Shown here piece after piece: positions 1 through 64,000 of a stretch of 64,000 bases of DNA. The notes beneath the pieces were generated by a model that saw only the letters and a program-made list of their open reading frames with translations, searched no databases and was not told where the DNA came from. Within the stretch, counting starts at the first letter, position 1, and each line of letters starts with the position of its first letter. A program made the translations under genes and the position numbers. The stretch is from assembly GCF_002895005.1 (NCBI RefSeq), contig NZ_POWF01000006.1:62001-126000 (forward strand), in the 5' to 3' direction. The stretch is from Hanstruepera neustonica. GTDB lineage: Bacteria > Bacteroidota > Bacteroidia > Flavobacteriales > Flavobacteriaceae.

Positions 1-104
1 TTATCTAATGAATCTGCTATTGTCGTGTTGGATAGCGAGTGACTCTCTTGAGAAATCCCAAACAACGGGAGTAAACAAAAAAATAATAACCTTAAGTAAT
101 CCAT
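1..104 (-). CDS. Secreted protein, N-terminal fragment (runs off window)
   Basis: Reading leftward from an ATG at 104, the frame stays open to the window edge and encodes about 34 residues starting MDYLRLLFFCLLPLFGISQE. This is a typical Bacteroidota signal peptide (hydrophobic core, cleavage near the Gln). The gene starts 46 bases after the DegT-type aminotransferase stop on the same strand, so it is probably the third gene of that operon. The mature part lies outside the window, so no function can be given. Confidence 0.6.
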   Translation of the reverse strand, partial: MDYLRLLFFCLLPLFGISQESHSLSNTTIADSLD

Positions 105-150
105 TTGTAGTTGGTTCGTAACTTAAAGTTATAAAAAAGTTTAAACAAAC

Positions 151-1347
151 CTATTTTAGAACAGAAGTAATAGACTTAACCATCTTTTTAGAGCGTTCAA
201 TAACATCTTCTTCCGTCCAAGACAATTTAATCAAACAGGAAATGTTTCTACCAATGTAATGGTCAGACTGTTCGAACGTTCTGGTTTCCAGATATTTCAA
301 TCCAGCTTTTACTTCGGCTGATAAGGGGTAAAGTGTTTTAAGTTCTTTTAAGTGATTCCACTTTCTAATATAGTGCCAGTTGTTATCGTAGTAATTCCAA
401 CAAGCATCAATGCCATTTTCTTTAAAAACCTGAATAACCTTTCTAGATGTTTCCAAATCAGGCAAGAAAAAACTTAAAAAAGAATAACTCTCAACACCAC
501 CTTCTGGTACTTTTCTAAAAGTCACCTCTGGAATTTGAGATAAGGCACCTCTGATGATGCTGTAATTTTTATTTTGGATAGCCACAAACTCATCCAATCG
601 TCTCAATTGTGCTAAACCTACAGCGGCATGTAATTCAGATATTCTAAAATTATAGCCCATAATTGGATGGGTTTCTGCGCCTCGATCTTGACCTATGTGG
701 TCGTGGCCATGATCTGAATAATTATCAGCATTTATATGATATTTGTCGTTATTGGTTAATACGGCACCTCCTTCACCTGCGGTAATTATCTTTACAAAAT
801 CAAGTGACAAACAGCCAATATCACCAATACTACCTAATGGTTTCCCATTGTAAGTAGCACCTGTTGCCTGTGACGAATCTTCTATTAACAATAGGTCATG
901 TTCTTTACAAATGGTTTGCAGAGCATCCAAATTGGCCATACTGCCACACATATGTACAGGCATGATAGCTTTAGTTTTAGATGAAATCGCAGCCTCTACA
1001 GCTTTGGGGTCTATTGTTAAGGTATCATCTACATCCACTAGAATGGGTATAGCACCCAACATCATAATCGCTTCAAAACTTGCCACAAAAGTAAATGTTG
1101 GCATAATCACCTCGTCTCCTGCTCCAATTCCGGCAGCTGCTAAAGCGACTGTTACTGCTACAGTGCCACTGGAGACCAACTGGGCATGCTTCACATTCAT
1201 TGTTGCTTGAAGCGCTTCTTCGAGAGTCTTCGCCTTCCAATGACCTTTGCGCATGCCGTCAAAACCATAACGCATTAATACACCATTATCTAATACATCC
1301 TGTAATTCCTGACGTTCCGCATCTCCGAATAATTCAAATCCTGGCAT
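151..1347 (-). CDS. DegT/DnrJ/EryC1-family PLP-dependent aminotransferase
   Basis: 398 aa, the usual length for the DegT/DnrJ/EryC1 family, fold-type I PLP enzymes that aminate keto-sugars or related substrates. Visible family features are the N-terminal glycine/serine cofactor segment (LVSSGTVAVTVALAAAG), the DEVIMPTFTFVAS segment, the PVHMCG segment, the LLIEDSSQATGA aspartate region, and the lysine in DFVKIITAGEGG that would carry the PLP. The start lies 9 bases after the nitroreductase stop on the same strand, indicating one transcript. The substrate cannot be read from the sequence. No sugar-nucleotide or LPS genes are adjacent within the window, so a role in surface sugar synthesis is only a possibility. 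Confidence 0.88.
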   Translation of the reverse strand: MPGFELFGDAERQELQDVLDNGVLMRYGFDGMRKGHWKAKTLEEALQATMNVKHAQLVSSGTVAVTVALAAAGIGAGDEVIMPTFTFVASFEAIMMLGAIPILVDVDDTLTIDPKAVEAAISSKTKAIMPVHMCGSMANLDALQTICKEHDLLLIEDSSQATGATYNGKPLGSIGDIGCLSLDFVKIITAGEGGAVLTNNDKYHINADNYSDHGHDHIGQDRGAETHPIMGYNFRISELHAAVGLAQLRRLDEFVAIQNKNYSIIRGALSQIPEVTFRKVPEGGVESYSFLSFFLPDLETSRKVIQVFKENGIDACWNYYDNNWHYIRKWNHLKELKTLYPLSAEVKAGLKYLETRTFEQSDHYIGRNISCLIKLSWTEEDVIERSKKMVKSITSVLK

Positions 1348-1356
1348 AATTAATTT

Positions 1357-1986
1357 TTATAAAGTAATTATTGAATCTTTTAATGGCTTTCTAACCTTTT
1401 TAAAATCTGCAAACATATCATCATCAGCCCGATAACCTATTGGCAATAATAAAACCGATTTCAAGCCTCGTTTTTTCAACCCTAAAACCTCATCATAACG
1501 ATCTGATTTAAACCCTTCCATGGGACAAGAATCAATACCTTCCAAAGCACAAACCGTCAATATATTTCCCATAGCCAAATAGGCTTGATTGGTCGCCCAA
1601 TCTTCAATTAAAGCTTGTGGTTTTTTTTCAAAATCTGAAATTAAAAAATCCTGAAACGGTTTTAAAATAGATTTGGGTGTATGTCTAATATCATGTACTC
1701 TATTAAAATATTCCACCACATAATCTTCATCGATAGCTGTTTCAATACAAAACACCAAAACATGTGATGCTTCAGCTATTTGTTTTTGGTTCATGGTATC
1801 TGGAATCAATTGGGTCTGCAGCGTTTTGTCACTAAAAACAACCAATTTTATAGGTTGTAAACCATACGAAGTCGCGGTTAAATTAAAAGCTTCCGTTAAG
1901 ACTTGAAGTTTTTCATCACTAATAAGTTTTGAGGAATCAAAAGCTTTTGTAGCATAACGCCATTGTAAATGATCAATCACATTCAT
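1357..1986 (-). CDS. NAD(P)H-dependent nitroreductase-family flavoprotein
   Basis: 209 aa, matching the FMN-dependent nitroreductase (NfsB-like) fold. The N-terminus WRYATKAFD provides the conserved arginine/lysine flavin-phosphate contact, SYGLQPIKLVVF is the second FMN-contacting strand, and the GIDSCPMEGF region is followed by a C-terminal lysine/arginine-rich tail. These enzymes reduce nitroaromatics, quinones or similar acceptors in the cytoplasm. It is the first gene of the leftward operon with the aminotransferase. Its promoter must lie in the roughly 90 bases shared with the divergent tRNA-Ser promoter. The physiological substrate is unknown. Confidence 0.85.
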   Translation of the reverse strand: MNVIDHLQWRYATKAFDSSKLISDEKLQVLTEAFNLTATSYGLQPIKLVVFSDKTLQTQLIPDTMNQKQIAEASHVLVFCIETAIDEDYVVEYFNRVHDIRHTPKSILKPFQDFLISDFEKKPQALIEDWATNQAYLAMGNILTVCALEGIDSCPMEGFKSDRYDEVLGLKKRGLKSVLLLPIGYRADDDMFADFKKVRKPLKDSIITL

Positions 1987-2074
1987 GTGTTCAAATTTGA
2001 AAACACAAAAATAAGAATACTGTTTTGGTTCAACTAATGGAATGGAAAATTTGTATAAAAATTTCAGCCTTTTA

Positions 2075-2106
2075 TTTGAAAGAAACGAAAAAGGGTTCTA
2101 TATTTG
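2075..2106 (+). promoter_or_regulatory. Bacteroidota sigma-type promoter of tRNA-Ser
   Basis: TTTG at 2075-2078 and TATATTTG at 2099-2106 are separated by 20 bases. This is the known Bacteroidota primary-sigma consensus (-33 TTTG, -7 TAnnTTTG). The predicted transcription start is about 30 bases upstream of the tRNA. Confidence 0.75.
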
Positions 2107-2142
2107 CATCCGCATTTAGGGAATACCTAATGAGGCACTCAA

Positions 2143-2227
2143 GGAGAAATGGCAGAGTGGTCGAATGCGGCAGTCTTGAAAACTGTTGAGGGTCACACCT
2201 CCGGGGGTTCGAATCCCTCTTTCTCCG
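2143..2227 (+). tRNA. tRNA-Ser (anticodon UGA)
   Basis: 85-nt class II tRNA with a 7-bp acceptor stem (GGAGAAA at 2143-2149 against TTTCTCC at 2220-2226), discriminator G, anticodon loop CTTGAAA with anticodon TGA, a long variable arm and a GGTTCGAATCC T-arm. CCA is not encoded. Its last 12 bases are duplicated at 16609-16620, so it is the attachment site of the integrative element that follows. The insertion keeps the tRNA intact. Confidence 0.95.
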
Positions 2228-2229
2228 CT
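2216..2229 (+). repeat. attL: 14-bp direct repeat at tRNA-Ser 3' end
   Basis: CCTCTTTCTCCGCT overlaps the last 12 bases of tRNA-Ser and the following CT. It is identical to 16609-16622, and the flanking bases differ on both sides, which sets the length at 14 bp. Confidence 0.9.
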
Positions 2230-2251
2230 GAAATTTATTCAATTTCAATCA

Positions 2252-2284
2252 AAGTCCTGTAAACACTATGTTTATGGGACTTTT
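2252..2284 (+). terminator. Rho-independent terminator after tRNA-Ser, supplied by the element
   Basis: A 14-bp stem (AAGTCCTGTAAACA at 2252-2265 with TGTTTATGGGACTT at 2269-2282, including two G-T wobbles) is followed by a short T run. It lies inside the element, directly after the tRNA. The original downstream terminator is probably the hairpin now at 16624-16649. Confidence 0.7.
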
Positions 2285-2329
2285 TAGTTTCTACAAAACA
2301 TCAAAAAGTGTATTAAAAACCATTCTGTT

Positions 2330-2466
2330 GGTGACCTATTAGGTGACCTTTTTAAAACCCTATTTAGGTCACCTAAAATGTTAATAACTATCTATAAGTC
2401 AGTTATTTAAATTGATAAAGCGACCTGAAAATTTCGTAACTTAATGTATAATTTTAAAGGTCACCA
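2330..2466. promoter_or_regulatory. Integrase arm-type binding-site candidates, left end
   Basis: GGTGACCTATTAGGTGACCT (2330-2349) holds two direct copies of AGGTGACC-like heptamers. Inverted copies AGGTCACCT (2366-2374) and AAGGTCACC (2458-2466) follow just before the integrase start. The 20-mer recurs unchanged at 16530-16549. Repeats of this kind at both ends of an element are what arm sites for the N-terminal domain of a tyrosine integrase look like. Binding is inferred. Confidence 0.65.
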
Positions 2467-2468
2467 GA

Positions 2469-3719
2469 ATGAACAAAACATTTGGATTATTATTCTACTT
2501 AAAGAAAAGTAAAGTAGATGCACAGGGTAAATCCCCTATTTACTTACGTATTACTGTCGATGGTAAACGTACAGAAATCAGTACCAAACGCACCATTGAA
2601 CCAGAACGGTGGAGTGCTGAAGCCAACAAAGCGATTGGAAGAACCGAAGATGTCCGAGAGCTGAACGCCTATTTAGATTCACTAACTACAAAGGTTTATC
2701 AAAGTCAAAGAGATTTAATTCAGGACAATAAGCCTGTAACATCGGAGACTTTAAAGAATAAGCTTTTAGGAGTCGAGGACAAAGAAAGAACGCTCATATC
2801 CATATTTGAAACCCACAATAAACAAGTAGAAAAGTTGGTAGGTCGTGAATTTTCCGCAGGAACTTTGGAGCGTTACAAAACTGTATCAAAACATCTACAA
2901 GATTTTATCAAACTACAGTACAAAGTTAGTGATGTAAGTATTAAAAAGATTGACCACCAATTTATAACGGACTTCGAATTTTACTTAAAGAGTGTCAGAA
3001 ATTGTGGTCATAATAGCACTATTAAATACATAAAGAACTTCAAAAAAATAGTGCGTATCGCTTTGGCTAATGGTTGGATAGCAAAAGACCCATTTCTAAA
3101 TTATAAAGTGCGTTTAAAAGAAGTTGAGCGTCAATTCTTATCAGAAGAAGAAATACAAGATATGCTCGATAAAGAATTGCATACCCCAAGATTGGAGCAA
3201 GTAAGAGACATTTTTATTTTCTGTTGCTTCACTGGTTTAGCATACAGTGATGTTAAGAAGCTCAACAGAGATAATTTGGTTTTTGGAATTGACGGTGAAA
3301 AGTGGATTAAAACCAAGCGTACCAAAACTGATACCCGCAGTAATATCCCTTTGCTTCCAACGGCTTTAGACTTAATAGAAAAATACAAAGACCATCCAGA
3401 AGCTGTTACAAGGGGTGTTTTGCTTCCAGTTTTAAGTAATCAAAAATCAAATGCCTATTTAAAAGAAATTGCAGATTTGTGTAAAATAAATAAAAATTTA
3501 ACGACACATTTAGCCCGTCATACCTTTGCCACTACAGTAACTCTTTCCAATGGAGTGCCGATGGAGTCTGTCAGTAAAATGTTAGGCCATAAATCCCTTA
3601 AAACTACACAGCACTATGCAAAAATATTAGATAGAAAAGTGAGCGATGATATGGCAATTTTAAGACAAAAATTCTCTAATAAGCCTACAATGGTGTCTAC
3701 TAAAAAATTAGGCACGTAG
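2469..3719 (+). CDS. int: Tyrosine recombinase (integrase) of the element
   Basis: 416 aa. An N-terminal arm-binding domain (about 1-90, GLLFYLKKSK...PIYLRITVDGKR) is followed by a SAM-like core-binding domain (about 105-205) and a catalytic domain (about 220-395). Catalytic residues seen are the HLARH box (His347, Arg350), the GH of MLGHKS (His374) and nucleophile Tyr383 in HYAKI. The segment that normally holds the first catalytic arginine reads GLAYSD, with Ala258 in that place. Several Bacteroidota integrases, such as IntDOT of CTnDOT, are known to lack this arginine. The gene sits 240 bp from attL and should catalyse integration into tRNA-Ser. The repeated AGGTCACC sites overlap its promoter region, suggesting autoregulation. 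Confidence 0.95.
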   Translation: MNKTFGLLFYLKKSKVDAQGKSPIYLRITVDGKRTEISTKRTIEPERWSAEANKAIGRTEDVRELNAYLDSLTTKVYQSQRDLIQDNKPVTSETLKNKLLGVEDKERTLISIFETHNKQVEKLVGREFSAGTLERYKTVSKHLQDFIKLQYKVSDVSIKKIDHQFITDFEFYLKSVRNCGHNSTIKYIKNFKKIVRIALANGWIAKDPFLNYKVRLKEVERQFLSEEEIQDMLDKELHTPRLEQVRDIFIFCCFTGLAYSDVKKLNRDNLVFGIDGEKWIKTKRTKTDTRSNIPLLPTALDLIEKYKDHPEAVTRGVLLPVLSNQKSNAYLKEIADLCKINKNLTTHLARHTFATTVTLSNGVPMESVSKMLGHKSLKTTQHYAKILDRKVSDDMAILRQKFSNKPTMVSTKKLGT

Positions 3720-3774
3720 GACATATAAACATTTCGATATAAAGTGCAAAAATAAATTAGCCTAAAACCTTCTG

Positions 3775-3807
3775 AAACCCTTGTAAATTCAAGGGTTTTC
3801 TGTTTTA
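3775..3807 (+). terminator. Terminator after integrase
   Basis: Perfect 9-bp stem AAACCCTTG (3775-3783) and CAAGGGTTT (3790-3798), six-base loop, then TCTGTTTT. It separates the integrase from the following HTH/polymerase pair. Confidence 0.75.
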
Positions 3808-3927
3808 AATGAAAGCGTTTTTTGTGGAAAACTGTTTATAACTTTCGCTTTAAAAATCATAGCTTTTGACGTATTTTAGTACTTAATAATAACAGGGTTA
3901 ATTCCCTTTAATACAGATTAATAGTAT

Positions 3928-4191
3928 ATGACATTAGACCTTATTACAAAGGATGATTTGAAGACTCTAAAACAAGAAATCATCACGGAATTAAGAACTA
4001 TTTTAGGAGGCCAGACAGAGCAAAAAAAATGGTTAAAATCAGCAGACGTAAGAGAGATGCTAAATATCTCTCCAGGCACGTTGCAAAATTTAAGAGTGAA
4101 TGGCACTTTGCCTTATACAATGATGGGTAAAACCATCTACTATGAGTACAATGATGTCATTAAGATTCTAACCCAAAACAAGAGTGCTTAA
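3928..4191 (+). CDS. Excisionase-like helix-turn-helix protein
   Basis: 87 aa. The first 30 residues are a charged helix. Residues 34-80 form a MerR/HTH_17-type winged helix (KWLKSADVREMLNIS, then SPGTLQNLRVNGTLPY, then MGKTIYYEYNDVIKIL). Small proteins of this form are common on Bacteroidota mobile elements, where relatives act as recombination directionality factors or replication/transfer regulators. The stop codon overlaps the ATG of the next gene by one base (TAATG), so the two are translationally coupled. That favours a joint role, as a loader or regulator of the polymerase-like protein, as much as a role in excision with the integrase. Confidence 0.8.
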   Translation: MTLDLITKDDLKTLKQEIITELRTILGGQTEQKKWLKSADVREMLNISPGTLQNLRVNGTLPYTMMGKTIYYEYNDVIKILTQNKSA

Positions 4192-5702
4192 TGAGGTTCT
4201 TTATCCCCGAGAACTTGGATATCGACCAACTTACCCACGAAAATCCACCGTGCTTCAAAAAGTACAAGTTCAAAAGAGATATGGCTCTTTACATCATTAA
4301 TTTGATTAATGCCTTACCATTGTTCAATAAAGATTTGATGTTTGAAGGGTTTGTTCCACTTAATTCAAAGTTGCTTCAAGATAAGATTGCCAATTATAAA
4401 GAGTATTTAAATTATTTGGAGCACGAGCTAAAAATTATTGAGTGTGATAATCAGTACATCCCTGGGTTTAAATCCAAAGGTTATAGATTGACTGAACAGT
4501 ACAGAACTGAAATTAAAAGTCAATCAGTAGTTGATTTTACATTTGGCAGGAAATTGAAGTTTGAACGTAATAAAAGAGCGGCATCGGTAGCTCACCTTGA
4601 ATATCTAACTAAATGGTTTAATCCAAAATTAGAAATTGACCTCGATTTTGTCAATGCTTTTTTAAGGGAAGAATATCAATTAAAAAGATACAATCAAGCT
4701 TTGTGGGATTACGACCGAAATCGAAAAAAATTCAAAGAGCCGATGATGCAATTCAATCACGCAAAAATTAGCGCCGAAAAAATCGATAGGCAAGATTATT
4801 ATTTGTTGCACGATGAAAATGTATATCGCTTTCATTCGAATCTTACCAATATGAGAAGCATCATTAGAAATGCGGTGACTTATGACGGACAAAAATTAAT
4901 TTCAATAGACATTAAAAATAGTCAACCCTATTTAAGCACCATCCTTTTGAGTCGCTCTTTCTGGATTGAACAAAAATTTGGAGCCAAAAATGAAGAATCA
5001 CTATCAATATCATTTGATGAACCGCAGCGTGTCACAAATAAAGGTTTTAATGATTTTAAAAGATTAAATTATGAAAGTGAGAGAGGTTTTGATGAAAGAT
5101 TGAATATATCACAAATAAAGATTCACGAAAACGATTCTTACATTATGTTAGGAGATATTGATAAATCCCTTATGAATAGTGAGTTTAGTAATTATATCAA
5201 TTTGGTAGTTAATGGAGGTCTTTACGAGTTTTTGGAGGAAGAATTTAAAATCAACTTGGGTGAAGTATTCTCTAATAGGAAAGATGTCAAAGCAGCAGTT
5301 TTTCAAGTGCTATTTACAGACAATAGGTTCTTTGGTCAAGACGAGGCAAGACCTAAAAAGTTATTTCAAGAATTATTCCCTTATGTGTATGAGGTCTTCA
5401 AGCAAATCAAGAGCAAAGACAAATCGTTGCTACCTCGCTTATTACAGAGTATAGAAAGTTACTTGATGATTGATGTAATTGCCAAACGCATTTCAATCGA
5501 ATATCCTGAAGCACCCATTTATACGATACACGATAGTATTGCCACAACTGAAGAGTATGTAGACATTGTTCAGCAGATAATGAGTGAGGAGCTATCAAAA
5601 GCAATCGGACATCCTCCAAAATTGGCTCGTGAAGAATGGTCTAAAAGGAATATGATTAAATATCTGTCTGGTCTTAAAGAAAGCTCCAAAATCGCTGTTT
5701 AA
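4191..5702 (+). CDS. Family-A polymerase-like protein (candidate TV-Pol)
   Basis: 503 aa, no signal peptide. Residues 1-205 match nothing I recognise. Residues 210-470 carry, in order, the signposts of the family-A / T7-like polymerase palm and fingers: RFHS (213-216) as in the template-contact box; motif A candidate SIDIKNSQPY with Asp240; motif B RKDVKAAVFQVLF (Arg363, Lys367, Phe371, Phe375), which lines up with the R-K-F-Y positions of the Pol I O-helix; a LLQSIESYLMIDVIAKRI helix before motif C; and motif C YTIHDSI (His447-Asp448). No 3'-5' exonuclease is visible. The small size and mobile-element setting fit the TV-Pol family described by Iyer, Abhiman and Aravind. A role in replicating the element is inferred. 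Motif spacing was judged by eye. Confidence 0.6.
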   Translation: MRFFIPENLDIDQLTHENPPCFKKYKFKRDMALYIINLINALPLFNKDLMFEGFVPLNSKLLQDKIANYKEYLNYLEHELKIIECDNQYIPGFKSKGYRLTEQYRTEIKSQSVVDFTFGRKLKFERNKRAASVAHLEYLTKWFNPKLEIDLDFVNAFLREEYQLKRYNQALWDYDRNRKKFKEPMMQFNHAKISAEKIDRQDYYLLHDENVYRFHSNLTNMRSIIRNAVTYDGQKLISIDIKNSQPYLSTILLSRSFWIEQKFGAKNEESLSISFDEPQRVTNKGFNDFKRLNYESERGFDERLNISQIKIHENDSYIMLGDIDKSLMNSEFSNYINLVVNGGLYEFLEEEFKINLGEVFSNRKDVKAAVFQVLFTDNRFFGQDEARPKKLFQELFPYVYEVFKQIKSKDKSLLPRLLQSIESYLMIDVIAKRISIEYPEAPIYTIHDSIATTEEYVDIVQQIMSEELSKAIGHPPKLAREEWSKRNMIKYLSGLKESSKIAV

Positions 5703-5725
5703 TAAATGCCTCTGAATAATCAACT

Positions 5726-5766
5726 AAACCCAAATATAACCCAACGGTTGTTTTGGGTTTTTTGTT
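5726..5766 (+). terminator. Terminator after polymerase-like gene
   Basis: AAACCCAAA (5726-5734) pairs with TTTGGGTTT (5752-5760), with a small inner stem (AACCC/GGTT region), followed by TTTTGTTTT. It isolates the polymerase pair from the restriction-modification operon. Confidence 0.7.
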
Positions 5767-5854
5767 TTAAACATTTCTTACAAATAATACCGATTAACAT
5801 AAAAGATTTATATTTTTAGGGTTTCCACAAAAACTAACAATTCCAAACCGAACA

Positions 5855-8800
5855 ATGTCAAAATCAATAGACAACCTAAAATACTTCCTTAAAGAAATGT
5901 TCCAATTCAACGAAAATGATTTGGACTTCGGAATCTACAAAATATACAACCTAAAGCGTAAACACATTGAAAGCTTTATTGATGGTGATGGTGTAGGCGA
6001 TTTAACACCTACAATCGAAACCATTTTAAAGGAAGTCAATCTCGAAAATCAAAAGACGGACTCTATTGAATTATACAACTTCTTAAAGAATTTAAATCAA
6101 GATAAGTTATTAGAAGATCCAGAGGCAAACTACAAACAATTAGAATTGTTCATTGGCACAGAACAGAGTGAAGATAAAAAAGCGAAACTTACTGAATCCC
6201 TAAACAATCTTTCCAAATCAGAAGGTTTAACAGACGAGCTTAAAGACAAAATCTACAATCACATACTTGGGTTTTTCCAAATGTATTATTCCAATGGTGA
6301 TTTTGGGTATAACGACCGCAGTAGAGATTTGTACAAAGTACCTTATGAAGCCGATTATAACGGTAGCGACACAATGTTTCATTGGAAACATAAAGGGAGT
6401 TTATACATCAAAACAGGTACATCTTTCAACGCTATTAAGTTCGACTTAAACGGTAAGAAAATTGAATACCGTTTAGAAACCAATGTACATAGTGAAGATG
6501 AAGGTACAAGCCAAAACAACAACAAAGACAGCCAATTAAAACACTACCGTTTTGATAGAATTGAAAAAGTAAAAGACAAAACGACTAATGAAGACGTTTA
6601 TCAAGTCATTTTTAACCTATCTGATGCTTCAACCTCTAAAGTTGATATTTATAAAGCCATATACAAAGAGGTGTATAATGAAACTGATATTCATAAATAT
6701 TTAGAATACGAAAAAGATGGTAAACCCAAACAGGTATTTGTAGACTTAACCAAAGACTTTGACAAAGTCCAAAATGGTGCTATAAAAGGTTTATCTGCTC
6801 TACGCCAAAAGAAACTAAAGATAGAAAAAGAAGTAAAAAACAACTTTGAGCGTGGTGAGCGTTTGTATGACGAAGCAACCAAAGAGTTTACCGATGAAAC
6901 ATTAAAAGCCTTATATACATTAGACCAAAAACTAAATAGCTTTTACATTGGTAACGATGCCGATTACTTTATTCACGAAAACCTAAACGAGTTTCTTAAT
7001 AACGAGAAAAACCGTTACGTTAAAAATTACATCTTTGATGATTTAGAAAGTATTTACAGTGGTAAGTTAGATAATACCACTTTATTAATTGCTAAAGCAT
7101 TTGATAAGGTAAGCTCACGTATTATTGAGTTTTTAAGTGCTATTGAAGACTTCCAGAAACACCTGTTTACCAAAAAGAAAAAAGTAGTAGAAAGTGAATA
7201 TTGTATTACGGTAGATTATATAGACGAAAAATACTACCCAGAAATTCTCGCCAACAAAACTCAACTGCAAGAATGGGAAATCCTTTTTAGTTTAGAGGTT
7301 AAAACGGTTGAGGACCTAAAAGCTAACCCAACATTAGTATTGGATACAAAATGTTTTAAACAACCCGATGGCACAAACCCATTTAAAGATAAAATACTTG
7401 CTGAAATTGAGGATTTAGATGAAAATACCAATGGGCTATTAATTAACTCTGAAAATTATCAAGGTCTTAAAGTTCTTCAGAATAAGTATAAAAATAAGGT
7501 TCAGACAATTTATACTGACCCACCATACAATGCAAAATCATCTGAAATAATATACAAGAACAATTTTAAACATTCAAGTTGGGCAAGTTTTATGCAAAAT
7601 AGAATAAGTCTTTCCAAGACATTTTTGCAACAAGATGGAATATTTGAAATTGCGATTGATGATTACGAAGTAACTTCTTTATGGAAGGTTTGTGATTCTA
7701 TATTTGGTTCTGAAAATTTTATAGCTAATGTATTAGTGATTCATAACCCACGTGGAAGAAATGATGATAAATTTTTTGGTACTGCGCACGAATATATGCT
7801 AACATTTGCTTTTGATAGAGAAAAAGCTCAAATATTAAACTTTAAACCAACTGAAGAACATATAAAGCAATATAATAAGGAAGATGATATATCACCTTAT
7901 GCATTGACAGGATATATGCGTACTGGTAATAATTCTAACAGACACGAAAGACCTAACTTGTTTTATCCAATATATATCAACCCTAAAAACAAAAAACTTT
8001 CTTTAGAAAACGGTGAAGGTTTAATTGAAGTATTACCAATAAATTCTGATGGTGATGAGAAAACTTGGCGTTGGGGAGAAGATACTTTTGTAAAAAGAAA
8101 AGACACAGAAATACTTGTTTCAGAAAAAAACGGAGTATGGAGTCTACAAAAGAAAAGGAGGTTTTTAGGTGAAGGAAAAAAACCAAAAACTATTTGGCAC
8201 GACTCAAGATATGACGCATCAACAAATGGTATTATGCTTATGAAGGCATTATTCAATGATGTTAATTTATTTAGTTATCCAAAATCCATTTATACAGTAT
8301 TTGATGCCTTATCAGTTTCAACTTCTGAAAACTCTTTGATCCTTGATTACTTTGCAGGTTCGGCAACAACTGGTCACGCAACAATAAAGTTAAACAAAGA
8401 AGATAAAGGTTTTAGAAAGTATTTATTAATAGAAATGGGTACATATTTTAATATCGTTACAAAACCCAGAATCCAAAAAGTAATTTATTCAGATAATTGG
8501 AAAAACGGTAAGCCATTAGATAACAATGGTTCGCCAAAGCACATATTTAAATACCAAGTATTAGAACAATACGAAGACGTATTAGATAATCTACAAGTCT
8601 ATAATGGTGAGCTGCCAGAAAACCTGCCTATAAAATACTTATACAAACCAGAAGAAAATAGTTTAGATAACACACTCAACCTTTTTACACCATTTAGCAA
8701 TACCATAAGCTACGGGCAACCTACTCAACAAGGTTTTATAGATGTGGTAGAAACCTATAACTATTTACAAGGGTATTTTGTAAGGTCTATAAAAACCTAT

Positions 8801-9049
8801 GAGCTACATAAAAAGTACTATAAAGTAGTAGAAACCACCAATGGCGTTTTAGTGATTTGGCGAGATATTACCATCAATGAAGATGATAGCCAACAAGTTA
8901 TTGAAATAGCTTCTAAATATGAAAACATACACACCATAGAAGTTAATGCAGAATTTGCAACCTTACAATTAGATAAAAGCAATCATCTTAAAGTAGGTGA
9001 TAATAATATAGAGTTGCGAATCATTGCTAAAGATGTGTTTAACCAATAA
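5855..9049 (+). CDS. mod: Type III restriction-modification Mod: adenine-N6 DNA methyltransferase
   Basis: 1064 aa. The methyltransferase core lies in the C-terminal half, in beta-class order. Motif IV is TDPPYNA (Asp555-Pro-Pro-Tyr558) and the SAM-binding motif I is DYFAGSATTGH (831-841), as in type III Mod proteins that methylate adenine in an asymmetric site. A target-recognition region would lie between them (about 620-800). About 500 residues precede the catalytic core, which makes the protein much longer than classical Mod subunits (roughly 650 aa). That N-terminal part is lysine/aspartate-rich and helical and I do not recognise it. First gene of a tight four-gene operon, with 9 bases to res. 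Needed for self-protection and, in type III enzymes, for cleavage. Confidence 0.9.
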   Translation: MSKSIDNLKYFLKEMFQFNENDLDFGIYKIYNLKRKHIESFIDGDGVGDLTPTIETILKEVNLENQKTDSIELYNFLKNLNQDKLLEDPEANYKQLELFIGTEQSEDKKAKLTESLNNLSKSEGLTDELKDKIYNHILGFFQMYYSNGDFGYNDRSRDLYKVPYEADYNGSDTMFHWKHKGSLYIKTGTSFNAIKFDLNGKKIEYRLETNVHSEDEGTSQNNNKDSQLKHYRFDRIEKVKDKTTNEDVYQVIFNLSDASTSKVDIYKAIYKEVYNETDIHKYLEYEKDGKPKQVFVDLTKDFDKVQNGAIKGLSALRQKKLKIEKEVKNNFERGERLYDEATKEFTDETLKALYTLDQKLNSFYIGNDADYFIHENLNEFLNNEKNRYVKNYIFDDLESIYSGKLDNTTLLIAKAFDKVSSRIIEFLSAIEDFQKHLFTKKKKVVESEYCITVDYIDEKYYPEILANKTQLQEWEILFSLEVKTVEDLKANPTLVLDTKCFKQPDGTNPFKDKILAEIEDLDENTNGLLINSENYQGLKVLQNKYKNKVQTIYTDPPYNAKSSEIIYKNNFKHSSWASFMQNRISLSKTFLQQDGIFEIAIDDYEVTSLWKVCDSIFGSENFIANVLVIHNPRGRNDDKFFGTAHEYMLTFAFDREKAQILNFKPTEEHIKQYNKEDDISPYALTGYMRTGNNSNRHERPNLFYPIYINPKNKKLSLENGEGLIEVLPINSDGDEKTWRWGEDTFVKRKDTEILVSEKNGVWSLQKKRRFLGEGKKPKTIWHDSRYDASTNGIMLMKALFNDVNLFSYPKSIYTVFDALSVSTSENSLILDYFAGSATTGHATIKLNKEDKGFRKYLLIEMGTYFNIVTKPRIQKVIYSDNWKNGKPLDNNGSPKHIFKYQVLEQYEDVLDNLQVYNGELPENLPIKYLYKPEENSLDNTLNLFTPFSNTISYGQPTQQGFIDVVETYNYLQGYFVRSIKTYELHKKYYKVVETTNGVLVIWRDITINEDDSQQVIEIASKYENIHTIEVNAEFATLQLDKSNHLKVGDNNIELRIIAKDVFNQ

Positions 9050-9058
9050 GCCTTACCA

Positions 9059-12000
9059 ATGGAGTTAAAACTATACGACTACCTGCGTAAGGAAGGCATA
9101 AACAATCCTGATGCAGATTTTAGAGAAGAAACCTATCAAAACAAAGTAGAGCAGTTTGACACGACGTTAGGGTTAAATAACGATATTTTAGATACTGTAA
9201 AAAAGTATTTAAAAACCTATAACACCTATTTAAAAAGCAACCAACAGCAAGAAGTTAGTTTACGCTACTATCAAATATTAGCCCTGTACTATACTGAACT
9301 TTATTTTCAAAAAAGAGATGAACACGATTTTATCTATGCAAAAGAATCTTTAGCCTATTGGATGGCTACAGGTAGTGGTAAAACCATTATAATGCACCTA
9401 AATATTTTACAATACATCAATCATTGTAAAAACTTTAGAGATTTTGAAATTATAATGACCACACCTGGTGTGAATTTAATTGAGCAGCACGAAAGAGAGT
9501 TAACACCATTTATAGAATTTTTGAACGGCAAGTATCGTAACACCATTCGTTTGACGATTGATACCACTTCTGCATTATTAAATAAACCAAACGACTTTTT
9601 CGATTTTCCTCAAACTAAATCGTATCGTAGACTCATATTAGTTGATGAGGCGCATATTGGATTAAGTACAACCGGAAAGACGGGAACCGATGGGGCTTTT
9701 ATGGACTTGCGTAAAAGATTAAACATAGAAAACAGTTTCTTATTCGAGTATTCAGCAACCTTTCACAATATTACAGGAGAGCTGGAAAAGGATTATGAAA
9801 AATCAATAGTGTATGATTACAATTACAATCTATTCTATAGAGATGGATATGGTAAAGATTACTTTTTTCAGCAAGTCGGTGATGATGTATTAGAGAAAAG
9901 TTTTGATGACAATCTGCATCATAATCTCGATATCATTAATGAAAAAATAGAGCTTTGGAATAAGATTGATTATGCTCTTGAAAAAGACTTGTTTAAAGCG
10001 ACACAGTTCCCAGATAAGCCCTTAATTGCCTTTATGGGCAATACTGTAAACAATAAAGAAAAGTCAGCTAAAAACGAAGATGATGAAGTTTCTGATATTA
10101 CTAATATTGTCAACTTTTTAGCAAAATTAACCGATGCAGAAAAAACAAAGTATAAGTATTTATTCAATGAGGATATTAATGGTAAACTTACTTTAACTCG
10201 AAACCCAGAAACAGATGATGAAATTTTATTGTCTTATGGTAACGGTGGCTATTTCGGGATTGTTAATGTCGGTAATGGCGCAAAATTTATTAATGATTTA
10301 GATAATGACAAAGTTATAAAGAGTCCACGAGACAAGGTTATAATTTCAAACCTTGAGCGGTATTCCTTTAAAAATATAGATAGTCAAAGCTCACCAATCA
10401 ATATACTGATAGGTAGTAGAAAGTTTGCTGAAGGTTGGAACTGTTTTAGAGTTTCAGTTATAGGATTGATTAATTTGGGAAGCTCAAAGGGTAATAAAAT
10501 CATTCAAATATTTGGTAGAGGTGTTCGTATAAAAGGTCTGAAAAATGATGGTAAGCGTACCTTTCCAAATCACAATGAAGACTACTTTAAATTAAAGAAT
10601 ACCAAAGAAGAAGATAAACTTCGCAAAATAGAAACCTTATGTGTGTTCTCTCTCAAAAAATCCTATTTAGAAACTTTTACAGGAGCAGTAAATAAGGAGC
10701 TTGAAATTTTAAGACGTTATGAAATTACTGTAAGTCCAAGTATTATTAAGTTAAATGATAATACGGAAATAAAATTTGAAGAGTTTAGAAAACGTATTCC
10801 CATATTTAAACTATCAAAATTAGAAATAGAGCAACGTAGAGTTTCATTGCTTGATAGCAATAGCTTCAAAGTTCAATATCGTCAAAATGGCAATATTGCT
10901 GATGATACAGTGAATAATTTTTCAATAGCATTAGATTATAGACCCAACAGAAATGAAGAAGGAAAAGACATTACAGGAGAATTGGTCAACTTTTTAAACC
11001 ACTTTCAATCCTTTATTAATTTAAACAGGTTAGAAAGTTTGGTTTCAGAATTTCAAGAAGAAAATAGCTTATATGTCAATGCGAATAATAAACCAATTAC
11101 AATTCAAAATATACTTCAGTATGTTGGAAGCGTCACATACAAATCCTCGTTAGATATTACAAACCTTGAATTGATTGAAAACCTTGTATATCAAATAGCA
11201 TTGGATTTCTTAAAGAGATTGAAGAACAAAGTCAATTGGTATATTAATAATAGTAATTACGAATATCAGGAATTATTGAATCAAAGTACAGAAAGGGTTA
11301 AAGGAGATTTCATAGATAAGTATTACATTTTAAAAACCATTGAATCAACAAAAGAAGTTAGAAATAAAACCACCTTTAAAAAACAATCTGAAATTGATTC
11401 AGAGATTAAGGAATTTGAAGAACAAATTGAAGCAATTTCAGAAAACTTAAAAATTGATACGATTGGTAATCACATCTATAATCCACTTTTAAGAGAAGTA
11501 AAAAATAATATTGATTCTGAAAAAGATTTAAAAATCTCACCAGATAAACTTAATGCTGGAGAAAAGAAATTTGTTCAAGACGCAGCTAACTTTTTTAATG
11601 GCAATAAGGATTTTAAAGATTATGAAATATACCTTATGCGTAATGTGGAAACATTAAAGAGCATAGGGATATATCTAAACGATGATTCACAAGTATTTTA
11701 TCCAGACTTTATTTTGTGGCTTTTAAAAGGTGACAAAATCTATATCAACTTTATTGACCCAAAAGGACAAATGGGGATTCAAGATGCTACTACTTTATTG
11801 GATAATGAAAAGGTTAAAATAGCAGATAAGGAGAACAATGATACATTAGTAAAATTAGAAAGAGCATTATCTAAAAATCATAAGAAAACATTTATTCTAA
11901 ACTCTTTCTTGTTGTTACGTGATAGTTCAATGTTGGGTTTTAATAAGCCTAACAATTGGGTGAAAGATAATTTAATTGATAAGAATATCTTTAGACTTAA

Positions 12001-12103
12001 TTGGCACACAACTGATGAAAAAGAACAAAAAGTTCCGGCTAACAAACTTCCAGATGGTAAGAGTTATATGGATTTATTAGTTGAACATATGGATTTAATT
12101 TAA
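9059..12103 (+). CDS. res: Type III restriction enzyme Res: SF2 helicase-nuclease
   Basis: 1014 aa. SF2 translocase motifs: Walker A ATGSGKT (Gly105-Lys108-Thr109), motif II VDEAH (196-199), motif III FEYSATF, and motif VI region IIQIFGRGVRIKG. The C-terminus has a PD-(D/E)xK-type nuclease site: YPDF (Asp883) followed 17 residues later by FIDPKGQ (Asp900, Lys902). These are the parts of a type III Res subunit, which with Mod recognises unmodified sites, hydrolyses ATP and cuts DNA. All motifs and the reading frame are intact, so the system should be active. Base composition looks more AT-rich than the flanking chromosome, consistent with transfer. Confidence 0.92.
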   Translation: MELKLYDYLRKEGINNPDADFREETYQNKVEQFDTTLGLNNDILDTVKKYLKTYNTYLKSNQQQEVSLRYYQILALYYTELYFQKRDEHDFIYAKESLAYWMATGSGKTIIMHLNILQYINHCKNFRDFEIIMTTPGVNLIEQHERELTPFIEFLNGKYRNTIRLTIDTTSALLNKPNDFFDFPQTKSYRRLILVDEAHIGLSTTGKTGTDGAFMDLRKRLNIENSFLFEYSATFHNITGELEKDYEKSIVYDYNYNLFYRDGYGKDYFFQQVGDDVLEKSFDDNLHHNLDIINEKIELWNKIDYALEKDLFKATQFPDKPLIAFMGNTVNNKEKSAKNEDDEVSDITNIVNFLAKLTDAEKTKYKYLFNEDINGKLTLTRNPETDDEILLSYGNGGYFGIVNVGNGAKFINDLDNDKVIKSPRDKVIISNLERYSFKNIDSQSSPINILIGSRKFAEGWNCFRVSVIGLINLGSSKGNKIIQIFGRGVRIKGLKNDGKRTFPNHNEDYFKLKNTKEEDKLRKIETLCVFSLKKSYLETFTGAVNKELEILRRYEITVSPSIIKLNDNTEIKFEEFRKRIPIFKLSKLEIEQRRVSLLDSNSFKVQYRQNGNIADDTVNNFSIALDYRPNRNEEGKDITGELVNFLNHFQSFINLNRLESLVSEFQEENSLYVNANNKPITIQNILQYVGSVTYKSSLDITNLELIENLVYQIALDFLKRLKNKVNWYINNSNYEYQELLNQSTERVKGDFIDKYYILKTIESTKEVRNKTTFKKQSEIDSEIKEFEEQIEAISENLKIDTIGNHIYNPLLREVKNNIDSEKDLKISPDKLNAGEKKFVQDAANFFNGNKDFKDYEIYLMRNVETLKSIGIYLNDDSQVFYPDFILWLLKGDKIYINFIDPKGQMGIQDATTLLDNEKVKIADKENNDTLVKLERALSKNHKKTFILNSFLLLRDSSMLGFNKPNNWVKDNLIDKNIFRLNWHTTDEKEQKVPANKLPDGKSYMDLLVEHMDLI

Positions 12104-12109
12104 TAATAT

Positions 12110-13180
12110 ATGCAAGAATTGGCAGAAAAAATATTTGAAATAATAAAGGATTATCAATGTGATTATGCAGAAAGAAAATTTGAAATAACCGTTGAACACA
12201 TAATTGATTGGGCAAATCAATTTGATGATGATGCGGAATTTGTTTTACAAGAATTACTACATTTTCTACCAGAAACATATATCTCTAAAGAGAAAGCCAA
12301 ACAATTATTGCATACTAGATTATTAGAAATACAACAATTTTATGGTTATGCTTCTATGACTGAAATGATTGTTAATACTCATTTTTTCAACGTTCAAAAA
12401 AGTTATAAGAGTCAACCAGAAATTTTATCCCTAATTGATGAGGTTCTACAAACTGAATTTCAAATTAATTATAAAGACTTCTTAAATTCTCCTAAAACAA
12501 ACTATATTTATTTTGATGATGTTCTCGCGACAGGCGGAACAGTATTCCGTGATTTGGCAACTTGGCTTGAGGAAAAAGAAGATGGTGTTAACGAAAATTC
12601 TAAATTGATTATTAATCAGACAAAAACTCTCGGAATAAGTTTATTTTGTTATCATTCTCTTGGGTTTAGTAATATGCAATGGAGATTAATGAAGCAATTC
12701 GATGATAAAATTAAAAGGGTACTTTTAGTTGGTAAAGATTATGAAGTTGAAAATCATATAAAAACCAAGTGGATAGCGGAAAATCAAAAACTTAATTGTG
12801 TTTATCCTGTTGAAGAACAGTCTAAAGAAGTATTAGAATATTTAGCAAGTTTGGAAGCTGAAAATGATAGTGTACCTGCTTTTCGACCATCTAATCTACC
12901 TAAAAAAGAAACATTTTTTAGTAGTCCAGAAAATAGAATTAAACTTGAAAAAATATTTTTAGAAAAAGGAATAGAATTACTTAATAAAGTACAAACAGAT
13001 AATCCAGATAGGAGAAAAAGACCTTTAGGTGATACAGTACGTTCACATAAGACATTTGGCACAGGTACTTTGTTTTTTACTTGGCGAAATATTTCTAATA
13101 CGTGTCCGTTAGTTTTTTGGTGGGATGTTCCCGGTCATAATTGGCTACCACTTTTTTGTGTTAAGAATAGAGGTATATAG
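12110..13180 (+). CDS. Phosphoribosyltransferase-like conflict-system protein (PRTase-CE type)
   Basis: 356 aa, starting 6 bases after res. The clearest motif is YIYFDDVLATGGTVFRDL (133-150), the PRPP-binding loop of type I phosphoribosyltransferases (Asp136-Asp137, then TGGT 141-144). The flanks differ from nucleotide-salvage PRTases: an all-helical N-terminal region (1-100) and a C-terminal tail with RRKRPLGDTVRSHKTFGTGTLFFTW and WWDVPGHNWLPLF, probably substrate-specific. The overall layout fits the family named PRTase-CE (recalled from comparative-genomic work on immune systems), thought to act as an effector or nucleotide-modifying enzyme. No toxic activity has been shown here. The position between a type III RM pair and a NADAR gene supports a defence role. 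Confidence 0.72.
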   Translation: MQELAEKIFEIIKDYQCDYAERKFEITVEHIIDWANQFDDDAEFVLQELLHFLPETYISKEKAKQLLHTRLLEIQQFYGYASMTEMIVNTHFFNVQKSYKSQPEILSLIDEVLQTEFQINYKDFLNSPKTNYIYFDDVLATGGTVFRDLATWLEEKEDGVNENSKLIINQTKTLGISLFCYHSLGFSNMQWRLMKQFDDKIKRVLLVGKDYEVENHIKTKWIAENQKLNCVYPVEEQSKEVLEYLASLEAENDSVPAFRPSNLPKKETFFSSPENRIKLEKIFLEKGIELLNKVQTDNPDRRKRPLGDTVRSHKTFGTGTLFFTWRNISNTCPLVFWWDVPGHNWLPLFCVKNRGI

Positions 13181-13206
13181 TTAATTATTTTTTATATTGT
13201 AAAACA

Positions 13207-13827
13207 ATGAAGATTACAGAAAGAACATATAATAAAAAAGAGGTAATCGTTTTTAGAAGCACCAAAGCCAAATATGGTGGTCTTTCTAATATGGCAGGTG
13301 GTTACTCTTTAAGAGTAAATGATATTATAATTCCTTCAGCGGAAGCTCTTTATCAAGCCTGTCGTTATCCTTTATTCCCTTCAGTTCAGCAAGAAATTAT
13401 TGAGCAGAATAGTCCTATGACTGCTAAAATGATTAGTCGTAAGTATTTAAAATATACAAGACAAGATTGGGAAGAAGTGAAATACTCTGTTATGTATTGG
13501 GTTCTAAAAGTTAAGCTTTCGCAAAATTTTAATGAGTTTTCAAAAGTATTAAAAGAAACGAATGGAAAGCCTATTGTTGAATTATCTAACAAGGATAAAG
13601 ATTGGGCAGCAATAGAAGTAGATAAAAATACATTAGTAGGTAAAAATGCTTTAGGTCGATTATTGATGCAATTAAGAGAGGAATACGTGATAAATAATAA
13701 GCCAATTGAATGTGTTCAACCCATTGATATGTTTGGATTTTTATTATATGGTTCCGAAATTGATACGGTATGTAATCCTAATATGGAGTTCGAAAAAGAT
13801 TATCTTTTTGATTTAGATTACGCCTAA
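13207..13827 (+). CDS. NADAR-family (YbiA-like) ADP-ribose glycosidase-type protein
   Basis: 206 aa. Family signposts: FRSTKAKYGGLSNM (16-29, the [FY]xxLSNf strand), PSAEALYQACRY (43-54, Glu46 in the position of the conserved active-site glutamate), SPMTAKMISRKY, DWEEVKYSVMYWVLKVKLSQN (87-107), DWAAIE (132-137) and GKNALGRLLMQLREE (145-159). NADAR proteins act on N-glycosidic bonds of ADP-ribose-type substrates. Some have been reported to remove ADP-ribose from guanine and occur in toxin-antitoxin-like defence operons. About 45 extra residues (161-206) follow the core. Last gene of the Mod-Res-PRTase-NADAR run (26 bases after the PRTase). It may reverse or limit a modification made by its neighbour; this is inference. 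Confidence 0.85.
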   Translation: MKITERTYNKKEVIVFRSTKAKYGGLSNMAGGYSLRVNDIIIPSAEALYQACRYPLFPSVQQEIIEQNSPMTAKMISRKYLKYTRQDWEEVKYSVMYWVLKVKLSQNFNEFSKVLKETNGKPIVELSNKDKDWAAIEVDKNTLVGKNALGRLLMQLREEYVINNKPIECVQPIDMFGFLLYGSEIDTVCNPNMEFEKDYLFDLDYA

Positions 13828-14442
13828 TGCATTAAAATATTTGCTCTCATTTAATATCTTAAGCTAGTCTGTATTCCCCCACGCTCACCCTTACTGTTTT
13901 TATGTCATAATACTTGTAGCCAACGCTCTAATGGCACATTGCTTGTTTTATTGAGTTTTTTAATATTCAATTATGGTTCAATAAAAAAGCAAAGAGCCAT
14001 TGCCAACGCCTAAACAACTATTCCGCCATAAAAACTCCCCTCGCTATTTTACATAACGTAATAGTTATAGGAACATCCGCACCACCCAAACTCTGCCCAA
14101 GCTGTCCTATAACCACATTATGTAAAATATCTCCCTTTCCCCACGCTCAATTCCGTTTAAAATGTAAGTATCGGTAGAAGGAAAATACAATGCCACTTTC
14201 CCCGCCACCCTTTCAATGGTTTTAAAAAAATAGGTTTTGAATAATTCAGTTAAGAGATTAGCACATTGCTTTTTCTCGTACCTTAAAAAAGCAAAGCACT
14301 AATCTTAATACGCCTGTATGCGTAGCTCGATTATAAGCTTTATTATCATAAAACAATATAACAAGCTACCCATACACACGCACCAGCCACTACTAAAATC
14401 TGAACAAAAACCTATTTTTTTAAGCGATAACACCCCATTGAA
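13828..14442. other. Non-coding stretch with four different large hairpins
   Basis: No convincing ORF in 615 bases. Four imperfect palindromes follow each other. (1) 13930-13954 pairs with 13978-14001, enclosed by GTTTTTATG (13896-13904) and CATAAAAAC (14027-14035), with CCAACGC present in direct orientation on both sides. (2) ATTTTACATAA...TTATAGGA (14046-14072) pairs with 14105-14128. (3) 14251-14275 pairs with 14283-14307. (4) GTATGCGTAGCT (14316-14327) pairs with AGCTACCCATAC (14364-14375). The hairpins differ in sequence but share size and spacing. They could be recombination sites (attC-like), transfer-origin structures, decayed MITE-like repeats or structured RNAs. The sequence alone does not decide. 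Confidence 0.6.
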
Positions 14443-15042
14443 TCATCCTCGTAAACCAAGTTTTTCTTTTAATTGAAAATCATACAATTTATATTCATCT
14501 CCAATTCCAATTTCGCCTAATTCAAGAGCCTTATGTTTACGATAGTACCAATACGAATTATAAAATCCACCTTTCAAAAACAAAGTAATTATCTGCTTGT
14601 TCAATTCAAATTGATGCTGTACGTCTTGAACATAAAAAAAATGTATTCCAATTTTTGCTTTCAAGAATGGTAGCTGGATACTCTCACCAATCTTGGGTAA
14701 ATATTTAAGTTCCTTACACCTAAAGGATTCATATTTCTTATTGTAGTCAACGTGCATTCTAATCTCTACCTCACTAAAATCAAAAGTATAATCATAATCA
14801 TACGCAAAAAGGTTAGCATAGATTTCTTCTAATTGCTTCCGAATATGATGGGATTTAACCCCTGTCTTCTCTGCAATATCTTTTAGGGTAGGATAAGGTT
14901 CATCTCCCTCGTGATAATCTTTACCACTTAAAAATTCTACAAGTTGAGAATATCTTTCATTGCTCTTAAATTCCTTTTCTACTTGTGGCATAATTGAGAT
15001 TAAATCTATCAAAATTTGCTTTACTGAAATTGAATGCTCCAT
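14443..15042 (-). CDS. Hypothetical protein with helix-turn-helix segment
   Basis: 199 aa from the ATG at 15042 (MEHSISVKQILIDL). The frame is open for 65 more codons upstream, but that part reads like non-coding DNA and is rejected as coding. Residues about 50-80 (PTLKDIAEKTGVKSHHIRKQLEEIYANL) form a clear helix-turn-helix. The remainder is a beta-rich domain with many aromatic residues (MHVDYNKKYESF, GIHFFYVQDVQHQF, GGFYNSYWYYRKHK) that I do not recognise. A possible promoter -7 box TATCTTTG lies about 40 bases upstream on this strand. Probably a DNA-binding regulator carried by the element; its target is unknown. Confidence 0.6.
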   Translation of the reverse strand: MEHSISVKQILIDLISIMPQVEKEFKSNERYSQLVEFLSGKDYHEGDEPYPTLKDIAEKTGVKSHHIRKQLEEIYANLFAYDYDYTFDFSEVEIRMHVDYNKKYESFRCKELKYLPKIGESIQLPFLKAKIGIHFFYVQDVQHQFELNKQIITLFLKGGFYNSYWYYRKHKALELGEIGIGDEYKLYDFQLKEKLGLRG

Positions 15043-15284
15043 AATTTGAATATTTATTAGAATAAAAATAAAAAAAGATAGCAAAGATAAGTGGCTTCCT
15101 TCTGCCAGCCGCACAATGCTGTAAAGGTCAAGCCCTACGGGTTTTGAAAAAAATCTCCACCTAATAATATTTCGATGTTTTAGTAATAATAAAGAAGAGG
15201 TAGTATTTTTTCCAAAAACCTTGACAGCATTACCCACGCCACAAATGATACAGCTTTCTTTTTTTATTTTCTTTTAAAAAATTA

Positions 15285-15323
15285 TTAGAAAAAGAAAAGC
15301 CCTGTAATGCTAAATCACAGGGC
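15285..15323 (-). terminator. Terminator after MAK-start protein gene
   Basis: Read leftward, GCCCTGT (complement of 15317-15323) pairs with ACAGGGC (complement of 15299-15305), followed by a T-rich tail (complement of 15285-15298). It lies 30 bases downstream of the leftward CDS ending at 15353. Confidence 0.8.
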
Positions 15324-15352
15324 CATTTCCGCTTCAAAGGTCAGAATGAAAC

Positions 15353-16102
15353 TTATGCTACTTGAACAATATTTAAAACGTTGTAAGCACCGTTTTTAAG
15401 AACATATTGCACACCGTTGATTTCTTGGAAAAACTCTACCAAAAGCAAGAAAATCTCGTTTCCAGAGCCTGATGGAACACCGGCAGGAACCAAAGTTTGC
15501 GTAGCACTTGTAGCGTCGATTGGAAGATTCACAATAGGACTATACTCAATAGCACTATCAGTAGAGTCAAAGTCTAAATTCAAGAATGCACAAGATAAAC
15601 TTACGTGAGTTGCACCACTTGGATAAGAAATATCATTTGCAGGTGTAAAATTCGGAATTGTAATTTCACCAGTTGCTGTATCAACCGAAAACGGAGCAAA
15701 GAAAACAGCACTTAAAATAGCTCTATTATTAAAATCCAGCCCTTTTAGAATGGCTTTGCCCTCTGGAGTAGCCAATCCAGTAGCTACATTTCTTTCGCCT
15801 CTTATAGAGGTTGTATCAACATTTTTAATTTGCGTCATTACTTGCGTAACTCTACTCGCAACACGGTTATCTTTTGCTCTAATCATCAGATTTCGAACAG
15901 AAGTTCTCAACAACTTACCAGAAGATGCCGAACTTCCAAACTCACTGCCATTTTCACGGGTACGTTCAAACGCAGGGTCATTTTGAATACGCTCTTTAGA
16001 AACACCACCTTTAGTTTTCACTAAATAGCCTTCTTGAGCCTTGTAAAACGTCAGGTTATCCAACGTTCCTTCCAACTTAATAATTCCTTTTAATTTAGCC
16101 AT
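15353..16102 (-). CDS. Uncharacterised MAK-start family protein (element copy)
   Basis: 249 aa from ATG at 16102, chosen because the N-terminus MAKLKGIIKLEGTLDNLTFY then aligns with the second family member at 22485. The N-terminal 80 residues are strongly patterned: GTL..(N/T)FY, a GG, then R.REN..EFG..A..GKLLR. The C-terminal part (about 130-249) looks like beta-sandwich with IPNFTPANDISYP and VPAGVPSGSGNEIFLL. No signal peptide or membrane segment. I know such proteins only as hypothetical proteins in Flavobacteriia; the N-terminus recalls DUF6266-like structural proteins, but this is weak. Transcribed leftward, divergently from the 62-aa gene, with its own terminator. Function unknown. 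Confidence 0.7.
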   Translation of the reverse strand: MAKLKGIIKLEGTLDNLTFYKAQEGYLVKTKGGVSKERIQNDPAFERTRENGSEFGSSASSGKLLRTSVRNLMIRAKDNRVASRVTQVMTQIKNVDTTSIRGERNVATGLATPEGKAILKGLDFNNRAILSAVFFAPFSVDTATGEITIPNFTPANDISYPSGATHVSLSCAFLNLDFDSTDSAIEYSPIVNLPIDATSATQTLVPAGVPSGSGNEIFLLLVEFFQEINGVQYVLKNGAYNVLNIVQVA

Positions 16103-16167
16103 AACATCACAATTTTTTAAATGATTACAACGAATGTACGATATAAACTTTCTCAATGTTTACGGGT

Positions 16168-16204
16168 ACTTCCGAAGTGTTAATATCTTGCCGTAACTTC
16201 CGAA
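16168..16204. promoter_or_regulatory. Paired ACTTCCGAA operator candidates
   Basis: ACTTCCGAA occurs at 16168-16176 and 16196-16204, 28 bp apart, in the divergent promoter region between the leftward MAK-start gene and the rightward 62-aa gene. The first copy extends to a near-palindrome ACTTCCGAAGT. The spacing places the copies on roughly the same face of the helix. A regulator site is inferred. Confidence 0.4.
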
Positions 16205-16311
16205 AAGGGTTGCTTATTCATTGAAAAATTCGCCGTATATTGTTTAAGGAAGCCCTAAAGCTACTGTATACGTAAAGTATAGATAGAGTATTAATTTAAA
16301 ACAAAAAGCGA

Positions 16312-16500
16312 ATGAACAGAATCTGTATGTACCCTAAAGACGTGCAATTGGTTACAGGTAAGAGTGAACGTTATGGAAGGACCATAATTAAGAAGATTAA
16401 AGAACACCTTAACAAAGAACCACATCAATTAGTAACGATTGATGAATTTTGCACTTTTATGGGTTTAGAAACCAGTAAAGTACAAGGATTAATCAAGTAA
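16312..16500 (+). CDS. Small conserved protein, possible DNA-binding regulator
   Basis: 62 aa, MNRICMYPKDVQLVTGKSER then YGRTIIKKIKEHLNKEPHQLVTIDEFCTFMGLE. Lysine-rich, with two short helical segments (DVQLVTGKSERYGRTIIKKIK and TIDEFCTFMGLETSKVQGLI) of the kind seen in small MerR/excisionase-like folds. Short proteins beginning MNR.CMY.KDVQ are, as I recall, frequent hypothetical proteins in Flavobacteriia. It is the last gene of the element, 30 bp before the right copy of the 20-bp motif. Function unknown; it could act in excision or regulate the divergent gene. Confidence 0.65.
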   Translation: MNRICMYPKDVQLVTGKSERYGRTIIKKIKEHLNKEPHQLVTIDEFCTFMGLETSKVQGLIK

Positions 16501-16529
16501 ATTCCTTATCTTTACAACAAGGTTTTAAA

Positions 16530-16549
16530 GGTGACCTATTAGGTGACCT
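16530..16549. promoter_or_regulatory. Right-end copy of the 20-bp integrase-site candidate
   Basis: GGTGACCTATTAGGTGACCT is identical to 2330-2349 and in the same orientation. It lies 60 bp inside attR, as expected for an arm site used in integration or excision. Confidence 0.65.
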
Positions 16550-16608
16550 CAAAATGGTACAGGACTGAAACACTAATTAATACAGGCATTAAGAGATAGG
16601 TTCACTTA

Positions 16609-16622
16609 CCTCTTTCTCCGCT
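16609..16622 (+). repeat. attR: 14-bp direct repeat of the tRNA-Ser end
   Basis: CCTCTTTCTCCGCT, identical to 2216-2229. It marks the right boundary of the element, and chromosomal sequence resumes after it. Confidence 0.9.
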
Positions 16623-16623
16623 A

Positions 16624-16656
16624 AAAACCAGAACAAATGTTCTGGTTTTTTTATTT
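16624..16656 (+). terminator. Ancestral tRNA-Ser terminator, now displaced
   Basis: Perfect 12-bp stem AAAACCAGAACA (16624-16635) and TGTTCTGGTTTT (16638-16649) with a T tail. It directly follows attR, so before insertion it would have followed tRNA-Ser. Confidence 0.8.
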
Positions 16657-16855
16657 AAATCTCTTACGTTTAAAATGTTAGCTATTCAAAAGATAAACGT
16701 GCCGTTTGTCGAGTTAATTTGAAACACAAGTATTTACCATTTATTTTTAGTAGCCCATTTCAATGTTATGTTTATATTAAACTTATATCCTTCTGATTTA
16801 TATACAACTAGGATATAGTACTTTTAACCTTCTTAAATTTAACGCTATTGATTCC

Positions 16856-19800
16856 GTGGGGTTCAAGTATTACATTGTAACAATACTATTTTGTTTTGTT
16901 TTGTCTTTTGAGGCTTTTGGTCAGTGTTCACCGGATGTGACACCGCCAACTATTACCTGCCCATCAGATATTATTGTGGGCTGCCCTCAAGAGGTTCCCT
17001 CTTTGACACCAACCACTTCTGATTTTTGCGGAGCCATTACCTTACAAACCTATACCCTTACTGGTGCCACAACAGCTAATAGTCCAGCTACTGGAATCAA
17101 CGATGCCAGTTCTGAAGACTTTTTAGCAGGAACAACCACCATTACCTATTACATTGAAGACGCTTCAGGCAATTCGTCATCATGCAGCTTTGATGTTACG
17201 GTGAATGATTATACGGATCCGATTATTGTTTGTAAGGATGATATTGTTACTGTCAACGATCCAGGTGCATGTACCGCTGTGGTTAACATGTATGCCATTG
17301 GAGTCTATCCATCCGCTTTCGACTCCTGTTCGGGACTATTTATTGTTCCAACTGGTATTCCCCCAGGTGGCGCTTTCCCAGTAGGTACCACCACGGTAAC
17401 CTGGACGGTAACCGATGCAGCTGGAAATTCCACTTTTTGTACACAAGATGTTACTGTGACCGATGAAGAAGACCCTACTATCAATTGCCCTTCAGATATT
17501 GTGGCGAGTACCGATCCTGGTCTGTGCAATGCCAATGTGACGATACCATTCGCAGTACCTGATGATAATTGCTCTGTAGTCTCCATTTCCAATGATTATA
17601 ATGCGGGTGGAGCAGATGCCAGTGGCAACTATCCTATTGGCACAACAACGGTAACCTATACGGCAACAGATTCTGCCGGTAGAACGACCACATGCTCTTT
17701 TGATGTGACTGTGGTTAATTCTCAAGATCCCATAATCACGCTAAATGGAGCAAATCCGCAAATCTTTGAGGCGTGTAGCACCTATACAGAATTAGGTGCA
17801 ACCGCTATTGATAACTGTTTTGGAGATATTTCATCTAGTTTGGTTATTGATACATCCGCTGTTGACATGGACGCTGTTGGCTCCTATCCAGTTACATACA
17901 CCGTCACCAATGCCAATGGTGGTCAAACGCAAGTTATCCGAACGATTACAATTGTAGATACAACGGCTCCTTCATTGACGTTCGTAGGTCCTAATCCATT
18001 AACAGTGGCCGATTGTTCCACATATACTGAATTGGGTGCCACAGCCATTGACCCTTGTTTTGGAGATATTTCATCGAGTGTGGTGATTGATAATTCTGCC
18101 GTGGATACCAGTACGATTGGTAGTTATACGGTTACCTATAATGTGACTGATGCTAGTGGTAATGCAGCTACACAAATTATTCGAACCGTCAACGTGGTTG
18201 ATGTTAGTGGCCCTATAATTACCTTGGTCGGTGATGACCCACAAGTTATTGAAGCCTGTGATACCTACACCGATTTAGGTGCTACAGCTATTGATCCGTG
18301 TTTTGGCACCGACTATACAGCAGATATCATTAATGATTCCTCAACCCTCGATACTAATACACCTGGTAGTTACACAGTAACTTATAATGTGATGGATGCC
18401 GAAGGTAATCCAGGATTAGAAGTTATACGAAACATAACCGTTGTCGATACCACTGGACCGATTATTACACTCCTTGGTGATGACCCACAAATTATTGAAG
18501 CCTGTTCGCCATACACGGAATTAGGTGCAACCGCAATAGATCCTTGTATTGGAACTGATTATACTAGTGATATAGTAATTGATGCCTCTTCGGTTGACAC
18601 CAGTACAGTGGGCTCTTATAATGTGACCTATAATGTTATGGATGCTTTAGGCAATTCAGCTATAGAAGTCATCAGAACTGTAACCGTTGTTGATACTACC
18701 TCACCAAGCATTACCTGTCCTGTAGATATTGTGGCTAATAATGATGCTGGTCAATGTTCGGCTGTGGTTACCTATTCGGTTACTGCCAATGATAACTGTT
18801 CCGGAGAAACCATAACTCAAACGGATGCTACTGGATTAACATCTGGTGATGCCTTCCCCATTGGAACGACTGTTTTAGAATATTCAGTGACGGACCCTTA
18901 TGGCAATTCGGATACCTGCTCGTTTTCAGTGACAGTCAATGATGCGGAAGTACCTAATGTTGTTTGTCAAGCAGCTAGTTTGCAGCTCGATCCCGTAACG
19001 GGATTAGCGACCTTATTGCCCAGTGATGTGGACAATGGAACAACAGACAATTGTAGTTTCACCTTATCGCTATCACAAGATACTTTTGACTGTAGTCATA
19101 TCGGTAATAATACCGTAACATTAACGGCTACCGATGCTAATGGAAATGTTTCTTCTTGTGATGCCAGTGTAACCATAACCGATTTAGCCGAGAATGCGTC
19201 GGTGAGTATAGCGACACCAATTACCACCATCTGCCAAAATCAAGAAATCACAGTCACGGCAACACCTGTTGATGGTGGAACGTCACCATCCTACCAATGG
19301 CAAATAAATGGTATTGACGTGCCAGGAGAAGTTGCTGATACGTTCACAAGCAGTACTTTTAATGATGGCGATGTGGTAACCGTTATCATGACATCCAATA
19401 TTTCAGTTTGTGCTGTACCGGTTACCAGTAATACAATTACCATCACCGTTAATGATTTTAATGCTCCTGCCGATGCTGGTGCCGATGTTACCAATACCGT
19501 TTGTGTAGACACCACGATTACATTAAGTGGTAGTGCTGTAAATGGCGTTGGAGCCGTTGGAACTTGGTCTGTAACTTCTGGGCAAACCAGTGGCTTTTCG
19601 TTTTCTGATGTGAATAGTCCTACATCTGATTTTACAGGTGATATTGGTGAAACGTATACCCTAACTTGGAGTGTTGACAATCCTGATCCCTGTGTAGATA
19701 CTAGTGATAGTCTAACCGTTACGATGATTGGCTGTAATGCTTTGGATTTTGACGGTGTTGATGACAATATTACCTTTCGTGATAATTATAATTTAGGTAG

Positions 19801-22270
19801 TGCCTTCACGATTGAAGTTTGGATGAAATCGGATACACAAAATTCAGATATTCAAACTATTTTCTCCAAACGGGAAGCTACTAATTTAGTAGACGGTTAT
19901 GATTTACGATTGGTGAACAATGTGGTTTCATTTCATTGGAATAATGGTCAATCCGTGTCATCAGGAGCGATACAAATTACCAATGATCGTTGGTACCATA
20001 TTGCAGTGACATATGATGGAGCTAATTATAAACTCTATATTGATGGTGTTTTTATTAATAGTACTTCTGATACCAATGAACCCATTGATAATACGGTTGA
20101 TTGTATAGCAGGAGCCATGGATCAGACACTCAATGCGCCTTTTTTACCTGAAAACTATTTTGATGGTGGTTTAGATGAATTACGAATTTGGGATGTTGCT
20201 TTAACGGAAGACCAAATCCGTAAGATGATGAACCAAGAAATTGAAGACAATTCAGGTATAGTTAGAGGCTCTGTTGTACCATTGGATCTTACTGGATTGA
20301 ATTGGAACGACTTAAACGGGTATTATCAAATGAACCAAAATACGGATTTATCCGGTGGTAATTTGGTTTCCAATAGTCTATCAGGTATTAATGGGGTGTT
20401 GCGCTATATGACTACCCTACAACCGGAAACGGCTCCGCTGCCCTACCAATCAGTAGGTGATGGTGACTGGACAAACAACAATACCTGGCTTTATGGAAAT
20501 TCGCAAGCGATACCCAACAGTATGGGCATTGATGGTAGTACTGTCGTTGATTGGAATATTGTCAGAACCTCACATAATATTTCATCAGGTAACAACAATT
20601 TAACTGTATTAGGACTGGAAGTGAATGCCAATACTTTGCGTATTGAAAATTTAGATCCAACTGATGGACAAAGTCTGCGTGTAACCGACTATTTGATGAT
20701 TGATGGAGCCAGCACCGTTCTAAAACTGGTTGGTGAATCGCAACTATTACAAGATGTTGGTAGTGTGGTTAACTACACGGGAACGGGTGCTTTACACCGT
20801 GACCAACAAGGTACCAACAATGTTTATAATTATAATTATTGGGGATCTCCTGTCAGTACTGACGGACTTTCCTATACCGTTGGTGGTAGTCTGTATGATG
20901 GCTCCCAACCTGTGCAATGGACCACTGGTTATGATGGGATTGGTAGTACCACGCCAGTGACTATGAGTAGTCGTTGGTTATATATATACGAAAACTATCC
21001 CGTGAATTCTTATGCCGATTGGGTACGTATTAATCAAACATCATCAGTTGCCGTACCACTTGGCTTTTTAATGAAAGGCAGTGGCACTGCGGATCCAGAA
21101 CAGAATTACACCTTTGTGGGTCAGCCTAATAATGGCACTTACCTATCGCCGATTTCTCCAGACTATGAAGCTTTGGTGTCCAACCCTTATCCATCGGCCA
21201 TAGATGCGCACGCTTTTATCAATGACAATAGTGCGAGCACATTAGGAACCCTCTATTTCTGGGAACACTATGTGTCCAACGCTACCCATGTAACCGTGGA
21301 ATACCAAGGTGGTTTTGCTGCCTATAATTTAACGGGCGGTAATGCCGCTATTTCACCACCAGAAATTAGTGGTTTGGGTGTGCCTTCTAAAATACCCGAA
21401 CGCTATATTCCTATTGCACAAGGGTTTAATGTTCGTGGAAATGGTACTGGTGGCGATGTGGTTTTTAACAACGACCAACGCGTGTTTGTTAAGGAAGCCG
21501 TGACGGGTGGCTTGGATAACGGTTCGGTATTTATGCGATCGCAAAACCAAGCTGAAAACCGACCAGAAGATCAGCCTATTCAACGGGTGCGGATAGACTT
21601 TACGACACCAGAAGGTGCTTTAAGACCTATTATGATTGGGTTTGTTCCAAATGATTTGGCAACCGATGGTGTGGACTACGGTTATGACGCCTTGAACACC
21701 GAAGATTTACCAAACGATATGTCCTGGATGATTGAAGACCTACCTTATATTATACAGGGTGTTGGTGAATTTGACATTAGCAAGCGATATCCTTTAGGTA
21801 TTTTCTTGGAGGACACGGGAACTTTTGAGATTTCACTACGTGGATTGGAAAACTTTGAAGAAGACATTACCGTGTATGTTTACGATGCCCTACTGGAAAC
21901 CTTTACACCTATCAATAATTCCAATTACAGTAACACCTTGAATAGTGGTGACTATCTGGACCGTTTTTATATAGCCTTTACCCCAGACAATATTCTTTCA
22001 ACAGGTGATAACGATATGGATACCTTGGTTGTCAATTACCTGAATGACAACGAAGAGATTTATATTAATACCCCCTATTCTTACTTACTTGAAGACGTGC
22101 TCCTGTTCAATATGCTTGGGCAACAGGTTATGGTTTGGGATGTTAGTGATATGGATCAAACTACGGCCTTACGTATTCCTGTTAAGAATCTGGCCGAAGG
22201 CAACTACATTATTAAGGTTGTTGGTACTGATGGTGCTATTTCGAAAAAGGTGGTTGTTTCTAAAGACTAA
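16856..22270 (+). CDS. Giant secreted multi-domain protein with T9SS sorting domain (1804 aa)
   Basis: 1804 aa, starting at GTG 16856: no in-frame ATG precedes the signal peptide (hydrophobic residues 5-20, cleavage near Gln23). Order: HYR-type beta-sandwich repeats (about 27-290, PPTITCPSDI signatures); four DUF5011-like Ig repeats (about 292-600, each with ITL.G..PQ and the YTELGATAID segment); HYR and HYR-like modules (about 610-780); two Ig/PKD-like domains (about 782-960); a LamG/concanavalin-like domain (about 961-1140, LDFDGVDDNITF to LDELRIWDVALTEDQI); a long region typical of flavobacterial surface proteins (NYNYWGSPVS); and a T9SS type A sorting domain (about 1725-1804, ending KKVVVSKD). 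Expected to be exported by Sec, then T9SS, and attached at the surface. Probable adhesin or matrix protein; ligand unknown. Confidence 0.88.
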   Translation: MGFKYYIVTILFCFVLSFEAFGQCSPDVTPPTITCPSDIIVGCPQEVPSLTPTTSDFCGAITLQTYTLTGATTANSPATGINDASSEDFLAGTTTITYYIEDASGNSSSCSFDVTVNDYTDPIIVCKDDIVTVNDPGACTAVVNMYAIGVYPSAFDSCSGLFIVPTGIPPGGAFPVGTTTVTWTVTDAAGNSTFCTQDVTVTDEEDPTINCPSDIVASTDPGLCNANVTIPFAVPDDNCSVVSISNDYNAGGADASGNYPIGTTTVTYTATDSAGRTTTCSFDVTVVNSQDPIITLNGANPQIFEACSTYTELGATAIDNCFGDISSSLVIDTSAVDMDAVGSYPVTYTVTNANGGQTQVIRTITIVDTTAPSLTFVGPNPLTVADCSTYTELGATAIDPCFGDISSSVVIDNSAVDTSTIGSYTVTYNVTDASGNAATQIIRTVNVVDVSGPIITLVGDDPQVIEACDTYTDLGATAIDPCFGTDYTADIINDSSTLDTNTPGSYTVTYNVMDAEGNPGLEVIRNITVVDTTGPIITLLGDDPQIIEACSPYTELGATAIDPCIGTDYTSDIVIDASSVDTSTVGSYNVTYNVMDALGNSAIEVIRTVTVVDTTSPSITCPVDIVANNDAGQCSAVVTYSVTANDNCSGETITQTDATGLTSGDAFPIGTTVLEYSVTDPYGNSDTCSFSVTVNDAEVPNVVCQAASLQLDPVTGLATLLPSDVDNGTTDNCSFTLSLSQDTFDCSHIGNNTVTLTATDANGNVSSCDASVTITDLAENASVSIATPITTICQNQEITVTATPVDGGTSPSYQWQINGIDVPGEVADTFTSSTFNDGDVVTVIMTSNISVCAVPVTSNTITITVNDFNAPADAGADVTNTVCVDTTITLSGSAVNGVGAVGTWSVTSGQTSGFSFSDVNSPTSDFTGDIGETYTLTWSVDNPDPCVDTSDSLTVTMIGCNALDFDGVDDNITFRDNYNLGSAFTIEVWMKSDTQNSDIQTIFSKREATNLVDGYDLRLVNNVVSFHWNNGQSVSSGAIQITNDRWYHIAVTYDGANYKLYIDGVFINSTSDTNEPIDNTVDCIAGAMDQTLNAPFLPENYFDGGLDELRIWDVALTEDQIRKMMNQEIEDNSGIVRGSVVPLDLTGLNWNDLNGYYQMNQNTDLSGGNLVSNSLSGINGVLRYMTTLQPETAPLPYQSVGDGDWTNNNTWLYGNSQAIPNSMGIDGSTVVDWNIVRTSHNISSGNNNLTVLGLEVNANTLRIENLDPTDGQSLRVTDYLMIDGASTVLKLVGESQLLQDVGSVVNYTGTGALHRDQQGTNNVYNYNYWGSPVSTDGLSYTVGGSLYDGSQPVQWTTGYDGIGSTTPVTMSSRWLYIYENYPVNSYADWVRINQTSSVAVPLGFLMKGSGTADPEQNYTFVGQPNNGTYLSPISPDYEALVSNPYPSAIDAHAFINDNSASTLGTLYFWEHYVSNATHVTVEYQGGFAAYNLTGGNAAISPPEISGLGVPSKIPERYIPIAQGFNVRGNGTGGDVVFNNDQRVFVKEAVTGGLDNGSVFMRSQNQAENRPEDQPIQRVRIDFTTPEGALRPIMIGFVPNDLATDGVDYGYDALNTEDLPNDMSWMIEDLPYIIQGVGEFDISKRYPLGIFLEDTGTFEISLRGLENFEEDITVYVYDALLETFTPINNSNYSNTLNSGDYLDRFYIAFTPDNILSTGDNDMDTLVVNYLNDNEEIYINTPYSYLLEDVLLFNMLGQQVMVWDVSDMDQTTALRIPVKNLAEGNYIIKVVGTDGAISKKVVVSKD

Positions 22271-22385
22271 TATTCCTTTACACTTTCACTGATAGATATA
22301 TAGTTATAACCGCGTTTAGAGCCTGATATCGCTTGAGTTTTCTATGGGCTTGGTATGGGTTTGACACGAAGTAACCCTAAAGAAA

Positions 22386-22417
22386 AGTCGGTATAAAGTC
22401 GGCATATAGTCGGTATA
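22386..22417. repeat. Three tandem 11-bp repeats upstream of the MAK-start gene
   Basis: AGTCGGTATA (22386-22395), AGTCGGCATA (22397-22406) and AGTCGGTATA (22408-22417) are spaced exactly 11 bp apart, so they lie on the same helix face. They end 67 bp before the ATG at 22485. Direct repeats at 10-11 bp are typical of response-regulator binding sites, so this is a regulatory candidate. Confidence 0.55.
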
Positions 22418-22484
22418 AATATGGCATGTTATAGGTTATTTATAACTATTTCTGTATATTTAAATAACTTAAACCTACTTTATT

Positions 22485-23234
22485 ATGGCTAAACAAGCAG
22501 GAATCTTACCCTTAATTGGCACCCTAGGTGGTGTTAATTTTTACTATCGGAAAGGTGTGCCAACTGCCCGAAAAGCTGGTGGCGGTTTTAATAGGGATGC
22601 CATTAAGCACAGTCCCAACATGAAGCGTGTGCGTGAGCAAAATACGGAATTCGCTAATTGTTCGCATGTGAACAAACACTTTAAGCTTGCCTTAAAACCC
22701 TTGCTATTTGATTATAAGGATGGCACACTTCATTACCGATTGATGCAATTGTTTATTAAGATACGGGATTGTGACACTGTATCAGACCATGGAAAACGGC
22801 GTGTGCATTTGGGGATGGAAACCGATTTAGGGAAGCGTTTGTTGTTGGATTTTAATTTTACGCCTAAACGCGCTGATTTGTTTCCTTGTCAGTATGCCTT
22901 TGATTGGGATTCACTTTCCTTAAATACACGTAGTTTTAATGTTCAACACATTAAATTCCCTGAACAGGCTGATTTTATGCAGGTTTGTTTGGGTGTTGTG
23001 CGGTTTGATTTTGAATCCATGACCTACTCTAGCCTTGAGACCAACACGCTGAAAATTACTCGGGACTTTGCTGATTCATCTTTTAAATTAGAGTGTTTGG
23101 GTATGCCTAAAGGTATTGGTACTATTCTTGTTGTTGCCCGAACATCTTTTTATCAGACAGTTGGTGATCAGGATTATATTTTGGCTGGTGGTGATGGTAT
23201 GGGCATTGCGGTTGTGGGGATTGGTGAGAGTTGA
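22485..23234 (+). CDS. Uncharacterised MAK-start family protein (chromosomal copy)
   Basis: 249 aa. N-terminus MAKQAGILPLIGTLGGVNFY, then YRKGVPTARKAGGGFNRDAI, then MKRVREQNTEFANCS. The same pattern (GTL, FY, GG, R.RE...EF) occurs in the element-borne protein at 15353-16102, also 249 aa, but the C-terminal halves differ. Here the C-terminal part has several strands ending GTILVVARTSFYQTVGDQDYILAGG. No signal peptide. It lies between a T9SS giant and a PAS-LuxR regulator, with the tandem 11-bp repeats just upstream. I do not recognise a function. The conserved N-terminus with variable C-terminus suggests a modular or structural protein. Confidence 0.7.
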   Translation: MAKQAGILPLIGTLGGVNFYYRKGVPTARKAGGGFNRDAIKHSPNMKRVREQNTEFANCSHVNKHFKLALKPLLFDYKDGTLHYRLMQLFIKIRDCDTVSDHGKRRVHLGMETDLGKRLLLDFNFTPKRADLFPCQYAFDWDSLSLNTRSFNVQHIKFPEQADFMQVCLGVVRFDFESMTYSSLETNTLKITRDFADSSFKLECLGMPKGIGTILVVARTSFYQTVGDQDYILAGGDGMGIAVVGIGES

Positions 23235-23255
23235 GCTACTGAAAACTCATTTAAT

Positions 23256-23355
23256 TGAGATTGCCACACTCGTAGCTCGCTCGCAATGACAGGTAAAGAC
23301 TCTTCGCGGTGCTCTGAGTGACAACGGGCTTATGAATATAAGAGCAATGACAACG
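23256..23355. repeat. Decayed intergenic repeat of GCAATGACA type
   Basis: GAGATTGCCACAC...CTCGCAATGACAGG (23257-23292) followed by GAGTGACAACGG and GAGCAATGACAACGG. Blocks of this form recur between genes in many Flavobacteriia genomes, as I recall. No coding potential. Likely a small dispersed repeat remnant. Confidence 0.4.
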
Positions 23356-23468
23356 GCTGTGTTCTGTTTCAACGAAAAAAAATGTGTTTTATAGGTTTTT
23401 TATCTACCATTTTCTTAATCTGTATTACTTTAAATTACTTTTAATAAATGGGATTCATTTAATAGCAC

Positions 23469-24245
23469 ATGAAATCAGCATATATAAAAGAGCTTTATAA
23501 GGATATTTTTATTTCTTATTACAAGCCTTCGTTGGAAGAACACATTACTAAAATGATGGAGCTGGATGCCTTTTTACCGTATAGCTCGACTTATTTTTGT
23601 GTGACAAATACCCAGGAATTAAGCTTTGAGTACATCAGTAAAAACATGCATGCCTGTTTGGGGTTAGACCATGAGGAACTTAAAACCAAAGGTATGCGCT
23701 ACTTTTGGAGTCGGATGCATCCAGAAGATATTGAAATATGGCTTAAGGCCATGAACCACCTGATGGATTTTACGCTTTCGGAAATTCCGGAAGAACAGCG
23801 CAATCGCATGAGTTATACTTGGAACTATCGCATTAAAAATGCTGATGGTGTCTATGTGAATGTGGTGCAAAACACCACTCCCCTAGAATTTGATACAGCC
23901 ATGAAACCCATTATTGGGTTAGCCCACTATACCGTTTTGCACGCTGATATTGCTATGAAACTTCCTATAACCGCTACTGCCAAATATTTAAACGCCCAAA
24001 ACGTTTATGAAACCAAGTATTACAATAATTTTTCCCAAGGTTTGCTATCCGATGGTATTAGTAATCGGGAACGGGACATTATTCGATTATTAGTGCTTAA
24101 CCACTCCAGTAAAGCTATTGCGCAGAAATTGAGTATTAGTCCGAATACGGTGGATACACATAGGCGTAATATTTTGAAAAAGTTGAATATTGCTTCAACG
24201 GGTGAACTCATTGGTATGCTAAAGGCCGGAAAAATGCCATTGTAA
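23469..24245 (+). CDS. PAS-domain LuxR-type transcriptional regulator
   Basis: 258 aa. A PAS-like sensory fold covers about 35-165 (FCVTNTQELSFEYISKNMHACLGLDHEEL, then MHPEDIEIWLKAM, then YRIKNADGVYVNV). The C-terminus (about 190-255) is a LuxR/GerE helix-turn-helix (LSDGISNRERDIIRLLVLNHSSKAIAQKLSISPNTVDTHRRNILKKL). No receiver aspartate or membrane segment, so it is a soluble one-component regulator, probably sensing a small ligand or cofactor. It sits between the MAK-start gene and the leader-bearing surface-protein genes, making those genes and the palindrome at 24352 its most likely targets. That link is inferred from position. Confidence 0.88.
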   Translation: MKSAYIKELYKDIFISYYKPSLEEHITKMMELDAFLPYSSTYFCVTNTQELSFEYISKNMHACLGLDHEELKTKGMRYFWSRMHPEDIEIWLKAMNHLMDFTLSEIPEEQRNRMSYTWNYRIKNADGVYVNVVQNTTPLEFDTAMKPIIGLAHYTVLHADIAMKLPITATAKYLNAQNVYETKYYNNFSQGLLSDGISNRERDIIRLLVLNHSSKAIAQKLSISPNTVDTHRRNILKKLNIASTGELIGMLKAGKMPL

Positions 24246-24351
24246 ATTTTAAAAATATTTTAAACCATTTCTTTTTTACAGACAAAGAATCTAGACTGAC
24301 TCGAGCACTCAAGGTACTGTTTTTAAACGATAAAAACATACAATTACTCGA

Positions 24352-24370
24352 AATACTCAAATTGAGTATT
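24352..24370. promoter_or_regulatory. Palindromic operator candidate AATACTCAA-N-TTGAGTATT
   Basis: Perfect 9-bp inverted repeat with one central base (AATACTCAA A TTGAGTATT), 107 bp after the PAS-LuxR gene stop. Partial copies (ACTCGAG, CACTCAAG) occur in the preceding 60 bp. The dimeric symmetry fits a LuxR-type binding site. No decisive evidence. Confidence 0.4.
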
Positions 24371-24437
24371 GCATATACCTTTTCTTATATAGAATTTTAT
24401 GACGCTATTAATCAATAATTTTTTGGAAATTATGTTC

Positions 24438-24485
24438 AACCTGTCTGATTTTGTTCAACCAACCAAAATCGGACAGGTTTTTTTA
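24438..24485. terminator. Strong hairpin terminator between regulator and 1999-aa gene
   Basis: 15-bp stem AACCTGTCTGATTTT (24438-24452) with AAAATCGGACAGGTT (24465-24479), one wobble pair, followed by TTTTTT. Outer arms (ATTAATCAATAATTTTTT and AATTTTTTTGATTAATAAT) extend the symmetry on both sides. Confidence 0.8.
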
Positions 24486-24613
24486 TTGAACCATAATTTT
24501 TTTGATTAATAATTTAAACAAGTTAACGGTAAAATATATCAAATTATCTAATAATCAATAATTTACATAATTAAAAATTAAGGTTATTTGAAAATTCGTT
24601 TTATATTACATAA

Positions 24614-24756
24614 GCTATTAATCAACATATCTTCTTTTTTAAGTAATAAGGGTACGTTGTAACCAACCACTTCTACAATAAATCAGGGAACGTTTTCTAC
24701 GTTTCCGTAAGGCTATACGTGTGTTAGGGTATTAATATTAACCAACACTAATCCTT
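24614..24756 (+). promoter_or_regulatory. Conserved leader A upstream of the 1999-aa gene
   Basis: Begins with GCTATTAATCAACATATCT (24614-24632), identical to 30923-30941. It continues with GTTGTAACCAACCA, a related middle segment, and a hairpin GTGTTAGG (24721-24728) / CCAACAC (24742-24748) ending 8 bases before the ATG. The same order of blocks occurs in leader B. Probably a shared promoter plus structured 5' UTR. Confidence 0.6.
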
Positions 24757-27700
24757 ATGAAGCGTTTTTTCTTTTTCGTAATTTTTACGCTAGTTACCTT
24801 TTATACTGAAATTACATTTTCTCAAACCACTACGATTACAATAGGTGATTGGCACACTGGCTGGTACCAAAACAATGGTTATCATGATTCATTTAATACC
24901 AATTATTTAGTTGGTCCTTATAATGGTAGGACATACCATAACTTTTTTATTTTTAATTTAAATTCATTACCTCAAAATGTTGAAATAATAAGCGCGCAAT
25001 TATCTGTAATTTCTGCAAGTTCCGCAATATCTTCATCAAACGCAACGTATACCTTATTCAATGTTAGTAGTAATTATAATACTGTAAGAAATTCCTCAAA
25101 TAGTATTTCAGTATGGAATGATTTAGGATCTGGTCCTGTATATGGATCGTACAGCGTAAATAATTCGACTGGTTTTAGAAGAGATTTTAATTTAAACGCA
25201 ACAGCATTGAATGAATTAGAATCACAAGCAGGGAATTACTTTACCATTGGAGGTAGAATTACATCTGGAAACGGATATATTTTTGGAGGAAGTGGTTATG
25301 GAACCCAATTATTAAGAATTACTTACAGAAATAATAACGTACCGCCTGTTGTTACCTGTCCTTCGGATTTGATTGTTGAAAATTTACCAGAATCATGTGG
25401 TGCAATAGCATTTTTTGGAGCTACAGATACAGCAGGTATTCCGCAATCAACAATTACATACAGTCACCAACCTGGAGATTTTTTTCCTGTGGGTATAACC
25501 ACTGTTACAGCTACTGCCACAAATAGTGTTGGCAGTGATAGTTGTACATTTGACGTAGTTGTCGAGGATACTGAAGCACCAGTTTTAACCTGTCCTGCTA
25601 ATCAAGTAATAGTATTAGATGCAGCTTGCGATGGCGTTATGCCGGATTATACGGTTGGTGTTGCTACCGATAATTGTGGCGTGACGGTTACGCAAGTCCC
25701 TGCTGCTGGAACAACCTTTAACGGTGACCAAGTTGTCTCGGTTACCTTGACCGCTGATGATAATAATGGTAATACTGTGGATTGTACCTTTGATGTGCAT
25801 TTTGATGATCAAACACCGCCTGTTTTAACTTGTCTTGCTGATCAAGTCGTTGTTTTAGATGCAACTTGTGATGCTGTTATGCCAGACTATACCGACGGTG
25901 TAGCTACCGATAATTGTGGGGTGACGGTTACGCAAGTCCCTGCTGCTGGAACAGCTTTTAACGGTGACCAAGTTGTCGCGGTCATACTGACCGCTGATGA
26001 TGGTAATGGTAATGTGGTAGATTGTACGTTTGATGTGCATTTCGATGATCAAACACCGCCTGTTTTAAACTGTCCTGCTGATCAAGTCGTGGTTTTAGAT
26101 GCGACTTGTGATGCCATCATGCCTTATTATACGGTTGGTGTTGCCACCGATAATTGTGGCGTGACCGTTTCACAAATACCTGCTGCTGGAACAGCCTTTA
26201 ACGGAGACCAAGTTGTTGCGGTTACGCTGACCGCTGATGATGGCAATGGTAATTCAGTGGATTGTACCTTTGATGTCCATTTTGATGATCAAACACCGCC
26301 TGTTTTAACCTGTCCTGCTGATCAAGTCGTGGTTTTAGATACGACCTGTGATGCCATCATGCCGGATTATACGATTGGTGTTGCCACTGATAATTGTGGC
26401 GTGACCGTTTCACAAATACCTGCTGCTGGAACAGCCTTTAACGGTGATCAGGTTGTCGCGGTCATACTGACCGCTGATGATGGTAATGGTAATGTGGTGG
26501 ATTGTACATTTAATGTGCATTTTGACGATCAAACACCGCCTGTTTTAACCTGTCCTGCTGATCAAGTCGTGGTTTTAGATGCTACCTGTGATGCCATCAT
26601 GCCTGATTATACGGTTGGTGTTGCCACTGATAATTGTGGCGTGACCGTTACACAAGTACCCGCTGCTGGAACAGCCTTTAGCGGTGACCAAGTTGTCGCA
26701 GTTATACTGACCGCTGATGATGGCAATGGTAATTCAGTGGATTGTACCTTTGATGTCCATTTTGATGATCAAACACCACCTGTTTTAACCTGTCCTGCTG
26801 ATCAAGTCGTGGTTTTAGATGCGACCTGTGATGCCATCATGCCTGATTATACGGTTGGTGTTGCCACCGATAATTGTGGGGTTACCGTTTCACAAATACC
26901 TGCTGCTGGAACAGTCTTTAGTGGCGACCAGGTTGTCGCGGTTACCTTGAATGCTGATGATGGTAATGGTAATTCAGTGGATTGTACCTTTGATGTCCAT
27001 TTTGATGATCAAACACCACCAGTTATATCCTGTGTACCAAATACGACATTTAATACTGACCCTGGCGTATGTGATTATACTGTAGTGGGATCTGAACTGG
27101 ATGCCAGCTTTACCGATAACTGCTCGTCTGGCAGTATTACCAACGATTATAATAACGATGCTTCCCTTGCTGGAGCCATATTCCCGCAAGGTACTACTGT
27201 TGTGACCTGGACCGTAGATGATGGTAATGGCCAAATAGTAGCATGCACAACTGACGTCATTGTTGAGGATAACGAAGCACCAATTATTAATTGCGGTGCT
27301 ACCACAGCACAAAATTTAGTAATCAATAATGACTTTGAAAATAATGCCATTCATGATGGTTTAGGATCTACTAATTGGATTTCATTTTATGAGGCTTGGG
27401 GAAGTGTTAGAAGTTATGACCAAAATATCATTGGTTCTGCGCAAAGTGGTAATTTCTATATAAAAATGTTCGGTCCTAATTCTGGTGTTTTCCAAGATTT
27501 CCCTGTCAATACTGGAGATAATATTACTGGCAAAGTTTATATGCAAAATGCCTCATTCGATCCAACAAATCCAGATGGTTGGGGGCAAGTAAAATTAGAA
27601 TGGTTAGTTGGAGGCTCCATCGTAGGGGTAGAAACCTCTCCGTTCTTTACTTCTGCTTCTAGCCCTCAAGACGTTTGGACAGAAATCAGTGTTGATGCTA

Positions 27701-30700
27701 CTGCGCCCGTTGGAGTTACCGGTGTAAGGTTGGTTCTTATAAGCCAACAACCAACTGGTGGCGCCATCATGTTTGATAATGCTAGTCTTGTAAATAATGG
27801 CAATACAAGTCCAGGAGACATAACTGTTAATAATGATCTGGGACAATGTGGTGCCCAATTGGTTATTCCAACACCTGCCTATAGTGACAATTGTTCTATA
27901 GCCTCTATTACAAACGACTACACTGGTACTGACAATGCTAGTGGTTTTTATCCTGTTGGAACGACAACTGTTAATTGGACTGTTGTTGATCAAGCAGGTC
28001 TTACTGCAACTTGCTCCATTGATGTGACTGTAATCGACAACGAAGCACCAGTAGTCAACTGCTTGAGCCTTCAGGTACAATTAGACGAGTTTGGTAACGG
28101 TAGTATCTCTGAAGAAGATATTAATGGTGATTCCACTGACAACTGTGAGATTGCAAGTATTGAACTTTCACAATTGGACTTTGATTGTTCCGATATTGGT
28201 GGAGACCTGGATGGTTTGATCATCTCCGAATACGTGGATGGTGCTGGTGATAACGACTGTGTTGAGATTTTCAATGGTACGGGTAATGAAGTGAACTTAT
28301 TAGGTGATAACTATGTGTTACGCGTCTATGCTGATGGTGGTACCACGGCTTTATATGAAGTGCCTTTATTGGGTACTATCGCCGATCGTGATGTGTATGT
28401 CCTGTGCTTTGGTAACAATGATGGTGCGGATCAAGCGGATCAAATTGACGGTTTTGGCTTTGATGGTAACGATGCCGTGGCCCTTGTGAAGGATGGCAAT
28501 GCGGTTGACGTTGTGGGTGTCATTGGTACGAATCCTGGTACAGGATGGTCTTCTGGTGGTGTAACCACTGCTGGTACGACCCTTGTTAGAAACGTAGATG
28601 TGCTTCAAGGCAATATCAATGCCTTTGTGGCCAATTTATCAAGTGAATGGACACAATTCCCTCAAGGTACCTATGGTAACCTAGGGGCTCATGATATTGA
28701 GATTACTGATTTGGCTAATAATGTGATATTAACGGTAACCGATACCAGTGGTAACGTGTCTACCTGTGAAGGTAATGTAACCGTTGTGGATATGGTTCCA
28801 CCGGTTCCTGCCTGTCAAGATATTACTGTACAACTGGGTATTGATGGTACGGCTACTGTAGCACCTTCACAAGTGGATAATGGATCTGATGATGCCTGTG
28901 GTATTGCAACCCTGGAATTGGATGTAACCGAATTTGATTGTTCGAACATTGGTGCTAACCCAGTGGTCTTAACGGTAACGGATGTTAATGGTAATACCGC
29001 CACTTGTAATGCCACAGTGACTATAGAAGACAATGTGGCACCTACCGTAGTGACACAGAACATTACTGTTCAGTTGGATGATCAGGGTAATGCTTCTATT
29101 GAAGCGCTTGATGTGGATGGTGGTTCTACTGATGCCTGTGGTATTGATACCTATGCCGTGACACCTAACAGTTTTGACTGTTCCAACATTGGCGATAATA
29201 CAGTAACGTTAACCGTTACGGATATCCATGGTAATGCGGCCAGTGAAACGGCTGTGGTAACTGTGGAAGACATGGTTAACCCGATTGCGGTCTGTAATGA
29301 TATCTCCATATATCTCAATGCGGATGGTACTTATACCCTATCTCAAAGTGATATTGATGCCATTGCGGATGGTAGTACTGATAACTGTGATACGGACTTA
29401 ACATATAGTGTATCTCCTGATACATTCACTTGTGCCGAAGAAGGTGACAATACGGTCACCCTAACGGTAACGGATGATTATGGCAACGCATCTACCTGTA
29501 CAGCCACTGTAACAGTGGATGGTAGCTTCCCTGAAGTGACCATCACGCAAAGTGAGCTTCCAGAATTCTGCCAAGGGGCTGTCGTGGTCTTAACGGCCAA
29601 CAGTGATGAGGCTGTGGAATACTTATGGAACTCTGGTGAGGAAACGGCTTCTATTGAAGTGGGTGCCAACGGTATCTATGGGGTACTGGTAACTTCGGCT
29701 ACCAACTGTACGGCTTATGCCGAGTTTGAAGTGACTGGATTTGATCCAGGTTCGCTTACTGCAGCATATACCATCATTGCTGAAGAAGAGGTTTACTTGC
29801 ATGGCAATAATTTAGTACAAACTGGTGGTGTTGGAGCAATGGATCCAAATGTTGGTAACATCAAGCTGCACCAAGCCACCACAGTGGTCGGTTTCGGTCA
29901 GGCAGTGAGTTTTAACCTGAACCAAGGCAGTACTGTCGGTAGTCAGGTGTTTGCACCTGCCAACCCAACAATCCCATCGTTTGTATTCAATACATTATCA
30001 AATAACAGTAGTCCGGATGCTACGGTGAACAATAACCAGACACAGACCTTAACAGGCAGTGTCTATGATGTGGTGACCGTGAAGCAAAATGCGACCGTGA
30101 TATTTACACAATCAAATGTGTACATCAACGAACTGAAGACCTTTGATGGGGCTAGTATCGAGTTTGAGAACTGTGCCAATGTCTTTATTAACGAGAAGTT
30201 CATGCTCGCACAGAACGGTACCATCAATGCGGATGATCCAAACAAGGTGGTGCTCTATGTGAACCAGGATGTACAGATTGAAAAAGGTTCTTATGTACGC
30301 GCCAGTATTCATGCCTATTTCCATGAATTAATGGTGAAAGGTGACCAAAACGGGGACCCAACTTATATGACCGGACTGTTCATTGCCAATCGTGTGCATG
30401 GTAACAAGAATACGGTATGGAATGCTGATGACTTGTGTGATCCATGTCCTGTTGACCAACCAGTCTCTGGTAGCATTGATGTTGTAGACAGCAGTGACTT
30501 GAGAATGGGTATTGATATGGAGGTATCGGCTTGGCCGAACCCATCCAACAGCAACTTTAACTTAAGGCTGAAAACAGCCATCAGTAATGATGATGTGCAA
30601 GTCGAGGTATTCGATATGAACAACAGACTCGTTCATAAAGGGGACTTTAGTTATGATGGTACGCACGTGTTCGGCGACAAACTGGACGGTGGCGTGTACA

Positions 30701-30756
30701 TCGTGAAAGTGACCCAAAGCGGTATCACCAAGTCGGTCAGACTGGTACGGTACTAA
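24757..30756 (+). CDS. Giant secreted HYR-repeat protein with T9SS sorting domain (1999 aa)
   Basis: 1999 aa with a signal peptide (1-23). Order: a unique N-terminal domain (about 24-195, tyrosine/asparagine-rich beta type); one HYR repeat; six near-identical 80-residue HYR-like repeats (about 269-748, each with VVLDATCDAIMPDYT, ATDNCGVTV and a DD.(T/N)GN segment); another HYR; a carbohydrate-binding-like jelly-roll (about 850-1010, NNDFENNAIHDG to IMFDNASLV); further HYR-like modules; a lamin-tail domain (about 1150-1315, LIISEYVDGAGDNDCVEIFNG); more modules; an Ig-like domain (about 1590-1660); a beta-helix-like region (about 1665-1905); and a T9SS sorting domain (about 1920-1999). From residue 1338 on it is almost identical to the 3366-aa protein. 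Likely a cell-surface adhesin. Confidence 0.88.
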   Translation: MKRFFFFVIFTLVTFYTEITFSQTTTITIGDWHTGWYQNNGYHDSFNTNYLVGPYNGRTYHNFFIFNLNSLPQNVEIISAQLSVISASSAISSSNATYTLFNVSSNYNTVRNSSNSISVWNDLGSGPVYGSYSVNNSTGFRRDFNLNATALNELESQAGNYFTIGGRITSGNGYIFGGSGYGTQLLRITYRNNNVPPVVTCPSDLIVENLPESCGAIAFFGATDTAGIPQSTITYSHQPGDFFPVGITTVTATATNSVGSDSCTFDVVVEDTEAPVLTCPANQVIVLDAACDGVMPDYTVGVATDNCGVTVTQVPAAGTTFNGDQVVSVTLTADDNNGNTVDCTFDVHFDDQTPPVLTCLADQVVVLDATCDAVMPDYTDGVATDNCGVTVTQVPAAGTAFNGDQVVAVILTADDGNGNVVDCTFDVHFDDQTPPVLNCPADQVVVLDATCDAIMPYYTVGVATDNCGVTVSQIPAAGTAFNGDQVVAVTLTADDGNGNSVDCTFDVHFDDQTPPVLTCPADQVVVLDTTCDAIMPDYTIGVATDNCGVTVSQIPAAGTAFNGDQVVAVILTADDGNGNVVDCTFNVHFDDQTPPVLTCPADQVVVLDATCDAIMPDYTVGVATDNCGVTVTQVPAAGTAFSGDQVVAVILTADDGNGNSVDCTFDVHFDDQTPPVLTCPADQVVVLDATCDAIMPDYTVGVATDNCGVTVSQIPAAGTVFSGDQVVAVTLNADDGNGNSVDCTFDVHFDDQTPPVISCVPNTTFNTDPGVCDYTVVGSELDASFTDNCSSGSITNDYNNDASLAGAIFPQGTTVVTWTVDDGNGQIVACTTDVIVEDNEAPIINCGATTAQNLVINNDFENNAIHDGLGSTNWISFYEAWGSVRSYDQNIIGSAQSGNFYIKMFGPNSGVFQDFPVNTGDNITGKVYMQNASFDPTNPDGWGQVKLEWLVGGSIVGVETSPFFTSASSPQDVWTEISVDATAPVGVTGVRLVLISQQPTGGAIMFDNASLVNNGNTSPGDITVNNDLGQCGAQLVIPTPAYSDNCSIASITNDYTGTDNASGFYPVGTTTVNWTVVDQAGLTATCSIDVTVIDNEAPVVNCLSLQVQLDEFGNGSISEEDINGDSTDNCEIASIELSQLDFDCSDIGGDLDGLIISEYVDGAGDNDCVEIFNGTGNEVNLLGDNYVLRVYADGGTTALYEVPLLGTIADRDVYVLCFGNNDGADQADQIDGFGFDGNDAVALVKDGNAVDVVGVIGTNPGTGWSSGGVTTAGTTLVRNVDVLQGNINAFVANLSSEWTQFPQGTYGNLGAHDIEITDLANNVILTVTDTSGNVSTCEGNVTVVDMVPPVPACQDITVQLGIDGTATVAPSQVDNGSDDACGIATLELDVTEFDCSNIGANPVVLTVTDVNGNTATCNATVTIEDNVAPTVVTQNITVQLDDQGNASIEALDVDGGSTDACGIDTYAVTPNSFDCSNIGDNTVTLTVTDIHGNAASETAVVTVEDMVNPIAVCNDISIYLNADGTYTLSQSDIDAIADGSTDNCDTDLTYSVSPDTFTCAEEGDNTVTLTVTDDYGNASTCTATVTVDGSFPEVTITQSELPEFCQGAVVVLTANSDEAVEYLWNSGEETASIEVGANGIYGVLVTSATNCTAYAEFEVTGFDPGSLTAAYTIIAEEEVYLHGNNLVQTGGVGAMDPNVGNIKLHQATTVVGFGQAVSFNLNQGSTVGSQVFAPANPTIPSFVFNTLSNNSSPDATVNNNQTQTLTGSVYDVVTVKQNATVIFTQSNVYINELKTFDGASIEFENCANVFINEKFMLAQNGTINADDPNKVVLYVNQDVQIEKGSYVRASIHAYFHELMVKGDQNGDPTYMTGLFIANRVHGNKNTVWNADDLCDPCPVDQPVSGSIDVVDSSDLRMGIDMEVSAWPNPSNSNFNLRLKTAISNDDVQVEVFDMNNRLVHKGDFSYDGTHVFGDKLDGGVYIVKVTQSGITKSVRLVRY
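25561..27000 (+). repeat. Six tandem 240-bp repeats inside the 1999-aa gene
   Basis: Exact 240-bp periodicity, in frame (80 codons per unit), at about 25561, 25801, 26041, 26281, 26521 and 26761. Later units are closer to each other than to the first, which indicates expansion by unequal recombination. Copy number is likely to vary between strains. Confidence 0.9.
28771..30620 (+). repeat. 1.85-kb tract repeated at 40454-42303
   Basis: By eye, 28771-30620 matches 40454-42303 without a difference at a constant offset of 11,683 bases. The matching shorter reading frames on the opposite strand are also identical. Similarity at lower identity extends back to about 28046 and forward through the terminator at 30810. 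It encodes the C-terminal modules and most of the T9SS domain of both giants. This is a recent duplication or gene conversion. Confidence 0.88.
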
Positions 30757-30780
30757 CCAACCATAGTAGTTTTAGTGATA

Positions 30781-30810
30781 AAAAAACCCTCCAACATTGG
30801 AGGGTTTTTT
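30781..30810. terminator. Terminator after the 1999-aa gene
   Basis: Perfect 14-bp stem AAAAAACCCTCCAA (30781-30794) / TTGGAGGGTTTTTT (30797-30810). The same hairpin follows the 3366-aa gene (42463-42492). Confidence 0.9.
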
Positions 30811-30922
30811 GTTACTGTTATTTATCTGAATTATTTAACCGCTTATCGAAAAAACAATTTGGTAACCATTTATTAAACTTGATATTTTGGGAACTTAAAA
30901 TTTAATTACCTACTTTTAACCT

Positions 30923-31091
30923 GCTATTAATCAACATATCTACTTCATTAGGGATAGGTTGTAACTAACCAACATCTACATAAATTTAATTGTATCTAAC
31001 AGAACATTGTAATGTCTCTGAAGGCATATCTTGTGTTTTGGTAATGTTTAAAAACCAACACAGGTTAATTATGGATTCTTTTGCTTATTGA
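30923..31091 (+). promoter_or_regulatory. Conserved leader B upstream of the collar-giant operon
   Basis: GCTATTAATCAACATATCT (30923-30941) is identical to leader A, then GTTGTAACTAACCA, a related middle part, and hairpin GTGTTTTGG (31033-31041) / CCAACAC (31055-31061). Unlike leader A, 85 bases follow before the first gene. They contain a six-codon mini-ORF (31071-31091, MDSFAY, then TGA). Confidence 0.6.
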
Positions 31092-31146
31092 TAAGTTTCA
31101 ATGAGTCTGAATGACATAACTAACTTATCTTAAACCAAAACATATT

Positions 31147-31722
31147 ATGAAAAATCACATTTCAATGCTATGCCTTTTTCTATTCATGTCTATAGGCACA
31201 ATTCAAGCTCAAGAACCATTTATTGGTGAAATTAGGATGTTCGGCGGCAACTTTGCTCCTTCCGGATGGGCATTTTGCGACGGACAACTATTACCTATTA
31301 ATCAACATCAAGCGCTCTTTTCTCTTTTAGGAACGACCTATGGAGGAGATGGCAGAACGACTTTTGGTCTACCTGATTTAAGAGGTCGATTTGCTATGCA
31401 TGCTGGTAACGGCCCAGGATTAACGGCTAGACCGCAAGGACAAACAAGTGGTTCTGAAAGTCATTTATTAACATCTAACAATTTACCATCACATAGTCAT
31501 GTTGTAGCTATTCCAACTGCAGAAGAAGGTGACACAGATCTTCCTAATGGCAACAACCTTTCGGGTAATGGAATCAACGGATTTAAAGCAAGTTCGGACA
31601 ATACATTGGGAACTTTTAATTCAGGTAATACTGGTGGTAATACCTCTGTTGATCATATGCCACCCTATACGACTGTGAGATACATCATAGCCCTCAATGG
31701 GATATTTCCTTCAAGAAGCTAA
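31147..31722 (+). CDS. Secreted tail-collar (microcystin-dependent type) protein 1
   Basis: 191 aa with a signal peptide (about 1-21, ending IQAQ). The mature part is one phage tail-collar domain: GEIRMFGGNFAPSGWAFCDG (27-46), LFSLLGTTYGGDGRTTFGLPDLRGR, then a glycine/asparagine-rich segment and the closing MPPYTTVRYIIALNGIFPS. The closest bacterial relatives are proteins of the microcystin-dependent type, which are secreted single-domain proteins rather than phage parts. First gene of an operon with an adjacent paralogue (20 bases) and the 3366-aa giant. A trimeric beta-structured surface component or ligand of the giant is plausible; function unproven. No phage genes are near. Confidence 0.88.
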   Translation: MKNHISMLCLFLFMSIGTIQAQEPFIGEIRMFGGNFAPSGWAFCDGQLLPINQHQALFSLLGTTYGGDGRTTFGLPDLRGRFAMHAGNGPGLTARPQGQTSGSESHLLTSNNLPSHSHVVAIPTAEEGDTDLPNGNNLSGNGINGFKASSDNTLGTFNSGNTGGNTSVDHMPPYTTVRYIIALNGIFPSRS

Positions 31723-31741
31723 CTAACACAAAATATTTATT

Positions 31742-32317
31742 ATGAAAAAACAACTTATAATTTTTACGATACTATTATTTTCCTTCACAAATGTTTCACA
31801 AGCCCAAGATGGTTTTATTGGTGAAATTAGAATGTTTGCAGGGAATTTCGCACCAAGAAACTGGGCTTTTTGCGATGGTCAATTACTATCTATAAGCTCA
31901 AATACAGCTTTATTTTCAATATTGGGTACTACCTACGGCGGTGACGGTAGAACAACATTTGCATTACCCGATTTAAGAGGTCGATTTGCCATGCATGCAG
32001 GTAGTGGTCCTGGATTGACGCCTAGACCTCAAGGGCAAGTTAGTGGTTCTGAAAGCCATATATTAACAGTTAACAACATACCATCACATAGTCACGTTGT
32101 AGCCATTCCAACAGCAGAGGAAGGTGACACAGATCTTCCAAATGGCAACAACTTATCAGGTAATGGAATCAATGGATTTAAATCAAGTTCTGATAATACA
32201 CTAGGAACTTTTAATACGGGTAACACTGGTGGCAATACGTCTGTCAACCATATGCCTCCATATACAACTGTAAGATATATCATATGCTTACAAGGAATTT
32301 ATCCTTCAAGAAGCTAA
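31742..32317 (+). CDS. Secreted tail-collar (microcystin-dependent type) protein 2
   Basis: 191 aa, same length and architecture as the preceding gene, with highly similar mature sequence (GEIRMFAGNFAPRNWAFCDGQ; AEEGDTDLPNGNNLSGNGIN is shared in full) and a diverged signal peptide (MKKQLIIFTILLFSFTNVSQAQ). A tandem duplication. Differences cluster around the collar loop (SISSNTALFSI in place of PINQHQALFSL), so the two may form a heteromer or bind different partners. It is followed by 21 bases and then the 3366-aa gene, so all three are probably on one mRNA from leader B. Confidence 0.88.
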   Translation: MKKQLIIFTILLFSFTNVSQAQDGFIGEIRMFAGNFAPRNWAFCDGQLLSISSNTALFSILGTTYGGDGRTTFALPDLRGRFAMHAGSGPGLTPRPQGQVSGSESHILTVNNIPSHSHVVAIPTAEEGDTDLPNGNNLSGNGINGFKSSSDNTLGTFNTGNTGGNTSVNHMPPYTTVRYIICLQGIYPSRS

Positions 32318-32338
32318 TAAGTTTAAATATTTATCATT

Positions 32339-35300
32339 ATGAAAAAAATACTACTACTGATAGCAACCATTATTGTTACAATTAATGGTTATACGCAAAC
32401 AAACTTATCAGCTGGCGATATCGCATTTCTTGGAAGTAATACAGATGGGGCAACCAATCTGGATGATTCTTTTGCTTTTGTACTACTCAAAGATATTGAT
32501 GCAGCAACAACCATCATCTTTACAGACAGAGGTTGGAATGATAGTACCAACAGTTTCTTTAATTATCCAGGTGATGGAGAATTAACGTGGACCTCTGGTG
32601 TAGCCAGGTCAAAGGGTGATATAGTGACACTGGATTTATCTAGTTTAAACCCTGTATCTACGGCCTATTCCTACATAGGCGATCAATTATTTGCCATTCA
32701 AGGATCCATTAGTACACCTATATTTATTGCTGGTTTACAGTTTAACAATGTTGCTTCCGGTGGCGATGACGCTAATTGGGATGGTGCTGCAATTGATAAT
32801 GCTACTTCTGCACTCCCAAACGATTTAGTAACTGGTGATACTGCTGTAAGATTGGTTAATGCCAGTAATTTAGAACAAGATAACTGGCAATTTAGCTGTG
32901 CGCTAGCAGGCGCAAACCCGATTGAGGGTTCACCAGAACAAATACGCGCTATATTGCACAATCGCAATAATTGGGTTAGTAATGATACTTCAGTATATAG
33001 CCCAGCCGTAGAAGTTGGATGTGCCGTATCTGTTTTGGATAATTGTCAAACTTCGGATGCCACAACAGCTTTCAATGATGAGGCGAATGATGGCTTTGGC
33101 AGTTGGACTTTTGCCACTACAGGTAGCTCTGGAAATTTCACTGCATCTTCTACTAATAATGGTGATGGTGACAACAACGGTGATGGTGATATCAATAGCT
33201 CTGGTGCGGCTTGGGGCTTATTTGCCAATTCTGGTCAAATAGCAGAAATGGTTCGTCCTTTTGATAGTCCTTTAAGTACTGGTGATTCCTTTAGCATTCA
33301 GATGGATAATGGTTGGATTGAAGCCGGTGGTGTTGTAGGCTTTAGCTTACGAAATACAAGCGGACAAAACCTATTGGAGTTTTACTACGCCAACGGGCAA
33401 CCAAGCTATACTATAGATAACCTGAATGGCGCTGAAGGAACTGGAATTGGTTTTACAGACGAAGGTTTACAGTTTGACATGACTATGACATCTGCTAACA
33501 CTGTAGACATTACCATAACAGAATTATTTAACGGTACAACACATAATTTTAGTAAGTCCCTAAAAAATCCTGCTGGCGGACAAGTTATTTCATTCTTAAG
33601 GATGTTTAATTTTAATGCAGGATTCAACCAAGAGCGCAATGCCTACTTTAATAATCTAGAGGTTTGCTCTACTCCAGGAACTGATAATGATGGAGATGGC
33701 TTTACGGATGATGTGGATTGCGATGATAACAATGCTGCTGTTAATCCTGGAGCTACCGAGATAAACTTTAATGGTATTGATGATGACTGTAACCCAAGTA
33801 CACTTGACGAAAACTCTGGTATTTTTGAGAGCTACGTCATTGTTAATGGTACCTATTATGACTTACAAGCAACAACTGGTAATCCAGATTTTCAGGGTAA
33901 TAATTTTGGTAATCTTACCTGTGGAACTGGCTTATTGCTAGATGGAGCCCAAAATAAAACATTTAAGTGTGATTCTGGAAATATAACAAATGGCACATTG
34001 CGCTATGAAGTTTACGAGACGTCTTCTGGCTCTTCAGGAGCATTTAACCAATTAAATTTAGGGTTTTTAAGTGATGATGCAGGAGCACCATCTGGTTGCC
34101 AAAACCAAACATGGGAAACTAGTAATCAAGGCATTGACCTATTAAATGGTTTAGCTCCAGGAAATTACACCTTACAAGTTTACACTACAGCAGATTACAC
34201 TTCAAATCCGAATTCTGGAACGCATTTAGCTAATAATAATAGTGCAAACTACAGTGCGCAATTTACAGTGGTGGCTGATACTACGCCTCCTACCATTCAA
34301 TGCCCTGATGATTTAACAGTTTCAACAGATGCTGATGCATGTTCAGCTACAAACTTTAACATAGTTACTCCAATAGCGATCGTAAATCCTGATTTTGAAA
34401 TACTATACAAAGCAGGCTCTACAACGGTAACTGCTCCAGCATTACCAAATGGGTCCTTTGCAACTGGTCCAAATGAAACCAACTTAACGGGTCCAAACCT
34501 TACCTTTAGTGATGGCTCATCTGGAAACCAATATGATATGGCAGGTTGGACGTGGAATGCAGAAATGGGCGTGACGCGTTATGATAACACGGGCAATTTT
34601 AGCGTAAATAGAGGAAATATAGCATTAATAAATGGTGCTTGGTTTGGTGGCGGTACAGCCGAAAAAACCATGTCTCAAACACTTACGGAAAATCTTCAAC
34701 AAAATGTTACCTATACCCTTACAGCAGATTTTGGTTGGAGAAATGATAATTCAAAAGCAACAAATCCGCCTGTTTTAAGGTTGTATGCGGGAGCTACTCA
34801 ACTTACTCCAGTATCCTCTAGTAGTCCAAAGCTAGAACAGGGTGATTTTGTGACTTATTCTAGAACATTTGTTGTGAATAATGCGGGTATTTCTGGACCT
34901 TTGCGAATTGAGTTAGGTTTAGGGGCAAATACTAATGGTCAACAATTAAATATAGACGGTGTTACTTTAAATGCCAATACACCAATTGCTAATGATGATT
35001 GTGCCATTGCTTCGGTTATAGCAACCTTTAATGGTAATCCTGTTGATGCCTCAACAATATTCCCATTAGGTAGTAATGATGTTGTTTGGACAGCAACTGA
35101 TACTTCTGGCAATACTGCGAGTTGTACACAAGTTATTTTAGTTGAAGATACAATTGCTCCAACCGTGGTATGTAATGACATCACTGTGGAGCTAGATGCT
35201 TCAGGTAACTATACTTTATCTCAAGCTGATTTGGAAGCCATTGGTGCTGGAAGTAACGATGCTTGCGGCGATGTGTCATTTAGTGTAGATAATGATACGT

Positions 35301-38300
35301 TTGATTGTAGTGATTTGTCCGGTGGACCAGCTATTCTCGACGATTTGTTTATCTCGGAATACATTGAAGGTAGTAGTAATAATAAATGTATCGAAATCTA
35401 TAATGGTACAGGTGCAGCTATTGACTTATCAGCCAATGGATATACACTTGAACGCTATTCTAATGGTGGTACAACGCCTACTGCAATTACCTTAAATGGT
35501 ACGGTTGCTAACGGTGATGTCTATGTAATCTGTAACCCAAGTTCAACAGCTGCTTTCTTAAGCGAAGCTGATGAAACTAATAGTAACATTAATTTTAATG
35601 GAGATGATGCTGTTGTGTTATTAAAGAATGGTACACCTATTGACGTGTTTGGGAAAGTTGGACAAGATCCAGGTTCTGAATGGAACCAAGGTGGTAACGG
35701 AACAGCTAATCAAACGTTGATTAGAAATGCAGGTGTTGCTCAAGGTAATACCGACGATGCTACAGACTTCCCATCTTTGGCAACAGAATGGACACAATTT
35801 GATCAGGATTATGCTGATGACCTTGGTAGTCATACTGTTTCCAGTGGTGGTTCGTCACCATCTGTGGCACTAACAGTAACCGATGAAAATGGCAATAGCG
35901 CTACTTGTACCGCAACAGTAACTGTTGAAGATAATACGGCTCCTATTGCTGTTTGTCAAAATGTTATCTTACAATTGGATGGCTCCGGAAATGGTTCCAT
36001 TACCGCAGAACAAGTAGATAACGGATCAAATGATAACTGTGCGGTTGCTTCATTAGAATTGAGCCAAACAGAATTTGACTGTAGCCATATTGGACAAACA
36101 AATACTGTGACCCTATTGGTTACGGATACCAGTGGAAATACAGCATCTTGCACAGCCAACGTGACCGTACTGGACATAGTTGTGCCTACTGTGGTTTGCA
36201 ACGATATTACTGTGGAGTTAGATGCGTCAGGTAATTATACCTTGTCTCAAGCCGATATTGAGGCTATAGGCAATGGCAGCACCGATGCCTGTGGTGAGGT
36301 TTCATATAGTGTGGACATCGATACATTTGACTGTTCGGATGTAGTTGCAGCTGCCACACCTTCCAATGACCTCTTTATTTCTGAATACATGGAAGGCAGT
36401 TCCAATAATAAATGTCTTGAAATATATAATGGCACGGGTAATACCGTAGATCTTTCAAACTACACTTTGAGATTCTATTTTAATGGTAGCACATCTCCTG
36501 GTAATACCTTAAACTTATCAGGAAGCCTTAATAATGGTGATGTCTATGTGGTATGTGATGATAGCGCGGAAATTATTTCAGGAGATTATAATGCGCCAGG
36601 TAGTTTCTATAATGGTGATGATGCTATTGAGTTATTGAATAATAATAACACCATCGATGTTATTGGTCAAATTGGATTTGATCCAGGTTCTGAATGGGGT
36701 TCTGGTGTGGTATCAACCCAAAACAACACGATTAGAAGAAAGGCTTTTGTTACTGATGGCGATTCGAATGGATCCGATGCTTTTGATCCTTCAGGCGAAT
36801 GGGACGGATTTGACATTGACACGATTGATGGCTTCGGAAGTCATTCAGTGGGTGGTGGCTCCTCACCTGTTGTCACATTGACAGTAACTGATGAAAATGG
36901 TAATTCTGCTACTTGTGCGGCTACTGTAACAGTAGAAGACAATGTGGCTCCAACGGTTTCCTGTAACCCATTTGAGGCAGAATTGGATGAGAATGGGAAT
37001 TACACTTTAACAGAAAACGATATCGCTGAAATAGCAGCAGGAAGTTCAGATGCCTGCGGAATTGCAAGCTTAAGTGTATCACCTGATACTTTTAGCTGTG
37101 CGGATGCCGATCAAGTGATTGATGTCACGCTGACTGTTACTGATAACAACGGTAATACCAATACCTGTTCAACAGTCATTTTAGTCGTCGATTCAACCCC
37201 TCCAACGGTGGTTTGTAACGACATCACTGTGGAATTGGATGCATCAGGTAATTATACATTAACTCAAGCTGATATTGAAGCTATAGGCAACGGCAGTGCC
37301 GATGCTTGTGGTATTGCTTCTTTAAGTGTTGATAATGCTGATTTTGATTGTAGTGATGTGGTGGTTTCTGAACCTGTGGTTGCTTCAGATATTTTCTTCT
37401 CTGAATATGTGGAAGGATCCGGCTTCAATAAGTATATAGAAATATTCAATGGTACAGGTAGTAATGTTGATTTATCTGACTATGAATTGCGTTTATATTC
37501 CAATGGAAGTGCTTCGCCATCAACAACGAGTTCGCTTTCTGGAATTTTAGCAGACGGCGATGTTATCGTGTACGCTAATAATGGTGCTGTTGCTTACGGA
37601 GGTGCTACTACAGTGGCCAGTGCTGTAAACTGGAATGGTGACGATGCCATCGAATTGTACAAAATAAGTTCTGGAACATCTGTTGATATTTTTGGTAAAA
37701 TTGGTGAGGATCCAGGATCACAATGGGTGGTTGCTGGAAATACTACTCAAAATCAAACCTTACGAAGAAATGCCAACGTAACTCAAGGAAATGTTGATGA
37801 TTTAAGTGGTTTCCCTTCTTTAGGTACTGAATGGACAGGTCTTCCGCAAGATGATGTATCTGGATTGGGTACACATACTATGTCAAGCGGCAACCTGGAT
37901 TCACCAACTGTCGTTCTGACCGTAACCGATGTTAATGGTAACGCAAGCAGTTGTGAAGCCACAGTAACGGTTCTGGACAATATAGCGCCAACAGTAGTTT
38001 GCAACCCTATAACCGTTGAATTGGACGATACTGGTAACTATACCTTATCATCAGTAGATATTGATGCTATTGCAAATGGCACTAATGATGCCTGTGGCAT
38101 TGCTAGTTTGAGTGTGTCTCCATATAACTTTACTTGTGCGGAAATAGGTTCCAATACGGTAACCTTAACTGTTATTGACAATAATGGCAATGAAAATACC
38201 TGCACAACTACAGTTAATGTTATGGATACGACTGCACCAGTGGTCATTTGCCAAGATATTACAGTTGAATTGGATTCCAATGGTTCTGCATCTATTGTAG

Positions 38301-41300
38301 CGACTGATTTAGATGGAGGCTCCTATGATGTTTGTAGTGATGTGACTTTAGCTATCAGTCAAAATTCATTTGATTGTGATGATGTCAATGCTGTAGTACC
38401 TATAAACGATTTATTCTTTTCGGAATATGTTGAAGGTAGCAGTTCCAATAAATATATTGAAATTTACAATGGTACTGGAAGTGCTGTAGATTTGTCCGAT
38501 TATCAATTGATACTGTATTCAAATGGTAATACATCGCCTCAAAATACGAATACATTATCTGGTATTTTGGCAGATGGTGCCGTAAAAGTTTATCAAAATT
38601 CAAGTGCTACGATATACGGTGGAGCAGCAACTAATGCTACTGCTGTCAACTGGAATGGTGATGATGCTATCGAATTATACAAAATAAGTACTGGAACTTC
38701 TGTTGATATTTTTGGTAAAATCGGTGAAGATCCTGGTTCTCAATGGCAAGTAGGATCAATTGAAACTCAAAACCAGACATTAAGACGAAATATAACTGTC
38801 ACCAAAGGTAATACTGATAATGCTGATGGGTTCCCATCACTAGGTACAGAATGGACAGAATATAACCAAGATGATGTTTCTGGTTTGGGAAGTCATACAG
38901 TGGATGCTAGAGGTGTAGAAGTCACTTTAACGGTCACGGATGCTTACGGCAATTTCGATAGCTGTGTGGCCATCGTGCGCGTTGAGGATAATGTTGCTCC
39001 TATAATTAATTGTAATGACATTACCATTCAGTTGGACGATTCAGGTAGTGCATCAATTGATGGTTACGATATTTTAAATGGTAATGATTTAACATCTAGT
39101 GATTCATGGTTAGGATTTGTTGGTGTATTCCAAGGAGGTATCTTTGTAGGTGGATCAGATTATCCTTTAACTAACATTGCATCGAGTTTTATTGGCCCTG
39201 AAGAACTTGTTCTTCAAACAAACTCATTACCGCAATATCAAGGTCAAAATGATCTTCAAGGAAGCACCTATATTGAAACGACTCTACTTGCGGGTAATTC
39301 ATTCCGATTTAGTGGATCTACATTAGATAATTCATTAACTAATACCCACAATGCATTTGCATACATCAGAGTATTTGATGCAAGCTTCCAATTGTTAGAA
39401 GAAATAAATGATCCGCTAATTGCCTTCAATGATTTTTCAGTTCAATATAATAACACACAAACTAATGCTGTAACCATTCAATATGGCTTCACTGTGCAAG
39501 GTCCAAGTACTTTTGGTCAAGACGAAGCTGACCTTGGAAGTGTGGTGGTAAAAAACATGAGATTAAATACCTTCCCGTCGGATTCATGTGGTATTGATTC
39601 TGTAGAAATTGAAATAGAATCATTTACATGTGCTGATCTTGGAACCAATAGTGTGGATGTTTTAGTAACTGATGTTAACGGTAACGAGTCTATTTGTACG
39701 GCAACAGTAACTGTTGAGGATAATATTGCCCCAGTAGTCAATTGCCTGAGCTTACAAGTACAATTAGACGAGTTTGGTAACGGTAGTATCTCTGAAGAAG
39801 ATATTGATGGGGATTCTTATGACAACTGTGAAATTGCGAGTATTTCGCTGTCGCAATTGGATTTTGATTGTTCCGATATTGGTGGTGACTTGGATGGCCT
39901 GATCATCTCCGAATATGTGGATGGTGCTGGTGATAACGATTGTGTGGAGATTTTCAATGGTACGGGTAATGAAGTGAACTTATTAGGTGACAACTACGTA
40001 CTGCGTGTCTATGCCGATGGTAGCACCACGGCTTTATATGAAGTGCCGCTTTTAGGAAGTATTGCCGATCGTGATGTTTATGTATTGTGCTTTGGTAATA
40101 ATGATGGTGCCTCACAGGCTGACCAAATCGATGGTTTTGCCTTTGATGGTAATGATGCCGTAGCCCTTGTTAAAGATGGCAATGCGGTTGACGTTGTGGG
40201 TGTGATTGGTAGCAACCCGGGAACGGGATGGTCCTCTGGTGGTGTCAGTACTGCTGGTACAACCCTTGTTAGAAACAATGACGTACTTCAAGGTAATATC
40301 AATGCCTTTGTGGCCAATTTATCAAGCGAATGGACACAATTCCCTCAAGGCACCTATGGTAACCTAGGGGCTCATGATATTGAAATTACCGATTTGGCCA
40401 ATAATGTGATATTGACCGTAACCGATACCAGTGGTAACGTGTCTACCTGTGAGGGTAATGTAACCGTTGTGGATATGGTTCCACCGGTTCCTGCCTGTCA
40501 AGATATTACTGTACAACTGGGTATTGATGGTACGGCTACTGTAGCACCTTCACAAGTGGATAATGGATCTGATGATGCCTGTGGTATTGCAACCCTGGAA
40601 TTGGATGTAACCGAATTTGATTGTTCGAACATTGGTGCTAACCCAGTGGTCTTAACGGTAACGGATGTTAATGGTAATACCGCCACTTGTAATGCCACAG
40701 TGACTATAGAAGACAATGTGGCACCTACCGTAGTGACACAGAACATTACTGTTCAGTTGGATGATCAGGGTAATGCTTCTATTGAAGCGCTTGATGTGGA
40801 TGGTGGTTCTACTGATGCCTGTGGTATTGATACCTATGCCGTGACACCTAACAGTTTTGACTGTTCCAACATTGGCGATAATACAGTAACGTTAACCGTT
40901 ACGGATATCCATGGTAATGCGGCCAGTGAAACGGCTGTGGTAACTGTGGAAGACATGGTTAACCCGATTGCGGTCTGTAATGATATCTCCATATATCTCA
41001 ATGCGGATGGTACTTATACCCTATCTCAAAGTGATATTGATGCCATTGCGGATGGTAGTACTGATAACTGTGATACGGACTTAACATATAGTGTATCTCC
41101 TGATACATTCACTTGTGCCGAAGAAGGTGACAATACGGTCACCCTAACGGTAACGGATGATTATGGCAACGCATCTACCTGTACAGCCACTGTAACAGTG
41201 GATGGTAGCTTCCCTGAAGTGACCATCACGCAAAGTGAGCTTCCAGAATTCTGCCAAGGGGCTGTCGTGGTCTTAACGGCCAACAGTGATGAGGCTGTGG

Positions 41301-42439
41301 AATACTTATGGAACTCTGGTGAGGAAACGGCTTCTATTGAAGTGGGTGCCAACGGTATCTATGGGGTACTGGTAACTTCGGCTACCAACTGTACGGCTTA
41401 TGCCGAGTTTGAAGTGACTGGATTTGATCCAGGTTCGCTTACTGCAGCATATACCATCATTGCTGAAGAAGAGGTTTACTTGCATGGCAATAATTTAGTA
41501 CAAACTGGTGGTGTTGGAGCAATGGATCCAAATGTTGGTAACATCAAGCTGCACCAAGCCACCACAGTGGTCGGTTTCGGTCAGGCAGTGAGTTTTAACC
41601 TGAACCAAGGCAGTACTGTCGGTAGTCAGGTGTTTGCACCTGCCAACCCAACAATCCCATCGTTTGTATTCAATACATTATCAAATAACAGTAGTCCGGA
41701 TGCTACGGTGAACAATAACCAGACACAGACCTTAACAGGCAGTGTCTATGATGTGGTGACCGTGAAGCAAAATGCGACCGTGATATTTACACAATCAAAT
41801 GTGTACATCAACGAACTGAAGACCTTTGATGGGGCTAGTATCGAGTTTGAGAACTGTGCCAATGTCTTTATTAACGAGAAGTTCATGCTCGCACAGAACG
41901 GTACCATCAATGCGGATGATCCAAACAAGGTGGTGCTCTATGTGAACCAGGATGTACAGATTGAAAAAGGTTCTTATGTACGCGCCAGTATTCATGCCTA
42001 TTTCCATGAATTAATGGTGAAAGGTGACCAAAACGGGGACCCAACTTATATGACCGGACTGTTCATTGCCAATCGTGTGCATGGTAACAAGAATACGGTA
42101 TGGAATGCTGATGACTTGTGTGATCCATGTCCTGTTGACCAACCAGTCTCTGGTAGCATTGATGTTGTAGACAGCAGTGACTTGAGAATGGGTATTGATA
42201 TGGAGGTATCGGCTTGGCCGAACCCATCCAACAGCAACTTTAACTTAAGGCTGAAAACAGCCATCAGTAATGATGATGTGCAAGTCGAGGTATTCGATAT
42301 GAATAACAGACTTGTTCATAAAGGGGACTTTAGTTATGATGGTACCCACGTGTTTGGTGATAAGCTGGACGGTGGCGTGTACATCGTGAAAGTGACCCAA
42401 AGTGGTGTCACCAAGTCGGTCAGACTGGTACGATACTAA
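32339..42439 (+). CDS. Giant secreted lamin-tail/HYR protein with T9SS sorting domain (3366 aa)
   Basis: 3366 aa with a signal peptide (1-20). N-terminal domain (about 21-210), a beta-sandwich (about 230-440), a calcium-type metal-binding motif (about 450-485, DNDGDGFTDDVDCDDNN), a jelly-roll-like domain (about 690-880), then alternating HYR-like modules (VVCNDITVELDASGNYTLS type) and five lamin-tail domains (about 1000-1170, 1341-1505, 1681-1850, 2021-2190 and 2515-2680, each with LFISEY/FFSEYVEGS, a NGDDA box and DPGS.W). The C-terminal 660 residues, with beta-helix-like region and T9SS sorting domain, are almost identical to the 1999-aa protein. Last gene of the collar operon. Surface exposure is well supported; adhesion is inferred. 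The frame is intact over 10.1 kb. Confidence 0.88.
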   Translation: MKKILLLIATIIVTINGYTQTNLSAGDIAFLGSNTDGATNLDDSFAFVLLKDIDAATTIIFTDRGWNDSTNSFFNYPGDGELTWTSGVARSKGDIVTLDLSSLNPVSTAYSYIGDQLFAIQGSISTPIFIAGLQFNNVASGGDDANWDGAAIDNATSALPNDLVTGDTAVRLVNASNLEQDNWQFSCALAGANPIEGSPEQIRAILHNRNNWVSNDTSVYSPAVEVGCAVSVLDNCQTSDATTAFNDEANDGFGSWTFATTGSSGNFTASSTNNGDGDNNGDGDINSSGAAWGLFANSGQIAEMVRPFDSPLSTGDSFSIQMDNGWIEAGGVVGFSLRNTSGQNLLEFYYANGQPSYTIDNLNGAEGTGIGFTDEGLQFDMTMTSANTVDITITELFNGTTHNFSKSLKNPAGGQVISFLRMFNFNAGFNQERNAYFNNLEVCSTPGTDNDGDGFTDDVDCDDNNAAVNPGATEINFNGIDDDCNPSTLDENSGIFESYVIVNGTYYDLQATTGNPDFQGNNFGNLTCGTGLLLDGAQNKTFKCDSGNITNGTLRYEVYETSSGSSGAFNQLNLGFLSDDAGAPSGCQNQTWETSNQGIDLLNGLAPGNYTLQVYTTADYTSNPNSGTHLANNNSANYSAQFTVVADTTPPTIQCPDDLTVSTDADACSATNFNIVTPIAIVNPDFEILYKAGSTTVTAPALPNGSFATGPNETNLTGPNLTFSDGSSGNQYDMAGWTWNAEMGVTRYDNTGNFSVNRGNIALINGAWFGGGTAEKTMSQTLTENLQQNVTYTLTADFGWRNDNSKATNPPVLRLYAGATQLTPVSSSSPKLEQGDFVTYSRTFVVNNAGISGPLRIELGLGANTNGQQLNIDGVTLNANTPIANDDCAIASVIATFNGNPVDASTIFPLGSNDVVWTATDTSGNTASCTQVILVEDTIAPTVVCNDITVELDASGNYTLSQADLEAIGAGSNDACGDVSFSVDNDTFDCSDLSGGPAILDDLFISEYIEGSSNNKCIEIYNGTGAAIDLSANGYTLERYSNGGTTPTAITLNGTVANGDVYVICNPSSTAAFLSEADETNSNINFNGDDAVVLLKNGTPIDVFGKVGQDPGSEWNQGGNGTANQTLIRNAGVAQGNTDDATDFPSLATEWTQFDQDYADDLGSHTVSSGGSSPSVALTVTDENGNSATCTATVTVEDNTAPIAVCQNVILQLDGSGNGSITAEQVDNGSNDNCAVASLELSQTEFDCSHIGQTNTVTLLVTDTSGNTASCTANVTVLDIVVPTVVCNDITVELDASGNYTLSQADIEAIGNGSTDACGEVSYSVDIDTFDCSDVVAAATPSNDLFISEYMEGSSNNKCLEIYNGTGNTVDLSNYTLRFYFNGSTSPGNTLNLSGSLNNGDVYVVCDDSAEIISGDYNAPGSFYNGDDAIELLNNNNTIDVIGQIGFDPGSEWGSGVVSTQNNTIRRKAFVTDGDSNGSDAFDPSGEWDGFDIDTIDGFGSHSVGGGSSPVVTLTVTDENGNSATCAATVTVEDNVAPTVSCNPFEAELDENGNYTLTENDIAEIAAGSSDACGIASLSVSPDTFSCADADQVIDVTLTVTDNNGNTNTCSTVILVVDSTPPTVVCNDITVELDASGNYTLTQADIEAIGNGSADACGIASLSVDNADFDCSDVVVSEPVVASDIFFSEYVEGSGFNKYIEIFNGTGSNVDLSDYELRLYSNGSASPSTTSSLSGILADGDVIVYANNGAVAYGGATTVASAVNWNGDDAIELYKISSGTSVDIFGKIGEDPGSQWVVAGNTTQNQTLRRNANVTQGNVDDLSGFPSLGTEWTGLPQDDVSGLGTHTMSSGNLDSPTVVLTVTDVNGNASSCEATVTVLDNIAPTVVCNPITVELDDTGNYTLSSVDIDAIANGTNDACGIASLSVSPYNFTCAEIGSNTVTLTVIDNNGNENTCTTTVNVMDTTAPVVICQDITVELDSNGSASIVATDLDGGSYDVCSDVTLAISQNSFDCDDVNAVVPINDLFFSEYVEGSSSNKYIEIYNGTGSAVDLSDYQLILYSNGNTSPQNTNTLSGILADGAVKVYQNSSATIYGGAATNATAVNWNGDDAIELYKISTGTSVDIFGKIGEDPGSQWQVGSIETQNQTLRRNITVTKGNTDNADGFPSLGTEWTEYNQDDVSGLGSHTVDARGVEVTLTVTDAYGNFDSCVAIVRVEDNVAPIINCNDITIQLDDSGSASIDGYDILNGNDLTSSDSWLGFVGVFQGGIFVGGSDYPLTNIASSFIGPEELVLQTNSLPQYQGQNDLQGSTYIETTLLAGNSFRFSGSTLDNSLTNTHNAFAYIRVFDASFQLLEEINDPLIAFNDFSVQYNNTQTNAVTIQYGFTVQGPSTFGQDEADLGSVVVKNMRLNTFPSDSCGIDSVEIEIESFTCADLGTNSVDVLVTDVNGNESICTATVTVEDNIAPVVNCLSLQVQLDEFGNGSISEEDIDGDSYDNCEIASISLSQLDFDCSDIGGDLDGLIISEYVDGAGDNDCVEIFNGTGNEVNLLGDNYVLRVYADGSTTALYEVPLLGSIADRDVYVLCFGNNDGASQADQIDGFAFDGNDAVALVKDGNAVDVVGVIGSNPGTGWSSGGVSTAGTTLVRNNDVLQGNINAFVANLSSEWTQFPQGTYGNLGAHDIEITDLANNVILTVTDTSGNVSTCEGNVTVVDMVPPVPACQDITVQLGIDGTATVAPSQVDNGSDDACGIATLELDVTEFDCSNIGANPVVLTVTDVNGNTATCNATVTIEDNVAPTVVTQNITVQLDDQGNASIEALDVDGGSTDACGIDTYAVTPNSFDCSNIGDNTVTLTVTDIHGNAASETAVVTVEDMVNPIAVCNDISIYLNADGTYTLSQSDIDAIADGSTDNCDTDLTYSVSPDTFTCAEEGDNTVTLTVTDDYGNASTCTATVTVDGSFPEVTITQSELPEFCQGAVVVLTANSDEAVEYLWNSGEETASIEVGANGIYGVLVTSATNCTAYAEFEVTGFDPGSLTAAYTIIAEEEVYLHGNNLVQTGGVGAMDPNVGNIKLHQATTVVGFGQAVSFNLNQGSTVGSQVFAPANPTIPSFVFNTLSNNSSPDATVNNNQTQTLTGSVYDVVTVKQNATVIFTQSNVYINELKTFDGASIEFENCANVFINEKFMLAQNGTINADDPNKVVLYVNQDVQIEKGSYVRASIHAYFHELMVKGDQNGDPTYMTGLFIANRVHGNKNTVWNADDLCDPCPVDQPVSGSIDVVDSSDLRMGIDMEVSAWPNPSNSNFNLRLKTAISNDDVQVEVFDMNNRLVHKGDFSYDGTHVFGDKLDGGVYIVKVTQSGVTKSVRLVRY

Positions 42440-42462
42440 CCAACCATAGTAGTTTTAGTGAT

Positions 42463-42492
42463 AAAAAACCCTCCAACATTGGAGGGTTTTTT
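42463..42492. terminator. Terminator after the 3366-aa gene
   Basis: Same 14-bp stem and loop as at 30781-30810, part of the duplicated 3' block. It also faces the end of the leftward UspA gene. Confidence 0.9.
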
Positions 42493-42510
42493 GTTAATTA
42501 AAGTAACGAT

Positions 42511-43356
42511 TTATTGTTGCGTGTCTGTTAGAGCCAAAAAGGGTACATCCAGATGATTGGCAATTTTTTCTATTTTTTGTTCATTAAATAACTTTTCAAA
42601 GAATGAATGTTGGCGACTAACCATAGCAAACATATCAATTCCATTACCTTCTATATATTTAATTACAGAGGTCAAAAAACTAGATTCAGACACATCAATC
42701 AAATGATGTGAAATGTTTTTAAAAAGCTCATCTAATTGGTTTTTAATACGTTCCTGCTCTTGGGTGAAAGATGCTTTTTCAGAAACATGCAACATGTGAA
42801 TTTCACAATTATAATGTTCAGAAAAACCAACCAAAAACTTTAAGTCATCATGATGGTAGTTTCTACTTAAATTCGTTGTGAATAGAATCTTTGTAATAGG
42901 CTTTATTTTGCAAGACTCTGGAATGGCCAAAACAGGAAGCTCAATATTTTCTATAACCCGTAACGTATTACTTCCAAATATTTTCTTAATGCTATTTGTG
43001 GCACCTTTAGTTCCCATAACAATCAACTCAATGTTATTGTTATCAACACTTTGTTTTATAGCTCCTATTAAATTATCATAATCTACAATAGGCGTAAACT
43101 CATGAAGAATATTGTTGTATTGGTTTGATAATCTTTCTATTTCAATATCCAAGCGTTGTTTTTCATCAGCAATAATTTGAGAATACAAAGAACTTGAAGG
43201 TTTCAAACTCATTAAGTCATCTGAAATAAAACTGGATGCTTTTACAACATGTAATAAATGAAATTTGCAAGATTCATATTGAAATAAATTCAAGACAAAG
43301 TCAATTGCATGATTAGCATTATCAGAAAAATCGGTGGTAATTAAAATGTTCCTCAT
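42511..43356 (-). CDS. Tandem-domain universal stress protein (UspA family)
   Basis: 281 aa from ATG 43356 (MRNILITTDFSDNANHAIDF); an ATG ten codons further upstream adds sequence outside the family. Two UspA domains: 1-145, with ILITTDFSDNA and the GTKGATNSIKKIFGSNT nucleotide-loop region (G-x2-G-x9-G-S/T type), and a more degenerate second domain from about 150 (KILFTTNLSRNYHHDDLKFL). Cytoplasmic, probably nucleotide-binding, induced by stress or starvation in known relatives. Monocistronic, convergent with the giant gene and divergent from the DUF3108 gene. Confidence 0.88.
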   Translation of the reverse strand: MRNILITTDFSDNANHAIDFVLNLFQYESCKFHLLHVVKASSFISDDLMSLKPSSSLYSQIIADEKQRLDIEIERLSNQYNNILHEFTPIVDYDNLIGAIKQSVDNNNIELIVMGTKGATNSIKKIFGSNTLRVIENIELPVLAIPESCKIKPITKILFTTNLSRNYHHDDLKFLVGFSEHYNCEIHMLHVSEKASFTQEQERIKNQLDELFKNISHHLIDVSESSFLTSVIKYIEGNGIDMFAMVSRQHSFFEKLFNEQKIEKIANHLDVPFLALTDTQQ

Positions 43357-43522
43357 AATAGTAATTAAGTGCTTTAAAGGTATCACAATAATTCTTTATT
43401 TAACATGATAATTGTCATTCTAATAGCTAACTGGATTTTTTATTAGTTATATTTTGTAATCATTTGTATTTTCGGCACAATAAATGCTCATAGATACGTT
43501 ATCTAACAAATCTTATTCTTTT

Positions 43523-44302
43523 ATGCGTCACACACTGTTTTTACTTTGTTTTTTATTAGTATCCATTGGATTTTCGCAAAATACAGCCGTTTCATCAAAC
43601 GAAAAATTGGTATTTACTGCGGCTTACAATATGTCTGGATTGATGACCGATTTAGCAGAGGTCACTATGGAGACCAGTCCGGTAAAAACATCCAAAACAA
43701 CTCTCTTAAAATTAAAATGCACGGCAACAACCTATAGTAAATGGGATAGTTTTTTCAAAATTCGAGATTTATATGAAAGTTATGTCAATATGAATTCCTT
43801 GACGCCTTATTTACATAAACGAGATATTAATGAAGGTGGTTACTATAAGTTTATGCAATATAAATTCAAACACAAGTCAAATATTGCTGAAAGCACTAAA
43901 CGAAAAAAAGCAAAAGTCGGTGGGTTTTACGAAGAGAACAAAAATTTAAGTATTGGGAGTAGTACCATTGATATTGTGACCACTATTTATAAAATGAGAA
44001 ATTTGGACTTGTCTCAAGCTTCAACAAATAAGACTTTCACATTTAATGTGCTTTTTGACAATACTGAATTTAAAGTAAGTGCAGTTTACAAAGGAAAAGA
44101 AACTATTAAGACTCAAATAGGCTCTAAAGAATGTCATAAATTGGCTATTTCCATAAACAATAGTTCGGTTTTAAGTGGCAGCAATGATAATTTAATTTGG
44201 TTAACTGCTGATGCCAATAAAATTCCCGTTTTTGCAAAATTTAAAATCCCTGTTGGCAATGGGGAGTTAAAAATAAAATCGGCTTCAGGATTAAAAAATT
44301 AA
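43523..44302 (+). CDS. DUF3108 domain-containing exported protein
   Basis: 259 aa from ATG 43523, chosen because MRHTLFLLCFLLVSIGFSQ is a clean signal peptide; the frame is open 13 codons further up. The mature protein matches the DUF3108 beta-barrel-like family: LVFTAAYNMSGLMTDLAEVTMET at the start, YESYVNMNSLTPYLHKRDINEGGYYKFMQYKF in the middle, and VWLTADANKIPVFAKFKIPVG-like strands at the end. Probably periplasmic. Followed 6 bases later by a small membrane protein, so likely co-transcribed. Biochemical role unknown for the family. Confidence 0.82.
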   Translation: MRHTLFLLCFLLVSIGFSQNTAVSSNEKLVFTAAYNMSGLMTDLAEVTMETSPVKTSKTTLLKLKCTATTYSKWDSFFKIRDLYESYVNMNSLTPYLHKRDINEGGYYKFMQYKFKHKSNIAESTKRKKAKVGGFYEENKNLSIGSSTIDIVTTIYKMRNLDLSQASTNKTFTFNVLFDNTEFKVSAVYKGKETIKTQIGSKECHKLAISINNSSVLSGSNDNLIWLTADANKIPVFAKFKIPVGNGELKIKSASGLKN

Positions 44303-44308
44303 CTACTT

Positions 44309-44650
44309 ATGAGAACTCTATTAACAACTTTAGCATTGATTGCCGCTATTCTTTCTGTGATATTATCAGTTTTACCATTATCTAATTTAGCATTCATACC
44401 AGCTATTGCAGCATTGATTTTTGGATTGGTAGCATTCTATTTATCAAATAAAAAACAACTTCCAAAGCACACTATCAAGCTTGCTTTTTTGTTAACTATT
44501 TTAGCTCTTGGCTTGGCAACCTACAAAAGTATTTTCAGTACATCTGAAGTTGGAAACACCCAAGAATTGGAACAAAAGGAACAACAATCAGAAGAAGAAG
44601 CTATAGAAGAATTAGAAGATTTGGATTTAGATGATTTGGAATTGGAATAA
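44309..44650 (+). CDS. Small membrane protein with acidic tail
   Basis: 113 aa. Three hydrophobic stretches (about 3-24, 27-46 and 56-73) predict three membrane spans. The last 35 residues are very acidic (EQKEQQSEEEAIEELEDLDLDDLELE). No recognised domain. It directly follows the DUF3108 gene (6 bases), suggesting a shared transcript and envelope role. The acidic tail may bind cations or a basic partner; this is a guess. Confidence 0.75.
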   Translation: MRTLLTTLALIAAILSVILSVLPLSNLAFIPAIAALIFGLVAFYLSNKKQLPKHTIKLAFLLTILALGLATYKSIFSTSEVGNTQELEQKEQQSEEEAIEELEDLDLDDLELE

Positions 44651-44725
44651 CCACACTTTAAGCTTAATTAATATTGATATTTAGCATTTTTTCATTTTAT
44701 TTGTCTGATAATTAGCTATTAATCA

Positions 44726-45763
44726 ATGAAGTCTTTATTAATTATTTCTGCGCTTACACTTGTAGGCTCTTGTGCCACCACACGATATAGTACCAAAATA
44801 GAAAACCTGAAAGAGGGCATTCATTTAAATGACAGTACGACCGTAATGACTTATGCCAAAACGATTACAGCTGAAGAATTAAAAGTCTTGTTATATGATT
44901 TCACCTCCGAAGATTTTAGAGGTCGTAAAGCTGGTACTGAAGGTCAAAAAAAAGCTTCCAATTTCTTAAAGAATTACTATAAGGAACAAAACATCCTATC
45001 GCCTATTAATGATTCTATATATTTTCAAAATATTCCAGCTGAAAACCTTCCTGAAGGAACTGGTTCATCTGAAAATGTTATAGCATATATAAAAGGTACT
45101 GAAAAACCTGATGAAGTAGTCATCATTTCTGCGCATTTAGACCATTTAGGTGTTGAAGATGGCAAGTTTTTCAATGGTGCCGATGATAATGGTTCTGGTA
45201 CCACTGCCTTGATGGAGATGGCTCAAGCATTCAAATTGGCCAGTGAGAATGGACATGCCCCAAAACGCAGTGTACTCTTTTTACATCTAACAGCTGAAGA
45301 AATTGGTCTTCAAGGATCCCAATATTATATGCAACATCCTATTTTTGATTTAGACAAAACAATTGCCAATTTAAATATTGATATGATTGGAAGAATAGAC
45401 AATAGGCACAAAGAAAATGGCGATTACTTGTACCTCATTGGCTCTGATAGAATTAGTAAGGAACTTCATTACATATCAGAAAAAATAAACGATCGTTATT
45501 TTAAAATGGAATTAGATTATACCTATAATGACGAAAATGATAGAAACCGTTATTACTACAGATCCGATCATTACAACTTCGCCTCCCAAGATATTCCTGT
45601 TATTTTTTATTTTAATGGAGAACATGACGATTATCATTTACCCACCGACACACCTGATAAAATTGAGTTTAAACTTTTAGAAAAACGCACACGCCTTATT
45701 TTTGCAACGGCTTGGCATTTGGCCAACAAAAAAGGCGATTTAATTCACAATGTTAATTTATAA
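44726..45763 (+). CDS. M28-family zinc peptidase lipoprotein
   Basis: 345 aa. Lipobox LVGSC with Cys16, so probably a membrane-anchored lipoprotein. The M28 di-zinc site is complete: SAHLDH (His137), GADDNGSG (Asp153), TAEEIG (Glu191 general base, Glu192), NIDMIGR (Asp219) and the C-terminal DDYHLPTDTPDKI histidine. These enzymes are aminopeptidases or cyclise glutaminyl N-termini. No protease-associated insert, unlike the next gene. About 110 bases separate it from its larger paralogue. Substrates are probably peptides in the envelope. Confidence 0.9.
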   Translation: MKSLLIISALTLVGSCATTRYSTKIENLKEGIHLNDSTTVMTYAKTITAEELKVLLYDFTSEDFRGRKAGTEGQKKASNFLKNYYKEQNILSPINDSIYFQNIPAENLPEGTGSSENVIAYIKGTEKPDEVVIISAHLDHLGVEDGKFFNGADDNGSGTTALMEMAQAFKLASENGHAPKRSVLFLHLTAEEIGLQGSQYYMQHPIFDLDKTIANLNIDMIGRIDNRHKENGDYLYLIGSDRISKELHYISEKINDRYFKMELDYTYNDENDRNRYYYRSDHYNFASQDIPVIFYFNGEHDDYHLPTDTPDKIEFKLLEKRTRLIFATAWHLANKKGDLIHNVNL

Positions 45764-45871
45764 AACAGGTTTTAAACTGTTGTTAAAGTTTGTTAAAAAG
45801 CATCCTGTAAACTCATGAAATACAGTGCTTTTTTGTAATATCGCATACAATTATTTCAACTCTTATTTCAA

Positions 45872-47428
45872 ATGAAAAAATCCCTATTAATTTTAGCCAC
45901 TTCCCTATTGATATTTAGCTGTGGTTCAACCCAAGAAAAATCAGCAACTCAAAGTAAAGTCCCAGCCAACCCTACTGATTATGCCAATAGCATCACTTCA
46001 GATGAGCTTAAAGACATGTTGTATATTTATGCGTCTGATGAGTTTGAAGGTCGTGAAACAGGTCAGCCTGGTCAAAAGAAAGCTGTTAACTATTTAAAGG
46101 ACCATTATATCGATATGGGAATTCCTTCAGCAAAATCTGATGGTGATTATTTTCAAAGCGTGCCATTAGAAATTATGGAAACACCAAAAGTAGACTTGAC
46201 TTTTGACAACAAACAATTCAAAGCCATTGATGACTTTGTTTCTGTTTCAACCGCTAAAGATGGAAACATATCTACCAATGAAATCGTTTATGCTGGCTAC
46301 GGTATTCATGATGATGCCTATTCGGATTATAAAGATTTAAACGTCAAAGGAAAAGTAGTTTTAATTAAGTCTGGCGAACCAAAATCAGCCGATGGAAATT
46401 ATTTGGTTACTGGAACAACTGAATCTTCAAAATGGTCTAATTTCAGACAAGAGTATGCTTCTAAACGTGATGTAGCCAAAGACCATGGTGCCGCTGCCGT
46501 GTTGTTTTACTATCCTGAGATATACTCGATGTTTGCAAATCGTTTTGGAAGATCAAGCGGACGTATGTCTTTAAAAGGTAATGCTGATGATATGTATTAT
46601 TTTTTAATTAACACCGAATTAGCTACAGCTATTTTGGAAGATATTGACACTAACAATAGTACAACTACCATTAATAAACCATTTAATCTTCAATATTTAA
46701 ATGCATCAAATGAATTTTATTCTGAAAATGTTGCCGCTTTTCTGAAAGGAACTGAAAAACCAAATGAAGTGATTGTTATATCGGCGCATTTAGATCATGA
46801 GGGTGTTAAAGACGGTGAGATTTATAATGGCGCTGATGACGACGGATCAGGAACCATAGCTATTTTAGAAATTGCAGAAGCCTTTAAAACAGCCGCAAAA
46901 AATGGACATGGCCCTAAGCGCTCTATATTATTCCTTCACGTAACTGGAGAGGAAAAAGGCCTTTTAGGTTCTAGATACTATACCGATATGGAGCCCATTA
47001 TTCCTTTAGAAAATACGGTTGCCGATTTGAATATTGATATGATTGGCCGAGTTGACCCAAAGCATGAAGAAGCTGGCGATGATAATTACTTGTATTTAAT
47101 TGGTAGTGATAAATTAAGTACCGAGTTGCATAATATTTCTGAAGACATCAATAAAAAGTATATCAATATGAATTTTGATTACACTTATAATGATGACAAT
47201 GACCCGAATCGTTTTTACTACCGTTCAGATCATTATAACTTTGCTAAAAATAATATCCCCGTTATTTTTTATTTTAATGGAACCCATGCCGATTACCATA
47301 AGCCAAGTGACACACCTGATAAAATTAGATATGATCTATTGGAAAATAGAACTCGTTTAATTTTTTACACGGCTTGGGAACTTGCCAATAGAGACAATAG
47401 AATTGTTGTAGATAAAGCAACAGAATAA
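45872..47428 (+). CDS. M28-family peptidase lipoprotein with PA domain
   Basis: 518 aa. Lipobox IFSC with Cys17. A protease-associated (PA) domain occupies about 130-270 (NEIVYAGYGIHDDAYSDY, GKVVLIKSGEP, AAVLFYYPE). The peptidase core (about 285-510) repeats the motifs of the preceding gene: SAHLDHEG, NGADDDGSG, TGEEKGLLG, NIDMIGRVD, FNGTHADYHKPSDTPDKI. The strong similarity of the cores shows a tandem duplication followed by gain or loss of the PA domain. Probably digests peptides at the cell surface or in the periplasm. Confidence 0.9.
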   Translation: MKKSLLILATSLLIFSCGSTQEKSATQSKVPANPTDYANSITSDELKDMLYIYASDEFEGRETGQPGQKKAVNYLKDHYIDMGIPSAKSDGDYFQSVPLEIMETPKVDLTFDNKQFKAIDDFVSVSTAKDGNISTNEIVYAGYGIHDDAYSDYKDLNVKGKVVLIKSGEPKSADGNYLVTGTTESSKWSNFRQEYASKRDVAKDHGAAAVLFYYPEIYSMFANRFGRSSGRMSLKGNADDMYYFLINTELATAILEDIDTNNSTTTINKPFNLQYLNASNEFYSENVAAFLKGTEKPNEVIVISAHLDHEGVKDGEIYNGADDDGSGTIAILEIAEAFKTAAKNGHGPKRSILFLHVTGEEKGLLGSRYYTDMEPIIPLENTVADLNIDMIGRVDPKHEEAGDDNYLYLIGSDKLSTELHNISEDINKKYINMNFDYTYNDDNDPNRFYYRSDHYNFAKNNIPVIFYFNGTHADYHKPSDTPDKIRYDLLENRTRLIFYTAWELANRDNRIVVDKATE

Positions 47429-47454
47429 TATAACGAAATCCCATAAACAAAAGA

Positions 47455-47482
47455 AGCCTTTCAGATAACTGAAAGGCTTTTG
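47455..47482. terminator. Bidirectional terminator between M28 gene and tRNA-His
   Basis: Perfect 10-bp stem AGCCTTTCAG (47455-47464) / CTGAAAGGCT (47469-47478) with T runs on the right and A-rich sequence on the left, so it can serve both the rightward peptidase gene and the leftward tRNA. Confidence 0.85.
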
Positions 47483-47487
47483 TTTTG

Positions 47488-47562
47488 GGTGGAAGATCGG
47501 TCTCGAACCGACGACCTCCTGAACCACAATCAGGCGCTCTAACCAACTGAGCTACAACCACC
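47488..47562 (-). tRNA. tRNA-His (anticodon GUG)
   Basis: Read leftward from 47562: GGTGG acceptor start, TAGCTCAGTTGGTTAGAGC D-arm, anticodon loop TTGTGGT (GTG) closed by CCTGA/TCAGG, GGTTCGAGACC T-arm, CCACC acceptor end. The extra 5' G of tRNA-His is present. Five acceptor pairs are perfect, while the inner two positions appear as U-U. CCA is not encoded. Confidence 0.93.
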
Positions 47563-47623
47563 ATTTTAAATTGGACTGCAAATGTAATTTATTTCCTTTT
47601 TTCTACAAAGTGTTTTTAAAATA

Positions 47624-48346
47624 TTATTTCAAATCAAACAAGCTATTGACGGCTGGGTAACGTTCTACCGTGTATCCTTCTCCGTGTTCTGCATTGATCA
47701 AACGTCCCATATCTCTGGCTCTATATTCTATGCTATCCGTAAAATTCTTGCTTGAAATAGGTGTTTCGGGTTCTTTGCTACTAGGATCATAAAATTGCGT
47801 TTTATAAGCCAAAACAGCCTCTACCTTTTTTTGTATAAATCCTGAAACATCAACAACTATATTAGGTTCTAAATTCTTCCATTGAATATAATGATAAACA
47901 GCATTTGGCCGCCATGGCTCTTGGAAACCGTCATAATCATCACATTTTGTATCAATTTTCAGTAAACCACTTAAAAAACATGCATCACTAACCAGTTTAC
48001 TTCCCTTTCCATGGTCAATATGTCTATCCTCAATCGCGTTACAAAGCACAACATCTGGTTTATACTTTCTAATCATTTTAATAAGTTCAATTTGATGCCA
48101 TTTATCATTGACAAAAAAACCATCTGCAAACTCCATATTATCCCTAACAGTCACTCCTAAAATTTTAGCAGCCTGTTCTGATTCAGCATCTCGTGTCTCT
48201 GCAGTACCTCGGGTTCCTAATTCGCCACGGGTTAAATCAATAATACCTACTTTTTTGCCGTTTGCGACTTCTTTTGCTATGGTAGCTCCGCAGCCCAACT
48301 CAACATCGTCTGGATGTGCACCAAATGCCAATATATCTAATTTCAT
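47624..48346 (-). CDS. bshB1: Bacillithiol biosynthesis deacetylase BshB1
   Basis: 240 aa LmbE/PIG-L-fold zinc hydrolase that removes acetyl from GlcNAc-malate in bacillithiol synthesis. Diagnostic features are AHPDDVELGCG (9-19, zinc His-Asp-Asp), DLTRGELGTRGTAETR (BshB1-type), and the second zinc motif DRHIDHGKGSKLV. Length and the N-terminus MKLDILAFGAHPDD are typical. The ATG overlaps the stop of the upstream TMEM175-like gene by 4 bases (ATGA), which in turn overlaps the trans-sulfuration gene. Cysteine metabolism and bacillithiol make a sensible functional pair within this operon. Cytoplasmic. Confidence 0.93.
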   Translation of the reverse strand: MKLDILAFGAHPDDVELGCGATIAKEVANGKKVGIIDLTRGELGTRGTAETRDAESEQAAKILGVTVRDNMEFADGFFVNDKWHQIELIKMIRKYKPDVVLCNAIEDRHIDHGKGSKLVSDACFLSGLLKIDTKCDDYDGFQEPWRPNAVYHYIQWKNLEPNIVVDVSGFIQKKVEAVLAYKTQFYDPSSKEPETPISSKNFTDSIEYRARDMGRLINAEHGEGYTVERYPAVNSLFDLK

Positions 48347-48933
48347 AATTTATTTGTTTTGTTTTTTAAGGCATGTTCTATTCGCATATCTGGAGCCAAC
48401 CAAATAATGGCGACCAAAATAAACATGATACCAGAAATCCAAATATTAAGGAAAGCTCCTAAAATTCCTATTACATACAAAATGGGTGATATTTTACCTT
48501 TTAGGTCTTTACCTAATGCCAATGCCAGTATGGAGTCTTTTCCATGACTTTTTATAATCAAACGTTGCAACAACCAATAAGCGATAGCTGCACCTAATAA
48601 TACGATACCATAGGTTGATACTGAAGCTATGGTAAAATGGTTTTCTCCCATCCAACCCGTTACAAATGGCACTAAAGACAACCAAAATAATAGATGCATA
48701 TTAGCCCATAATATTTTTCCATTAACATGCGTAACGGTTTGCATCATATGATGGTGATTATTCCAATAAATAGCTAAATAAATAAAGCTCAAAACATAAC
48801 TCAAAAACACGGGCAACAATGGTTCCAAATCCTTGAAATCTCCACCATGAGGTACTTTCATTTCTAAAACCATTATAGTGATTATAATAGCCAGAACACC
48901 ATCAGTAAATGCTTCTAATCGTCCTTTTGTCAT
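48343..48933 (-). CDS. TMEM175-family (DUF1211) potassium channel-like protein
   Basis: 196 aa, about six membrane helices. The N-terminal helix carries RLEAFTDGVLAIIITIMVLEM, the F-(S/T)-D signature of TMEM175 channels, which form tetrameric potassium-selective pores in bacteria. HHHMMQ and WANMHLLFWLSLVPF are also family-typical. It overlaps its neighbours by 4 bases on both sides, so it is translated from the same mRNA as the trans-sulfuration enzyme and BshB1. A functional reason for that grouping is not evident. Confidence 0.88.
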   Translation of the reverse strand: MTKGRLEAFTDGVLAIIITIMVLEMKVPHGGDFKDLEPLLPVFLSYVLSFIYLAIYWNNHHHMMQTVTHVNGKILWANMHLLFWLSLVPFVTGWMGENHFTIASVSTYGIVLLGAAIAYWLLQRLIIKSHGKDSILALALGKDLKGKISPILYVIGILGAFLNIWISGIMFILVAIIWLAPDMRIEHALKNKTNKL

Positions 48934-50111
48934 AATTTAAGCGATGAATTATTCGATTGTTGCTTAACACTAGAGATCGCTTGCTCTATGTCTGCAATTA
49001 AATCACGTTTCGACTCAATGCCAACCGAAAATCTCATTAATTGATCACTAATACCCAAATTATCACGCTCTTCTTGAGATAGTAAAGCATGTGAAGTAAG
49101 ATGTGGTGATAATATGGTGCTCTCAACACCAGCCAAACTTACGGATGGCTTAATCAGTTTTAATTGTTTCATGAAGGCACTGGCGTTTAATCCGTCAGCT
49201 AATTCAAATGACATCATACCACCAAACCCTTTCATTTGGCTTTTAGCCAAAGAATAATCTGGATGTGATTTTAACCCTGGATAGTTCACCTGCTTAATAT
49301 CAGGATGCTGCTCTAAATAGCACGCTAGTTTTTTGGCATTTCTATTTTGTGCTTTAACTCTTAAAGCCAAGGTTTTCATGCTGCGCTCTAACATCCAGAC
49401 AGTAAAATCACTTAAATTACCACCAAAGTTTTTAGCAACATGCCATATCTCCTGAATTAAGGGTTCGGACGCCATTAAGACTCCTGCCAATATATCACTG
49501 TGACCTCCCAAGTATTTCGTCGCCGAATGCATGACAATATCAATACCCATATCAATTGGATTTTGATTGATAGGGCTTGCAAATGTATTGTCGATACTTG
49601 ACAATATATTTTTGGATCTGGCCAGTTCAGCAACACCTTTTATATCAGTTATGGTCAATAATGGATTGGAAGGTGTTTCAATATGAATCAGTTTGGTATT
49701 GGATTGTATGGCATCCTCAAAATCAGACACATGATACCCATTGGTAAATGTGAACTCAATACCATACTTGGGAAATTCCTCCCGTATAAAATGACTGGCT
49801 CCACCATAAAGGGTATTTTGAACAACCAAATGATCACCAGCCTTTAAAAATGTTAAGAACATAGCACTCAAAGCTGCCATTCCCGAACCAAAAATCAGAG
49901 CCGATTCTGTGTGTTCTAGAGCAGCCATTTTCTTGGCTAAATTCTCCTGATTTGGTGTGTTGAAATTTCGTGGATAACGAATAACATCAACATCTTCAAA
50001 GGCATAAGATGTGGACAAATATATGGGAGAAATAGCACCTTTAAACTGTTCATCCTTAACCTCACCAGTATGAATACAGATCGTATTTAATCCCAACTTA
50101 TTTTTTGCCAT
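48930..50111 (-). CDS. Trans-sulfuration PLP enzyme (Cys/Met metabolism family)
   Basis: 393 aa, full-length for cystathionine gamma-synthase, cystathionine lyases and methionine gamma-lyase. The PLP lysine is Lys199 in HSATKYLGGHSD, with Asp174 (SIDNTFASP) for the pyridine nitrogen, GSGMAALS (75-82) at the phosphate, and YGGA (102-105) for substrate stacking. Sequence alone cannot separate synthase from lyase. First gene of a three-gene overlapping operon with the TMEM175-like channel and BshB1, so a role in cysteine supply for bacillithiol is attractive but unproven. Confidence 0.88.
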   Translation of the reverse strand: MAKNKLGLNTICIHTGEVKDEQFKGAISPIYLSTSYAFEDVDVIRYPRNFNTPNQENLAKKMAALEHTESALIFGSGMAALSAMFLTFLKAGDHLVVQNTLYGGASHFIREEFPKYGIEFTFTNGYHVSDFEDAIQSNTKLIHIETPSNPLLTITDIKGVAELARSKNILSSIDNTFASPINQNPIDMGIDIVMHSATKYLGGHSDILAGVLMASEPLIQEIWHVAKNFGGNLSDFTVWMLERSMKTLALRVKAQNRNAKKLACYLEQHPDIKQVNYPGLKSHPDYSLAKSQMKGFGGMMSFELADGLNASAFMKQLKLIKPSVSLAGVESTILSPHLTSHALLSQEERDNLGISDQLMRFSVGIESKRDLIADIEQAISSVKQQSNNSSLKL

Positions 50112-50153
50112 ATATCTCGATTATTAAAGTCCAACTAAATTACAAATTATGTT

Positions 50154-51557
50154 CTAGACTTTAACCATCTTCCAAGCACCTTTTTTAAACCAAATCATAC
50201 CAACTACAGCTATAAGAACTTCTGCTATGGTGATGGCCAAAAAAACACCCATAGGTCCAAAATCCAAATAAACGGCCATCAAATAGGCAAACGGCAATTG
50301 AAATAACCAAAAGCAGACAAAGTTTATGTAGGTCGGTGTTTTAGTATCACCAGCGCCATTAAAGGCATTGATAATAACCATACCATATCCATAAAAGATA
50401 TACCCAGCCGCCATAACTCGTAAGCACAAACTACCATATTCAACGACATCTGGTGTCGTATTGAACATGCTAATTATTTGTGGTGCGAAAATCAAATAAC
50501 CGATGGAAACCAATCCCATAAACCAGGCATTATACTTTCCTGTCTTCCAAACGGATTGTTCAGCTCGGTCAGGCTTTTGAGCTCCCAGATTCTGACCAAC
50601 TAAAGTTGCAGCTGCATTGCTCATGCCCCAAGCAGGCATCAATGTAAACATCATGACACGAATGGCAATAGTATAACCAGCCAAAACTTCACTACCAAAT
50701 TCACTCATTATTCGCATTAAGAACACCCAACTGGAGGTGCCTATTAAAAATTGCCCGATACCGCCCAGTGACACTTTTATAAGGTTTAACATGACCTCAA
50801 ATTGTAGCACCAAGTCCTTGATTCTAATCTTAATTTTGCTGTAGCCAAAAAATAAAATGCCCAACTGAAAAATAACAGCCGTTCCCCTTCCAATAGTTGT
50901 AGCAATAGCAGCGCCTTCAACCCCATAAGCAGGAATTGGCCCAAACCCAAAAATAAAAATAGGGTCCAAAATAATATTCAAACCGTTGGAAAGCACCAAG
51001 GTCCACATAGCGACAGAAGCATTTCCAGCACCTCTAAAAATAGCGTTGATCAAAAACAGCAGTATAATAGTTATGTTACCCCCTATAAGGACTTGCGTGT
51101 AACCATAGCCCTCGGCTATTAAATCGGGTTCGGCACCCATGAGTGATAACAATTCTTTTGGATAAATAATCCCTGCCACACTAACGAATGAAGCCACTAT
51201 CGTACCTAAAATTATAACCTGCACAGCTGCTTTTGAGGCACCTTTAATGTCCTTTTCTCCAACGCGTCTGGCGACCACAGCTGTCGCTGCCATACTCAAT
51301 CCGATGGCAATGGCATAAACAAGTGTGATCACAGATTCTGTTAACCCAATGGTAGCTACCGCATTCACACTTACTTGAGACACATACATAATGTCCACTA
51401 AAGCAAAAATGGATTCCATAAGCATTTCCAGTATCATGGGAATAGATAGCATGAATACCGCTCTACGGATACTACCAGAAGTAAATTCCTGTTCCTTACC
51501 TGAAACAGCAATTTTAAAGTATTTAAAAAATTGTTTTAAAGAAATTTTTTGTTGCAT
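50154..51557 (-). CDS. MATE-family multidrug/toxin efflux transporter
   Basis: 467 aa from ATG 51557 (MQQKISLKQFF); a 12-codon upstream extension is unlikely. Two six-helix halves with the MATE hallmarks: SGSIRRAVFMLSIPMILEMLMESIFALVDIMYV at the first helix, ATAVVARRVGEKD in loop 2-3, NAIFRGAGNASVAMW, and the second-half counterpart AAATLVGQNLGAQKPDRAEQ. An inner-membrane cation-drug antiporter. About 45 bases downstream of its stop the trans-sulfuration operon starts, so they might share a transcript. Substrate unknown. Confidence 0.92.
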   Translation of the reverse strand: MQQKISLKQFFKYFKIAVSGKEQEFTSGSIRRAVFMLSIPMILEMLMESIFALVDIMYVSQVSVNAVATIGLTESVITLVYAIAIGLSMAATAVVARRVGEKDIKGASKAAVQVIILGTIVASFVSVAGIIYPKELLSLMGAEPDLIAEGYGYTQVLIGGNITIILLFLINAIFRGAGNASVAMWTLVLSNGLNIILDPIFIFGFGPIPAYGVEGAAIATTIGRGTAVIFQLGILFFGYSKIKIRIKDLVLQFEVMLNLIKVSLGGIGQFLIGTSSWVFLMRIMSEFGSEVLAGYTIAIRVMMFTLMPAWGMSNAAATLVGQNLGAQKPDRAEQSVWKTGKYNAWFMGLVSIGYLIFAPQIISMFNTTPDVVEYGSLCLRVMAAGYIFYGYGMVIINAFNGAGDTKTPTYINFVCFWLFQLPFAYLMAVYLDFGPMGVFLAITIAEVLIAVVGMIWFKKGAWKMVKV

Positions 51558-51751
51558 TTTGAATTTGTTTAATATAATTAATATCCAAGTCACAAGATTG
51601 ACTTGAAAGTTATAGTCGTTTTGTTGACGACAGTATCCGAAAGGTTATATTAAACAATCATAGGCAAGGCAAATATGATAAATTAATGCCAAAATTCAAA
51701 GAATGTTTTGATGCTTTAATATTTTGAAAACCAATACATTATAATCATTGA

Positions 51752-51783
51752 TTTGATTTTCTGCTGATTTTTTCTTAATTTTG
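51752..51783 (+). promoter_or_regulatory. Promoter giving a nearly leaderless mRNA
   Basis: TTTG (51752-51755) and TAATTTTG (51776-51783), 20 bases apart, match the Bacteroidota consensus. The ATG of the next gene is at 51789, so the expected transcription start falls at or within a base or two of the start codon. Confidence 0.65.
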
Positions 51784-51788
51784 AGGTT

Positions 51789-52160
51789 ATGACTACAGCA
51801 GACAAACAAGAAAATACAGTTTTTTTAAAAGAATCTTTAAGCTATTTAGAAAATTTAGGTTACGACAACATTAAGGCTGATTTAGAAGGTTATGAAACAC
51901 CCAAATCCTATTTTAAAAAAGGGAGCGATGTTACCATAACACCTGATATTGTTGCCGAAAAAGCAGGTAGAAAACATTATTTTGAAATTAGCCTGAAATC
52001 CGAACAACCCATCCTCTTAAAATCAAAATGGCGTTTTTTGGATGTACTTACCAGAATGAAAGATCATAAATTCAGAATCATTACACGTCGTGGACACTAC
52101 AAATTTACCCAAGACATGTTAGATGATTTAAATCTGGATAAGAAGCCTATTAAATTATAA
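51789..52160 (+). CDS. Small protein with PD-(D/E)xK-like core, function unknown
   Basis: 123 aa. After a helical N-terminus (FLKESLSYLENLGYDNIKADLEGYE), the core reads VTITPDIVAEKAGRKHYFEISLKSE (48-72). Asp53, followed 16 residues later by E-I-S-L-K (Glu69, Lys73 region), resembles the PD-(D/E)xK nuclease fold, with a conserved basic C-terminus (RIITRRGHYKFTQDML). Similar short proteins occur in Flavobacteriia as hypotheticals. It stands alone between MATE and mscL and overlaps the end of convergent mscL by 6 bases. Whether it cuts nucleic acid or uses the fold only for binding is open. Confidence 0.7.
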   Translation: MTTADKQENTVFLKESLSYLENLGYDNIKADLEGYETPKSYFKKGSDVTITPDIVAEKAGRKHYFEISLKSEQPILLKSKWRFLDVLTRMKDHKFRIITRRGHYKFTQDMLDDLNLDKKPIKL

Positions 52161-52607
52161 TTTTTTAGATTGAGATTTTAATAATTGATTCTGCTCTTCC
52201 ATTAAATCGGAGAGTTTGGACAGTAATTCTATATCCTTTGGTGTCGCAACCGTATCATCTTTGGCATCATGTGATTTTGTGCGTAACCGATTCATAAATT
52301 TGACGACAATGAATACGGTAAAGCCTATGATCAAAAAATCAAGTAACGCCTCACCAAATGCACCATAGCCTATCGCTACCTCATCGGTAATGACTGAACC
52401 AGTATCATTTAAAACGGCATCTTTTAAGATAATACGTCGGTCTTGAAAATTGACACCATCAGTCATTAATGATAATGGTGGTAAAAAAACTTTCTTGACT
52501 AATACATCTATGACCTTATTGAATGAAGCTCCAATAATAATTCCGATGGCCATATCCATCATATTGCCTTTTACAGCAAATTCTTTAAACTCTTTGAAAA
52601 TTTTCAT
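52155..52607 (-). CDS. mscL: Large-conductance mechanosensitive channel MscL
   Basis: 150 aa. N-terminus KEFKEFAVKGNMMDMAIGIIIGASFNKVIDVLVKKVFLPPL is the canonical MscL first helix and pore helix. The periplasmic loop (MTDGVNFQDRRIILKDAV) is followed by the second membrane helix (FGEALLDFLIIGFTVFIVVKFMNRL) and a cytoplasmic helical bundle ending in EEQNQLL. Releases solutes on hypo-osmotic shock. Last in line after the ResB-CcsA gene on the same strand (8 bases), possibly co-transcribed. Confidence 0.95.
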   Translation of the reverse strand: MKIFKEFKEFAVKGNMMDMAIGIIIGASFNKVIDVLVKKVFLPPLSLMTDGVNFQDRRIILKDAVLNDTGSVITDEVAIGYGAFGEALLDFLIIGFTVFIVVKFMNRLRTKSHDAKDDTVATPKDIELLSKLSDLMEEQNQLLKSQSKKL

Positions 52608-52615
52608 GTGAAAAA

Positions 52616-55600
52616 TTATTTTTTGTAGAATTTAGCATACTTGCGATATGCCAAAATACCCAGTATAGCAACAATTCCAAAAGCAATAGCAATGAATTTA
52701 ACACTCACTATCTGGTCGCCACTGGCATAACTATGTAATCCTGCTAGGTAAAAATTCACACCAAAATAAGTCATCATTATGCTAGAAAACGCAACTATGG
52801 AAGCCAGATTAAATCCAAAACGACCTCGTAAACCTGGCACCAGGCGCATATGGATAACAAAGGCATAAATCATGATACTGATTAAAGCCCAAGTCTCTTT
52901 TGGATCCCAACCCCAATAACGCCCCCAACTTTCATTAGCCCACATACCGCCTAAAAAGTTTCCAATAGTGAGCATCACTAAACCGACTGTTAAGGCCATT
53001 TCATTAATAATGGTCAGTTCTTGGATATTATGCTGTAATCTTTGGTAATTATTTTTATTAGAAAAAATCATAAGCAACAAGACAACCACTCCCAGTATCA
53101 TGCCCAAGGTAAACGGTCCATAACTAGCCACAATAACCGCAACATGAATCATGAGCCAATAACTATCCAACACAGGTTGTAAGTTGGCAATAGCTGGATC
53201 CATCCAGTTCCAATGCGCAACCATCAATATCATGGAAGTTACAAATGCTGTAGAAGCTATAGTCAAATCACTTTTGCGCCCAAAAGCCAATCCAAAAAAC
53301 ATAGTGGCCCAGGCAACATAAATCATAGACTCATAGGCATCACTCCATGGAGCATGTCCGGAAATATACCAGCGAACAATTAAACCAACGGTGTGCAATA
53401 AAAACAAGCCCACAATCAGCCATTTAAAAACGGTAACGACTAGATTCAATGACTTACTTCTATGGTTGAATATTTGAATGATTAAAAACACAAACATGAG
53501 TGATCCCGCGTACAAATACCAGCTGAACAACTTTTTGAAAATATCATATTTATTATAGGCTATTTCAGTTTTTACCTTCTTTTCCGAAAGCATCACCTCA
53601 CTGCCATATTTGTTTTGGGTTTTGGTGAAGGACTCCAATATCTCATTAACCTGGCTATAGTCTCCAGACTTTTTAGCCATATTGAGGGTCATTAAATAGG
53701 CACTGAATCCGTTGTTTATAAAGTTGCCGTATAACGTGTCTTTTATTTGCTCCCGATAGCCATCGCGACGAAACTCAATAGAAGATATCCATTTATTGTT
53801 TTCATCATCAGGGATTGGAAAAATACGCAAAGCATAGCCGTCGATCGTATTATACAATAAATTAACACGCTGGTCGGTTTCCTTAAATTCTTTCTGGAAA
53901 CCATTGGGTATTTGTGCTTTGTAGGCTTCTTCCAAATAAGGTGCCAGTTTGTAATTCCCTTCAGGTGTAAAGAAATCAACCAAAGCTACATACTTCTGAT
54001 CTTTTTCAACACCTATAAGGCTCCGAATAGAGTCCCCTTTTTTAGGCTTTAAATAAATAATAGGCACATTGTACCACAACAACGGACTTTCTTGAATGGA
54101 CAAGAACACTTGGTTTGCATCAAAGCCTTCATAAGTATCATGCTTACTTAATTTACGTAACATTTCAGAGGCGAACGTGTTAACTGGCATCATACGACCC
54201 CCAACATCCTGAATAACCAAATGTCCAAATTTATCAGCGTGGTCCTTTGGTGTGATGTTAGCCTTTAAGATAGAATCAATTTGTTCTTTGGAAGGTTTAC
54301 TGTGATCATGACCATCGTCGGCAGAATGCTGTTGCGCAAATCCTTGAAGTGCAAATGCTATAAACAAGACCGTCAATGTCTTGGCTTTTTTATCTTTTAC
54401 TTTTTCAAGTAATCGTTTTAAGTCTGCAAATCGGGAATTCTTATCAAACAGAATAGCCATCAATCCTAAATACAATAGAAAATATCCTATGTACGTTGTC
54501 CAGGTTCCCAACATATCATGATTTACAGAAAGCTTGGTCCCTTTTTCATCTGGATCAAAACCAGACTGAAAAAATCGATACCCTCTATGGTCCAAGATAT
54601 TATTCATGAAAATGCGATAATTGAAGTCGCCTTGTTCTTTATCTAAAACAGTCACCTCACTGGCAAACGCCGAATAACTCTTTTCGGTTCCTGGATATTT
54701 ATCGGCTATAAAGTCGTTCAACTTAACACTAAAAGGCAATTCCAATATTTTCGAACCATACTTCACGGCAATATCCAAGCCTCCTACAGTAACGACTTCA
54801 AAAGGCTTGCTGTAGCCTTGTCCTCCCAAAAGCCTGACACGTTTGGTCTCCCCATTTGAAGTCACCTTTAAAACAACCCCATCTTCATCCCCTTTTAACA
54901 GTTGGGATTTTTTAACAATGTCAAAAGTTCCTTTGATTACTGGTTTCGGAAAAACCAGTTGCATATTCCCAATGATGTAGCGCGAGCGCAACATTAATGG
55001 CTGGATACTATCTTTAACCAATTTACCGGTTTGACCGGTTGCCATAGTCATGTATTCCCCTTCAAACGGCGATTGAATAGTTAAAGATCCATCCTCATAC
55101 GTTAAGTTAACAGCACCTTTCACTTTCTTATTCAGTGAAAACAAAACATTGTGTAAACTTTGTACTTCACCAACTTTCAGAAAATGATTATGCGGAGCAC
55201 CACCTCCCGCTTCAACAAGCTTTAAATATTCCTCGCCTTCATCATTTGGCACAATATCTTTTTCTGCACTCGCAATAAACTTTTCCAATTCAAAAATAAC
55301 AGGCTGGCCGTTGTATGATTCAGTAATGGTCAGACTATTTTCCAAACGTGGTGAAAAATCTACTTCCTCTTCAACAATTTTACGTTGTGGCAAGCCATCA
55401 ATCATGTAGTCACCATCAATATAGGCAGTTATGTAAGTTTTTTGCGATAAAAAAGTGTTTTCAGTTTCGCCTTCACGAATTGCCATCATCCCTTCAAAGC
55501 CAATATAACGCGTAATTCCAGCGCCTAAAATGATTAAAATGAAAGATAGATGTAAAATAAGCGTGGCCCATTGCTCCTTTCTCCACAGGCGATACTTTTT

Positions 55601-55807
55601 GATGTTTCCCAAAAAATTGATTACAAAAAGTACCATTATACCCTCAAACCACCAAGTATTATATATCAGGTTACGTGTGTAAGGTGTTGGTGATGTTTCC
55701 TGCCCAGCATCCATAAAAGTACCAATAGCCATAGCAGCGGCAAAAGCAATAAATAAAATGGACGTTAAACGGGTGGAAAATAGAATTTTGGAGAGTTTAT
55801 TAAGCAT
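52616..55807 (-). CDS. ccsBA: Fused ResB-CcsA cytochrome c maturation protein
   Basis: 1063 aa from ATG 55807 (MLNKLSKILFSTRLTSILFI). The N-terminal half (1-470) is ResB/CcsB-like: three early membrane helices, a long periplasmic domain, and a fourth helix near 455 (GTWTTYIGYFLLYLGLMAILF). An extended periplasmic linker carries a His-rich stretch (HSADDGHDHSKPS, about 508-520). The C-terminal part (about 770-1063) is CcsA with several helices and the tryptophan-rich haem-handling motif ESWGRYWGWDPKETW. System II machinery for covalent haem attachment to periplasmic cytochromes c. Fused proteins of this type are known in Bacteroidota and epsilonproteobacteria. Confidence 0.92.
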   Translation of the reverse strand: MLNKLSKILFSTRLTSILFIAFAAAMAIGTFMDAGQETSPTPYTRNLIYNTWWFEGIMVLFVINFLGNIKKYRLWRKEQWATLILHLSFILIILGAGITRYIGFEGMMAIREGETENTFLSQKTYITAYIDGDYMIDGLPQRKIVEEEVDFSPRLENSLTITESYNGQPVIFELEKFIASAEKDIVPNDEGEEYLKLVEAGGGAPHNHFLKVGEVQSLHNVLFSLNKKVKGAVNLTYEDGSLTIQSPFEGEYMTMATGQTGKLVKDSIQPLMLRSRYIIGNMQLVFPKPVIKGTFDIVKKSQLLKGDEDGVVLKVTSNGETKRVRLLGGQGYSKPFEVVTVGGLDIAVKYGSKILELPFSVKLNDFIADKYPGTEKSYSAFASEVTVLDKEQGDFNYRIFMNNILDHRGYRFFQSGFDPDEKGTKLSVNHDMLGTWTTYIGYFLLYLGLMAILFDKNSRFADLKRLLEKVKDKKAKTLTVLFIAFALQGFAQQHSADDGHDHSKPSKEQIDSILKANITPKDHADKFGHLVIQDVGGRMMPVNTFASEMLRKLSKHDTYEGFDANQVFLSIQESPLLWYNVPIIYLKPKKGDSIRSLIGVEKDQKYVALVDFFTPEGNYKLAPYLEEAYKAQIPNGFQKEFKETDQRVNLLYNTIDGYALRIFPIPDDENNKWISSIEFRRDGYREQIKDTLYGNFINNGFSAYLMTLNMAKKSGDYSQVNEILESFTKTQNKYGSEVMLSEKKVKTEIAYNKYDIFKKLFSWYLYAGSLMFVFLIIQIFNHRSKSLNLVVTVFKWLIVGLFLLHTVGLIVRWYISGHAPWSDAYESMIYVAWATMFFGLAFGRKSDLTIASTAFVTSMILMVAHWNWMDPAIANLQPVLDSYWLMIHVAVIVASYGPFTLGMILGVVVLLLMIFSNKNNYQRLQHNIQELTIINEMALTVGLVMLTIGNFLGGMWANESWGRYWGWDPKETWALISIMIYAFVIHMRLVPGLRGRFGFNLASIVAFSSIMMTYFGVNFYLAGLHSYASGDQIVSVKFIAIAFGIVAILGILAYRKYAKFYKK

Positions 55808-55903
55808 AGTATGAGACTCTAAAATTGGGTCGTGCAAATTTAAGGCTTTTTGTTTAGTTAGAGGTCATTAAGCTATTCGAAATGTTTGTTAAAATTCAGC
55901 TAA

Positions 55904-56302
55904 TTATTGCCTGGCCTCAAATATCTTTAAATATAGAAAAGTACCCATTTTTCTTGCTCTTCGTTTGGCATTATCGGCTATCTCACCCTCAAACAGTTCA
56001 TCAATTGTTTGATACCACAAATTAAGCCATATTCCAAAATGAAGTTCCGTGATTTGGTGATTGTGATCCTTATCAACTTTTACATGGACTTCCAAAGGAT
56101 CTCCCAAATACTTTTCAGGCAACTTTCTGGTCATAAACAGGCTGGTCTCCCAAAAGGTGGTTAATCGGTCTATATGTGCATCCCAATCCGATATAATGGG
56201 CAGAAAAAATGGCCCCAACAAATCATCTTGCTTCACTTTATCATAAAATGAAGATACCAATAAATGAACATCATTACGGGTTTGGATATCTTTTTTTACC
56301 AT
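55904..56302 (-). CDS. Group III truncated haemoglobin
   Basis: 132 aa, single globin domain. FYDKVKQDDLLGPFFLP at helix B/C, HIDRLTTFWETSLFM at helix E, and LHFGIWLNLWYQTIDELF at helix F/G with the proximal His are typical of group III (trHbP) globins. Probably binds oxygen or NO, or serves redox chemistry. A TATCTTTG box lies 8-15 bases before the ATG on this strand (complement of 56310-56317), again pointing to a very short 5' UTR, though the -33 box is weak. Next to the cytochrome maturation gene. Confidence 0.9.
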   Translation of the reverse strand: MVKKDIQTRNDVHLLVSSFYDKVKQDDLLGPFFLPIISDWDAHIDRLTTFWETSLFMTRKLPEKYLGDPLEVHVKVDKDHNHQITELHFGIWLNLWYQTIDELFEGEIADNAKRRARKMGTFLYLKIFEARQ

Positions 56303-56363
56303 ATCATTACAAAGATACTGTTTGTTACTTTTATATCATGCCATACTTACTTATTTTAGCATC

Positions 56364-57158
56364 ATGATAAAAGTTTGTCTGTTAGGAGCTGGCAATGTCG
56401 CTACACATCTTTATAAGGCCTTCAAAAGTGCCCAGGATGTCCATATCGTTCAATGGTATAATAGGGATTTAAAAAAGATATCGACATATAAGAATGATGT
56501 GACTATTATTGATGATATATCAAAATTATCAGAGGCCGATATATATATAATTGCCGTTAGCGACGATGCTATTTCAACATTATCAACTACGCTTCCTTTT
56601 GAAAATAGACTAGTAGCACATACATCAGGCAGTGTGAATATTCATGATTTGGATAAAAAAAATAGACGCGGTGTGTTCTATCCGCTTCAAACATTTTCAA
56701 AAGAGGTGCCTATTGATTTTAATGAGATCCCAATTTGTTTGGAAGCTCTGGATAAAAACGATTTAGATATTTTAACCCATTTAGCAGAAGCCATTGGAAG
56801 TACATGGTACAAAATAAGCACCGAACAACGCCAAACGCTTCATGTAGCCGCCGTGTTTGTGAATAATTTTACGAACCAGCTGTACCGAATAGCCCATGAA
56901 ATCAGTGATGCCAAAAACATCAATTTTGAAATTTTAAAACCCCTGATCTCGGAGACTGCTAAAAAAATTCAAGAAGTATCACCCTATATGGCACAAACAG
57001 GGCCAGCGAAACGCAACGATAAAAAAACCATCAAAAAGCATCTGAAACTTCTTGAAAAGGAAAACCATAAAGCTATTTATGAACTTCTTACGGAATCCAT
57101 AAAAAAAACACACGGTGTTTCATCTCCGCCAAGAACCAGAAAAGAAAAAAGCAAATAA
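56364..57158 (+). CDS. Rossmann-fold DUF2520 oxidoreductase-like protein
   Basis: 264 aa from ATG 56364 (MIKVCLLGAGNVATHL); an upstream ATG at 56322 adds 14 atypical residues. N-terminal NAD(P)-binding fold with GAGNVATHL (GxGxxA type), then DIYIIAVSDDAIS and VAHTSGSVNIHDL as in pyrroline-5-carboxylate reductase/ketopantoate-like enzymes, and a C-terminal helical DUF2520 domain (HVAAVFVNNFTNQLY...). Followed 3 bases later by a KdsC-type phosphatase, then UbiA and Maf genes, a cluster order I recall as common in Flavobacteriia. Reaction unknown. Confidence 0.85.
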   Translation: MIKVCLLGAGNVATHLYKAFKSAQDVHIVQWYNRDLKKISTYKNDVTIIDDISKLSEADIYIIAVSDDAISTLSTTLPFENRLVAHTSGSVNIHDLDKKNRRGVFYPLQTFSKEVPIDFNEIPICLEALDKNDLDILTHLAEAIGSTWYKISTEQRQTLHVAAVFVNNFTNQLYRIAHEISDAKNINFEILKPLISETAKKIQEVSPYMAQTGPAKRNDKKTIKKHLKLLEKENHKAIYELLTESIKKTHGVSSPPRTRKEKSK

Positions 57159-57161
57159 AGC

Positions 57162-57692
57162 ATGGAAGATAAAAGCTACAAAGAATACCTAAAACACATT
57201 ACGACCTTTATATTTGATATAGATGGTGTTTTGACCGATGGCACAGTCATGGTTACCACATCAGGAGACATGTTGCGCACTATGAATATTAAAGATGGTT
57301 ATGCCCTAAAAACGGCAGTTGATAAAGGCTATAACATTTGTGTCATTTCCGGGGGTTCCAACGAAGGTGTTCGGGTTCGGTTGAACGGTTTAGGTGTTAC
57401 CGATGTATTTTTAGGTGCTCATAACAAAATCGAACAATTAAATACCTACGCGACTTCCAAAGACATCGATTTAAAAAATGTCCTGTATATGGGAGACGAT
57501 ATTCCCGATTTACCCGTTATGAAATTGGTTGGTTTGCCCACCTGCCCTCAAGATGCTGTTCCAGAAATTAAGGCTATTTCAAAATACGTGTCACATAAAA
57601 ATGGTGGTAAAGGCGCCGCACGCGATGTTATTGAACAAGTCCTCAAAGTCCAAGACAAATGGCTAGATAGCTTTGATGCTAAATACGATTAA
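57162..57692 (+). CDS. KdsC-type HAD phosphatase (KDO-8-phosphate phosphatase-like)
   Basis: 176 aa HAD-IIIA protein without cap domain. Motif I FDIDGVLTDG (nucleophile Asp at about 19, acid at 21), motif II VISGGSNEG, motif III Lys region, and motif IV YMGDDIPDLPVM. Length and the GVLTDG signature match KdsC, which dephosphorylates KDO-8-phosphate for lipopolysaccharide core synthesis. Other sugar-phosphate substrates cannot be excluded. Co-transcribed with the DUF2520 gene (3-base gap). Confidence 0.85.
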   Translation: MEDKSYKEYLKHITTFIFDIDGVLTDGTVMVTTSGDMLRTMNIKDGYALKTAVDKGYNICVISGGSNEGVRVRLNGLGVTDVFLGAHNKIEQLNTYATSKDIDLKNVLYMGDDIPDLPVMKLVGLPTCPQDAVPEIKAISKYVSHKNGGKGAARDVIEQVLKVQDKWLDSFDAKYD

Positions 57693-57699
57693 CCCATGA

Positions 57700-57770
57700 A
57701 TCATCATACCATTACTTAATTAAATCATTGTCTCATTAACTCATTATCACATTAACCCATTAACTCATTG
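57700..57770. repeat. Imperfect tandem CATTAACTCATT-type repeats
   Basis: The gap between the phosphatase and UbiA genes consists almost entirely of short repeated blocks (CATTAACTCATT, CACATTAACCCATT, CATTAACTCATT) with a period of about 9-10 bases. The last block runs into the UbiA start. No promoter consensus stands out. Confidence 0.6.
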
Positions 57771-58682
57771 AATATCTTAAACCTCATTCGCTGGAAAAAC
57801 CTTTTAATGATTGCCCTTGTGCAATACCTCATTAAATATACCTTATTGGTTCCTTTTGGAATTGATATAACACTCAATTGGTTTGGATTTTCCCTATTGG
57901 TATTGGCAACAGTAAGCATTGCTGCTGCTGGAAACATCATCAATGATATTTATGATATGGAAACTGATTCGATCAACAAGCCAGATGAAGTGATTGTTGG
58001 AAAAAGCATTTCTGAAAAAATGGCCTATAATCTATTTATAGGATTTAATGTTATTGGTGTTTTAGTTGGGTTTTATCTATCGCACCTGGTTGGAAGGAGT
58101 GGTTTCTTTGCAATTTTTGTCATCATCTCGGCGCTTCTCTATATCTATGCTAGTTACCTAAAACAAATGATGCTTATTGGTAATTTGGTAATTTCTGCAT
58201 TGGTTGCCATGAGCTTGATATTGGTGGGCTTATTCGAATTACTACCAGCCATTACACCACAAAATCAGGAAACCCAATTAACATTTTTCAAGATTATTTT
58301 TGATTACGCGGTGGTTGCCTTTTTATTAAATCTGGTTCGCGAACTTATTAAAGACATACAGGATATTGATGGGGACCACAAAGCAGGTATGAATACCTTG
58401 CCCATTGCCATTGGGCGCGAACGCGCCACAAAAGTCGCATTTGGCATAGCCCTTATCCCACTATGCTTAGTGGTTTATTATGTGGTAACCTATCTCTATA
58501 AACAATCACTGGTAGTCCTCTATTTTCTCATTTTTATTGTGGCTCCATTAATCTATTTGATTATTAAATTATATACCGCTGAAACCAAACAGGACTTGAA
58601 AAAGTTGAGCAACCTAACCAAGCTCATTATGCTTTTTGGTGTAATCTCTTTGTTACTCTATAAATTTGTACTTTTAGATTAA
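57768..58682 (+). CDS. UbiA-family prenyltransferase
   Basis: 304 aa from a TTG at 57768 (MNILNLIRWKNL), preferred because this N-terminus is characteristic of flavobacterial relatives as I recall; the first ATG is at 57807 and would remove 13 residues. About eight membrane helices with the two Asp-rich prenyl-diphosphate sites: NDIYDMETDSINKPDE and DIQDIDGDHKAGMNTLP. Transfers a prenyl chain to an acceptor in the inner membrane. Such proteins are often labelled geranylgeranylglycerol-phosphate geranylgeranyltransferase, but the acceptor is not evident. Its stop overlaps the Maf gene start by one base. Confidence 0.9.
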   Translation: MNILNLIRWKNLLMIALVQYLIKYTLLVPFGIDITLNWFGFSLLVLATVSIAAAGNIINDIYDMETDSINKPDEVIVGKSISEKMAYNLFIGFNVIGVLVGFYLSHLVGRSGFFAIFVIISALLYIYASYLKQMMLIGNLVISALVAMSLILVGLFELLPAITPQNQETQLTFFKIIFDYAVVAFLLNLVRELIKDIQDIDGDHKAGMNTLPIAIGRERATKVAFGIALIPLCLVVYYVVTYLYKQSLVVLYFLIFIVAPLIYLIIKLYTAETKQDLKKLSNLTKLIMLFGVISLLLYKFVLLD

Positions 58683-59269
58683 TGTTACATCAAATTCTGA
58701 AAGACTATCACATTATTCTAGCTTCAGGTTCACCCAGAAGACAACAATTCTTTAAGGATTTAGGCCTCGATTTTGAAGTGCGATTAAAACCCTTAAAAGA
58801 AGAATATCCTAATAGATTAAAACATTTTGAGATCAGTGATTATTTAGCCCAATTAAAAGCACTACCATTTAAAGACGAATTAAAACCACATGAAATCCTA
58901 ATTACCAGCGATACCATTGTTTGGCATAATCATGAGGCCTTAGGCAAGCCCACGTCACATGAGCATGCAGTGAATATGATAAAATCATTAAGTGGTTCAA
59001 CCCACGAAGTCATTACATCGATTTGCTTTACAACCCAACAAATTCAAAAGACGGTAAATGCGATTACTAAAGTGACTTTTAAAAACCTAACCAATTCAGA
59101 AATAGATTATTACATAGAAACATGTAAACCTTTTGATAAGGCCGGCGCATACGGCATTCAAGAATGGATAGGGCAAATTGGCATCACAAAAATCGAAGGC
59201 TCCTATTTCAATGTTGTTGGCCTTCCCACCCATTTGGTTTACGACACATTGCAGTCATTAATTTCATAA
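58682..59269 (+). CDS. maf: Maf-family nucleoside triphosphate pyrophosphatase
   Basis: 195 aa. ILASGSPRRQQFF (14-26) is the Maf signature loop; TSDTIVWHN holds the catalytic Asp, then LGKPTSHEHAVNMIKSLSGSTHEVITS and AGAYGIQEWIGQIGITKIEGSYFNVVGLP, both family hallmarks. Hydrolyses non-canonical or modified nucleotides (dTTP/UTP-type or m7GTP-type) in the cytoplasm. The subtype is not resolved. ATG overlaps the UbiA stop (TAATG), so the two are translationally coupled. Confidence 0.93.
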   Translation: MLHQILKDYHIILASGSPRRQQFFKDLGLDFEVRLKPLKEEYPNRLKHFEISDYLAQLKALPFKDELKPHEILITSDTIVWHNHEALGKPTSHEHAVNMIKSLSGSTHEVITSICFTTQQIQKTVNAITKVTFKNLTNSEIDYYIETCKPFDKAGAYGIQEWIGQIGITKIEGSYFNVVGLPTHLVYDTLQSLIS

Positions 59270-59341
59270 TTAGAAGTTAATAAGTTTATATTTTAAGAGG
59301 TTTCTGTAGTATCTTTACAAATAAAATCCAGAACAATATTC

Positions 59342-59872
59342 ATGTTTTTAGAAACCTACCAATCAGAATTAATTATTAGCGCCTCACTGCTAGTTTTATT
59401 GTTTATAATTCGTGCAATTGCCAATACAATTATTAAAAAAATAGGCAGGAAATCGGGTATTAATGAGGCTCGTATTCATTTAATATGCCGTTACGCAACG
59501 GTAACACTGTTTCTCATTTGGTTGCTTTTAGAAACCTTTATTTTTGGCGCAGAACTAAAAGACTTGGCACTGGTATTTTCATCAGTATTTGCAGTAATCG
59601 GTATTGCTTTATTTGCTATTTGGTCTATTTTAAGCAATATCACCTCAGGCGTTATTATGTTTTTCTCCTTTCCTTACAAAGTAGGTGACAAAATTCAAAT
59701 TCACGATAAAGATTTCCCAATAGAAGCCATTATTGAAGACATTAGGGCATTTCAATTACATTTACGCCAAGATAACGGAGATTTAGTAACCTATCCCAAC
59801 AACCTAATCCTTCAAAAGGCGGTCACCCTAGTTGAAAAAGATGCCATTGATGAAGGCGCTGATGCCATTTAG
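59342..59872 (+). CDS. Small MscS-family mechanosensitive channel
   Basis: 176 aa. Three membrane helices (about 8-28, 47-70 and 75-105), the third being the glycine/alanine-rich pore helix FAVIGIALFAIWSILSNITSGVIMFF. Then the start of the beta domain (YKVGDKIQIHDKDFPIEAIIEDI and TYPNNLILQKAV). The C-terminal alpha/beta vestibule of full MscS (286 aa in E. coli) is missing. A naturally short form is more likely than truncation, because the C-terminus ends cleanly and the reading frame is undamaged. Confidence 0.85.
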   Translation: MFLETYQSELIISASLLVLLFIIRAIANTIIKKIGRKSGINEARIHLICRYATVTLFLIWLLLETFIFGAELKDLALVFSSVFAVIGIALFAIWSILSNITSGVIMFFSFPYKVGDKIQIHDKDFPIEAIIEDIRAFQLHLRQDNGDLVTYPNNLILQKAVTLVEKDAIDEGADAI

Positions 59873-59898
59873 AAAATTTTGTCGTAAATTTCTGTTCT

Positions 59899-60966
59899 AT
59901 GGGAAAAAAGAGAACAACTAAATACAAAAAGCACATCGGGCAAGTTCCAGGAGCCATTATCTATACTGGCGAAAAAACAGCTCAAAAGTTATTTATCGAG
60001 TCTTTTGACTACACAGAAACTACCATCAATGAACAGGAACTGACCAATATTGAAGATGTCTTTAGCTACAAAAGCACAGAATCCACAACATGGATCAATA
60101 TCAACGGACTTAATTACATAGACGAAATTGAAAAAATAGGTAATCACTATGATTTACACCCATTAATTCTGGAAGATATTGTAAACACCTCCCAACGTCC
60201 TAAAATTGATGAATATGAGGATTACATTTTCATAATCCTCAAAATGCTCTACTACGATAAAGATGAAAACATTGTATCAGAACAGGTAAGCTTGGTACTG
60301 GGCGATAATTATGTACTCACTTTTCAAGAATCAGAAGGCGATGTATTTGATACTGTTCGTGACCGACTGCGTCAAGCTAAAGGCCGCATTCGCAATTTAG
60401 GTTCCGATTATCTGTTGTATGCCCTCATAGATGCCGTTGTGGATCACTACTACATTGTCAATGAAACGATGGGTAATAAAGTAGAAGATCTGGAAGATAT
60501 GCTTTTTGAAGGCGTAATCAAGGAAAACCTTAACAAACAGGTACTCGATCTTAAAAAAGAACTCCTCAAAGTCCGCAGAGTCATTTTCCCGCTTCGTGAA
60601 ATCATTAGCCGCGTTGAAAAAAGCGACCACAAGCTCATCAAAAAGAAAACCATTCAGTTCTATCGTGATATTTATGACCATATCATCCAACTGTCCGATA
60701 CCATTGATATTTATCGCGAAATGATATTCAGCTTAATGGATATGTACATGACCTCCATAAGCAACAAAATGAACGAAGTCATGAAGGTATTGACCATTAT
60801 GGCAACCATCTTCATTCCACTCACATTCATTGCAGGTATCTACGGTATGAATTTCGACCACATGCCAGAACTCCATTATCAGTATAGCTACTACATATTA
60901 TGGGCCGTAATGATTGCAGTCTTTTTAGGAATGCTCTATTATTTCAAAAGAAAAAAATGGCTTTAA
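59899..60966 (+). CDS. corA: CorA-type magnesium/cobalt transporter
   Basis: 355 aa. Large cytoplasmic N-terminal domain (TWININGLNYIDEIEKIGNHYDLHPLILEDIVNTSQRPKIDEYEDYIFIILKML), a long helix, and two C-terminal membrane helices with the signature IYGMNFDHMPE (GMN near 316-318) and basic tail KRKKWL. Homopentameric Mg2+ channel of the inner membrane. About 25 bases after the MscS gene, so the two probably share a transcript. Confidence 0.95.
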   Translation: MGKKRTTKYKKHIGQVPGAIIYTGEKTAQKLFIESFDYTETTINEQELTNIEDVFSYKSTESTTWININGLNYIDEIEKIGNHYDLHPLILEDIVNTSQRPKIDEYEDYIFIILKMLYYDKDENIVSEQVSLVLGDNYVLTFQESEGDVFDTVRDRLRQAKGRIRNLGSDYLLYALIDAVVDHYYIVNETMGNKVEDLEDMLFEGVIKENLNKQVLDLKKELLKVRRVIFPLREIISRVEKSDHKLIKKKTIQFYRDIYDHIIQLSDTIDIYREMIFSLMDMYMTSISNKMNEVMKVLTIMATIFIPLTFIAGIYGMNFDHMPELHYQYSYYILWAVMIAVFLGMLYYFKRKKWL

Positions 60967-61051
60967 AGTGCTTGTTTCGTTAAAGAAACTTTAAAACCCA
61001 ACCCTTCCCTACTTTACTTTATTATATTTGGCTCTAGCTAACCACGTTATT

Positions 61052-63586
61052 ATGCTAAAAAGAATACAAGTCACATTTATTTGCCTGTTAATTTCCTTAA
61101 GCGCACTAGCGCAACAACCCCAAAAACCTAATGCTTCAGAAATATACGAGTCCATTAAAAAGTTAAACTTTTTAGGGTCTGTTTTATATGTAGCTGCACA
61201 TCCCGATGATGAAAACACACGACTCATCTCCTATATGGCGAATGAAGTCAAAGCCAGAACAGCTTATCTATCACTCACACGTGGTGATGGTGGTCAAAAC
61301 CTGATAGGTCCTGAAATACGCGAGCTGTTAGGCGTTATTAGAACCCAGGAACTATTGACTGCTAGACAAATTGATGGCGGTGAGCAACGTTTTACGCGTG
61401 CCAATGACTTTGGGTACTCCAAGCATCCAGATGAGACCCTAGAAATTTGGAATAAAAATGAAGTCTTAAGTGATGTGGTTTTGGCTATCAGACAATTCCA
61501 ACCCGATATTATTATCAACCGCTTTGACCATAGAACACCAGGTAGCACGCATGGCCATCATACCAGTTCGGCCATGTTGAGTGTGGAAGCTTTTGATCTT
61601 GCACCAAACAAAGCACAGTTTCCCAAATCCGTAAACGAATTTGGTACTTGGCAACCCAAGCGCTTGTTTTTCAATACCTCATGGTGGTTTTATGGCAGCC
61701 AGGAACGCTTTGAAAAAGCAGACAAGTCCAATTTAATAGGTTTTGATATCGGAACCTATTATCCATCCTTTGGATTGAGTAATACTGAAATTGCGGCATT
61801 GAGCCGGAGCCAGCACAAATCACAGGGTTTTGGTAACACAGGAACCCGTGGTTCTCAAATGGAATATATTGAATTAATTAAAGGTGACATGCCGTCTGAT
61901 AAGACCAATCTGTTTGAAGGCATAGATACCAGCTGGAACCGCGTCAAAGGCGGTGAAGCCATTGGAAACTTATTAAAAGAGGTTGAAACTAATTTCGATT
62001 TCAAGAACCCGTCTGCTTCGGTTCCTAAATTGGTTGAGGCCTACACCATGATTCAACGATTAGAAGATGAACATTGGAAAACCGTCAAGACCAAAGAAAT
62101 CAAAAACATTATAGGGGCTTGTTCGGGTCTTTATTTAGAAGCGGTCGCCGAAACCAATCAGGCTACCTTAAACGAAACTGTTAATTTGTCGTTAGAAGTA
62201 ATCAATCGTAGTGATGTTCCCATGAGCTTGGTATCCTATACCAATCCTAATGGACTTCATGTTAACAAAGGTATTTCTTTGAACAACAACAATATTCTAT
62301 CATTGGATGAAACATTTAATATTGCTTCATCAACAGACAAAGAAATTATTACCACGCCCTATTGGCTGACAAAAAAAGGAACTTTAGGCATGTACAACGT
62401 TACCGACGAATCCCTTATTGGCAAACCAGAGACACCAGACTATTTTAATGTCGTGTTCAATCTGGGTATTAATGGGATTACCATTCCTTTCACAAGGCCT
62501 GTTGTTTATAAAACTAATGATCCTGTTAAAGGCGAAGTCTATAAACCATTTGAAGTCATCCCGGAAGCAACGGTTAAAATTGATGAAAAAGTCATCATTT
62601 TCAATTCGGATATAGTAAAAGAAATTCCAGTTATCGTTAGGGCTGGTCATAACAATTTACAAGCTTCTGTTGAACTATGTGTGCCAGAAAATTGGAATGT
62701 ACATCCAAAAAATGAAGAAATTTCTATAAAAAATAAAGGTGAAGAACAAATGGTGGTTTTCAAGGTTATACCTCCTAAAAATCAATCTGAAGGATTTATC
62801 AGTCCAATAGTTACAATAGGTAATAACCAGTATTCTGATGAACTGATTGAATTGGATTATGAACACATCCCTTTCCAAACGGTTTTGATGCCAAGTGAAA
62901 GTAAAATAGTGCGATTGGATATTCAAAAAACAGGTAAAAACATTGCTTATATAGCAGGTGCTGGTGATGTGGTTCCTGAAAGCTTACAACAGATAGGATA
63001 TCATGTAGCAACTTTGAATCCTTCAGAAATAACAACAGAAAACTTAAGCCGTTTTGATGCTGTAGTTGTTGGTATTCGTGCTTACAATACGGTTGAGGAA
63101 TTAAAATTCAAACAAGAGGTTCTTTTTGATTTTGTTAAAAATGGTGGCAACATGATTGTGCAGTATAACACCAGTAGAGGAACCATTACTGACAACATAG
63201 CACCCTACAAATTAGAACTATCCAGAGATCGTGTAACTGATGAATTTGCGGAAGTCAAATTTTTAGAACCAAATCATCCGTTACTAAATTATCCCAATAA
63301 GATTACCCAAAAAGATTTTGAGGGATGGACCCAGGAACGCGGCCTTTATTTTCCCGATAATTGGAGCAAGGAGTTCACACCTATCCTGTCCATGCATGAT
63401 AAAGGTGAATCACCAAAAAAAGGAAGTTTGTTGGTAGCTCAATATGGCAAAGGCTATTACATCTACACCGGATTGAGTTTCTTTAGGGAGTTTCCGGCTG
63501 GTGTTTCTGGCGCTTACCGCCTGTTTGCCAATATGCTTTCTATTGGAAAAGACACTATTGAACCCAATCAAAGTCTTAAAAACTAA
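61052..63586 (+). CDS. Exported PIG-L (LmbE) family deacetylase, large form
   Basis: 844 aa from ATG 61052 (MLKRIQVTFICLLISLSALAQQ, a signal peptide); the TTG eight codons upstream is less likely. The N-terminal zinc deacetylase domain has VAAHPDDENTRLISYM (zinc His-Asp-Asp), SLTRGDGGQNLIG and a distal zinc site RFDHRTPGSTHGHHTSS. The remaining 550 residues hold beta-sandwich regions and a glutamine-amidotransferase-like Rossmann domain (about 640-800, IAYIAGAGDVVPESLQQIGY and NGGNMIVQYN). Probably deacetylates N-acetyl amino sugars in the periplasm. The next genes encode a transporter, so a scavenging role is plausible. Confidence 0.88.
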   Translation: MLKRIQVTFICLLISLSALAQQPQKPNASEIYESIKKLNFLGSVLYVAAHPDDENTRLISYMANEVKARTAYLSLTRGDGGQNLIGPEIRELLGVIRTQELLTARQIDGGEQRFTRANDFGYSKHPDETLEIWNKNEVLSDVVLAIRQFQPDIIINRFDHRTPGSTHGHHTSSAMLSVEAFDLAPNKAQFPKSVNEFGTWQPKRLFFNTSWWFYGSQERFEKADKSNLIGFDIGTYYPSFGLSNTEIAALSRSQHKSQGFGNTGTRGSQMEYIELIKGDMPSDKTNLFEGIDTSWNRVKGGEAIGNLLKEVETNFDFKNPSASVPKLVEAYTMIQRLEDEHWKTVKTKEIKNIIGACSGLYLEAVAETNQATLNETVNLSLEVINRSDVPMSLVSYTNPNGLHVNKGISLNNNNILSLDETFNIASSTDKEIITTPYWLTKKGTLGMYNVTDESLIGKPETPDYFNVVFNLGINGITIPFTRPVVYKTNDPVKGEVYKPFEVIPEATVKIDEKVIIFNSDIVKEIPVIVRAGHNNLQASVELCVPENWNVHPKNEEISIKNKGEEQMVVFKVIPPKNQSEGFISPIVTIGNNQYSDELIELDYEHIPFQTVLMPSESKIVRLDIQKTGKNIAYIAGAGDVVPESLQQIGYHVATLNPSEITTENLSRFDAVVVGIRAYNTVEELKFKQEVLFDFVKNGGNMIVQYNTSRGTITDNIAPYKLELSRDRVTDEFAEVKFLEPNHPLLNYPNKITQKDFEGWTQERGLYFPDNWSKEFTPILSMHDKGESPKKGSLLVAQYGKGYYIYTGLSFFREFPAGVSGAYRLFANMLSIGKDTIEPNQSLKN

Positions 63587-63589
63587 CTG

Positions 63590-63691
63590 ATGAATGAATC
63601 CAGCTATAAGTGGAAAAAAATGTACACCCTAGTTCTTGTGGCTAATGTGGTGTATTGGATTGTATTCTATTTAATAATGCAAGCCTTTTAG
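63590..63691 (+). CDS. 33-aa membrane peptide preceding a sodium:solute symporter
   Basis: ATG at 63590 gives MNESSYKWKKMYTLVLVANV then VYWIVFYLIMQAF and TAG at 63691. It has a short charged head and one hydrophobic helix with the YWIVFY pattern. It starts 3 bases after the deacetylase stop and ends 1 base before the symporter ATG, so it is tightly embedded. It resembles the short accessory subunits seen before some transporters; a symporter-associated microprotein is inferred. Confidence 0.75.
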   Translation: MNESSYKWKKMYTLVLVANVVYWIVFYLIMQAF

Positions 63692-63692
63692 C

Positions 63693-64000
63693 ATGGAAAC
63701 TTTAGATTGGATTATACTATCATTAACTCTTTTGGCTATAGTTGCCTACGGAACCTATCAAACGCGCGGCAGCAAAAACGTACAAGATTATTTAAAAGGT
63801 GGCAACACCTCAAAATGGTGGACCATTGGTCTATCGGTAATGGCAACCCAAGCCAGTGCTATTACATTTTTATCAACACCTGGTCAAGCGTTTAACGATG
63901 GCATGGGTTTTGTGCAGTTTTATTTTGGATTACCTATTGCCATGGTGGTCATTTGTATGGTGTTTATTCCACTATACCATAAATTGAAAGTTTATACAGC
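63693..64000 (+). CDS. Sodium:solute symporter (SSS family), 5' part
   Basis: The first 102 codons are in the window: METLDWIILSLTLLAIVAYG, YLKGGNTSKWWTIGLSVMATQ, ASAITFLSTPGQAFNDGMGF, then further hydrophobic sequence. The GLSVMATQASAITFLSTPG region is the conserved helix-1/2 sodium-binding segment of the SSS family (LeuT fold). The gene continues beyond 64000. Substrate unknown. The gene order deacetylase, microprotein, symporter suggests uptake of an amino-sugar-related compound. Confidence 0.88.
   Translation, partial: METLDWIILSLTLLAIVAYGTYQTRGSKNVQDYLKGGNTSKWWTIGLSVMATQASAITFLSTPGQAFNDGMGFVQFYFGLPIAMVVICMVFIPLYHKLKVYT

Follow-up and report, generated by a model that had tools for sequence, protein, structure and literature searches.

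The mobile element and its genes

The window analysed here, a stretch of 64,000 nucleotides taken whole, carries a 14.4-kb mobile element (~2216-16622) in a tRNA-Ser gene, in which an integrase, an HTH_17 protein, a polymerase, Type III restriction-modification (RM) genes and a DS32 pair follow each other in this order:

2143-2228, + strand: tRNA-Ser(TGA), integration target (ARAGORN; the match of four congeneric genomes to the window ends at 2228-2233)
2216-2229, + strand: left attachment core CCTCTTTCTCCGCT, 3' end of the tRNA (exact repeat at 16609-16622)
2330-2349, + strand: GGTGACCTATTAGGTGACCT, likely integrase arm-type sites, left (identical 20-mer at 16530-16549)
2469-3719, + strand: tyrosine integrase (Pfam Phage_int_SAM_5, Arm-DNA-bind_5 and Phage_integrase above cut-off; PHROG integrase E 1.1e-38)
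3928-4191, + strand: HTH_17 protein, excisionase-like (HTH_17 E 3.1e-8)
4191-5702, + strand: divergent family-A polymerase gene (ATG to TAA, 503 aa)
5855-9049, + strand: Type III methyltransferase (Mod), cargo (PADLOC MTase_III E 2.9e-117)
9059-12103, + strand: Type III restriction enzyme (Res), cargo (PADLOC REase_III E 4.9e-49)
12110-13180, + strand: PRTase-CE protein, DS32_1 anti-phage, cargo (NCBIfam NF053875 above cut-off; Pfam PRTase-CE)
13207-13827, + strand: NADAR protein, DS32_2 anti-phage, cargo (NCBIfam NF053876 above cut-off; Pfam NADAR)
14443-15237, - strand: ORF of unknown function (no Pfam family at E 0.1; HTH_36 at E 0.13)
15353-16156, - strand: ORF of unknown function (no Pfam family at E 0.1)
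16530-16549, + strand: GGTGACCTATTAGGTGACCT, likely integrase arm-type sites, right (identical 20-mer at 2330-2349)
16609-16622, + strand: right attachment core (exact repeat of 2216-2229)

The original prediction had placed the polymerase on a mobile element, which is borne out by the attachment repeats at the tRNA-Ser gene and by empty sites, with the flanks joined without the element, in three of the four congeneric genomes (the exact 14-mer is found in two of the four). The GGTGACCTATTAGGTGACCT copies are likely arm-type sites of the integrase; AGGTGACC occurs six times in the window against 0.66 expected, with four of the six at the element's two ends. Among PHROGs, the HTH_17 protein, whose stop codon shares one base with the start of the polymerase, scored better with a family named simply 'HTH DNA binding protein' than with 'excisionase and transcriptional regulator' (E 9e-5); its match to the NCBIfam excise family lay below cut-off (E 0.055).

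Judged by sequence, the polymerase appears to be the only replication-like gene recognisable on the element. Pfam matched no D5-like helicase among the nine element ORFs scanned, and neither a helicase partner nor an SSB or an origin was recognised next to the polymerase, which counts against the replicative role proposed below. Where an OB-fold SSB partner of the CCPol kind would adjoin the polymerase, its neighbours are the HTH_17 gene upstream and Type III Mod downstream; Res carries a helicase-type domain. The host genome encodes its own Pol I, as a 955-aa frame on another contig.

Conserved motifs of the polymerase

The following motifs were located in the 503-aa protein:

4827-4829, + strand: beta-hairpin arginine R213 (invariant in 20/20 alignment rows and in 108/108 sequences of a wider set)
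4908-4925, + strand: motif A, D240-I-K-N-S-Q245, with the catalytic Asp (conservation in both alignments)
5277-5315, + strand: motif B / O-helix, R363-K367-F371-F375 (predicted helix 363-375; hhalign against Pol I)
5439-5459, + strand: LLQSIES, residues 417-423, with invariant E422 (conservation in both alignments)
5529-5534, + strand: motif C, H447-D448 (conservation; between two strands in the model)

All the residues on which the original prediction was built, namely RFHS, D240, R363-K367-F371-F375, an LQS-type helix and HD at 447-448, are present in this ORF (RFHS is residues 213-216 and D240 lies within SIDIKNSQPY, indices checked on the translation). Motif B had been said to match the spacing of the Pol I O-helix; the residues R363-K367-F371-F375 do fit it, and hhalign placed the family's motif-B R and K on the O-helix R and K of Pol I.

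Conservation was judged in two alignments. The unbiased test is alignment A1, the query plus 19 homologues found by searching whole genomes with the polymerase protein and no motif filter (omitting one duplicate, L004, two fragments, L018 and L022, and further pieces of genes already represented), in which R213, T219, D240, S244, P246, Y345, K367, P397, E422, H447 and D448 are invariant in 20/20 rows and R363 is conserved in at least 90%. The wider set of 108 full-length sequences combines 95 of 105 HMM matches (at least 370 aa, 93 distinct), 14 motif-unfiltered homologues and the query; all 108 keep R213, D240, Y345, K367, E422, H447 and D448, while position 363 shows 95 R, 9 K, 3 G and 1 E. 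Since most of these sequences were fetched by motif C or A + C patterns, the figures for motifs A and C in this set are partly built in. The conservation that had been expected among homologues is thus seen for D240, K367 and D448 (20/20 and 108/108) and nearly so for R363. Two more alignments were used, A2 with the query and 63 of the 90 non-redundant proteins from the loci, and A3 with 49 of the 64 in A2.

Relation to known polymerase groups

General databases gave little for this protein: the best E was 0.82 in Pfam and 0.0064 in NCBIfam (ribosomal S4, far below cut-off), PHROGs matched at E 0.03-0.2 only, and the PDB, searched by sequence with a single protein and with two profiles, returned 0 matches. 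When 64 members were scanned against Pfam, DNA_pol_A and any other fitting family were absent from the 25 families listed out of 50 with weak matches, the best E being 0.0002 (Ndr, 2 members); 13 of the 64 matched PHROG 4756, of unknown function.

The profile comparisons point to divPolA2, divergent phage family-A polymerases described from barbaviruses (110 of them, 80-85 kb in size and encoding a PolB as well) and from further phages (PMC11348598). Against eight divPolA2 sequences (alignment A4, 8 of 266 matching phage records) the core profile of the window family scored Prob 98 and P 1e-13, with 0/60 column shuffles as good (best shuffle 0.13, reversed decoys 0.10-0.13) and with R213, D240, R363/K367 and HD in register; on this score, divPolA2 appears to be the closest published group found. 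Both are compact, have no exonuclease and carry an extra N-terminal domain, but the window family differs by its S-Q-P after the catalytic Asp and its HDS in motif C, and a sequence link between the N-domains did not stand out from decoys.

TV-Pols were predicted in 2008 as primase-polymerases of mobile elements (Iyer, Abhiman, Aravind 2008, PMC2579912), with a beta-hairpin bearing an absolutely conserved Arg, a thumb of two antiparallel helices, a palm Asp pair, RxxxK fingers and a conserved fingers Asp. The window protein had been put forward as a possible TV-Pol, and this stands in part: the profile comparison suggested beforehand gave P 8.9e-5 with 0/60 shuffles as good and the motifs are shared, but the set (Polaromonas, the LMM01 group and two genome matches) was picked by motifs and profiles in this analysis and is not the paper's list, and divPolA2 scored better. 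Pol I, named in the same suggestion, gave only a weak match (P 0.018; 0/60 shuffles as good, best shuffle P 0.04). The comparison with the 2008 TV-Pols rests on the main text of PMC2579912 and on the self-assembled TV-Pol set rather than on the paper's alignment; the tvcore set omits two weak or partial matches (L234, L218) and uses 5 of 16 LMM01-group sequences. By that text, the likeness covers the beta-hairpin Arg, the palm Asp pair, the RxxxK fingers and the lack of a nuclease in the window protein, as well as the setting, as mobile elements with a lambda-type integrase near RM operons are described and Bacteroidetes members listed. The differences are that no D5 helicase is recognised in the window element, a link that holds for part of the TV-Pols and is not a defining feature, and that their N-terminal domain was predicted all-helical, versus a winged-helix model here (PMC2579912). 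Two Polaromonas TV-Pol-like proteins have L(L/I)QGVE, comparable to LLQSIES of the window polymerase. Two positions ahead of the invariant Y345, column 343 has D in 23 of the 108 sequences and G in the window protein; the text of PMC2579912 gives no position for the fingers Asp.

Smaller comparisons varied in strength. MAP_030 of Ma-LMM01 ranked second among the ORFs of its phage (hmmsearch, E 0.26) and gave P 0.069 against the window family as a single sequence, and the LMM01 group alone, whose members are near-identical, gave P 0.023-0.029, the wider TV-Pol set being used instead. Against divPolA2, the LMM01 group was equalled by 5/60 shuffles and the wider TV-Pol set by 0/60 (P 0.0068). Single sequences of divPolA1 (P 0.16, with a register that looks right) and of divPolA2 (AUR84708, P 0.092) were likewise compared with the window family. 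The outcome was mixed when single TV-Pol and divPolA2 sequences were searched among 1500 shuffled decoys with window-family profiles: L232 (E 1.3e-4) and three divPolA2 sequences (1.5e-5 to 3.6e-5) stood above the best decoy, several aligned stretches did not keep the register, and other sequences fell among the decoys.

Predicted fold and N-terminal domain

Over roughly residues 125-487, the AlphaFold (AF2) model of the 503-aa polymerase (pLDDT 87.7, pTM 0.86) matches family-A DNA polymerases, with VIA Z scores up to 13.9 (5dkt: Z 13.9, rmsd 4.1, 270 aligned; 4dsj: Z 13.6, 276 aligned) and similar scores against Bst Pol I, T7 DNAP and Pol theta. A right-hand family-A fold with an RRM-type palm is predicted with confidence from this model, in agreement with the family-A likeness first read from the motifs. 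In the model, R213 lies beside a short strand pair and comes after helices 151-167 and 184-199, to be compared with the two antiparallel helices of the TV-Pol thumb. The last thumb helix is described as shorter in T7 RNAP and in PolA-SSB primases (PMC10061031). The protein resembles Pol I in its predicted fold (Z about 12-14) and in the register of the O-helix and motif C, and differs in having no exonuclease domains and about half the length.

These matches bear on whether the element might encode an RNA polymerase, transcribing its genes in a T7 RNAP-like manner with the winged helix described below as promoter reader, which we consider very unlikely. The 50 entries listed by VIA are DNA polymerases by title, one being a T7 replisome, and T7-like RNA polymerases are absent among them. 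By ungapped count, Q245 (Gln in 104 of 108 window-family sequences) falls on what we take to be the steric-gate Glu of Pol I, in numbering and in role, and would fit an RNA polymerase. So would the weak PHROG match to 'RNA polymerase' (E 0.047) and the fact that such a role was considered for divPolA2 by its authors, in the portion of the paper used here (PMC11348598). The same position is Glu in four, His in three and Trp in one of the eight aligned divPolA2 sequences, and is therefore by itself no marker of RNA polymerases.

The remaining part of the protein forms a domain of its own:

4191-4544, + strand: N-terminal winged-helix domain, residues 1-118 (AF2 model of the domain alone, pLDDT 92.2)

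These residues are predicted to form a winged helix and not an exonuclease domain, in line with the original claim that the protein lacks one. The structural matches of the domain are all below Z 8, which counts against the replicative role, and the top VIA rows are weak (4pql, Z 7.0; 4pt7, 'Structure of initiator', Z 6.7). A relationship to the initiators of staphylococcal RepA type, as which we take the initiator-like entries, was considered, as they make up three of the top seven VIA rows; it is kept as a hint because of the low Z (6.2-7.0), the 7-9% identity and a Foldseek search with the domain that returned no E under 0.001. An N-domain in common with TV-Pol or divPolA2 found no support, since decoys scored equal or better in the sequence comparison (against the divPolA2 N-part, P 0.099 with 1/60 shuffles as good); the divPolA2 authors, in the part of the article used, were themselves unable to relate its N-terminal domain to known domains (PMC11348598).

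Distribution and gene neighbourhood of relatives

The polymerase family is sporadic but widespread in Bacteroidota, being found in 19 genomes, that of the window among them, out of 395 drawn evenly. Members were found at 66 Bacteroidota genome loci, on 37 IMG/VR contigs and in 6 records of very large uncultured phages. At 45 of the 66 named genome loci, an integrase akin to that of the window lies within 4 kb of the polymerase, which sets the family apart from divPolA2, described from phages in the sections consulted. The other 21 lack a related integrase of at least 200 aa within 4 kb, on contigs that are in some cases short. A tRNA lies within 1 kb of the integrase 5' end in 21 of the 45 integrase-linked loci; a second copy of the tRNA 3' end is present in only five of these 21 (loci reach at most 10 kb on each side), and in L059 and L087 this copy is a neighbouring tRNA. 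HTH_17 was matched by 26/26 small ORFs upstream of the polymerase, 24 of them picked by eye, not blind, from 42 candidates, plus those of the window and of L203. IMG/VR gave no relative when searched with AUR84708, and 12 contigs, again of the LMM01 group, when searched with A6. Of the papers returned by a literature search for such Bacteroidetes elements, none fits, judging by title and the opening of the abstract.

The neighbourhood also speaks to a possible defence effector, that is, a polymerase that makes DNA or RNA upon phage infection as one more cargo gene of a defence island. The gene does neighbour the Type III RM and DS32 genes, and a defence role for PolA-SSB enzymes was raised by Rice (PMC10061031, in the part drawn on), but it lies between integrase/HTH_17 and the cargo, and in L097 a family polymerase occupies the same slot after the same core genes despite a different cargo (Type I RM). 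PADLOC gave no match to the polymerase at E 1, and the single match to the family in the host genome is the window copy; we hold a defence effector to be quite improbable.

Proposed role

The polymerase is probably, with moderate confidence, an element-specific primase/polymerase that acts on the excised or incoming element, a reading based on the fold prediction, the conserved active site, the element ends with their empty site, and the gene order. From these we infer that the protein catalyses and primes synthesis, which DNA its N-domain binds, that the HTH_17 protein acts as Xis and that the activity coincides with excision. The integrase, aided by the Xis-like HTH_17 protein, would excise the element at the tRNA-Ser repeats, and the polymerase would be made together with the HTH_17 protein, whose stop its start codon overlaps. 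Its N-terminal winged helix may then dock on element DNA, and the palm/fingers core would prime and/or extend DNA on the excised or incoming single-stranded element, with helicase and SSB presumably borrowed from the host.

A relative from SCCmec with demonstrated activity counts in favour of this reading. CCPol-MP is an active polymerase and de novo primase (PMC7581432), so that the original prediction erred in taking biochemistry of bacterial members to be lacking. In both systems a family-A polymerase domain is encoded, together with a recombinase and restriction-type cargo, on an integrative island that is site-specific; CCPol differs in its adjoining SSB partner and helicase gene, neither of which is recognised in the window element, and in retaining part of an exonuclease domain (PMC7581432, PMC10061031, both as far as drawn on). 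The likeness of the window polymerase to CCPol is drawn from these descriptions.

As an alternative, the enzyme might not prime at all and only fill gaps or repair DNA, either where recombination joins the ends or in second-strand synthesis; sequence does not separate this from the primase/polymerase. We consider it distinctly unlikely: host Pol I already fills gaps, and an enzyme dedicated to the task and equipped with a DNA-binding-type domain would be redundant. It would suit a compact protein with no exonuclease, and in the parts of the paper at hand CcPol without MP is only able to extend primers and second-strand synthesis after transfer is among Rice's proposals (PMC10061031).

A bolder variant of the primase/polymerase reading is a self-contained 'Rep-Pol', whose winged helix would read the element origin and which would prime and copy with no dedicated helicase or SSB. 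In one relative the integrase (86%) and HTH_17 protein (83%) are near those of the window and the polymerase is only 41% identical, with the break at the junction; the polymerase gene may be a cassette, perhaps one that includes its origin, which is swapped while the integrase-HTH_17 pair ahead of it stays conserved, and related elements would thereby avoid competition. We regard this as unlikely.

Reports of TV-Pol activity were found, in the parts of the sources used, only for the SCC branch, as CCPol-MP. The window element is small, with defined ends, an integrase, an Xis-like gene and no recognised helicase partner, and thus offers a simple system in which to ask whether and how integrative defence islands replicate after excision. 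The window family also ties divPolA2, described from phages in the text drawn on, to integrative elements and gives it a context. The window protein has no NCBIfam match above cut-off, and the family is a variant of a polymerase type already known, with biochemistry available for a bacterial relative, CCPol.

Some related proteins are carried on plasmids. Besides its 29% homologue, a Hymenobacter plasmid carries a protein annotated for replication initiation; RepA is present on the two Polaromonas plasmids that encode TV-Pol-like proteins, and none of the 25 annotated features of a Calothrix plasmid is a named Rep. A role of the polymerase as a plasmid's sole Rep is thus unsupported, given another replication protein on three of the four plasmids (all except Calothrix). 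One homologue (L002) carries a GIY-YIG/NUMOD1 extension.

The element and its polymerase

The polymerase gene lies on a mobile element, as originally predicted, which we delimited by attachment repeats and by an empty site in three of four congeneric genomes:

2216-2229, attachment core of 14 bases at the tRNA-Ser 3' end, recurring at 16609-16622
2330 and 16530, 20-mer GGTGACCTATTAGGTGACCT, close to both element ends
4191-5702, + strand, polymerase ORF of 503 aa (window translation)

The match to the window stops at 2228-2233 in all four of these genomes; in three, the sequence resumes straight at window 16609 onward, and the fourth (G299) has no window sequence after the tRNA. The repeated core and the empty sites thus indicate an element of ~14.4 kb, encoding an integrase, an HTH_17 protein whose stop overlaps the polymerase start by one base (likewise in loci L097 and L203), the polymerase, Type III Mod and Res, the DS32 pair, two ORFs lacking a Pfam family match and further small ORFs. 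The nine scanned element ORFs include no recognisable relaxase, capsid, primase or dedicated replication helicase; Res has a helicase-type domain of its own. The PRTase-CE and NADAR proteins (12110-13827) carry the NCBIfam names DS32_1 and DS32_2, described as anti-phage, and in PADLOC 2.0.0 the former had no match and the latter matched PDC-M42C only. The DefensePredictor paper mentions NADAR and PRTase, and the name DS32 or DS-32 was not found in the main-text passages searched (PMC13092281). Close to the right end, a 62-aa ORF (16312-16500, + strand) resembles a 65-aa ORF (L032:8354-8551, E 1.6e-17) whose contig likewise bears a polymerase homologue.

In the AlphaFold2 model (64 sequences, mean pLDDT 87.7, pTM 0.86, with 275-323 the sole stretch under 50), residues ~125-487 superpose in VIA-align on family-A DNA polymerases, with Z-scores of 13.9 for apicoplast Pol, 13.6 for Bst Pol I, 13.4 for T7 DNA polymerase and 13.3 for Pol theta, a tie by VIA-align's own rule. 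Foldseek is in accord (90 chains at E ≤0.001, best 2.8e-5); the structure prediction suggested originally gives a family-A polymerase fold for this region. Among predicted viral structures, the top match reached E 3e-24 and the next, titled "Putative DNA polymerase I", E 7e-19. Since a 955-aa frame on another contig encodes the host's own ordinary Pol I, the element polymerase is an additional enzyme.

Motif conservation and distribution

Every motif residue named in the original prediction sits at its claimed position in the protein, and both that observation and its main interpretation stand. Using the protein as query without a motif filter, matches were found in 22 of 296 same-order whole genomes (the window's own counted); in an even draw across the phylum, 19 of 395 genomes had one (own genome counted). 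The names of all 66 loci in the named genome collection are ones we take to be Bacteroidota. When the query was aligned with 19 of these homologues, R213, D240, K367, E422, H447 and D448 showed no variation, and R363 was conserved in at least 90%. A 108-sequence set agrees, although it is not independent for motif C or motif A, since most of its sequences were retrieved by patterns with motif C, alone or combined with motif A.

In motif A, D240 is followed in the family by I-K-N-S-Q-P, with Gln at position 245 in 104 of the 108 sequences. By ungapped count this is the position at which Pol I has its glutamate steric gate; the eight aligned divPolA2 sequences (phage divergent family-A polymerases) have Glu (4), His (3) or Trp (1). 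Judged from sequence, Gln in place of Glu could perhaps relax sugar selection, which is a prediction only. One homologue (L002:1471-3528, also L202:8523-10583; 50% identical) has an in-frame C-terminal extension with GIY-YIG (E 0.0011, below the cut-off) and NUMOD1; according to the 2008 paper, TV-Pols never show nuclease fusions (PMC2579912).

Relationships to other polymerases

Among the 25 listed of 50 weakly matching Pfam families, none had more than two of 64 polymerase members, and DNA_pol_A was absent. Profile-profile comparisons, each with 60 column-shuffled controls, linked the family to divPolA2 (P 1e-13, best control 0.13), to an assembled TV-Pol set (P 8.9e-5, best control 0.019) and to Pol I (P 0.018, best control 0.04), with 0 of 60 shuffles as good in any of the three. 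In turn, this TV-Pol set matched Pol I at P 4e-7, closing the chain from the polymerase family through TV-Pol to Pol I. The set was built from five sequences of the Ma-LMM01 group, two genome hits and two proteins from Polaromonas plasmids, and we infer from motifs that MAP_030 of Ma-LMM01 corresponds to the TV-Pol described in 2008; the LMM01 group alone gave a weak match (P 0.023), and single-sequence searches for the TV-Pol link had a mixed outcome. The Polaromonas proteins have R-L-(H/Y), D-(I/L)-x-N-(S/C)-(Q/H), L-(L/I)-Q-x-x-E and H-D-(S/G) in common with the polymerase. The suggestion of a possible TV-Pol has support at profile level, against a set that we assembled ourselves; the closest published group found is divPolA2. 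Homologues also occur in LR756511.1, LR756504.1, LR745206.1 and three more uncultured phage records of 595-735 kb (E 4e-15 to 2e-4).

Bacteroidetes TV-Pols were already listed in 2008, and a TV-Pol subset adjoins integrases and restriction-modification operons in that paper (PMC2579912), so the kind was already known. In the literature searched, we found no precedent for an element-borne polymerase family linked to divPolA2, a winged-helix prediction for its N-domain, a core without a recognised helicase in an element with mapped ends, or the proposed polymerase cassette exchange.

N-terminal domain

Modelled separately, residues 1-118 (pLDDT 92.2, 49 sequences) have a winged-helix order of elements. 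The best VIA-align row was 4pql (Z 7.0, rmsd 3.3, 90 aligned), with 4pt7 "Structure of initiator" (6.7), Fur and ORC2 (6.3) and 5kbj "Structure of Rep-DNA complex" (6.2) also among the top rows; Z below 8 possibly reflects no more than a common arrangement, and Foldseek returned none at 0.001. We read the model as a putative DNA-binding-type domain, with a hint of an initiator-like role.

Neighbourhood and proposed cassette exchange

In 45 of the 66 loci, the polymerase has a window-related integrase (≥200 aa) no more than 4 kb away. A tRNA is found at most 1 kb from the integrase 5' end in 21 of the 45, and five of the 21 show a second copy of the tRNA 3' end (the adjacent tRNA in L059 and L087). 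The order integrase-HTH_17-polymerase occurs in the window, L097 and L203, and an alternative places a 300-370-aa ORF between integrase and HTH_17. Among 42 upstream small-ORF candidates, 24 were picked by eye, not blind; with the corresponding ORFs from the window and L203 added, every one gave an HTH_17 match (26/26). The 300-500-aa proteins between integrase and HTH_17/polymerase at L066:8364-9356, L056:3718-4788, L031:8588-9550 and L071:6843-8318 matched no Pfam family at E 0.1. At L065:8823-9605, an HTH_17-like segment, read by eye, is apparently fused at the C-terminus.

The window and L097 (IMG/VR) share 86% identity in the integrase (over 410 aa) and 83% in the HTH_17 protein (over 87), but only 41% in the polymerase (over 482). 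L097 begins at 2487, and from there DNA similarity is unbroken (77.5%) up to 4198, ending 8 bases inside the polymerase gene, past which only short pieces match; downstream, L097 has Type I restriction-modification genes and an SspE/Orf5-type-model-related protein in place of Type III and DS32. The simplest reading of this one pair is that polymerase and cargo were replaced, in either direction, behind a conserved integration module.

Proposed role

Since a polymerase of the family stays with the integration core though the cargo differs, a function in the life cycle of the element itself is favoured. Primase-polymerase function was predicted for TV-Pols from context by Iyer and colleagues (PMC2579912) and shown by Bebel and colleagues for CCPol-MP, the PolA-SSB primase of SCC elements (PMC7581432), so biochemistry of bacterial members, originally thought to be lacking, does exist for CCPol. 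Rice leaves the choice open between replication of the excised element, synthesis of the second strand after transfer, and defence (PMC10061031). We favour a polymerase that would synthesise on the excised or incoming element, and priming by it is probable. The chief weakness of this role is the missing helicase and SSB: either both would come from the host, or the polymerase merely fills in single strands.

TV-Pol-like proteins also occur on small Polaromonas and Calothrix plasmids (L217, L218, L219), with a recombinase or resolvase on the same plasmid. Of the four plasmid records examined, all but the Calothrix one have a further annotated replication protein, which lends no support to a sole-Rep role. 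Chryseobacterium and other Flavobacteriales have a convergent integrase facing the polymerase, plus a divergent gene pair, which in the single tested locus (L047:7557-9729) is an AAA_24 ATPase and DUF3871, possibly a replication or recombination partner; similar-sized pairs recur there in tRNA-adjacent elements.
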